Source of the DNA: Treponema sp.
Lineage (GTDB): Bacteria > Spirochaetota > Spirochaetia > Treponematales > Treponemataceae
DNA length: 33,761 nucleotides
Direction: 5' to 3'
Assembly: GCA_016288205.1 (NCBI GenBank)
Contig: JAEEYO010000044.1
Location: 1-33,761, forward strand
In this document: one piece after another, positions 1-33,761 of the stretch
Layout of the letters: the number at the start of each line of letters is the position of its first letter
Position numbering within the stretch: the first letter of the stretch is position 1
The notes under the pieces: model-generated
Database searches by the model: none
What the model was told of the DNA's origin: nothing
The model's input: only the letters and a program-made list of their open reading frames with translations
Program-made: the position numbers and the translations under genes

Positions 1-719
1 GCGAGAATCAGCTTTGCATAAAGTTTCTCTGGTTTCTGCGTGGGATGGTCTGTGTTTTCCGGCATGGACCAAAACGGAATGCTGATGTCGTCCCAAAAAT
101 TGGAGGGATATGTGAGCCTGAAATTTCCCTCTCCGCTTTCCTCCCAGTCCTTGGGTTTTCCGTCCGCCTTGTAGGGAGCGAGCACACGGCGTTTCATCTT
201 GACGGAATCCACATCAAAAAAATAGTCCCTGGGATTTTTTACCGCAAACCAGATGTCCTCCATCCCGTTTTTCCAGTTGCCCTTTGCCCCGCGTCCCTTT
301 TCCCTCTGCCATGTGATACGGTTCAAAATGCACAGTTCTTTTTCAATGGCCCTCTGCATGACGGAAGTACATTTCCAGTCGCCGCACATATAGAGCGAGC
401 CGTCATCCTTCAGCTTCGCACAGACCTGGGGAAACCATGTGTCAAGAAAATCAGCATAGGAATCTTCGCTGCGGGAATTGAATTTCATTCCGTTGAAATT
501 TTTTGAAAGATTGTACGGAGGGTCAATGATGATTAAATCCGCAAAACGGTCGGGCACGTATTTGATTAGGTCCAGAAGATTTCCGTTCAATGTTTTGTTT
601 AAAATATCACAGCCGCTTTCCAAATCTTTTTCGCCAAGGAACCGTGATCTAAGCGCGTCCCTCTCGTCATCGGAAATTGTAATGGTGCGATTGTTCTTTG
701 CCCGGATTTTTTCTTCCAT
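1..719 (-). CDS. DNA adenine-N6 methyltransferase (beta class), 3' end outside window
   Basis: Reading the minus strand from ATG at 719 gives 239 open codons that run off the window edge. The protein should transfer a methyl group from AdoMet to adenine in a specific DNA site. The catalytic motif DPPYNL is near residues 66-71. A TQKPEKL motif follows near residue 230, the step usually seen just before the AdoMet-binding FxGxG motif, which would lie beyond the window. Catalytic motif first and AdoMet motif last is the beta-class order. An in-frame stop at 732-734 limits the start; TTG at 728 is an alternative, since no strong SD precedes 719. It lies 52 bases downstream of the membrane protein gene on the same strand with no terminator between them. 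Whether it is an orphan or part of a restriction system cannot be seen. Confidence 0.85.
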   Translation of the reverse strand, partial: MEEKIRAKNNRTITISDDERDALRSRFLGEKDLESGCDILNKTLNGNLLDLIKYVPDRFADLIIIDPPYNLSKNFNGMKFNSRSEDSYADFLDTWFPQVCAKLKDDGSLYMCGDWKCTSVMQRAIEKELCILNRITWQREKGRGAKGNWKNGMEDIWFAVKNPRDYFFDVDSVKMKRRVLAPYKADGKPKDWEESGEGNFRLTYPSNFWDDISIPFWSMPENTDHPTQKPEKLYAKLIL

Positions 720-771
720 ACTCGCCAACAGTCATTGCCAGGCTTAACCCGACAATGACACGATATATTTT

Positions 772-1515
772 TTACTGATTTACTGCCGCAGCCTCAACAG
801 CTTCCTGAGCTGCCTCAAGTTCCTTCTCATCACGCTTTTCGCAGAACTTGCAGATTGTTCCTCTTCCAGAATCCATAGCTTCCTGAGCGGTTCCGTTAAT
901 CAGAGTCTCTGATCTGTCCAAAGCCTGGCAGTCATCGTGGGTGTGGAACTTCTTTCCGTGCTCGGTCCAGTAAACGCTCTGTCCCTTTGTGGCGGCCAAA
1001 ACTGCTTCCTGAGAAACAGGGTTCCAGTCATAGCTTGCGAGTCCGCTGATTGCAAGGAAGATTGCCGCGACAACGGTTCCGACTACCTTGGTCTTTTTAT
1101 CAGTATCTTTATTTGCAAGAAGAATAATAATAAATGGAATGAAAGCAATTGCGGCAACAACAACGCCCATGTTGTTCCACAGCCAGAACTTCACGGCATT
1201 CTTCTGTGAAGCGGGGTCAATGTGGTTCGCCTTTTTCCAGAGCTGCGCGCCGACGATTACAAAAATCATGTCGAGGACAAGAGCACCGATTCCCTTGTAA
1301 AGAGGATCAATCTTCGGAAGAATCAGAAGCTTTTCCAAAATCAACGCGACGGCAAGAACCTCACATGCGAGCGCAAGAATCCAAAGAAGCACAGCCCCAA
1401 TGCGGAGTCCGGTTCCGTTTCCTGTTTTTACTGGAGCAGCTGCCGAGGCGGGTTTTCCCTTGACCTTTTCACCTGTAGATGCAGACACAATCGTGTGTTG
1501 TTTTTTCTCTGCCAT
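772..1515 (-). CDS. Membrane protein with C-terminal Cys/His (probable metal-binding) domain
   Basis: 247 residues starting MAEKKQHT. I chose ATG at 1515 because AAGGAG sits seven bases upstream; a longer reading from 1545 has no SD. After a short polar N-terminus, about four hydrophobic segments span roughly residues 35-165. The last 80 residues form a soluble tail containing YWTEHGKKFHTHDDC followed by a CKFC pair. This resembles the small 'GKxYHxxxC...CxxC' domain found at the ends of many bacterial membrane proteins and reminiscent of Ada-type zinc-binding modules; that likeness is from memory, not from a search. Metal binding is inferred from the spaced His and Cys residues. It is read from its own promoter at 1548-1576, downstream of the gltBD terminator. 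The cellular role is unknown. Confidence 0.75.
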   Translation of the reverse strand: MAEKKQHTIVSASTGEKVKGKPASAAAPVKTGNGTGLRIGAVLLWILALACEVLAVALILEKLLILPKIDPLYKGIGALVLDMIFVIVGAQLWKKANHIDPASQKNAVKFWLWNNMGVVVAAIAFIPFIIILLANKDTDKKTKVVGTVVAAIFLAISGLASYDWNPVSQEAVLAATKGQSVYWTEHGKKFHTHDDCQALDRSETLINGTAQEAMDSGRGTICKFCEKRDEKELEAAQEAVEAAAVNQ

Positions 1516-1547
1516 AAAAAATCTCCTTGTTTCAAGTAAGTACAATC

Positions 1548-1576
1548 AGTATATATCAATTCAAAGATTTTTTCAA
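1548..1576 (-). promoter_or_regulatory. Sigma-70-type promoter of the Cys/His membrane protein
   Basis: On the minus strand TTGAAA (1576-1571) and TATACT (1553-1548) are separated by 17 bases, about 32 bases before the chosen start at 1515. It lies just after the gltBD terminator, which fits a fresh transcription start. Confidence 0.6.
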
Positions 1577-1594
1577 TCTTTATTTTTTGAGGAC

Positions 1595-1642
1595 AAAAAA
1601 ATGCCCCATGCCAGAGGTGTAAGGGGTCCCCCAGCACAGGGC
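1595..1642 (-). terminator. Rho-independent terminator of gltBD
   Basis: Downstream of gltD on the minus strand, the arms GCCCTGTGC (1642-1634) and GCATGGGGC (1611-1603) form a 9-bp stem with two G-U pairs and possible extra pairing inside. A run of seven T follows (1601-1595). Confidence 0.75.
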
Positions 1643-1668
1643 CGAGTGTTCATAATTCTAATGAAGGA

Positions 1669-3180
1669 TCAGAGATTGCTGTAGCCCATCAAAAAGCGGT
1701 CAATCTCTTTAGCGCACTCACGTCCCTCGCAGATTGCCCACACCACAAGGGACTGTCCCCTGTGCATGTCACCCGCGGTAAAGACCTTGGGAATGTTCGT
1801 CGCATAAGTGTCGGGATACTCGGTCGCAAGCGTTCCCCTGGGACCTACATTGGTTCCAAAGGCATTCGCGCTGTAGTCCTCCGCTCCCAAAAATCCTGCG
1901 GCAATCAGAATCAAATCCGCCTTAAGCTTCTGCTCGCTTCCTTCCCTCTCCACGAGCTGCCTCTTTCCGTCAATCGTCTTGAACTCCACCTGCACGGTCT
2001 TTACGCCGCACACGTTTCCGTCCTTCGCATAGATTTCCTTGATGGTGGTCTCGTAGATTCTGGGATCGCCCTTCCAAAGAGCGATGGCTTCCTGCTGACC
2101 GTAATCAGTCTTCAAAACCTTGGGCCACTGCGGCCACGGATTGTTTTTTGCCCTCTCTTCCGGTGGACATGGCATCATCTCAAGCTGGGTCACATTTTCC
2201 GCGCCCAAACGTATGCATGTTCCAGTACAGTCATTTCCGGTATCTCCACCGCCGACCACAATCACGCGCTTGCCTTTTACGTCAAAGAATTTTCCGTCGC
2301 TCAGGTTCGATGCCAGAAGACTCTTCGTAACCGACTTAAGGAAATCCACCGCGAACATCACTCCGTTGGAATCCGCGCCGGGAACAGAAAGCGCCCTCGG
2401 TTTTTTGGCACCGCAGCAAAGGGCAACCGCATCATAATTCGAAAGCAGCTTTTCCGCCTCAAGGGAATTTCCGTCATTGCCCGGAGCACCCACGTTCGCA
2501 TTGAAGATAAAACGCACGCCCTCCTCTTCCATCAGCTTGATTCTGCGCTCAATCACGGATTTGTCCAGCTTCATGTTAGGAATGCCGTACATCAAAAGAC
2601 CGCCCGCCTTGTCCTCCCTTTCAAAAACAGTCACGTTATGTCCGCGTCTGTTCAGAATATCCGCAACGGCAAGTCCTGCAGGTCCAGCGCCTACCACGGC
2701 AACTTTTTTGTCGGTACGCACATTCGGAATGCGGGGCTTAACCAGACCGAGGGAGAACGCCTTTTCAATTATAAAAAGCTCGTTGTCATGAACCGTCACA
2801 GGGCCGTCCGCTGAGCCACATTTTCCCGATCCAAGGTTGCACGCCTTTTCACAGAGAGCGGGGCATACTCTTCCGGTAAACTCAGGAAAATTGGACGTTA
2901 CCATAAGACGCTTCGCCGCCATCTCATACTCACCGTTGCACAGGGCATCGTTCCATTCAGGAATCAGATTGTGCAGGGGGCATCCGGTCACCATTCCCCC
3001 TAGCCTGATTGCGGACTGACACATAGGCACACCGCAGCTCATGCATCTCGCGGCCTGATTTTTTCTCTCCTCCTCATTAAGGACTCCGTGGAATTCCTTG
3101 AATGACTTTATCCTCTCAAGCGCCTCTACCGAAGGATTTTCCTTCCGCGCAAAAATCATAAATCCGTTGTCTCTTCCCAT
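1669..3180 (-). CDS. gltD: Glutamate synthase (NADPH) small subunit
   Basis: 503 residues, the usual length for bacterial GltD. This subunit takes electrons from NADPH through FAD and Fe-S clusters and passes them to GltB for glutamate formation. The N-terminal third carries the cysteine groups CMSCGVPMCQ, CPLHNLIPEW and CPALCEKAC expected for two [4Fe-4S] clusters. The FAD Rossmann motif GAGPAGLAVA is near residue 168 and the NADPH motif GGGDTGNDC near residue 312. The C-terminal ATG segment typical of the family (FTAGDMHRGQSLVVWAI) is present. ATG at 3180 is preceded by an AGAGAGGTG SD. The gene follows gltB by 27 bases, so both subunits are made from one transcript. I see nothing degenerate. 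Confidence 0.96.
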   Translation of the reverse strand: MGRDNGFMIFARKENPSVEALERIKSFKEFHGVLNEEERKNQAARCMSCGVPMCQSAIRLGGMVTGCPLHNLIPEWNDALCNGEYEMAAKRLMVTSNFPEFTGRVCPALCEKACNLGSGKCGSADGPVTVHDNELFIIEKAFSLGLVKPRIPNVRTDKKVAVVGAGPAGLAVADILNRRGHNVTVFEREDKAGGLLMYGIPNMKLDKSVIERRIKLMEEEGVRFIFNANVGAPGNDGNSLEAEKLLSNYDAVALCCGAKKPRALSVPGADSNGVMFAVDFLKSVTKSLLASNLSDGKFFDVKGKRVIVVGGGDTGNDCTGTCIRLGAENVTQLEMMPCPPEERAKNNPWPQWPKVLKTDYGQQEAIALWKGDPRIYETTIKEIYAKDGNVCGVKTVQVEFKTIDGKRQLVEREGSEQKLKADLILIAAGFLGAEDYSANAFGTNVGPRGTLATEYPDTYATNIPKVFTAGDMHRGQSLVVWAICEGRECAKEIDRFLMGYSNL

Positions 3181-3207
3181 AATTGCACCTCTCTTTTTCC
3201 TTGCGCC

Positions 3208-6200
3208 CTAAGCCGTGATTTTCTTGAATGCCTCAAGAACCGCATCCTCATGTGGAAGGCCTCTCTCCTCCGCATGACTGATCTCAACGAGCATCCTGTG
3301 GTAGTCGTTCGGTATGATTTTTTTGAAGTACGGAAGATACGAGTCAAAATCCGAAAGAATCTTTTTTCCAAGCGGGCTGCCTGTTTCCTTGCAATGCTTT
3401 TCAATCAGTGTCCTGATAGTAAGGATGTCGTGCACTTCGCTGACTTCCTCCATGCTCACAAGCTGCTTGTTCACACGCTGATAGAAGGTATGGTCCATGT
3501 CAAGCACATAGGCAATTCCACCGCTCATACCAGCCGCGAAATTACGTCCGGTAGGTCCGAGAATAACAGCGGTTCCTCCTGTCATGTACTCAAGCCCGTG
3601 GTCTCCGCATCCCTCGACTACGGCAGTCGCACCGGAGTTTCTTACGCAGAATCTTTCACCCGCAATTCCGTTGATAAACGCCTCTCCGCTCGTAGCACCG
3701 TAAAGAGCAACGTTTCCGATGATGATGTTTTCTTCAGGCTTGTATGCCGCTTCCTTCGCAGGACGGACGACAATCTTTCCTCCGCTGAGTCCCTTTCCAA
3801 GATAGTCGTTTGCATCCCCGGTGAGCCTGAGCGTAAGTCCCTTCGGAATGAAAGCCCCGAAACTCTGTCCGCCGCCACCATTGCAGGAGACCGTAAAAGT
3901 GTCCTCTTCGATTTTCGCACCGAACTTTTTCTGAATCTCTGAGCCGAGAATAGTGCCTATCGTTCTGTTTGTAGAAGAGACCTGCACTTCCACGCTTTCC
4001 TTCTTCGGGTTCCTGCTGTTCAGGTTCGAGGCAAACTTTTTCAAAAGCAGATTCTCATCCACAGTTCCAGAAAGCTTGAAATCATAGACATCGCCCGGAA
4101 CAAAATGCGAGCTGTCCAAATCCTCTTTCTCAGGTCTCCATGCGATGATGTTCTTCATGTCAATCAGATTGGCGCGTGTGCTCGGAAGCTTGTCCTTGAG
4201 CCTAAGAAGTTCCGTATGTCCCACCATCTCCTCAAGGCTGTGGAATCCGAGTTTCGCCATAATCTCACGAAGCTCCTCGGCGATGAAGAGCATGAAATTC
4301 TCCACGTACTCAGGCTTACCCAGGAACTTTGCCCTGAGCTCCGAGTTCTGTGTAGCGACTCCAAAAGGACAGGTATCTTTCTGACACACCCTCATCATAC
4401 GGCATCCCATGGTGACAAGAGGAGCGGTCGCAAATCCGAATTCCTCGGCACCCAAAAGAGCGGCGATCGCAACGTCCCTTCCGCTCATCAGCTTTCCGTC
4501 GGTCTCAATCACGACACGGCTTCTCAGTCCGTTCTGAATCAGAGTCTGGTGAGTCTCGGCAAGTCCAAGCTCCCAGGGAAGACCCGCGTGGTGGATTGAG
4601 GAAATCGGGGCGGCACCCGTACCACCGTCGTGTCCTGAAATCAGGATGACCTGTGCTCCGGCCTTCGCGACACCAGCTGCGATTGTACCGACTCCAGCCT
4701 CACTTACAAGCTTTACGGAAATGCGGGCATCACGGTTGGCGTTCTTCAAATCATAAATCAGCTGAGCCAAATCTTCTATTGAATAGATGTCATGGTGCGG
4801 TGGAGGAGAAATCAATGAGACACCTGGAGTCGCATACCGGGTCTTCGCAATCCACGGATAAACCTTTTTGCCCGGAAGATGACCTCCCTCGCCAGGTTTC
4901 GCTCCCTGTGCCATCTTAATCTGAATCTCTTTTGCGGAAAGCAGATATTCCTCGGTAACTCCGAAACGACCGCTGGCCACCTGCTTGATCGCGCTGTTGA
5001 ACTCAGTACCGAGCCTCTCAGGTTTTTCACCGCCCTCTCCCGAGTTTGACTTTCCATGCAGATGGTTCATCGCAGCCGCCATGCACTTGTGAGCCTCCTC
5101 GCTGATTGAGCCGTAACTCATTGCACCGGTCTTGAATCTCTTTACAATCTCGCTAACGCTCTCAACTTGATCAAGCGGAATCTCCACGCCGCCGTCAAAA
5201 TCAATTTTCAAAAGGGCACGCAGAGTGTGGGGAGAATCATCGCTGTCAACCATCGCAGTATATTCCTTGAAGCGCTTGTAGTCTCCGTTCTGGGTAGCCT
5301 CCTGTAATGCCGTAATCGTCTCAGGATTGTAAAGATGGTCCTCGCAGTTCGGTCCACGGCGCATTTTGTGCTTTCCGATGCTTTCCAAATTTGTGTCCAC
5401 CGTAAGACCAAGCGGATCAAAGGCACGGTTGTGATGGAAGCTCACGTCCTCCTCAATTTCCTTCAGTCCGATTCCTCCGATGGGGCTCACGGTATTGGTA
5501 AAGTAAAGGTCAATAACGTCCTTCGCAATTCCCACCGCCTCAAAAATCTGCGCCGACTGATAGGACTGTATCGTGCTTATTCCCATCTTCGCCGCAATCT
5601 TCACGATGCCGTTCAAAAGGGCCGTGTTGTAGTCGTCAATCGCAGTGTGATAGTCCTTGTCCAGAATCTTTTTGTCAATCAGCTCGGCAATGCACTCGTG
5701 CGCAAGATAGGGATTCACCGCCCTGGCACCATAGCCCAAGACCATAGCCGCCTGATGCACGTCCCGAATCTCCGCGCTCTCAAGCACAATGGAAATTGCC
5801 GTCCTCTTTTTCGTCCGAATCAGATACTGCTCCACCGCGCTTACCGCAAGCAGGGAAGGAATTGCTACATGGTTCTGGTCCACACCGCGGTCGCTCAAAA
5901 TCATGATTGTGCTTCCGTTGTGGTACTCCCTGTCAATAGCGACAAAAAGCTCGTCAAGTGCCGCTTTCAAAGAAGTGTTGGTGTAATACAAAAGCGAGAT
6001 TGTGGAGGACTTTAAGCCCGGCTTGTTCAAGTTCTTGATTTTTATCATGTCCACGCCTGTAAGAATCGGATGCTGAATCTCAAGCACACCGCAGCTTTCC
6101 CCGCTTGGCTCAAGCATGTTTCCGTCGCTACCCAAATACACGGTCGTGTCGGTGACAATCTTTTCGCGGAGTGAGTCAATCGGAGGATTCGTAACCTGAG

Positions 6201-7743
6201 CGAAGAGCTGCTTGAAATAGCTGAAAAGCGGAGGATGCTTCTCGGACAAAACGGCAAGAGGCGTGTCAACTCCCATGCTCGCGGTCGGCTCCACCCCGGT
6301 CTTTGCCATGGGAAGAACCATCTCCCTCACATCCTCGTAGGACCAACCGAAGGCCTTGTAAAGAAGGTCACGCTCGGCCTGTGTGCATACCGGAATCTTT
6401 TTGTTCGGAATCTCCAAATCCCTGAGGCGGAGAAGATGCTGGTCAAGCCACTCGCCATAGGGATGCTCGTGAGAGAAATACTCCTTGCACTCGGAGTCGG
6501 AGATGATTTTCTTTTTCTTTGTGTCCACCAGAAGGATGCGTCCCGGCATGAGGCGGGATTTTTTCTCAATCTTTTCCTCAGGGATGTCAAGCACGCCGAC
6601 CTCGGAGGAAAGAATCAGCATACCGTCCTTCGTAATGTAGTAGCGGCTGGGTCTGAGTCCGTTCCTGTCCAAAGTTGCGCCGACCAAATCTCCGTCGCTG
6701 AAAATGATTGCGGCAGGTCCGTCCCAGGGCTCCATCATCGTGGCCCAGTAATGGTAGAAATCCTTTCTGTCCTGAGACATGGTTGAGTCGTTGCGCCAGG
6801 GCTCGGGAATACACACCATGACGGCGAGCGGAAGAGGCATACCGTTCATCACAAGGAATTCCAAGGTGTTGTCAAGCATGGCGGAATCGGAACCGTTCGT
6901 GTTGACGGCGGGGAAAACTTTGCGGATATCCTCACCGTGGAGCTTCGGGGACACTAGGGTTTCCTCACGCGCGATCATCCTGTCCGCATTACCCCGGATT
7001 GTGTTTATCTCACCGTTGTGCGCGATGAATCTGTTCGGATGAGCCCTCTCCCAGCTAGGCTGAGTGTTGGTAGAGAATCGCGAGTGGACAATGGCCAGTG
7101 CCGAAGTGTATTCCTCGCTCTGCAAGTCCCTGTAGAAAGTCCTGAGCTGCCCCACAAGGAACATTCCCTTATAAACGATTGTGCGGCTTGAAAAAGATGC
7201 CACGTAAGTCTGTAAATGTGAGTGCTCGAACTGCCGTCTCAAAACGTAGAGCTTACGGTCAAAATCCACGCCTCTCTCCACGTCGGAAGGTCTCTCAATG
7301 AAACACTGCATGATAACCGGCATACAGTCCCTGGCGCGCTTACCGAGCACGTCCTCGTTCACCGGAACATTTCGCCATCCAAGGAATCTAAGCCCCTCCT
7401 TTTCGGAAAGGAACTCTATCATCTTCTGAGCCTGTGCGCGTAGATACTGGTCCTGGGGGAAAAAGAACATTCCCACGCCGTAGTCCCGCTCTTCTCCAAG
7501 CGCAATTCCAAGTTCAGCGGCCTGTTTCTTAAAAAATTTGTGGGAAATCTGAAGCAAAATACCAACTCCGTCTCCCGTCTCTCCGTCAGCGTCCTTACCG
7601 GCCCTGTGCTCCAGCTTTTCCACGATGCTCAGCGCGTTGTCCACAATTTTACGCTCTGAATGCCCGTCAATGTTCACCACAAGTCCAATTCCACATGCGT
7701 CGTGCTCGAATTTGGGATTGTACAATGTGTTTTTCATGCTCAT
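3208..7743 (-). CDS. gltB: Glutamate synthase (NADPH) large subunit
   Basis: 1511 residues, full length for GltB. It hydrolyses glutamine in an N-terminal class II amidotransferase domain and uses the ammonia to reductively aminate 2-oxoglutarate, making two glutamates. The nucleophile is expected to be Cys17 in HDACGIG, so the first 16 residues are a likely propeptide. The amidotransferase part runs to about residue 430, with the RFSTNT and HNGEINT motifs. The FMN/2-oxoglutarate synthase domain lies near 800-1170, includes SGHDGGTGA, and has the Fe-S cysteines in CRMMRVCQKDTCPFG. A C-terminal glycine-rich beta-helix domain (GGGGQSFGAF onward) closes the protein. ATG at 7743 follows AAGGGGGTC. 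The leader carries a long terminator-like hairpin, so attenuation is possible. Confidence 0.97.
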   Translation of the reverse strand: MSMKNTLYNPKFEHDACGIGLVVNIDGHSERKIVDNALSIVEKLEHRAGKDADGETGDGVGILLQISHKFFKKQAAELGIALGEERDYGVGMFFFPQDQYLRAQAQKMIEFLSEKEGLRFLGWRNVPVNEDVLGKRARDCMPVIMQCFIERPSDVERGVDFDRKLYVLRRQFEHSHLQTYVASFSSRTIVYKGMFLVGQLRTFYRDLQSEEYTSALAIVHSRFSTNTQPSWERAHPNRFIAHNGEINTIRGNADRMIAREETLVSPKLHGEDIRKVFPAVNTNGSDSAMLDNTLEFLVMNGMPLPLAVMVCIPEPWRNDSTMSQDRKDFYHYWATMMEPWDGPAAIIFSDGDLVGATLDRNGLRPSRYYITKDGMLILSSEVGVLDIPEEKIEKKSRLMPGRILLVDTKKKKIISDSECKEYFSHEHPYGEWLDQHLLRLRDLEIPNKKIPVCTQAERDLLYKAFGWSYEDVREMVLPMAKTGVEPTASMGVDTPLAVLSEKHPPLFSYFKQLFAQVTNPPIDSLREKIVTDTTVYLGSDGNMLEPSGESCGVLEIQHPILTGVDMIKIKNLNKPGLKSSTISLLYYTNTSLKAALDELFVAIDREYHNGSTIMILSDRGVDQNHVAIPSLLAVSAVEQYLIRTKKRTAISIVLESAEIRDVHQAAMVLGYGARAVNPYLAHECIAELIDKKILDKDYHTAIDDYNTALLNGIVKIAAKMGISTIQSYQSAQIFEAVGIAKDVIDLYFTNTVSPIGGIGLKEIEEDVSFHHNRAFDPLGLTVDTNLESIGKHKMRRGPNCEDHLYNPETITALQEATQNGDYKRFKEYTAMVDSDDSPHTLRALLKIDFDGGVEIPLDQVESVSEIVKRFKTGAMSYGSISEEAHKCMAAAMNHLHGKSNSGEGGEKPERLGTEFNSAIKQVASGRFGVTEEYLLSAKEIQIKMAQGAKPGEGGHLPGKKVYPWIAKTRYATPGVSLISPPPHHDIYSIEDLAQLIYDLKNANRDARISVKLVSEAGVGTIAAGVAKAGAQVILISGHDGGTGAAPISSIHHAGLPWELGLAETHQTLIQNGLRSRVVIETDGKLMSGRDVAIAALLGAEEFGFATAPLVTMGCRMMRVCQKDTCPFGVATQNSELRAKFLGKPEYVENFMLFIAEELREIMAKLGFHSLEEMVGHTELLRLKDKLPSTRANLIDMKNIIAWRPEKEDLDSSHFVPGDVYDFKLSGTVDENLLLKKFASNLNSRNPKKESVEVQVSSTNRTIGTILGSEIQKKFGAKIEEDTFTVSCNGGGGQSFGAFIPKGLTLRLTGDANDYLGKGLSGGKIVVRPAKEAAYKPEENIIIGNVALYGATSGEAFINGIAGERFCVRNSGATAVVEGCGDHGLEYMTGGTAVILGPTGRNFAAGMSGGIAYVLDMDHTFYQRVNKQLVSMEEVSEVHDILTIRTLIEKHCKETGSPLGKKILSDFDSYLPYFKKIIPNDYHRMLVEISHAEERGLPHEDAVLEAFKKITA

Positions 7744-7777
7744 AATTGACCCCCTTACTTGTCAATCTTTTTTAACG

Positions 7778-7844
7778 AAAAAAAAACGCCCGGTCTGACC
7801 CATCCACTCTGCAAAACGCAAAATGGACGTGCCAAACCGGACGT
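7778..7844 (-). terminator. Long terminator-like hairpin in the gltB leader
   Basis: On the minus strand the arm at 7844-7817 pairs with 7811-7786: about 14 bp (some G-U), one mismatch, then about 11 more pairs, with a small loop. Nine T follow directly (7786-7778). The upstream neighbour is divergent, so this structure ends no known gene. It sits between the gltB promoter region and its SD, pointing toward gltB. Confidence 0.7.
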
Positions 7845-7861
7845 CTTCGTCGTTAACTCCA

Positions 7862-7891
7862 AATATACACCAATTCTGTATTTTTATGCAA
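7862..7891 (-). promoter_or_regulatory. Possible gltB promoter
   Basis: Minus strand TTGCAT (7891-7886) and TATATT (7867-7862) with an 18-base spacer. The -35 is weak, so an activator or another start is possible. A transcript from here would begin near 7855, about ten bases before the leader hairpin. Confidence 0.35.
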
Positions 7892-7977
7892 TAGGAAAAG
7901 CAAAAAATATGGAAATTTATTTAAAAAATAAAATTTATCCTCCGGGCTCATTTTCTACCTAAAAATTTACTTTTTTG

Positions 7978-8006
7978 TTTGAATAAAAAAAATACTATGC
8001 TATAAT
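7978..8006 (+). promoter_or_regulatory. Promoter of the GGDEF/EAL-ddl operon
   Basis: A perfect TATAAT at 8001-8006 with a weak TTTGAA at 7978-7983, spacer 17. The gene starts at 8048 after a GGGGTGG SD. The rest of the 304-base gap 7744-8047 is AT-rich and holds only this promoter, the gltB promoter candidate and the gltB leader hairpin. Confidence 0.6.
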
Positions 8007-8047
8007 TAAATATACTTAAGTGGAGAGACTGGAAAAGGGGTGGTTCC

Positions 8048-9784
8048 ATGGGAAAAAAGGGTCGTGTCAGCGACAAGTCAAAAGGGTTTAAGAGTCTCTT
8101 GGAGAAAATCAACAAAGGAAAAAAGACTCCCGTGCTTTTATTCTTTTTGATTATTATTCTATATATTTCGGCCTATATCATCATAACAAAAACAAGCGTC
8201 TCACGGGGAATGTTCACCATTTTCGGAGTCCCCACCCCGGTCACAGCTATCACCGGAATCTTCTCTGGTCTGGCCAACATCTGCCTCATCCTGCTGGTCT
8301 TTTTCTTCGGGAAAGTCGGATTCATAACCTCTCTCGCCATTCTTTTAGTCCAGTTTCCGATTTTTCTCTTCAACCTGAGCAAAAGTCACAACATGGGAAG
8401 CCTGTCGGGAATCTTCATCGACCTTCTTTCCATCCTTGCCATGACAATCATCTACATCAACAAGAGCAGAATGGAAAAATATCAGGAGAACCTTCGCGAA
8501 CAGGCCGTAAAGGATATGCTCACAGGACTCCCAAGCCGCTTTGCCTGCACCGAGATGATGAATCGATTCATAAAGGACGGCGACCAGTTTACCATCGTCT
8601 CCATCGACCTGAACAATTTCAAGGTCATCAATGACACAATGGGACACGCGCAGGGAGACAAAATGCTCGTGGAGATTGCCTCCAGACTGAAAACCGTTGC
8701 CGAAGCAAGTCCCGATGACAAATGCGACTTTATTGCCCGTCTCGGAGGAGATGAATTCTGTCTTTTAATCCGCGACTATGAGACCGACGACGACATCATA
8801 GACACAATCCGCCTTTATGAGTCCGAAATCAAAAGAAAGATTACCATAGACGGCTACGATTATTTTATGAACGCAAATTTCGGTTACGCGGAATTCCTTT
8901 TGGATGCCGATGAGCCGAGTGCGCTCTACTCCTGTGCCGACGCTGCCCTGCATGAAATCAAAAGGGCGGGTGCCGGCTCCAACAACATCCTGCGTTTCAG
9001 CTCCGAGCTTTTAAAGACCGCGAAATTCCTTGATTTGGAAAGAAAAATCCGCGCTGCCCTGCATGAGGACTCCGTACTGTTCAATCTCCAGCCTCAGTTT
9101 GACATGGACCACAAGCTGCGAGGGTTTGAAGTACTTGCCCGGCTTAAGGACAGCGACGGTTCCATAATCAGCCCGAATGATTTTATTCCTGTCGCGGAGG
9201 AAGTGGGAGTCATCGCACGCCTTGACCTACAGGTTTTCAAAAAAGCCGCGTGTTTTTTAAGCGAGTACATCAGAAACACGAATCCGGACATCCTCTTGAG
9301 CACGAACATCTCGGTAAAGCATCTTATGAAAAACAACTTCATTGAGGAAATTGAGGATGCCATTGAGCAGAGCGGAATCCCCGCGAAAAACGTGGAGCTT
9401 GAGATTACCGAGACCATCATGATTGACTCCGCGGAAAAAGCCCTGCAGTGCATAAACAGGCTCAGAAGCATGGGCATGAAAATCGCCATTGATGATTTCG
9501 GAACCGGCTATTCATCGCTGAGCTACCTGAACAAATTCCCGATAAACCTTCTGAAAATCGACAAGTCATTCATTGACCAGGTGGACTCAAGCGAGTCATC
9601 CGAAAAATACGTCGAGGCAATCATTTCCATCGGGCACATCCTGAACTGCAAGGTTATTTCCGAGGGAGTTGAGACAGACACACAGCTTGAGACTCTGAAA
9701 TCAATAGGCTGCGACTACATCCAGGGATACATCTGGGGAAAACCCATGCCCCCGGAGGAAATTACGAAGAGGTTCTTTCAATGA
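8048..9784 (+). CDS. Membrane-bound GGDEF/EAL c-di-GMP turnover protein
   Basis: 578 residues. About four membrane segments occupy residues 28-135. A GGDEF domain starts near MLTGLPSR (about residue 157) with an intact LGGDEF at about 232-237, so diguanylate cyclase activity is plausible. The RxxD inhibitory site five residues upstream reads DKCD, so product inhibition through that site is probably lost. The phosphodiesterase domain begins near residue 350. Its signature is EVL (residue 361) instead of EAL, but the other metal and catalytic motifs are kept: ELEITET, DDFGTGYSS (about 480), KIDKSFI, SEGVET and QGY. It may therefore both make and break c-di-GMP. The stop overlaps the ddl start by four bases, so the two genes are co-translated. 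Confidence 0.92.
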   Translation: MGKKGRVSDKSKGFKSLLEKINKGKKTPVLLFFLIIILYISAYIIITKTSVSRGMFTIFGVPTPVTAITGIFSGLANICLILLVFFFGKVGFITSLAILLVQFPIFLFNLSKSHNMGSLSGIFIDLLSILAMTIIYINKSRMEKYQENLREQAVKDMLTGLPSRFACTEMMNRFIKDGDQFTIVSIDLNNFKVINDTMGHAQGDKMLVEIASRLKTVAEASPDDKCDFIARLGGDEFCLLIRDYETDDDIIDTIRLYESEIKRKITIDGYDYFMNANFGYAEFLLDADEPSALYSCADAALHEIKRAGAGSNNILRFSSELLKTAKFLDLERKIRAALHEDSVLFNLQPQFDMDHKLRGFEVLARLKDSDGSIISPNDFIPVAEEVGVIARLDLQVFKKAACFLSEYIRNTNPDILLSTNISVKHLMKNNFIEEIEDAIEQSGIPAKNVELEITETIMIDSAEKALQCINRLRSMGMKIAIDDFGTGYSSLSYLNKFPINLLKIDKSFIDQVDSSESSEKYVEAIISIGHILNCKVISEGVETDTQLETLKSIGCDYIQGYIWGKPMPPEEITKRFFQ

Positions 9785-10836
9785 AAATAGTTGTTTTAGC
9801 AGGCGGCATCAGTCCCGAACGTGATGTCTCACTTTGTTCCGCAAGTCTCATCTCAAACGCACTGCTCAAAAAGGGACACGAGGTGGCGTTTGTGGACGTA
9901 TACACAGGATTTCCCAAATCTGTGGATTTAGAATCTGCGGATTTAAAAAGCTCCTTTGTCACAAAGGAATCCGGCAAAACTTTCTCATACAAGATTCCAG
10001 AGACCGAACCAGATTTGGAAGCGCTGATTGCCGAAAACGGAGACCGTCGCGAGCTGATTGGACCCGGAGTGATTGAAATCTGCAAAATGGCGGACGCTGT
10101 GTTCCTGGGCTGTCACGGTGGAATGGGTGAAAACGGACGGCTTCAGGCTGTATTGGACTGTTTTAACATTCCCTACACAGGCTCCGGCTACATTGGATGC
10201 AGCCTTGCAATGGACAAAAATCTGAGCAAAACTCTCTTTTCAAAGTCCGACATTCCCACACCGAAATGGATGCTCTTTGATCCCTCCAAGGATTCCATGA
10301 GCGACGTGATTGAAACCCTCGGTTTCCCCTGCGCCGTAAAGCCGACCGGATGCGGATCAAGCTGCGGAGTTTCCCTTGTCCACAACGAGGCCGAATGGAA
10401 AGCCGCCATAGAGTATTCAACCAAATACGAGTCCATCTGTCTCATCGAGGAAATGATTAAGGGACGAGAATTTTCCGTGGGCGTTCTGGACGGAGAGGCA
10501 TTGCCACCAATTGAAATCAGACCCAAGCAGGGATTCTATGACTACAAGAACAAGTACCAGGCTGATGCGACGGAAGAAATCTGTCCTGCCCCGCTTCCAC
10601 AGGAAAAGACAAAGGAAGTTCAGGAGCTCACACTTGCCGTTCACCGCTTGCTGAGACTCGGAAACTACTCGCGCGTGGATTTTATCCTTTCCGAAAAGGA
10701 CGGAAAATTTTACTGTCTTGAGGCGAACAATCTTCCCGGAATGACGCCAATCAGTCTGCTGCCTCAGGAAGCTCTTGCGGTTGGAATTTCCTATGAGGAT
10801 CTGTGCGAGCGTCTTGTTCTTTCAGCAGTCCGTTAG
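9781..10836 (+). CDS. ddl: D-alanine--D-alanine ligase
   Basis: 351 residues, normal length for Ddl, an ATP-grasp enzyme of the cytoplasm that joins two D-alanines for peptidoglycan precursors. Visible motifs: N-terminal LAGGISPERDVSL, substrate loop HGGMGENG, SGYIGCSLAMDK, ATP-grasp VKPTGCGSSCGVS, and the metal/ATP site EANNLPGMTP near the C-terminus. The omega loop reads FYDYKNKY; the KY pair is typical of D-Ala-D-Ala ligases, not D-Ala-D-Lac ligases. Near residues 45-56 there is a small tandem repeat (SVDL, SADL) encoded by a 12-base near-repeat. The start overlaps the GGDEF/EAL gene (ATGA). The last 86 bases are overlapped on the other strand by the kinase gene. Confidence 0.95.
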   Translation: MKIVVLAGGISPERDVSLCSASLISNALLKKGHEVAFVDVYTGFPKSVDLESADLKSSFVTKESGKTFSYKIPETEPDLEALIAENGDRRELIGPGVIEICKMADAVFLGCHGGMGENGRLQAVLDCFNIPYTGSGYIGCSLAMDKNLSKTLFSKSDIPTPKWMLFDPSKDSMSDVIETLGFPCAVKPTGCGSSCGVSLVHNEAEWKAAIEYSTKYESICLIEEMIKGREFSVGVLDGEALPPIEIRPKQGFYDYKNKYQADATEEICPAPLPQEKTKEVQELTLAVHRLLRLGNYSRVDFILSEKDGKFYCLEANNLPGMTPISLLPQEALAVGISYEDLCERLVLSAVR

Positions 10837-11731
10837 AGTCATCCAGCATTTTCTTTACAATATTCTCAACAGACTCCTTTGGGCTGCCGTGAAGATAATA
10901 GTGCCAGAAACGGAAGCTCGTGTTGACATTTGCAAGCGACATCTGTGTTTTTATCTCGTCCCTTGTTATTCCGTCTTTTGAATGAGTGCAATAGTATCCT
11001 ATGATTTTATTTTCATCAAAGGCTATTCCATCCCCCTGAAGACGGCTCATAAAAAAAGCGATGTCCGTCGCCGGATGTCCAAGTCTCACGCTCTGCCAGT
11101 CACACAAAACAAGCTGATTTGATTTTTCATCGCGCAAGATATTTTCCGCGTGGAAGTCTCCGTGGCAGACACAGCTGCGGTCGGAATACCAATCCTTGTT
11201 CAGCTGATTTATATGCGAGGCAAGATCCTGGATTTTTGAAAAGTCAAGAATGTCCGATATCTCCGCCTTGTGCTCATCAAAAATTGATTTCCATTCTGAA
11301 AGACAGTTTTGAATCTCATCGCCTGAAATTTGAAGCGGCTCCGGCTCTTCATTTTTCAAAAACTCCGGCACAGAAAGCCCGTGCACTTGGACAAGCAAGG
11401 TCATGATTTTATCAAAATCACCGTCGCTTAAGCTTTGCTTTTCAACAGGAGCATATTCGCCCATTATTATCTGGACGGTCTCCTCATCGAAATCACAAAG
11501 AAAAATCTCCGGCAAAAAGACATCATGCGCTGCAGCCATCTCCTTATAAAATCTTGCTTCCTTAAGACAGGACTCCCAGACCTCAAGCCCATTTTCTTTT
11601 TCGAGCAGCTTAGACCTTTCCGCACTCTTTGCAATCTTGTGGTCATCAAGAAGACAAATCTCCGCACCACTCTTTCCCTGCGTGAGCTTTCGTAAGATAT
11701 GGGAATCAACATACTTTTTAAAATCTTTCAT
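10751..11731 (-). CDS. APH/choline-kinase-family phosphotransferase
   Basis: 326 residues. The kinase-like fold is shown by the catalytic loop HGDFHAENIL (about residue 190) and the metal-binding CDWQSV with the following GHPATDIAFF, as in small-molecule kinases of the aminoglycoside phosphotransferase/choline kinase/EcKinase group. The substrate cannot be read from sequence; an antibiotic, choline or a sugar are all possible. The last 28 codons are antisense to the 3' end of ddl and look like a low-complexity extension past the normal family end (residues after about 300), perhaps from loss of an earlier stop. The start at 11731 is uncertain because the nearest GGAG is 12 bases away. It follows the FAD oxidoreductase gene by 24 bases and is probably in its operon. 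Confidence 0.8.
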   Translation of the reverse strand: MKDFKKYVDSHILRKLTQGKSGAEICLLDDHKIAKSAERSKLLEKENGLEVWESCLKEARFYKEMAAAHDVFLPEIFLCDFDEETVQIIMGEYAPVEKQSLSDGDFDKIMTLLVQVHGLSVPEFLKNEEPEPLQISGDEIQNCLSEWKSIFDEHKAEISDILDFSKIQDLASHINQLNKDWYSDRSCVCHGDFHAENILRDEKSNQLVLCDWQSVRLGHPATDIAFFMSRLQGDGIAFDENKIIGYYCTHSKDGITRDEIKTQMSLANVNTSFRFWHYYLHGSPKESVENIVKKMLDDSNGLLKEQDARTDPHRKFQPQELPEAAD

Positions 11732-11755
11732 ATCTTTTCATCACTCCCCAAGCCT

Positions 11756-13240
11756 CTATATTTCAATGCTTCTTCCATCACGCTTTAGAATCCGCTGGAC
11801 GGCAAACTTTCCTGAAATAACTGCAATCGGAAGTCCTCCAGGGCTCATAATCCACTGACCGGCAAGAAAGAGATTGTCAATCCCCTTTACAAGCCCCTTA
11901 AAGCGCATCTGCTTGTTTCCGACCGTGGTGATAAATCCCATGTATGAGCCGTGGAAAGCATTGCAGTACCGGCTGTAGGTAAGAGGTGTCCAGCAGTCAA
12001 GCAGCTCGATTTTTCCTTCAAGCTCAGGGAACTCCTTTATAATTCTTTTTGTAAGCTCCTTCGAAAGCTCGTCTTTTTTCTGCTTGTATTCTTCCCTGCT
12101 GAGGCTGCTCCAGAATTCATAGTCAGCATCATACTGCACGATATTTGCCTGGAGAACAGTTTTTCCTTCCGGCGCAAAGCTCTTGTCGTAGGCAAAGCAT
12201 TTTACTGACATCCGTGAAAAACTTTGAGAACCGATTGAAAGCGGCTCGCAGTCAAAGAAAACAGTGTCATCTACAGAGAAAGTGTCGTCTATCGCGTATG
12301 CAACCTGGAAGCCGCTGTTGACAGGATAGGCCTTGCGGTTTTCATAAGCCTTCTTAAGATTCTTCGGCATATATTTACGGTCAATCAGTTTGTCATAGAG
12401 GAAGCTGAAATCAAGGGCGCTTATTACTTCATCCGCCTTTACAACGGTTCCGTCTTCAAGCTCAATTCCGGTCGCCTTTTTCTTTTCAATGATGATTTTC
12501 CTCACCGGAGTATTTGTATGCAAAACGCCGCCCATATCCTTGAATTTTTGCACAATCCTGAGCGACATCGCAAGAGATCCTTTCAAAGGAATGTCTCCGT
12601 TCCCTCTCGCCATTGTAGCATAAGAAACCAGGAAGGAATAAGCTGTGTAATCTGCCGGAAGATAATCCTGCATCAGCTTTTTGATGACGGGATTGTGGAA
12701 TCTTTCTGCCAGCTGACGACAATTGAGTTTTCCGTATTCCTTCATAACTTTTGGCATGTACGCCATTTCTTTTCCCATCTCGATGTAGTCTTTGATTTTC
12801 ATCATATCAAGCGGTTTTTCGGAGGGAATGACACAGCATTTTGCGTATTCCACATACTGAATGAATTTGCGGATTTCAGCTTCGTCTTCTGGAGCGGCCT
12901 CTATCATTTCTTTCTCTGTTCTTTTCAAGTCTGTCCAGAGAGTAATCTCCTGATTTCCGATTCTGCTGGAATAGAATTTCTTGGGACTGACATATTGCGT
13001 ATTCTCATCAATTGCGCCGACTGCTTTCCAAACCTGCCAGAGCTTTGTTTTTTGGTCTGTTCCTGTGAGCCAGTGAATGCAGTTATCAATATGATAGCCC
13101 TTGCGGTTCCAGCCCATACATTCGCCGCCAGCAACGGCATTCTTTTCGTAGATCTCAGCCTCGAACCCAGCCCTTAATGCGTAAATTCCCGCGCTGAGCC
13201 CGCCTATTCCACCACCAATAATTATTACTTTCTTTGACAT
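11756..13240 (-). CDS. FAD-dependent oxidoreductase, phytoene desaturase (CrtI)/COG1233 type
   Basis: 494 residues. The N-terminus is a clear dinucleotide-binding fold, IIIGGGIGGLSAGIYALRAG, followed by the second FAD contact YEKNAVAGGECMGW. The C-terminal FAD motif DNLFLAGQWIMSPGGLPIAV is kept. Length and order fit the CrtI-like desaturase/isomerase group, which acts on lipid-like polyenes but also includes many enzymes of unknown substrate. No other carotenoid genes lie nearby, so a carotenoid role is doubtful. ATG at 13240 has CGGAGAA upstream. It is divergent from the creatininase/MerR operon and shares a 164-base control region with it. Confidence 0.85.
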   Translation of the reverse strand: MSKKVIIIGGGIGGLSAGIYALRAGFEAEIYEKNAVAGGECMGWNRKGYHIDNCIHWLTGTDQKTKLWQVWKAVGAIDENTQYVSPKKFYSSRIGNQEITLWTDLKRTEKEMIEAAPEDEAEIRKFIQYVEYAKCCVIPSEKPLDMMKIKDYIEMGKEMAYMPKVMKEYGKLNCRQLAERFHNPVIKKLMQDYLPADYTAYSFLVSYATMARGNGDIPLKGSLAMSLRIVQKFKDMGGVLHTNTPVRKIIIEKKKATGIELEDGTVVKADEVISALDFSFLYDKLIDRKYMPKNLKKAYENRKAYPVNSGFQVAYAIDDTFSVDDTVFFDCEPLSIGSQSFSRMSVKCFAYDKSFAPEGKTVLQANIVQYDADYEFWSSLSREEYKQKKDELSKELTKRIIKEFPELEGKIELLDCWTPLTYSRYCNAFHGSYMGFITTVGNKQMRFKGLVKGIDNLFLAGQWIMSPGGLPIAVISGKFAVQRILKRDGRSIEI

Positions 13241-13263
13241 AGTTTTCTCCGAATCTATATTCT

Positions 13264-13292
13264 ATAGAGTACCACAAAAAATATTTTGTCAA
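13264..13292 (-). promoter_or_regulatory. Possible promoter and palindrome before the FAD oxidoreductase
   Basis: Minus strand TTGACA at 13292-13287 is a perfect -35. The -10 is unclear (CTCTAT or TATAGA, at non-ideal spacing). A perfect inverted repeat ACAAAA-4-TTTTGT at 13274-13289 overlaps the spacer and may be an operator. Confidence 0.4.
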
Positions 13293-13344
13293 TAGTCTCG
13301 TTGAATTCAAATTCAATTTTTTTCTGATTTTTTTTAAATTTGTA

Positions 13345-13375
13345 TTGACCTGGCCGCAAAGGCAAAGTTTATTCT
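13345..13375 (+). promoter_or_regulatory. MerR-type promoter with 19-bp spacer and operator dyad
   Basis: TTGACC (13345-13350) and TATTCT (13370-13375) are 19 bases apart, the over-long spacer that MerR-family activators untwist. Inside it, ACCTGGCC (13348-13355) and GGCAAAGT (13361-13368) form a dyad with six of eight positions paired around five bases. The second gene of the operon is a MerR regulator, so autoregulation is likely. An ordinary 17-bp reading (TTTATT at 13368) is also possible. Confidence 0.6.
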
Positions 13376-13404
13376 TTAATCAAAAGATAAATGGAGGTCT
13401 TGTA

Positions 13405-14265
13405 ATGAAGAACCTGAGTATGATGACATGGAAAGAAATCAAGGCGCTGAACAAAGAAAAGAGCATCGCCTTTGTCGTTCTGGCACCGATCGAAGAACAC
13501 GGCTGCTGTCTTCCGCTTGCGACGGATTTACTTGAAGGAGAGTTCTGGAGCAGGGGCGCCATGAGCAAGGTTGAAGAATCCCTTGATGCAGAATGTTTTT
13601 ATCTGCCGACTTTTCCAATCGCCGCCGCATCCGTAACCGAGTTCTACGGCTCAATTCATTTTACGATGAAAACAACCTATGTGGTCACATTGGAAATCCT
13701 TGAGAGCCTCTGCTGCATGGATTTTAAGCATATCGTCGTAATAGCGTCCCATGCGGATCCCCAGCATCAGATTGCCGTTGAAAAAGCTGTGCGCAAGGTG
13801 AACCGAAAATACGGAATCTGTGCAATCTCTCCGATGGGACCGATATTTATGGGGGTGGGCATTGAGCAATCTGAACGCATAAAGGAAGTACAAAAAAATC
13901 ATGCGAATGATTTCCATGCAGGATGGATTGAAACCTCAAGTCTAATGGCCATGGACAAAAGTTATGTGAGAAACGGATATGACAGTCTCCCGGACTCGCA
14001 GATTTCAGACAGAGACATGATTTTCAAGAAAAAGCAACTTGCGGCAATGGGAGATTACGGACATATCGGCTCACCGAGGCTGGCGACGGCGGAACTTGGA
14101 AAGGAACTGAATGAAAACTGCATTGATTCTATATGCGATGCGGTGGTAAGATTTTATAATCGGAACGGATACCAAAAATACTCGCGCTATTTCCTTTATA
14201 AAATCCTTCCGCTCCATCTCGGGTTTTTAAGCGGAAAAGTAAAAAGACGCAAGGAGGAAAGATGA
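13405..14265 (+). CDS. Creatininase-family amidohydrolase
   Basis: 286 residues from ATG 13405, chosen for GGAGG seven bases upstream; the extra 20 codons upstream contain the promoter. The creatininase fold is indicated by VVLAPIEEHGCCLPLATD (normally P[IV]GSxEQHGPHLPLxTD), which keeps the metal-binding Glu, His and Asp, and by DFHAGWIETSSLMA, which matches the family's D-HAG-ETS segment. The normally invariant NGHGGN loop is ASHADPQHQ here: the His is kept but the glycines and asparagines are gone, so substrate or activity may have changed. Relatives cut cyclic or linear amides such as creatinine or formamide groups in cofactor pathways. The MerR gene overlaps its end, so the regulator's ligand may be linked to this enzyme's substrate. 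Confidence 0.8.
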   Translation: MKNLSMMTWKEIKALNKEKSIAFVVLAPIEEHGCCLPLATDLLEGEFWSRGAMSKVEESLDAECFYLPTFPIAAASVTEFYGSIHFTMKTTYVVTLEILESLCCMDFKHIVVIASHADPQHQIAVEKAVRKVNRKYGICAISPMGPIFMGVGIEQSERIKEVQKNHANDFHAGWIETSSLMAMDKSYVRNGYDSLPDSQISDRDMIFKKKQLAAMGDYGHIGSPRLATAELGKELNENCIDSICDAVVRFYNRNGYQKYSRYFLYKILPLHLGFLSGKVKRRKEER

Positions 14266-14999
14266 TGTATTCAAGAGGTCAGTTTGCAATCATGGGAAGA
14301 GTGGGAAGAAAGGCTCTCCGTCTCTATCACGAGGAGGGGCTGCTTGTTCCGTCTTACACGAACGGTGAAAACGGCTACAATTATTATTCTGACGAGCAGA
14401 TGGAGACACTTGAGCGGATAAAAAAACTCAGGAAAATCGGTCTCTCGCTCTATGAGATAAAGCAGATTCTCGACGGAAAAGCCGATGAGACCAAGCTCGT
14501 GAAAAGCCGCATAAGGGAGATGAAGGAAGATCTCAAGGCGGTGAAGGAACTTGCAAGAGGTGAAAGCGAGGAGGAAAAACTTGGCGACGGCGAGGTTCCT
14601 GACATAAAGGGATTTGAAAAAAAGACCTGCCTGTATATTGATGAGAATGTGGAAAAAGAGGATCTTGGAATTTCCATCGGGAAGCTGTACGAAAAAGCGG
14701 CGAGGGAAGGACTCAACGCCAAGGGAAGTCACTTTGTAATTTATGAGGGACTCTCTGATGACGAGGATTTTTCCATGCGGACCTGCCTCCCTGTTGCAGA
14801 TTACGAGGGAAATGATGCGATTTCTGTCCGTGAGGAAAAATGTCTGCATTTGAATTTCAAAGGGGGATTTTCAAAATCCGGGGAAGCACACAAAATCATC
14901 AAACATTATGCGGAGGAAAATAAAATAATCCTTGCGGACAAAGTGCTGGAAGTTTACAACAGGGATATGTCTGTGGACGTTTATTATCCAATCAGCTGA
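14262..14999 (+). CDS. MerR-family regulator with GyrI-like effector domain
   Basis: 245 residues. Residues 8-75 form the MerR winged helix: GRVGRKALRLYHEEGLLVPS, NGYNYYSDEQ and LRKIGLSLYEIKQIL. A coiled linker (about 78-115) and a C-terminal domain resembling the BmrR/GyrI ligand-binding fold follow, ending with the common pattern V-D-V-Y-Y-P-I. Such proteins bind drugs or other hydrophobic cations and activate promoters with 19-bp spacers. Two adjacent ATGs (14262, 14265) are possible starts; AAGGAGG is spaced better for 14265. It overlaps the creatininase stop. The 19-bp-spaced promoter at 13345 is its likely target. Confidence 0.9.
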   Translation: MMYSRGQFAIMGRVGRKALRLYHEEGLLVPSYTNGENGYNYYSDEQMETLERIKKLRKIGLSLYEIKQILDGKADETKLVKSRIREMKEDLKAVKELARGESEEEKLGDGEVPDIKGFEKKTCLYIDENVEKEDLGISIGKLYEKAAREGLNAKGSHFVIYEGLSDDEDFSMRTCLPVADYEGNDAISVREEKCLHLNFKGGFSKSGEAHKIIKHYAEENKIILADKVLEVYNRDMSVDVYYPIS

Positions 15000-15003
15000 G
15001 TCT

Positions 15004-15069
15004 AAAAAAATAAAAAAGCCGCCCGAAAGCCTTTAAAGGGAACCTCTAAAATCAGACCGACGGGCAGCT
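15004..15069 (-). terminator. Terminator of the large carbohydrate enzyme gene
   Basis: Minus strand arms AGCTGCCCG (15069-15061) and CGGGCGGCT (15025-15017) form a 9-bp stem with one G-U pair, followed by T6-A-T7 (15017-15004). The loop contains a second small palindrome at 15030-15039. Confidence 0.75.
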
Positions 15070-15085
15070 TCCTTAATGCAAGATT

Positions 15086-18000
15086 TTACATTGCGACTTC
15101 AACTTCAATCTGCTTGATTTTTCCGTTTCTGGCAAAGAGCTCTGCGGTTTCTGCGGCACTCAGGAAAGCACCGTCCTTTACGCTGTACTCGCGGCTCTGT
15201 CCGTCCACGGTGATTTTCAGATTTTCCTTACCTGAACCTGCACGACTGTAAGTTACGGGAGTTCCGCACCAAGAGAAACGCAAAGTTCCGTCCTCGAAAA
15301 ATTCCGAATCCTTTAGAATCAGCGGCTTGAAGTTTCCGCATCCGTTTACGATGTCAACACCAAGCTCTCCCCAGCGTGTAAGAACTTCCTCCTTAACCTG
15401 TCCTGTCATTCCAGGCTGTTTCGCTCCCTGGCCCTTGGGAGTGTGTGAATATGGGTCGGCAGGGAAAGCCCCGTAAATCTCCGCCTCCTTGTTGAATCCT
15501 ATTCCGGCACGCACATCGTAATATGCCTTCGTCAGATCCTCAATCACCTTGGGGGACTCACCGTTTTTGATTGCGGAAATCGCATTTTCCTGAACGGCGA
15601 GAAGAAGCTTTGACACCATGTGCCAGTAGATGCTTCCAAGTCCCTCGTAGGCATAGAAGGTTCCGCTTCGTCCGGTAAAGCTCTGGTGGTTGAAAGTCTT
15701 CTCATACAGATTCGCAAGGGTCTCAAGTTCCTGGGCATTCGGCTTCTGATTTTCGGGAAGCGAGGCACAGAACTCGCGCAGCAGACGGACATTGCAGAAC
15801 TCACCGTTGAAATGCCAGTTGCCGTCGCAATCTGAATACAGGACCTTGCTGCCGGTCTTTTTGACAAACGAATCAAGCAGTGACAGCTCAGATTTTGAGT
15901 TCTCCGGCCTGACGACATCCTTTTCCTCAAACGCGGGAAGCTCCTTGTCCGGGTAAAGCATGTAAGAATTCTGTCTCGGCTCGTACATGCGGCTTCCACG
16001 AAGGGATTTCAAAAGACCGAGCACTTCATCCGGTTTCAAAAGCTCGGCGGAAAGCACGGCGACCTGTCCCTCAAGCATCTCCTGAAGATACTCGATTTCC
16101 ATTTTATCCGCGCTGATTTTCATCGTGTTGTATGCGTGATAAAGTCCGTCGTCCCTCTTGTTCAGGGCAATCGTAGTCTTGATGTGCGAAAGGATTGCCT
16201 CAAGAGCAGAAAGTATCTCAGACTTCTTAAGCTCCTTCTCTGATTTTCCATAGCCGTTTTTATACAGGGCGTTTCTTTCCGTCTCAAAAATCTCACCCTC
16301 GGCATCCGTAAATTTCTTTCGCAAGACAGAATCCGTGGCGACCTTTTCAGCAGGATTTTCAACGTAGAGTTTTCCAAGAGTGGCAAAACATCCGGCCACA
16401 TCGCTCGGCAGACTGAAACTTTCGGCCTTGCTCTCAGAAAAGAGCTTTATCAAAAAGCCAACGAAGCGGTGCAGGTAACAGAGAGTGACCATGGAAAGTC
16501 CGTAGCCCGCAAGAGCATTGTTCGCGTCGTTCCACTCAGGTCTCTGTGTGTTGAGCCAGATTCCACCTCCCGGCACAAAGTTCGCCATCTTCGCGATCAC
16601 AACCTGAATCAGTTTTGTCGCAAGGGTCACAAGGGCAACATCTGCGGAACCGGCTTTTCCGTCGGCACTGATAAGCTTTGCGTCCGAACCGTTTTTCGCA
16701 CTCTGATTCACCAAAAGCGTGCTGAGCTCACGGTCAAAGAGGATTGTGTTCCGCGGGTCCGAGGAAATCTCCTTGTATGACTTGATTCTGTAAGGCACGT
16801 TGGAGCTTGCATAAATCTTCTCGCCCAGCTCACTTACAAGCTGAGTCCTGTTCAGTTTTGAATAGATTTCCAAAAGCTTCTGCAGATAGATTACCTGATG
16901 GTCTCCCCAGTAACCGATTGAGGCCCATGGATTGTCAGGCTCAGGGATTTCCCAGTCCACGCCCGCACGTGAGATTCGGTATGGATTGAATCCTTCGATA
17001 GTCATCGCATTCAGGAATTTCGCGGTCATGTTCTTGATGTACTGAGGATAGGACCACGACAGGGCTTCCCAGTTCTGGAAAATGTCGCGCCAGTTTCCCT
17101 CATAATTCAAAATGGGATTTCCGTCACTGTCCCTCAAATGGATGTTGAACTTGTTCCATGGGCGGCTCGGATCTCCGTGTCTGCGGCTGAACGTGAGAGG
17201 CATGTACTCATAGAAAAGACGTGAGAGCTGAGGATTTTTTTCCGCCTGCACCGCCGACTCAAGCACGCCGTAATTCACGAATCCCTCGTTGTCCGCCGTA
17301 ACGGAAAGGGTTGTCTTTTCGGCAAGGGAGACGAGAGCCTTGTTCCTGCTTTCGACAAACTTGACGAAATCTTTCAGGTGGATTTTTCCGTTGTTCGCAA
17401 AGAATCCTCCGCGCATGATGTTGAACATCACGTTCTCCGAATGATGGACGCACGTCATTGTCTCCGCAGTCTGCTGTGAACCGTCCGCCTCTGCAATGTA
17501 AGTCTCCATGAGCTTCTTGCCATCGGCTATGTCCTTCTCAAGGGATGCCGTTATTTTCGCACGGTCGGAAAGCTCCTTTTTCAAGGCGACGATTTTACCC
17601 AGATCCAGCCTCGTGTCAAAGACCTGGTACCATGAGGAATTTGCGTCCTTACCCGAAAGCGAAACTCCCTTGCAGATATATGCCGCGGCTCTTTTTCCCT
17701 TCACGACATCCATTCTTTCAACCGAGCCTTTTTCCGCAAACTGATCGGGAGAGTCCGGGGAAAGATAAAGGTCATCGTCGGTGGAGAACCAGCTAACGTT
17801 CGCAAAAAGTCCCTCGCTCGGCTCAGCCTTATCCGCGACCATGGAAGAAAGCGCGAAAATTCCAAGCTTGGACTCGGCATCCAAATCAGTCTTTTTGTAG
17901 GCATCCAAAAGCACGCTCGTGTTGTTCTGCAAAGTGGCGGTCGAACACGCTGGCATAATGTTCCGGCATCCGTCCAAAACTTTTACGCTTACATCCCCGT

Positions 18001-18490
18001 CACCCAGATTCGTAATCACGCTCTTTCGCACAAGGCCGTATTTCGCAGAGGATGTCCATCCATAACGGAAAGCGAGCTGAAGGTCTCCGTTGATTTCCTC
18101 AAACCAGACTTCGGTTCCCGCCGCATTTTTGTAAATGTTCCTGCTGAGATTTTTTTCGACCGAGCGACGGATTGCAGGACTTGCGCTGAGAGAAGCAAAG
18201 GGTTCCCAGAGCACGCCCTTGTCCTTGCCGCTTTCAATCAGAATGGCAGTATAAGGCCCCGTGTATGATTTCGCATCGCTGACCTTATCGGCGGTATAAT
18301 ATGGAAAAATCGCATGGTCACAGTCAATTCGACCAGCAGTGTTTCCTCCCTGGGACCAACAGAAATTCCAGATGTCGGAAGCGCTGGTAATCGTCATAAA
18401 GAAATCTTCCATGCAGTCATAATTCTCAATCTTGTAGAACTGTCCGATTTCACCCGGTATGGTCGTAAAATAACCCTTAGCTTTTTTCAT
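15086..18490 (-). CDS. Large glycosidase/phosphorylase-like protein of unassigned family
   Basis: 1134 residues from ATG 18490, chosen because GGAG lies seven bases upstream; a reading from 18532 adds 14 codons without SD. No signal peptide or membrane segment, so it is probably cytoplasmic. It is rich in Trp, Tyr and acidic residues. Conserved-looking stretches are YEGNWRDIFQNWEAL (about residue 470), ASIGYWGDHQVIYLQKL (about 530) and TQRPEWNDANNALAGYG (about 650). The last resembles the DWND catalytic region of GH94-type phosphorylases, and the helical repeats fit an (alpha/alpha)6 barrel. I infer a sugar hydrolase or oligosaccharide phosphorylase acting on imported oligosaccharides, perhaps products of the neighbouring GH5 enzyme. 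The first 43 codons are repeated almost exactly at 22809-22939. Confidence 0.65.
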   Translation of the reverse strand: MKKAKGYFTTIPGEIGQFYKIENYDCMEDFFMTITSASDIWNFCWSQGGNTAGRIDCDHAIFPYYTADKVSDAKSYTGPYTAILIESGKDKGVLWEPFASLSASPAIRRSVEKNLSRNIYKNAAGTEVWFEEINGDLQLAFRYGWTSSAKYGLVRKSVITNLGDGDVSVKVLDGCRNIMPACSTATLQNNTSVLLDAYKKTDLDAESKLGIFALSSMVADKAEPSEGLFANVSWFSTDDDLYLSPDSPDQFAEKGSVERMDVVKGKRAAAYICKGVSLSGKDANSSWYQVFDTRLDLGKIVALKKELSDRAKITASLEKDIADGKKLMETYIAEADGSQQTAETMTCVHHSENVMFNIMRGGFFANNGKIHLKDFVKFVESRNKALVSLAEKTTLSVTADNEGFVNYGVLESAVQAEKNPQLSRLFYEYMPLTFSRRHGDPSRPWNKFNIHLRDSDGNPILNYEGNWRDIFQNWEALSWSYPQYIKNMTAKFLNAMTIEGFNPYRISRAGVDWEIPEPDNPWASIGYWGDHQVIYLQKLLEIYSKLNRTQLVSELGEKIYASSNVPYRIKSYKEISSDPRNTILFDRELSTLLVNQSAKNGSDAKLISADGKAGSADVALVTLATKLIQVVIAKMANFVPGGGIWLNTQRPEWNDANNALAGYGLSMVTLCYLHRFVGFLIKLFSESKAESFSLPSDVAGCFATLGKLYVENPAEKVATDSVLRKKFTDAEGEIFETERNALYKNGYGKSEKELKKSEILSALEAILSHIKTTIALNKRDDGLYHAYNTMKISADKMEIEYLQEMLEGQVAVLSAELLKPDEVLGLLKSLRGSRMYEPRQNSYMLYPDKELPAFEEKDVVRPENSKSELSLLDSFVKKTGSKVLYSDCDGNWHFNGEFCNVRLLREFCASLPENQKPNAQELETLANLYEKTFNHQSFTGRSGTFYAYEGLGSIYWHMVSKLLLAVQENAISAIKNGESPKVIEDLTKAYYDVRAGIGFNKEAEIYGAFPADPYSHTPKGQGAKQPGMTGQVKEEVLTRWGELGVDIVNGCGNFKPLILKDSEFFEDGTLRFSWCGTPVTYSRAGSGKENLKITVDGQSREYSVKDGAFLSAAETAELFARNGKIKQIEVEVAM

Positions 18491-18492
18491 GT
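18360..18492. repeat. 133-bp direct repeat, copy A (start of the large enzyme gene)
   Basis: Identical to 22809-22941 except one position (18476 C versus 22925 T, a silent Lys codon change). It covers the first 43 codons of the large enzyme gene plus two bases before its ATG. The copies have the same orientation, 4449 bases apart. Confidence 0.95.
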
Positions 18493-18506
18493 ATACACTC
18501 CATAAG

Positions 18507-18552
18507 GCTTGCCCTAAAGTGGGTCCTGCCATAGCTCTACTTTAAAGCAAGC
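18507..18552. promoter_or_regulatory. Inverted repeat upstream of the large enzyme gene
   Basis: GCTTGCCCTAAAGT (18507-18520) and ACTTTAAAGCAAGC (18539-18552) are complementary at 12 of 14 positions. On the minus strand a weak promoter (TTGATT, 17 bases, TAAAGT) overlaps the outer arm, so this may be an operator or a leader hairpin. Confidence 0.4.
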
Positions 18553-18579
18553 AAGCGCATAAATCAATAGGGGAGGTAC

Positions 18580-18648
18580 AAAAAAAATAAGATTTTAGTA
18601 CTAAAAGATTGGAACTTAGCTCGAAAATATGACTTTTTAGAAGTTCCC
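18580..18648 (-). terminator. Probable terminator of the GH5 gene
   Basis: Just after the GH5 stop, GGAACTT/AAGTTCC (18647-18641 with 18617-18611) forms a 7-bp stem with a long loop. The perfect AT palindrome TTTTAGTACTAAAA (18606-18593) follows, and then a stretch ending in eight T (18587-18580). It is AT-rich and therefore weaker than the other terminators here. Confidence 0.45.
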
Positions 18649-18649
18649 A

Positions 18650-20332
18650 TTATTTTTTCAATGTTATATCGTCAATATAGACATCTCCAGTCTTATGGTC
18701 AAAATTGTCAAAGTCAAACATTATGGCAGTAAACTGATTCCAGGAGAATTTAGATTCTGATTCATACCACTTTTGCGCAATATCCGACCAAGTGCCTCCG
18801 ATTTCTTTGGCAGCAGAAAGGGGAATCTCAATACTCTGCCATTTTCCCAAAGAAGCTTTTGAAGCCTTTACAGCATAAGTATTTCTCCACGGCAAGTGAT
18901 CCGCTCCATCATCTGAATCCACAAAATGAACATAGAAACTCTGGTTCAATTCGGTAAATTTAACGGAAAGGCTTATCTTTAACGAAGCATGCTCTTTTTT
19001 GACTTCAGACGCAATCAATTTAGGCGGTGTAATTTTATAGCAATTGCTCTGGCTTTCAGAATTATAATTGATATGCAAGCACTCGCCATGTCCGTCATTT
19101 AACTTTGTGGTTTTGACGTTTCCGACCGACAGTTGCTCAGACCATTTTCCGACAATGCCATCATACAAAATATATGGAGCCTTGGGAAAACTTTTTATAG
19201 CGACATTTGTTTTTGCGACGGCGGCTGAACTTGGCATGGAAAATCCGTATGATTCTACAATCTCTTTGTCGATGTCATCAGGGAAAATCATTCCGTGTTC
19301 CGCACCCTGAAAGAATCCGCTTCCCACGTCCATTGTCCAGACACAATAAGGGATGTCGTATTTTTCCAAAACGGAAGTCACTGCCTTATTATATGCAACC
19401 CTATCAGAATGATCGGTAGTAACCACGCTTCCCCTTTCGCCACAGAAAATATTCACCTTGTTCTTTTTTGCCCAATCGGATATTTTCTTTATGCGTTTTT
19501 CTATAAACTTTTCCGTACCATCCTGTGGATATGTTTTCCAAAGCTCATTGAACCAAGTGCCTTTTTTAGATTCTATATTCGGCATCCGTGATTTATCGTA
19601 AGGGAAAGGTATTCCGCTTGCCTTGGAAAAATCTTCGTCCACCGTTCCATCGCCTTGAAGGGAAAACAAAGCCGGCTCATAAAAATGGAAAGTGTAAATA
19701 ATATTGGAATCCTTGTAAGGTTTGATTTGGGTAAGTTCATCAATGCATGAACAGTTTGGGCCTGTAACTATAATGCTATGCTTTTTGTCATACTCCCTGA
19801 TGACATTGATGATTTTTTGCTGAACCTTTTGCCATTGACTTGGACTTATTGCCCAGGACGGCTCATTCATGATTTCATACAATATGTATTCGCTTCTATT
19901 TGCATAACGCTTTGCAAGCACAGGCCACAAAAGTTCCAGATGCTCTTCAATTTTCTTGATTGATTTTTCATCGTCTTCAACAGCACCCCACGCATGGTCA
20001 TCAATAATCAGATAGATTTGATTTTTTTCAGCCCAGTCACAAACTTCATCCAATTTTTTAAGTACAGTTTCGCTCAGCACCCCTGTAATTTTTGGTTCCA
20101 TAAGATATCCAAAATAGCAGGCAAGACGCACCACATCCACGCCCATGCTTTTAAGGCATTCAAAATCAGCTTCATCATAGATATTTAGGGCGGGCATCTG
20201 ATTTATGCACCAGTCTTCGCGGTAAAAAAATGCAAAAGTATTTACACCCTTGGAAAAAGGCAGCTTTGCAGGCTTACAAAATGCCGAAGCCATCAGCAAA
20301 CAAAAAAGTGTCAAAATCAGATTTTTTTTCAT
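18650..20332 (-). CDS. Secreted GH5-family glycoside hydrolase with C-terminal carbohydrate-binding-like domain
   Basis: 560 residues from ATG 20332 (AAGGAG ten bases upstream; the ATG at 20365 has no SD). The N-terminus MKKNLILTLFCLLMASAFC is a signal peptide, cut most likely after ASA. A GH5 (beta/alpha)8 catalytic domain covers about residues 25-380: acid/base Glu in YEIMNEPSW (about 156), HFYEP, nucleophile Glu in IFCGERGS (about 298) and a late VWTMDVG. Family members cut beta-1,4 glucans, mannans or related polymers; the subfamily cannot be told here. The remaining 170 residues form a beta-rich domain ending DVYIDDITL, a pattern of galactose-binding-like or CBM11-like modules. The gene is divergent from a two-component system with palindromic sites between them, so it is its likely target. 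By eye it is AT-richer than the flanking genes. Confidence 0.88.
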   Translation of the reverse strand: MKKNLILTLFCLLMASAFCKPAKLPFSKGVNTFAFFYREDWCINQMPALNIYDEADFECLKSMGVDVVRLACYFGYLMEPKITGVLSETVLKKLDEVCDWAEKNQIYLIIDDHAWGAVEDDEKSIKKIEEHLELLWPVLAKRYANRSEYILYEIMNEPSWAISPSQWQKVQQKIINVIREYDKKHSIIVTGPNCSCIDELTQIKPYKDSNIIYTFHFYEPALFSLQGDGTVDEDFSKASGIPFPYDKSRMPNIESKKGTWFNELWKTYPQDGTEKFIEKRIKKISDWAKKNKVNIFCGERGSVVTTDHSDRVAYNKAVTSVLEKYDIPYCVWTMDVGSGFFQGAEHGMIFPDDIDKEIVESYGFSMPSSAAVAKTNVAIKSFPKAPYILYDGIVGKWSEQLSVGNVKTTKLNDGHGECLHINYNSESQSNCYKITPPKLIASEVKKEHASLKISLSVKFTELNQSFYVHFVDSDDGADHLPWRNTYAVKASKASLGKWQSIEIPLSAAKEIGGTWSDIAQKWYESESKFSWNQFTAIMFDFDNFDHKTGDVYIDDITLKK

Positions 20333-20387
20333 ACGCCAAAATCTCCTTATATTAAAATTATCCATTTGAAATTCAAAAAAATATACA

Positions 20388-20438
20388 GAGTTTAACTCAC
20401 AATTTTGTTTGCTTATGGAAAATTTGTGAGTTTAACCC
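20388..20438. promoter_or_regulatory. Palindromic operator-like sites between GH5 and the histidine kinase
   Basis: GAGTTTAACTC (20388-20398) is a near-perfect palindrome. GAGTTTAAC recurs at 20428-20436, exactly 40 bases on, four helical turns apart. AACTCACAA (20394-20402) and TTGTGAGTT (20424-20432) also make a perfect 9-bp inverted repeat. The two divergent genes lack good -35 boxes, which suits an activator. The adjacent NarL-type regulator is the natural candidate to bind here. Confidence 0.55.
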
Positions 20439-20475
20439 TCTATTTAATTCGCAAACTTTGAAGTAATATATAGTA

Positions 20476-22143
20476 ATGATCAAAAGAATCTTTTTTGAAA
20501 CAGCACTTATTCTCTTTGCGTCTCTTTCTGTTTTTTCTCTTACGCAAGCGGAAATTGAGGAATTTCAGGACAGCTGGAATTCTCAGAAAAATGAATTTCT
20601 AAAAAGCGAAGTCAGGCAATGTGCAGGAAACGAAAACAACACCCTTTTTTTGATGGCCGCTGATAATGTTGACGGTGGACATTCCGTAGTTTGGGCTTTT
20701 CATGCTGGCGAATACAACAAGGACAACAGGATTAAGCCAATCTGGGACAAATTAAGCCTTTCATGCAATTCCATAAAGAGCCTTGTTTTCAGTCCTTTTT
20801 CCAACAAGTTTTATTTTAGTTCCGCTTGGGCCGTCTACGATTCCCCTGAAAAAAACACGCAGGGACTTTATATCTTGAATCAAACCCACAGTGAAACACC
20901 ACCGTACATAACGCTGGACCATCACTTGATGGAAGTGGGCGAAGGTTGTTTGCTTGTCAATAAAACCGGAGTGTGGCTTTTACATGATGTTTTCAACGGC
21001 GACGCTTCATTTCAATCAAGCCGGCTTTACAAAATTGAAGATGAAAAGGGAAACTTTGTATTTCAGATAAATCCTGCCACAGAAAAAACTGATTTTCTTT
21101 CCTTCTATAATTATGAGCACAACACAAAAAAAGACAAGGCCATCATAGTCAAATTCATTCAGGACGGAGTTTTCCAAAGCACGGATTATACCCTTTTACT
21201 CTGCGATAAAGATGGAGCTTCATGGTGGCTATATAATTGCGTAAATAAAAAGCTCAAGAAATATGAAAGCTATTGGACAGTCAAGAAAAAGGCTCTGCTT
21301 ATCGATAAAAGATACGAGCTTGGAATATGGCCAAATTTAAATCGAAGAAACGCATTGCAAATCATTTTACAAATTATTGCGCTTATTTGTTTTATTTTTA
21401 CGGCAAGCATTTTAATCATAAAACTTGTTCATAAAATCAAGCATGACAAAAACACAAGTACAATTCTCAAAGAGCGGAACAAAATGATTTTTGACATTCA
21501 GGAAAAAGAGCGTGCAAAAATCAGTCGCGACATTCACGACTCCGTTGTTCAGGACATCCGCGTATTAAGGCTGGAAACGGAAAATCTTGTTGTAGATGAA
21601 AAATCAAAGGCGAGGCAAACAAAAATTGCGGATCTTGCAACGGACTGCATAATCAAATTGAGGAACATCTGCTACAATCTTACACCGGCAGAACTTGCAA
21701 ATCACAACACGGGAGATTCTTCAAAACTTGAATTGATTTCCATAATCAACTCGCTGGTCCAACAATTCAGCTCACGAACTCATATTCCATGCGTCTTTAA
21801 AGTCGAAGAAGGCTTTGAATATCCGGTGCTTGAAAAAGAAAAGACGCAAAATCTCTTCCGCGTGATTCAAGAAAGCCTCACAAACATAGAAAAACATTCG
21901 TACGCGACACAGGCTTCCATCTTTTTGAAAAAGGACGGCAACACGCTTTTCATTTACATAACCGATGACGGAATCGGCTGCAATCCAAATGAGCTGGACA
22001 AAAAATTGAAGAGCAAAGAACACCTAGGCTTGCGTTCGATGAAGGACAGGATGGAATTGATTGGCGGCTCCATAGAATTTTTTACATCGCAAAACGACGG
22101 AATGGAAATCAAAATTGAATTGCCACTGGAAGACGCAAAATGA
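20476..22143 (+). CDS. NarL/LiaS-type sensor histidine kinase with periplasmic sensor domain
   Basis: 555 residues. A signal-like hydrophobic start (residues 5-24) is followed by about 265 residues outside the membrane, rich in aromatic residues and short beta-like repeats; I cannot place this part in a known sensor family. One membrane segment is near 295-318. HisKA_3 dimerisation follows with the phospho-accepting His354 in SRDIHDSVVQD, then a HATPase_c domain with the N-box QESLTNIEKHS, DDGIGC and GLRSMKDRMELIGG. It would phosphorylate the regulator encoded next, whose start overlaps by four bases. No clear SD precedes ATG 20476. Its position opposite a secreted GH5 enzyme suggests it senses a polysaccharide or its fragments; this is an inference from context. 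Confidence 0.9.
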   Translation: MIKRIFFETALILFASLSVFSLTQAEIEEFQDSWNSQKNEFLKSEVRQCAGNENNTLFLMAADNVDGGHSVVWAFHAGEYNKDNRIKPIWDKLSLSCNSIKSLVFSPFSNKFYFSSAWAVYDSPEKNTQGLYILNQTHSETPPYITLDHHLMEVGEGCLLVNKTGVWLLHDVFNGDASFQSSRLYKIEDEKGNFVFQINPATEKTDFLSFYNYEHNTKKDKAIIVKFIQDGVFQSTDYTLLLCDKDGASWWLYNCVNKKLKKYESYWTVKKKALLIDKRYELGIWPNLNRRNALQIILQIIALICFIFTASILIIKLVHKIKHDKNTSTILKERNKMIFDIQEKERAKISRDIHDSVVQDIRVLRLETENLVVDEKSKARQTKIADLATDCIIKLRNICYNLTPAELANHNTGDSSKLELISIINSLVQQFSSRTHIPCVFKVEEGFEYPVLEKEKTQNLFRVIQESLTNIEKHSYATQASIFLKKDGNTLFIYITDDGIGCNPNELDKKLKSKEHLGLRSMKDRMELIGGSIEFFTSQNDGMEIKIELPLEDAK

Positions 22144-22775
22144 AAAACACGCTTTATATCATAGACGATCACAACATGGTGCGAATTGGACTTAAAACAT
22201 GGCTCGAAAATCATACACAGTGGCGAGTCTCAAAGGATTTCGCCTCTTCAAACGAGTGCCTTGATTTTTTGGACGATCTAAAATCACCAAACAAAGCTGA
22301 TTCGGGAGAAAATATTTTTCCAGAGATTATCATTGTTGATGTTCAGCTGATTAACGAAACCGGATTTAGTTTTGTCAAAAAACTTTCTGAAAAATGGTCG
22401 GAAATAAAATGCGTCATGTACTCAATGTATGACACAACAGGTTTTGTACTTCAAGCAAAGGACTCGGGTGCAAAAGGCTACATCTCAAAGGTCGCAAAAG
22501 AAGAAGAGCTTGTCCATTGTCTTGAAGTCGTTCAAAGCGGAGGTACATATCTTGAACAATACATGCTGGATGCACAGAATAAAATTGATTCCATAGTCTC
22601 TATTCTTTCAAAGCAGGAGCGAAATATTTTTGAAGCGCTACTTCAGGAAAAATCCAACAAACAGATTTGCGACGAACTTTTCATTTCAGCGCGCACTGTA
22701 GAAAACTACACCAGCCGACTTTACGCAAAAATCGGTGTAAAGAATAGAGAGGAATTGATTGCAAAATACAAGTAA
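22140..22775 (+). CDS. NarL/FixJ-family response regulator
   Basis: 211 residues. The receiver domain (1-135) has the acidic pair IIDDH, the phosphorylation site Asp67 in IIIVDVQL, the switch Ser in YSMYD and Lys in GYISK. The C-terminal LuxR-type helix-turn-helix is at about 150-208 (LSKQERNIFEALLQEKSNKQ, then ISARTVENYTSRLYAKIGV). There is a short insertion before the phosphorylation site (KSPNKADSGEN). It is the partner of the kinase, shares its transcript, and probably controls the GH5 gene and its own promoter through the sites at 20388-20438. No T-rich terminator hairpin follows; transcription may run into the remnant at 22778-22939 from the antisense side. Confidence 0.92.
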   Translation: MKNTLYIIDDHNMVRIGLKTWLENHTQWRVSKDFASSNECLDFLDDLKSPNKADSGENIFPEIIIVDVQLINETGFSFVKKLSEKWSEIKCVMYSMYDTTGFVLQAKDSGAKGYISKVAKEEELVHCLEVVQSGGTYLEQYMLDAQNKIDSIVSILSKQERNIFEALLQEKSNKQICDELFISARTVENYTSRLYAKIGVKNREELIAKYK

Positions 22776-22777
22776 AA

Positions 22778-22939
22778 TTAGAATCCTAGATTGTCATTTA
22801 CGAGTATGCAGAAATTCCAGATGTCGGAAGCGCTGGTAATCGTCATAAAGAAATCTTCCATGCAGTCATAATTCTCAATCTTGTAGAACTGTCCGATTTC
22901 ACCCGGTATGGTCGTAAAATAACCTTTAGCTTTTTTCAT
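22778..22939 (-). pseudogene. Chimeric gene remnant: start of the large carbohydrate enzyme joined to the end of a LUD-domain gene
   Basis: An open frame of 53 codons on the minus strand. The first 43 codons, from ATG 22939, are the start of the enzyme encoded at 15086-18490, with one silent difference. After a Cys codon at the junction (22808/22809) it continues in frame as ILVNDNLGF and stops. The LUD protein at 25998-26627 ends ILVNDSLGF at its own stop, and the DNA of those codons agrees at 21 of 27 positions, differing mostly at silent sites. A GAGGT SD precedes the ATG by six bases, unlike the leader of the full copy, so it could be translated. I see a deletion scar, not a functional enzyme, though a small protein cannot be excluded. 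The LUD match is short. Confidence 0.75.
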
Positions 22940-22941
22940 GT
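22809..22941. repeat. 133-bp direct repeat, copy B
   Basis: Second copy of 18360-18492 in the same orientation, with one mismatch at 22925. Together the copies bracket the GH5, kinase and response-regulator genes. The 302-base gap 22776-23077 holds this repeat, the chimeric remnant and the hairpin at 22965-22998; I see nothing else clear in it. Confidence 0.95.
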
Positions 22942-22964
22942 GAATACCTCAATAGTTATAGGAG

Positions 22965-22998
22965 AGCCCCGAAATCATCGAAACGACTTATCGGGGTT
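22965..22998. other. Stem-loop upstream of the chimeric remnant
   Basis: AGCCCCGA (22965-22972) pairs with TCGGGGTT (22991-22998), with an inner TCG-AAA-CGA hairpin. There is no T-run on either side, so it is not a normal terminator. It would lie in the leader of the remnant's transcript. Confidence 0.4.
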
Positions 22999-23077
22999 TA
23001 CCTATACACTAAAGCAAAAAAGTGCAAAAAGGATTTCTTACTCCCCTCTACATTTTAAGGGCATTCTTAAACCAAGC

Positions 23078-24721
23078 TTACTTTTTCCCACTCGCAAGTC
23101 TCGCAGGATACCACTTTACGAACCACGCCGTGAAAAGTCCCATCAGCACAGGCACGACATTGTTTATGACAAAAATCCAGCTGCCCAGCCCAGCCCTTCG
23201 CAAGAGCCAAGTCCACAAAGCGGTCAGAACGTAAAGGACTCCCCAGCAGAACGCAAGAATATAATTCGTCTTCATAAAAAGAGGATTCCTATACGCAGCG
23301 TCACCATTGTAATCATATTTCACGTAAGTCGCGCTCAAAGGCTCCCTCACGAGGCAGGATCCGAGCCACAGCGCACCAAACACAGCATAGCCCGCGTTCG
23401 TTACAAGCTCTCCGTTTCCAGTAATGTTTGCGACCGCCGAAAGGATTGCGACCAGGGCAAAGGAAAGCAGGTCCCAGATAACGAGCCTGTGTTTTCTCAT
23501 AAGAAGCGGAACCAAGGCACAGACGGCAAGGGTGATTACAGAGCCTACCCCGGGATTTATTGCGACCGCAATCCAGAACGTAATCCAAGGAATGAGCATG
23601 GTCATCATCGAGGGATTCTTTTGCTCCGATGTTTTTTTGCCCTCATCTTTTTTCTCTTCAACGCGTGAATCCAGGGCACCGAAAAATTTGTCCCAGCTCA
23701 TCATAAGTGAAAAATCACCTGTAACAGAATAAAGCCCCTTTCCCAGAGCCTCCGCTCCCTCCATCTCGCCGGATGAAATCGCCTTCCAAACTTTAAATGG
23801 TGTATTCACGACCGTCGTTGCCTTTAAGCTTCCGTCAGTAAAAACCTCACTTCCATTTTTTCCCAGACGAATCTGATACCGTGTTCCCAGATCAGTATAG
23901 TTCATCTCAAGGACGCGGTCTTTTCCGTCATAGGAAGCCTCATTGTAAAGAGCCGCCATCTGCCGTGTGAAAATCAAATCCTCAGCTTCCTTTTCACCCG
24001 TGGTCTTGCTGATCCCCCAGCTTACATCCGCCATCCTCTCAAAGACTTCCTTCGGATAAAGCTGAGTGCAAAGTTTCCTGTTCAGCTCCTCCGGGATTTT
24101 TCCATTTGCGAATTCCACTCCGGCTTCCCTGACAAAAGCAAGATATTCGGATGTCCTTGCAGAGACTTCCTTCACGCCGAAAAGCTCTCCCTGTCCGCAG
24201 AAAATCGTCGCATAATTATCCTTGCCGAGGAAGTGGTCGAACATCTGAAGGACGCTGTCGTAATTTTTTTCCGCTGAATAAAAGCCGCAGGTTGAGATGA
24301 GCACGTGTCTTTTTTCCTTCATCTCATATCGCGCGTCATGGCTTCCGCTTCCGTTTCCTGATGTGTTCTCGCTCATAAAAGGAAGGCTCATCGGCAGCTG
24401 GCGGTCAATCAGATTCTTGAGGATTCCGGGCACGTTAAAATAATAGAGCGGAAAGCTCCAGATCACCATATCAGCCTGGATGATTTTCTCAATGACATCC
24501 TTCATGTCGTCCTTTATGCAGCAGGAGCCGGGAGTGTGTTTCCAGCATGCAAAGCATCCCCTGCACGGAGCGATTTTCAAGGAGGCGGCGTGAACTTCAT
24601 CCAGAGTCACTTCCCCATTTCTTTCGGCGACCTCACGGACACCCTCAACAAAACTTTCCGCAAGCCTGAGTGAATTGCTTGTCTTTCCTTTAGGACTTCC
24701 ATTAATCAAGAGTATTCTCAT
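23078..24721 (-). CDS. Flavodoxin-fold reductase fused to SCP2-like and membrane domains
   Basis: 547 residues in three parts. Residues 1-200 are a flavodoxin-like NAD(P)H:FMN oxidoreductase fold: INGSPKGKTSNS phosphate loop, the cysteine pattern PCRGCFACW...CCIKDD, and FPLYYFNVPGILKNLIDR. Residues about 260-350 resemble an SCP2 (sterol-carrier) fold, ending in a segment with GLYSVTGDFSLMM. Residues about 375-545 contain six or so membrane helices. Such fusions suggest flavin-linked redox work on a lipophilic or membrane substrate; the reaction is unknown. The start at 24721 lies within the PadR gene (20-base overlap) with GGAGG nine bases upstream, so expression is coupled to the regulator. 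The stop is at 23078, with only a weak hairpin after it. Confidence 0.8.
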   Translation of the reverse strand: MRILLINGSPKGKTSNSLRLAESFVEGVREVAERNGEVTLDEVHAASLKIAPCRGCFACWKHTPGSCCIKDDMKDVIEKIIQADMVIWSFPLYYFNVPGILKNLIDRQLPMSLPFMSENTSGNGSGSHDARYEMKEKRHVLISTCGFYSAEKNYDSVLQMFDHFLGKDNYATIFCGQGELFGVKEVSARTSEYLAFVREAGVEFANGKIPEELNRKLCTQLYPKEVFERMADVSWGISKTTGEKEAEDLIFTRQMAALYNEASYDGKDRVLEMNYTDLGTRYQIRLGKNGSEVFTDGSLKATTVVNTPFKVWKAISSGEMEGAEALGKGLYSVTGDFSLMMSWDKFFGALDSRVEEKKDEGKKTSEQKNPSMMTMLIPWITFWIAVAINPGVGSVITLAVCALVPLLMRKHRLVIWDLLSFALVAILSAVANITGNGELVTNAGYAVFGALWLGSCLVREPLSATYVKYDYNGDAAYRNPLFMKTNYILAFCWGVLYVLTALWTWLLRRAGLGSWIFVINNVVPVLMGLFTAWFVKWYPARLASGKK

Positions 24722-25262
24722 TTTTCAAAGCCTCCAGTTCGCTGATACAGTTTTTGCACCATTTACGAAGCATCTTGTCATACATCATGCCGAAGTCGCT
24801 CGTAAATTTCCAATACAACGCTTTCATGGGATTGTCTATGTTTTTTTTGTACTCGCTTTGAATGGAATCCGCCTCATTGCTTCCCTCGGGAAAAACGCAT
24901 TCCCTTTCCGCAAGATTCCTAAAAAACTCGATGTTCTCATCCAGGCCGCACTCGCCCCTGAAAAAGGTTTTCATAAGAATGGGATTTCTGATTGTGCTGC
25001 TCTCAGAGTCATCCGTAAGCCATCTTTTAAGTTCCTTCTTCCCTTCCTCAGTGATTGAAAGAACATTTTTGTCAGGACGGCCGGACTGCTCCACGTGAGT
25101 TGATTTTATCCATCCGTTTTTCTCAAGCACCTGCAGCTCACGGTAAATCTGACTCGTCTGTGCCTGCCAGAAATATTTGAGCGAGTCATTGAATACAGTC
25201 TTAATGTCGTACCCGGTCATGTCACTGTAATTCAGCAGCCCCAGGATTCCATGTTTCAGCAC
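24702..25262 (-). CDS. PadR-family transcriptional regulator
   Basis: 186 residues starting at GTG 25262, seven bases after GGAGG. A TTG at 25268 is too close to that SD. The N-terminal winged helix (residues 1-85) shows LKHGILGLLNYSDMTGYDIK, QTSQIYRELQVLEKNGWIKS and GRPDKNVLSITEEGKKEL, the standard PadR pattern. A C-terminal helical dimerisation domain (about 95-175, Vir_act_alpha_C type) follows. PadR proteins usually repress their own operon until a phenolic compound, drug or other stress ligand binds. It is the first gene of an operon with the flavodoxin fusion; the palindrome and ACTTGT repeats in its promoter are the likely binding sites. Confidence 0.92.
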   Translation of the reverse strand: MLKHGILGLLNYSDMTGYDIKTVFNDSLKYFWQAQTSQIYRELQVLEKNGWIKSTHVEQSGRPDKNVLSITEEGKKELKRWLTDDSESSTIRNPILMKTFFRGECGLDENIEFFRNLAERECVFPEGSNEADSIQSEYKKNIDNPMKALYWKFTSDFGMMYDKMLRKWCKNCISELEALKNENTLD

Positions 25263-25273
25263 TCTCAAGCCTC

Positions 25274-25332
25274 CATATTCTACTTGTTGAATATTATACT
25301 TGTATTATAATTCCACTTGTAGAATATGTCAA
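25274..25332 (-). promoter_or_regulatory. Consensus promoter with operator repeats for padR
   Basis: Minus strand TTGACA (25332-25327), 17 bases, TATAAT (25309-25304): a perfect sigma-70 promoter. It is wrapped by the perfect 10-bp inverted repeat CATATTCTAC (25274-25283) / GTAGAATATG (25319-25328). On the plus strand ACTTGT appears three times, at 25282, 25298 and 25315, spaced 16-17 bases. This suggests tight autorepression by PadR. Confidence 0.75.
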
Positions 25333-25356
25333 GAGAAATTCTTTTTTTAAATCAAT

Positions 25357-25974
25357 TTATTTTTTCGCATTTGGATGATTTGGTCTTCCGTTGATTGATT
25401 TCGAACCGCCTGAATCTTTGGCTTCGGATTTACCCGCAAGGCTTGAATAGATGTATGCCTTGAAAGTCGCGCTTCCGTCCCATTTTGTGTACTCTCCTTC
25501 ACGCAGATAGGAAAGGCCGAGTTTTTCCATGACACGTCCGCTTCCCACATTGTCAACCGCGAACTCACCCTGGATTTCCCTGATGGGCCTTATGGAATTG
25601 ACGTATTCGATGATTGCACTTTCAGCCTCGGTGACATAGCCCCTGCCCCATCTGTCATGCCGCAGATTGTAGCCCACAGCCCAAACGTCAATGTCATCGT
25701 GGTAGTAGAGGCCGCCGGAACCGACCAGCTTTCCGCTTTCCTTTTCAACGAATCCGTAATCGTAAGCGTCAGGATTGTTGTGATCGATCGACACAAGCCA
25801 TTCACGCACATCCTCCGCTTTCGTGTAAAGAGGATAGAGCATGAATTTGTTTACGACTGGGTCTCCGCACCATTCAAAGGCATCAAGATAATCATCAGGC
25901 GTAAGTGGACGGAGAATCAGGCGTTCGGTTTCAATTATTGGCTTGTTCGGAAATTCAGTTTCGGTAATCTTCAC
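25357..25974 (-). CDS. GNAT acetyltransferase, RimJ/RimL type
   Basis: 205 residues from GTG 25974, seven bases after GGGAG. The pattern IETERLILRPLTPDDYLDAFEW opens the Acetyltransf_3 group. The acetyl-CoA-binding segment is LRHDRWGRGYVTEA (about 105-118) and the typical AVDNVGSGRVMEKLGL follows near 140-155. Relatives acetylate the N-termini of ribosomal proteins or small amines; the substrate is unknown here. The last 25 residues are a polar tail rich in Ser, Gly, Asn and Lys. It is 23 bases downstream of the LUD gene and ends the run of minus-strand genes. No terminator is visible before the PadR promoter. Confidence 0.88.
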   Translation of the reverse strand: MKITETEFPNKPIIETERLILRPLTPDDYLDAFEWCGDPVVNKFMLYPLYTKAEDVREWLVSIDHNNPDAYDYGFVEKESGKLVGSGGLYYHDDIDVWAVGYNLRHDRWGRGYVTEAESAIIEYVNSIRPIREIQGEFAVDNVGSGRVMEKLGLSYLREGEYTKWDGSATFKAYIYSSLAGKSEAKDSGGSKSINGRPNHPNAKK

Positions 25975-25997
25975 AGCTCATCTCCCGCATGTAAAAA

Positions 25998-26627
25998 CTA
26001 AAATCCCAGACTGTCGTTCACGAGGATCACGTGGATTCTGTCCTTGTGGCGTGAGAATCTTGTAATCAAAATCTGGCAGCAGATTGTGTCGGGGGACTTG
26101 CAGTTCATGCATGAGCCTGTCTTTGTACATGGAGTAGAAAGTCCAAATCTCTGAGAGTTAATCGGGGCCGCGACACTTCTTGCCCTCTTCATCGCGCTGT
26201 CCACATCGGGGCATACCTTGTTCATGCTCACTATAAAGACGACCTTTTTCGGTCCCTGGGCAATGGCAGAAACACGGTTTGCGTTTCCGTCAATGTTGAT
26301 AAGCACACCGTCGTCGGTCATGGCATTCGCGCTGGAAAGAAAAACATCCGCATCATAGGCCGCAAGCATCGCCGCACGCTTGTCTTCCCATTCATCTCTG
26401 TCGATGAACTTGTACTTGTCGGTTTTCAAAGCATCAAAAAGTCCGATTTCGTGAACGCTCATTGCACCGCCCATCGTCACCGTACTTCCCTCGGGAATCA
26501 GCTCAAGAGCCTTTTTAAGAGCCTCCTCCTTGCTCTCCGCATAATATCCGCTCATGTTCCTTGACTCAAGTCCCTTGATGATTTTTGCCGCCAAAAGATT
26601 ATTTCTCTTCACAATGTTCTCATTCAT
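25998..26627 (-). CDS. LUD-domain protein (LutC/YkgG-like lactate utilisation family)
   Basis: 209 residues. The LUD fold is indicated by the N-terminal NNLLAAKIIKGLESRNM, the ESKEEALKKALELIPEGSTVTMGGAMSV region, DVFLSSANAMTDDGVLINID and AQGPKKVVFIVSMNKV. Near the C-terminus there is a cysteine group (CTKTGSCMNCKSPDTICC) that could bind metal or an Fe-S cluster. In other bacteria LUD proteins act with Fe-S oxidoreductases in L-lactate oxidation; no LutA or LutB partner is nearby, so that role is not supported here. The start has GGAG eight bases upstream. The end of this gene is echoed in the chimeric remnant at 22778-22807. Confidence 0.88.
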   Translation of the reverse strand: MNENIVKRNNLLAAKIIKGLESRNMSGYYAESKEEALKKALELIPEGSTVTMGGAMSVHEIGLFDALKTDKYKFIDRDEWEDKRAAMLAAYDADVFLSSANAMTDDGVLINIDGNANRVSAIAQGPKKVVFIVSMNKVCPDVDSAMKRARSVAAPINSQRFGLSTPCTKTGSCMNCKSPDTICCQILITRFSRHKDRIHVILVNDSLGF

Positions 26628-26673
26628 TTTGTATTCTCCTCTCCTTCCATTATATTTTCATACTTTCATTCCG

Positions 26674-27435
26674 TCAATTGTTTTTTAGTTCCTGTGCCTC
26701 AGTCTCCACCCACGCAGGCTCAAAACCGCTTGCAAGTGCGATTTTCCATGAGCCGAGGTTAGAGAGGCTTGTTCCGTAATATGGGATTGCTCCGCGCCGG
26801 AAAGTTTCGTTGCGCAAAAGAGTCACCAGGGTCGTACCTATTTTTCTCCCGCGGTATTCTGGAAGCACGTCTATTCCAATCTGCCACATCTCAGGACAGT
26901 CGGCAGAGCAGCCCGCCATCCCCATGATTTTGTCCCCGTCCAGGGCGATTACGGCAAGAACATCCGGTCTGTCAGGTTTGAAACTTTCACAAAGCGCGTT
27001 CGGAAATTCCTTTCGGCCATAATACGGAGCCATGTCCTTTTGCTCAAGCCATTTGATTTTCAAATCCGTCTTGATTTCTACAATCTCAGGTCTGGGCAAA
27101 AACATGTGGTGTGTCAAAGCCATCTTATATCCGTACTTCCTGAGTTCCGTCTCCAGCTCAAAATAATGGTGCTGCTCGAAAAGCCAGAATCCCCTGTCAT
27201 CCTTCTGCCATTCCTTGAGCCACGGGTGGATTTTTTCATCGGCTGAAATAACGGCATTGTCCCCGAATGTCGCCATCTGTAAAAAGAATTCCTTGTCGGA
27301 AAACTTCCTTCTTTTTTCATGCATCACTGCTTTTGTGATTATGTTCTCGTCCTTAAAAAAATCATCCGGGCCGCAGTTGAACTCATAAGAGAGCTGTTTT
27401 TTTACCATGTCGTAAATCTGTTTTCTTTCAAGCAT
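26674..27435 (-). CDS. GNAT-family N-acetyltransferase
   Basis: 253 residues from ATG 27435, six bases after GGAG; ATG 27447 overlaps that SD and is unlikely. The acetyl-CoA pyrophosphate loop is EYRGRKIGTTLV (about 200-210), preceded by IGIDVLP and followed by YYGTSLSNLGSWKIALASGFEP, the usual GNAT ending. The first 120 residues are a long N-terminal part without obvious motifs, possibly a second, degenerate GNAT half. The substrate is unknown. It lies 35 bases after the APH(3')-like gene and 46 before the LUD gene, in the same presumed operon. Confidence 0.85.
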   Translation of the reverse strand: MLERKQIYDMVKKQLSYEFNCGPDDFFKDENIITKAVMHEKRRKFSDKEFFLQMATFGDNAVISADEKIHPWLKEWQKDDRGFWLFEQHHYFELETELRKYGYKMALTHHMFLPRPEIVEIKTDLKIKWLEQKDMAPYYGRKEFPNALCESFKPDRPDVLAVIALDGDKIMGMAGCSADCPEMWQIGIDVLPEYRGRKIGTTLVTLLRNETFRRGAIPYYGTSLSNLGSWKIALASGFEPAWVETEAQELKNN

Positions 27436-27470
27436 ATTTATCTCCATATTATCTGCACATAAAGCAAGGT

Positions 27471-28280
27471 CTAAAAAAGCTCATCCAGCAGGATATACCA
27501 TTTGATTTTCTCCCAGTCAGGCTCAATGCCAAGCTCGTCAAAGAGAAGCTCCGGATTGATGTTCGGATAAACTTTACCGCCGAAGGTACCGTCAAGATTA
27601 TGCCTGAGACTTCTGAGCCCCAAAGCAATGTCGCGCCACTTGTCCCCGACTCCGGTATCTCCCAAATCTATAAAGCCCGTAATCCTGCCGCCGTCCACAA
27701 AAATGTTCGGGAGACAAAAATCTCCGTGTGAAAGAACAGGCTCAAAATCCGGCTTATGTGCCTCAAGCCAATGAAGCAGCTCCTCAGGATTTTTAAAACC
27801 GCCCTCACCGAATGTCGTCGGCTCACTGTCAGACATATCAACAAGATTGTTCTCAACCCGGTATTTCGCCCCAGCAAGCTCCATGTCGATTGTCCTTGTG
27901 CGTGGACAGTCTGTTATATCCGCGGACCAGAGAAGCTTGAGCGCGCGTGCAAGAACTTTTATAAGCTCATCCGAATGCTCAAGATAATATTCGTCGCAGC
28001 TCATAAGCCCTGAGACCTTGCTCATCAAAAGATACTGGAACTTTTCATCGCTCTCGCAGGCAAGAACCTTTGGGGCAGGAAGCTTGGCAATCTCCTCAAA
28101 CCAGCGCATCACCCGGACAGTCTCATCATTGTATGCATTGGCCTCGGAAATTTTCAGAACGCAGTCATCAAAAATAAAAACCCTTGAATCGGACTTGCCG
28201 ACGTCATCCGCCGTAAATGATTTTCCGACAAGCAGATTCTTTATTGAAAGCGGAAGGTTTGGAGGAAGAGACTGGTTCAT
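27471..28280 (-). CDS. APH(3')-type aminoglycoside phosphotransferase-like kinase
   Basis: 269 residues, close to the 264-271 of APH(3') enzymes. The catalytic loop is LSHGDFCLPNIF, the metal-binding segment GFIDLGDTGVGDKWRDIAL and the C-terminus YILLDELF, all characteristic of APH(3') kinases that phosphorylate the 3'-hydroxyl of kanamycin or neomycin. The N-terminal ATP region (VLKISEANAYNDE and DETVRVMRWF) is also as expected. The final Phe, important for drug binding in APH(3')-IIIa, is present. Whether it confers resistance cannot be told from sequence, and there is no sign of a transposon or integron around it. The start overlaps the esterase stop by four bases (ATGA); the SD is GAGGT. 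Confidence 0.88.
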   Translation of the reverse strand: MNQSLPPNLPLSIKNLLVGKSFTADDVGKSDSRVFIFDDCVLKISEANAYNDETVRVMRWFEEIAKLPAPKVLACESDEKFQYLLMSKVSGLMSCDEYYLEHSDELIKVLARALKLLWSADITDCPRTRTIDMELAGAKYRVENNLVDMSDSEPTTFGEGGFKNPEELLHWLEAHKPDFEPVLSHGDFCLPNIFVDGGRITGFIDLGDTGVGDKWRDIALGLRSLRHNLDGTFGGKVYPNINPELLFDELGIEPDWEKIKWYILLDELF

Positions 28281-30343
28281 TTTTGCACCACCTCAAACTT
28301 AAACGGAGAAGACGGAAGAAGCTCCCTCGAATAAAGATTTACCGGAGCCGGACTGTCTGCCCAGAGATAGCGGACTTCCAGAATCTTTTCATGCGGTGCG
28401 GAGACTTCCACGGTGCTTCCATCAATCAGCCTCGCTTCTGTCTCGCACACTGATTTTTTACCGCTCTCTTCATACAAGAGACTGAAACCGTAAATCTTTT
28501 TGTCCGCACTTTCCGACTTTAAATCCGTGCTCTTTCCGTTTACCTTAAATGCGGCAAGGGATGAGTTTCCGCAGTCAAAATGAATCAGGAATTTATTTTC
28601 TTTAAATTCACAGGACTTAAATTTCGGAGACGGTGAAATATTTTTTCCATAAGCAAGTCTAAGGGCTTCGTTTGCGGCACGAGTTCCAGCTGATTTCTTT
28701 TTTTCTGGATGAAGGTCGTTCCACTCACCCGCGTCAATCGTCACCGCAAGACCTGCGTTCACGGCACACTCGGAAACATCGGACTCCACCTGCCGGATTT
28801 TTGCCCATCCGCCGTCCAAGCTCGCAGAATCCTCATTCCATCCGTCGCTCCAGTTTGGAAGCTGCACAATCACAAAAGGCATATCCTTTGGGGCATAGAC
28901 AAATTTACGCCGCCACAAATCAATCATCTTTAAAAGCATTCCCCTGTATTCATCAGGACGCCCCGCATCAGACTCTCCCTGATACCAGACAGCCCCCGAA
29001 ACCGCCTGATTAAAACACGGGGCGAGCATGGAATTATAAAGAGCGGTCGGAAGCCACTCAAAGAACATCCCTTCAGGACAGTCGCGGATCTGGGAGTCCA
29101 CCTTCATTTTCCAAGCGCCGCTCAAATCAATTTTCTCCGCACCATCAGGACATGAGGAATCCGGGCGGACCTCAAGATTTCTGCAAACACAGGGAGCGAC
29201 AAAAGCATTCTCCGTAAAAAGGAAATAAGGTTTTTCAGTAAAGAAACGCATTGGTCCTGAGCTGCTGTTTTTCTGCACACGCAGGGCTATGAGATTTTTT
29301 CCCTCATGCAAAGTTCCCGCCGGAACCTGATACCGTCTCGGAGGATAGCAGTATGGAGTTGATCCGACCTGCACGCCGTTTACAAAAGCAGTGTCAGCGT
29401 CCACGATTGTTCCCATCCAAAGCCATGTCTTGTTTTTGTCAAAATGTGAGACCTGCTCAGCTGTCAGATTAAGCGTCTTTTTAAACCAGAAGAATCCTGC
29501 TTTTTTTACCGGGAAATTACCGGGAATCTGCACGTCTTCCCAGCCCTCATCGGAGTCAAAATCAGGTTCCTTCGATGCGGCGAAAAGCTCTTCGTTCCAT
29601 GCGTTCTGTTTTTCCACGAGGTCCTTTTGTTTTGCGGCGGCACTTGCAGGATCCACAAACTCATCAATCCGCTTCAGATATTCCGCCTTGTCCTCCATTT
29701 CCTCAAGGGATTTTCTGCTCAGCCATGATGCTATCGGTGAGCCTCCCTGACTTGCGTTGATGATTCCGACCGGCACATCCAGCTCGGAGGAAAGACGCTT
29801 TGCAAAAAAATATGAGAGCCCGGAAATTGAGCCGATTGTCTCAGGAGACGCACAGAGCCATTTGACCCCGGAACTGATTCCCTCGGCCTTAGTTCCCTCG
29901 TCGGCATTTGACTGCCAGCCCACGTCAATCACCTCATCTTTTTCACCGTCAAGGGACCAGTTGATCGGCACCGTAATCACACGGATTTTATCATTGCGCG
30001 GAAGAACCATCTCCTCGGGATAGGAAAACTTCATTCTTTCCATGGGAAGCTGCGCGTTTGACTGACCCGAGCTCAGCCACACCTCACCGACAAAAATATC
30101 GCTAAACTCAATCCTGCCCTCACCGCTTCTGACAATCATATTGAAAGGACCGCCGGCCTCTCCGGGATTAAATTCAATCTTCCACTCGCCGTTTTCATCA
30201 GAGCGCGAAACATAATCAGCCCCACGGAATTCCACGCTCACTTCAGCACCGATTTCCGCCGTACCGTACACACAGTTTATTTTATTCCGCTGCAGGACCA
30301 TCCCCGATCCCGTAAGACCTTTGACCTTAAGCTTTCCCCTCAT
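28277..30343 (-). CDS. Sialate O-acetylesterase-like SGNH hydrolase
   Basis: 688 residues. The opening LTGSGMVLQRNK and the Ser nucleophile motif WLSSGQSNAQLPME (Ser near residue 92) are hallmarks of the sialate O-acetylesterase/DUF303 family, as are VSGAVWYQGESDAG and the Asp-His pair in EWNDLHPEKK (about 545). An inserted beta-galactosidase-like jelly-roll (about 270-395) splits the catalytic domain, as in many members. The likely reaction is removal of O-acetyl groups from sialic acid or plant xylan sugars. There is no signal peptide, so it should act in the cytoplasm on imported sugars. ATG 30343 follows GGAGGAG. It overlaps the CDF gene by 17 bases and the kinase gene by four. Confidence 0.9.
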   Translation of the reverse strand: MRGKLKVKGLTGSGMVLQRNKINCVYGTAEIGAEVSVEFRGADYVSRSDENGEWKIEFNPGEAGGPFNMIVRSGEGRIEFSDIFVGEVWLSSGQSNAQLPMERMKFSYPEEMVLPRNDKIRVITVPINWSLDGEKDEVIDVGWQSNADEGTKAEGISSGVKWLCASPETIGSISGLSYFFAKRLSSELDVPVGIINASQGGSPIASWLSRKSLEEMEDKAEYLKRIDEFVDPASAAAKQKDLVEKQNAWNEELFAASKEPDFDSDEGWEDVQIPGNFPVKKAGFFWFKKTLNLTAEQVSHFDKNKTWLWMGTIVDADTAFVNGVQVGSTPYCYPPRRYQVPAGTLHEGKNLIALRVQKNSSSGPMRFFTEKPYFLFTENAFVAPCVCRNLEVRPDSSCPDGAEKIDLSGAWKMKVDSQIRDCPEGMFFEWLPTALYNSMLAPCFNQAVSGAVWYQGESDAGRPDEYRGMLLKMIDLWRRKFVYAPKDMPFVIVQLPNWSDGWNEDSASLDGGWAKIRQVESDVSECAVNAGLAVTIDAGEWNDLHPEKKKSAGTRAANEALRLAYGKNISPSPKFKSCEFKENKFLIHFDCGNSSLAAFKVNGKSTDLKSESADKKIYGFSLLYEESGKKSVCETEARLIDGSTVEVSAPHEKILEVRYLWADSPAPVNLYSRELLPSSPFKFEVVQK

Positions 30344-31217
30344 GATTTTTCTCCTCCTCAGGATTCACATGAATCATCACATGCTTTACGTCGGGATATT
30401 TTTGCTCCACATTATGATGCACGCTCTCCGCAATCTCATGTGCATTGACAAGAGATATATCCCTTTTCACCGCAATCTCCAGATCGATGTAGATTTTATT
30501 TCCGAACTTTCTGGTATGAAGCAAATCAACATGCTCCACGCCCGGCTGCTCCTCAACGAAGTTTCTTATATCCTGCTCAACTTCCTCGCCGCATGAACTG
30601 TCCACCATCCTGTCAAGCGCATCTTTTGAAATGTCAAATGCAACCTTGAGAATAAACAGACAGATAACCAAGCTCGCTATCGGGTCCATAATCGGGAAGC
30701 CAAGTTTTGCGAGACCTATACCAATAAAAGAACCGACGGAAGAGAGCGCGTCTGAACGGTGGTGCCATGCGTCCGCCTTAAAAGCAGATGAATTCATTTT
30801 CTTCGCATAATGCATAGTGTACCAGAACATCGCTTCCTTAACGACGATGGAAATTACGGCGGCAATCAAAGGCAGCAGAGTCGGAACCTCAATCTCCTCA
30901 CGCACCAAAAGTTTATGAACGCCGCTGTAACCGATTCCCAATCCTGTTCCGGCAAGGATAAGTCCGAGAATCAGGGAGGCGATACATTCCAGTCTTTCAT
31001 GTCCGTAGGGATGCTCCTCGTCCTCAGGCTGCTTTGAAAGAAGGACTCCCAGAAAAGCAACAAAAGTCGCGAACACATCAGAAAGAGAATGCACGGCATC
31101 AGAGACCATGGCTCCTGATTTACCGATGATTCCGGCAAAGAGTTTAAATCCCGCCAAAAATATGTTCCCAAGGATTCCGACGAGAGAGAGTTTTTTTACT
31201 ATTTGTTTTTCGCTCAT
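30327..31217 (-). CDS. Cation diffusion facilitator (Zn/Fe/Mn efflux)
   Basis: 296 residues from ATG 31217, which begins one base after the stop of the preceding gene; a longer reading from 31250 has no SD. Six membrane helices (about 10-200) are followed by a cytoplasmic domain of some 85 residues. The metal sites are SDAVHSLSDV in helix 2 and HHRSDALSS in helix 5 (HxxxD type), and the loop EEHPYGHERLE is typical of the family. Members exchange divalent metal ions for protons at the inner membrane; HxxxD in helix 5 is often linked to Zn or to broad specificity, but the metal cannot be fixed here. Confidence 0.93.
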   Translation of the reverse strand: MSEKQIVKKLSLVGILGNIFLAGFKLFAGIIGKSGAMVSDAVHSLSDVFATFVAFLGVLLSKQPEDEEHPYGHERLECIASLILGLILAGTGLGIGYSGVHKLLVREEIEVPTLLPLIAAVISIVVKEAMFWYTMHYAKKMNSSAFKADAWHHRSDALSSVGSFIGIGLAKLGFPIMDPIASLVICLFILKVAFDISKDALDRMVDSSCGEEVEQDIRNFVEEQPGVEHVDLLHTRKFGNKIYIDLEIAVKRDISLVNAHEIAESVHHNVEQKYPDVKHVMIHVNPEEEKNHEGKA

Positions 31218-31218
31218 T

Positions 31219-31932
31219 TTATCTAGCCCTGAATGATATGAAAAGTCCATAAATTATAAGCGAGTCAAAAATCAGATAGAAAAAGGCCATGTAGATTTTC
31301 GCCCATAATTTGCTCGTACTGAAAATGCACTGATAAACAGTGATTATCGAAGTGATAATAAATCCGACGGCAAAGAAAGTGTAAATCCAGATATTTCCGA
31401 AGAACCTGCTCAAGATAAAACCGATGCAGAAAATCCAGGACAAAACACGGAAAATTGTAAACGTCGAGCTTTTATGTATCTCCGCATGTTGCGCAAGTTC
31501 GTTGTTAAAGCCTTCCTGATTTTCCAAAAATTCCGATGTATAAAAACGTGTCCTGTCATTCATATAAATGATGAATTTATTCTCAGAAATGCACTCTATC
31601 TTTTTTATTTCCGTCAGATTATAAGTTTTTACACTTCCACCGTTTGTTATCACCATGGAATTCTCATCCGTGAATTCAAACGAATATTCGGAAAAATTTT
31701 TCTTGAGTTTTTTGGAAGCGATGAAAACTATGAATACGCAGAATATTGCCAATAAAGAAAACATGATGGGATAGATATGTCTTATGCTCTCAAAGTTTGG
31801 GTCAAGTTTGGGAAGAAAAAAATAGAACAGGACGAAGTTGAAGATTATGGCAAAGGCATAAATACAAAACATTTTTATTCTGTATTTATTCACGGCAAGT
31901 TTTAATTTGTTCGGGTCATTTTTATAAATCAT
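31219..31932 (-). CDS. Membrane protein with YcxB-like cytosolic domain
   Basis: 237 residues from ATG 31932, preceded by GGAG at a good distance; the upstream ATG 31950 has none. Two membrane segments (about 20-45 and 58-75) are followed by about 70 polar residues with the pattern MVITNGGSVKTYNLTEIKKIECISE, which recalls the PH-like YcxB domain. Three more hydrophobic segments follow near the C-terminus. The function is unknown. It is the first gene of a long minus-strand run with a strong promoter at 31978-32006. It is AT-richer than its downstream neighbours. Confidence 0.7.
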   Translation of the reverse strand: MIYKNDPNKLKLAVNKYRIKMFCIYAFAIIFNFVLFYFFLPKLDPNFESIRHIYPIMFSLLAIFCVFIVFIASKKLKKNFSEYSFEFTDENSMVITNGGSVKTYNLTEIKKIECISENKFIIYMNDRTRFYTSEFLENQEGFNNELAQHAEIHKSSTFTIFRVLSWIFCIGFILSRFFGNIWIYTFFAVGFIITSIITVYQCIFSTSKLWAKIYMAFFYLIFDSLIIYGLFISFRAR

Positions 31933-31977
31933 TTTTTTCTCCGCTCTCATTTGAAAAATTAATTATCAAACACTTCC

Positions 31978-32006
31978 ATTATACCACCCAAGCAGTACAC
32001 CGTCAA
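31978..32006 (-). promoter_or_regulatory. Promoter of the seven-gene minus-strand run
   Basis: TTGACG (32006-32001), 17 bases, TATAAT (31983-31978) on the minus strand, 46 bases before the start at 31932. It is nearly consensus and is back to back with the promoter of the LytTR regulator. Confidence 0.75.
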
Positions 32007-32063
32007 GTTAAGATTGATGTCGGAAAATCATCAGAAACAATAAGAGAGTGGCATATAAATCTA

Positions 32064-32091
32064 TTGAAAAAAGTTTATCTTGCGGTATAAT
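32064..32091 (+). promoter_or_regulatory. Promoter of the LytTR regulator operon
   Basis: TTGAAA (32064-32069), 16 bases, TATAAT (32086-32091). A start site 6-7 bases further would place the SD AGGTG (32098-32102) at the very beginning of the transcript. Confidence 0.65.
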
Positions 32092-32108
32092 ACATTCAGG
32101 TGTGAAAA

Positions 32109-32795
32109 TTGAACATTTCGGTATGTGATGACGAAGCTAAAATCCTGGAAGAAATTGCTTCATTTATAAAACATGAATTTCCTCAAAGCACTGTGCGAAC
32201 TTTTACAAGCGGAGAATCTTTCATTTCTTCTGCTCAGGAAAGTCCGGACGTTCTTTTTCTTGACATAGACATGCCCGGGATGAGCGGAATGGATGTTGCA
32301 TCACTTCTTGCACAGGAAAAAGCCCGTACACTTGTTGTTTTTGTAACAGCACATGACGAGCTTGTATACGACAGCTTCAAGTACCATCCATTTGCCTTTG
32401 TAAGGAAAAAATATCTTACTGACGAACTTCGCAATGTTTTGAAAGATTGTGAGACGGAAATTGAAGGAAGAAACAGACATTTTGTTTTCCAAACCGCATC
32501 CAAAACCATAAGCCTAGCACAAAGCGACATTCTCTATTTTGAAAGCCAGGCGAATTATCTTGCGGTCTACACAAAGGACGGAGATTACCGCTTGCGTTCA
32601 ACAATGACTAACATAGAAAATGAGCTCCATAACAGTGACTTCCTCAGAATCCACAAAGGTTTTCTTGTAAATCTTGAGCATATCAAAATCCTAAAGTCCG
32701 ACACTCTGGAACTTGACAACGGAGCAAAACTCCCCATCGGAAAATCATATTCAGAGTCGGCAAAAGAAAGCATATTAAGGTACATGCGCAGATGA
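32109..32795 (+). CDS. LytTR-family response regulator
   Basis: 228 residues beginning at TTG 32109, seven bases after AGGTG. The receiver domain has MNISVCDDE, the phosphorylation Asp52 in LFLDIDMPGMSG, and TAHD and RKK near the usual Thr and Lys positions. The C-terminal LytTR DNA-binding domain (about 125-225) shows IFYFES-like ILYFESQANYLAVYTKDG and FLRIHKGFLVNLEHIKIL. These regulators, as in AgrA, VirR and LytR, bind paired direct repeats and often control transporters or peptides. The kinase gene overlaps the end by four bases and an ABC transporter gene follows. Confidence 0.93.
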   Translation: MNISVCDDEAKILEEIASFIKHEFPQSTVRTFTSGESFISSAQESPDVLFLDIDMPGMSGMDVASLLAQEKARTLVVFVTAHDELVYDSFKYHPFAFVRKKYLTDELRNVLKDCETEIEGRNRHFVFQTASKTISLAQSDILYFESQANYLAVYTKDGDYRLRSTMTNIENELHNSDFLRIHKGFLVNLEHIKILKSDTLELDNGAKLPIGKSYSESAKESILRYMRR

Positions 32796-33511
32796 TTGGA
32801 AACAAGAAAAAGGAACTTGAAGAGCTGAATGAAAAGATTCTCGAACTTGAAGCGCAGAACAAGGATTTAAAGTACGAGCTTGATTCATACAAATGGCAGA
32901 TGGAAGAAATCACAAGGCAGGAAGAAGAAATCAGGCTTTTGCATCAGAACACAAGAAAACTCAAGCACGACATGCGCAATCACCTTATGGTAATGACTTC
33001 CTACATCAACAGCGGAGACTACGAGAACGCAAAGAATTATATCTCGCAGATTCTGGAAAAACTGAATGCAGTTAAAAGTTATGTTGAGACAGGAAACCCT
33101 CTTTTAAATCACATCCTCAACGACAAGGTGGAACTTTGCCGCCAAGAAGGAATAGACGTAAAGGCAGACATCGGAAAAGCGTCCTTTGATAAAATGAAGG
33201 GCATAGATTTTTCCGCCGTATTTTCCAATGCAGTTGACAATGCCATAGAACACGAAAGACTGGAACCCAAAAAAGAAATCGCAATCAGCGTGTACGAAAA
33301 AAAGGGGTATGACGTCATCGCCGTAAGGAACAGGATTTCGCATTCGGTTCTGGAATCAAATCCAAATTTAAAGTCCACCAAAACGGATGAAGAAAAACAC
33401 GGTTACGGTGTAAGTCAAATCAGGGAAATTGCTGAATCTTATGAAGGCATGACCGATTTTTACGAAGAAGACGGTTTCTTTATCGTAAATGTTTTTATCC
33501 CAAAAAACTGA
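32792..33511 (+). CDS. Soluble GHKL sensor kinase (AgrC-like catalytic part)
   Basis: 239 residues with no membrane segment. The first 55 residues form a charged coiled coil. LKHDMRNHLMV is the H-box of the AgrC/CitA-like type, and a GHKL ATPase domain follows with FSNAVDNAIEH (N-box) and KHGYGVSQIREIAE (G-box). It would phosphorylate the LytTR regulator. Without a membrane sensor it must respond to a cytoplasmic signal or to a partner, possibly the ABC transporter encoded 52 bases downstream. The start overlaps the regulator stop (ATGA). Confidence 0.9.
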   Translation: MIGNKKKELEELNEKILELEAQNKDLKYELDSYKWQMEEITRQEEEIRLLHQNTRKLKHDMRNHLMVMTSYINSGDYENAKNYISQILEKLNAVKSYVETGNPLLNHILNDKVELCRQEGIDVKADIGKASFDKMKGIDFSAVFSNAVDNAIEHERLEPKKEIAISVYEKKGYDVIAVRNRISHSVLESNPNLKSTKTDEEKHGYGVSQIREIAESYEGMTDFYEEDGFFIVNVFIPKN

Positions 33512-33563
33512 CGTTTATCCCACTCTACTTGCGCCATAGTCCTTTACGGTTTATTGTAGAATC

Positions 33564-33761
33564 ATGATTATCTGCAACGGCCTTAGTAAATTCATATTGC
33601 ACGATATTGACCTCCACATCCCCCAGGGAATTACCCTTGGAATTATAGGAGCATCTGGATCTGGGAAAACCACTTTCCTCAAGCTTGTCTCTGGGCTTTT
33701 GCAGCCTGAATCCGGCACAATTTATACCCTCAGAAAAAATCCTGTTGAAGGTCAAAAAAAC
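33564..33761 (+). CDS. ABC transporter ATP-binding protein, 3' end outside window
   Basis: The first 66 codons are visible and open to the window edge. The A-loop region MIICNGLSKFILHDIDLHIP is followed by the Walker A motif GASGSGKTTFLKLVSGLLQP and ESGTI, as in ABC-2 or MacB-like transporters. The SD is poor. The gap to the kinase gene is 52 bases with no clear terminator, so it is probably part of the LytTR/GHKL operon. Confidence 0.85.
   Translation, partial: MIICNGLSKFILHDIDLHIPQGITLGIIGASGSGKTTFLKLVSGLLQPESGTIYTLRKNPVEGQKN

What the first reader, a model, noticed from the sequence alone, without database searches (positions are those of the whole stretch)
18360..22941. 133-bp direct repeats bracket an AT-rich GH5/two-component block
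Copies at 18360-18492 and 22809-22941 differ at one base and have the same orientation. Between them lie the GH5 enzyme, its likely sensor kinase and regulator, which look AT-richer than the flanks. This is the layout expected if a carbohydrate-use module was inserted or duplicated into the start of the large enzyme gene. Recombination between the repeats would remove the module and leave one intact enzyme gene, making a possible gain/loss switch.
Basis: partly seen in the sequence, partly recalled or inferred. Interest (0 to 1): 0.7.

Follow-up and report, generated by a model that had tools for sequence, protein, structure and literature searches.

The report
Glucan-enzyme module bracketed by gene-head repeats
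In a gut-type Treponema, a small sugar-degrading gene set with its own likely on-switch sits between an intact enzyme gene and a 131-base broken-off start of the same gene fused to the tail of another gene; this matching stretch likely lets the set be gained, lost or multiplied by ordinary DNA recombination.

Summary
The repeats are real (18360-18492 and 22809-22941, one mismatch). The reading "inserted into the start of the enzyme gene" is only partly right. The large gene is a GH149 beta-1,3-glucan phosphorylase. It is intact, and its upstream leader (to 18597) is conserved in the closest genome found (G005), so copy A is the native gene start. Copy B is a relic: the first 131 coding bases of GH149 fused in frame to the last nine codons of a LUD-domain gene, the gene that follows GH149 in G005. 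The repeat is thus the whole homologous overlap between an intact GH149 and a deleted GH149-LUD operon. Between them lie a GH5 enzyme and a two-component system sharing a divergent promoter with the only two copies of a 16-bp operator-like motif found in this genome. A public 67-aa protein (P0001) matches, at 66 of 67 residues, the joint that A x B recombination would make; a near-identical GH5 comes from a 4,464-bp contig (the unit is 4,449 bp). Neither contig could be read, so live excision or amplification is unproven. The module is AT-rich but ordinary in codon use; its interval holds no integrase or transposase. A likely RecA-type gain/loss module; ordinary parts, unusual anchor.

The parts
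15086..18490 (-). GH149 beta-1,3-glucan phosphorylase, 1134 aa from the native-looking ATG (18488-18490); the ORF can be read up to 18532
   Evidence: NCBIfam NF058639 equivalog, 1310 bits against cut-off 1150, profile position 15 at residue 30 of the long ORF; 86% identical to G005
18360..18492 (-). repeat copy A = first 131 coding bases of the intact GH149 plus 2 bp
   Evidence: the relative G005 agrees with A, not B, at the one mismatch
18491..18597 (-). leader A, native upstream region of GH149
   Evidence: homologous to the G005 GH149 leader; the blastn alignment runs 15094-18597
18650..20365 (-). GH5 cellulase-family enzyme, likely exported (signal-like N-terminus read by eye)
   Evidence: Pfam PF00150, 145 bits
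20387..20402 (+). operator-like motif AGAGTTTAACTCACAA, first arm of a dyad in the GH5/HK divergent promoter
20424..20439 (-). operator-like motif, second arm (1 mismatch)
20476..22143 (+). sensor histidine kinase (HisKA_3 + HATPase_c)
22140..22775 (+). NarL-type response regulator (Response_reg + GerE)
22778..22939 (-). relic ORF, 53 aa: GH149 head fused in frame to the last nine codons of a LUD-domain gene; its stop lies 2 bp from the response-regulator stop
22778..22807 (-). LUD tail (ILVNDNLGF + stop)
   Evidence: the 27 C-termini with 7 or more of 9 matches, out of 149,007 examined (overlapping loci counted more than once), are LUD proteins or this relic
22809..22941 (-). repeat copy B
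22942..23077 (-). leader B, a different upstream region with a strong predicted hairpin (z -4.1) and GAGG before the ATG

Best explanation
A GH5 enzyme gene and the two-component system that likely controls it lie on a 4,449-bp unit between an intact GH149 gene and a relic made of the GH149 start fused to a LUD-gene tail, and the unit was likely placed there, and can likely be lost or multiplied, by ordinary (RecA-type) crossover within the 133-bp GH149 start that gene and relic share. Shown: the repeat; a leader on copy A that is conserved in G005; the in-frame head-tail fusion of copy B; the GH149-LUD order in G005; an operator-like motif found in this genome only in the GH5/kinase promoter; a public protein equal to the predicted recombinant joint except for one residue. 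Inferred: an ancestor or donor carried a GH149-LUD operon under leader A that was deleted from GH149 codon 44 to near the LUD end; a crossover between that relic (linked to GH5-HK-RR) and a GH149 under leader B gave the present order. Untested: that excision, circles or tandem copies form now, and that the regulator binds the motif.
For: Two repeats only, spacing 4449. Leader A and the GH149 body both align to G005, so A is native. B reads MKKAKGYF...NFC-ILVNDNLGF-stop; in G005 LUD starts 26 bp after GH149 and ends in ILVNDNLGF; of 149,007 C-termini the 27 matching at 7 or more of 9 are LUD proteins or this relic. Both borders of the 133-bp identity are borders of homology: 2 bp before the ATG (leaders differ) and the GH149/LUD joint. 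Joint predicted for a circle or tandem copy = P0001 except M15K. Near-identical GH5 (P0123, 4 differences in 560) from a contig whose stated length, 4464, is about one unit. GH5, HK and RR occur together in G026 and G034 away from GH149. Exact 16-bp motif: 14 sites in 6 of 24 genomes, among them all 5 with an RR at least 77% identical; reversed-pattern control 0 in 24.
Against: P0001 could be a misassembly across the repeat, and its M15K change suggests a different strain or an old relic rather than a fresh circle. No source is given for P0001 or P0123 and their contigs could not be read. No genome with leader B on a full GH149 was seen; leader B has no homologue beyond chance in 146 genus genomes (at most 5 candidates scored per genome). 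The LUD tail differs from the window's LUD at 7 and from G005's at 6 of 30 bases while the head differs from A at 1 of 133, so head and tail have unequal histories (gene conversion possible). G015 has the motif before its GH5 without a close regulator (best match 35%), and G064/G029 have regulators (73%, 65%) without it.
Confidence: 0.5

Rival explanations
1. Old relic kept alike by gene conversion: the GH149-LUD deletion relic has long stood beside the module, and copying from the intact GH149 keeps its head near-identical; no excision or insertion by the repeats is involved.
For: Identity spans exactly the shared homology; LUD tail is diverged (6-7 of 30 bases from G005 and window LUD) while the head has 1 mismatch in 133; P0001's changed start codon fits a standing relic.
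Against: Does not explain two unrelated leaders on heads that are 99% alike, nor P0001 joining leader A to the tail, without a crossover or a leader replacement.
Confidence: 0.25
2. Recent copying of the GH149 head (illegitimate duplication) into a place that already held a LUD tail; recombination played no part and P0001 is unrelated or chimeric.
For: One mismatch in 133 bp is what a recent copy would show.
Against: The copy would have to start within 2 bp of the ATG and land in frame on the tail of exactly the gene that follows GH149 in G005.
Confidence: 0.12
3. Integrase- or transposase-driven element with the 133 bp as its attachment duplication.
For: Direct repeats bracket a compact module with patchy presence in relatives.
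Against: The interval's genes are GH5, kinase and regulator; no tRNA in the window; no similarity to held plasmids or phages; repeat ends coincide with gene homology, not with an att core.
Confidence: 0.05
4. Assembly artefact from mixed strains.
For: The window comes from a 77-contig assembly and public P0001 shows another joint.
Against: No second LUD gene besides 25998-26627 and no second copy of leader B were found in this genome, so copy B is not easily built from its other parts; a mixed strain could still supply them.
Confidence: 0.08

Closest known systems
Direct-repeat-bracketed segments that RecA-type recombination deletes or tandemly amplifies (general knowledge; not read in a paper here)
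   Same: Near-identical same-orientation repeats around a gene set, long enough for homologous recombination; the reciprocal joint is predicted and a matching public protein exists
   Different: The repeat is the head of a gene shared by an intact copy and an operon-deletion relic, so recombination would also swap the leader of the intact gene
Campbell-type single-crossover integration (general knowledge)
   Same: Order leader B-head-tail-module-leader A-head-body is what integration of a circle carrying leader A-head-tail would give
   Different: No replicon, integrase or circle seen; the donor is inferred
GH149 beta-1,3-glucan phosphorylases (NCBIfam NF058639; PMC6484121, outline and abstract seen)
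   Same: Full-length match above the equivalog cut-off
   Different: Nothing notable; GH149 itself is ordinary
Enzyme plus dedicated NarL/UhpA-type two-component pair
   Same: HisKA_3 kinase, NarL-type regulator and enzyme share a divergent promoter
   Different: The best equivalog models match far below their cut-offs, so the inducer is unknown

Membership tests
GH149 beta-1,3-glucan phosphorylase | full-length match to the curated equivalog model above cut-off | tested here: met
   1310 bits against 1150, profile 15-1133 of 1134
GH149 beta-1,3-glucan phosphorylase | phosphorolysis of beta-1,3-glucans | not testable with these tools
   needs an assay
GH5 glycoside hydrolase | Pfam Cellulase domain above gathering score | tested here: met
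   145.3 bits against 23.5
NarL-type two-component system | HisKA_3 + HATPase_c kinase next to a Response_reg + GerE regulator | tested here: met
   all four above their cut-offs, adjacent genes
Integrase-type mobile element | integrase or recombinase gene in the element | tested here: not met
   ORFs of 100 aa or more overlapping 18360-22941 are the end of GH149, GH5, kinase, regulator, and one that begins at 22940 antisense to the next gene; domains of the first four
Integrase-type mobile element | attachment site at a tRNA | tested here: not met
   no tRNA or tmRNA in the window
Transposon or IS | transposase and terminal inverted repeats | tested here: not met
   no transposase among the interval's genes; the 3 inverted pairs of 25 nt or more are 72-77% complementary and not at the unit's ends
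RecA-type repeat-mediated gain/loss segment | near-identical direct repeats at both ends | tested here: met
   133 bp, one mismatch
RecA-type repeat-mediated gain/loss segment | recombinant joint observed | tested here: inconclusive
   P0001 equals the predicted joint at 66 of 67 residues, but its 811-bp contig could not be read
RecA-type repeat-mediated gain/loss segment | both states in the same population | not testable with these tools
   no reads and no second strain of the species held

The most novel reading that the evidence does not exclude
The 133-bp gene head is a standing recombination handle: all four leader/body combinations circulate in the population, and the 4,449-bp unit, carrying an enzyme, its private sensor-regulator pair and that regulator's only operator, exists as integrase-free circles or tandem arrays that move between strains and at each event also swap the promoter of the GH149 gene.
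Probability: 0.2. Interest if true: 0.65.

Novelty: new variant of a known kind. Interest (0 to 1): 0.42.

Why it matters
It would show how a fibre-degrading gut bacterium could gain, lose or multiply a self-regulated enzyme module without any dedicated mobile-element machinery, using the leftover of a deleted operon as the point of homology. The predicted joint is specific enough to be counted in existing metagenome reads. The 16-bp motif also offers a testable operator for a regulator family in Treponema.

Tried and rejected
Foreign origin from composition: rejected as evidence, because codon use is ordinary for the genome. Mobile element with its own enzymes: no integrase or transposase among the interval's genes, no tRNA in the window, no plasmid or phage match. 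Viral contigs holding the head-tail joint or the head: two pattern scans, none found. Leader B as a shared repeat, or as the flank of the neighbouring flavodoxin gene in relatives: no homologue beyond chance; the G005 match stops at the flavodoxin stop. LUD at 25998-26627 as source of the tail: differs at 7 of 30 bases. Rfam at gathering scores: no match in the window. Tandem repeats: one short array far away. Consensus promoter scan of 18300-23200: 13 sites against 12.2 in shuffles, terminators 7 against 4.4, so neither informs. Defence library: nothing informative for the interval's genes. At 1 mismatch the operator-like motif also occurs singly in G007, G036, G003 and G057, so only exact sites were weighed. 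Literature: GH149 with phosphorylase and Treponema (1 paper, passages seen), repeats/RecA terms (12 of 47 listed), Treponema rumen terms (12 of 48 listed) and single-crossover terms (2 listed): titles and abstract starts seen describe no such arrangement; this is not a full search.

Full report
Observation. The interval is AT-richer than both flanks. Against 128 ORFs sampled from 13 stretches of the same genome, GH5, kinase and regulator are at the 10th-14th percentile in GC3 but at the 27th-58th in codon-use score. The cassette in G026 is also AT-rich (0.38-0.39). Low GC is therefore no evidence of import.

Genes. The large gene is a GH149 beta-1,3-glucan phosphorylase. The interval holds a GH5 enzyme, a HisKA_3 kinase and a NarL-type regulator. 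Kinase/regulator equivalog models match only far below their cut-offs, so the inducer is unknown. Named relatives of the GH149 are mostly Treponema MAGs among the best hits.

Copy A is the native gene start. In G005, the closest genome found (86% protein identity), the GH149 leader aligns with the window's leader A up to 18597, and G005 has the A base at the one mismatch. The gene is thus not split.

Copy B is a relic. On the minus strand 22939-22778 reads the GH149 head (43 codons plus two bases) and then ILVNDNLGF-stop. In G005 a LUD-domain gene starts 26 bp after GH149 and ends in ILVNDNLGF (domain). Of 149,007 C-termini in the window and all loci held at that time (overlapping loci counted more than once), 27 matched at seven or more of nine positions, and all 27 are LUD proteins or this relic. 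The relic's stop lies two bases from the regulator's stop. So the 133 bp are the full homologous overlap between an intact GH149 and a GH149-LUD deletion: the identity ends 2 bp before the ATG, where leaders differ, and at the GH149/LUD joint. The LUD tail differs from G005's LUD at 6 and from the window's own LUD at 7 of 30 bases, whereas the head differs from A at 1 of 133; head and tail have unequal histories.

Distribution. No copy like B was found in the other 199 genus genomes searched: 69 of them matched, and every listed match outside the own genome begins at 22808 or later, that is, without the LUD tail (at most 4 candidates scored per genome). Leader B has no match beyond chance in the 146 genomes (best E about 0.008 for one genome; at most 5 candidates scored per genome). 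GH5, HK and RR occur together in G026 and G034, away from GH149; in G034 a small gene lies between GH5 and HK. G009 has kinase and regulator but no GH5 match in the stretch taken. G005 has no GH5 match at E up to 1e-20 and no close regulator (best 36%); its completeness is 82%.

The recombination test. Recombination of A with B would give (i) a chromosome with a full 1134-aa GH149 behind leader B and (ii) a joint leader A-head-LUD tail in a circle or tandem copy. A search of 5.8 billion proteins (those of suitable length) with the relic ORF gave two hits. The first, P0001 (67 aa, 811-bp contig, 4 members), equals joint (ii) at 66 of 67 residues, the GH149 start methionine being lysine. The second, P0002, is a short GH149 start without the tail. 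A near-identical GH5 (P0123, four differences) is on a contig of 4464 bp, about one unit; such a length also fits a contig that ends inside unresolved repeats, or chance. Neither record names a source (the tool also writes '-' for proteins of the window itself, but the window encodes neither letter for letter), and neither contig could be read. P0001 may be a true recombinant, the un-swapped ancestral relic in another strain, or a misassembly across the repeat; the changed start codon favours a standing allele over a fresh circle. Of seven GH149 records whose starts I looked at (of 120 listed), the two nearest (P0003 99%, P0004 95%) start at MKKAKG while the G005-like one (P0005) starts at the upstream ATG; the other four also start at MKK. 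The first two would fit leader B on a full gene, but start calling is weak evidence.

Regulation. The GH5/HK promoter holds a dyad, AGAGTTTAACTCACAA and its inverse with one mismatch. I searched 24 genomes: 11 picked for regulator or GH5 matches and 13 for comparison, of which G067 (56%) and G003 (46%) still have a moderate regulator match. Exact sites number 14 in 6 genomes, among them all 5 with a regulator at least 77% identical; with one mismatch allowed 10 of 24 genomes have a match; the reversed pattern gives 0 in 24. In this genome the two sites of the promoter are the only ones at up to one mismatch. G015 has an exact site before its GH5 without a close regulator, and G064 and G029 have regulators (73%, 65%) without sites. 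Sites in G034 and G026 lie near genes that look exported (by eye). No such site was found at GH149, so the two-component pair likely serves GH5 and itself, not GH149.

Mechanism. I favour a RecA-type single crossover in the shared head between an operon-deletion relic linked to GH5-HK-RR and a GH149 under leader B. It accounts for the order, both borders, the two leaders and P0001. Gene conversion of an old relic is the main rival. Nothing here shows the switch working now.

Known kind. Repeat-mediated deletion/duplication and single-crossover integration are textbook processes (general knowledge). The unusual point is the anchor: the leftover of a deleted operon. GH149 substrate range is from PMC6484121 (abstract) and a passage in PMC10318527.

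Noticed in passing
20387-20439 and G009, G015, G026, G034, G048 sites: A 16-bp motif AGAGTTNAACTCACAA lies before GH5 and kinase genes and, in G034 and G026, near several genes that look exported (by eye): a likely operator of a NarL-type regulator family in Treponema.
   Followed up: partly
22942-23030 and 18493-18560, minus strand: Both GH149 leaders can fold into hairpins that reach the ribosome-binding region (z -4.1 for leader B; z -1.7 for leader A, not significant); possible translational control of GH149.
   Followed up: partly
L163 (G009:C76) 11251-13267: The GNAT2-LUD-GNAT block of window 25.4-27.4 kb is 87-89% identical in G009, where the LUD gene appears in two pieces, likely broken.
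   Followed up: no
L082 (G034:C34) 3970-4681: In G034 a small lipoprotein-like gene (by eye) sits between GH5 and the kinase, and the two operator arms are about 700 bp apart, one before each gene.
   Followed up: no
L089 (G009:C1) 1714-5051: GH149 of G009 is in two frames (residues 16-881 and 905-1146), a likely frameshift.
   Followed up: no
31219-33511: A second AT-rich stretch (GC 0.35-0.41) with, by eye, a membrane protein, a LytTR-type regulator and a kinase-like protein at the window's end.
   Followed up: no
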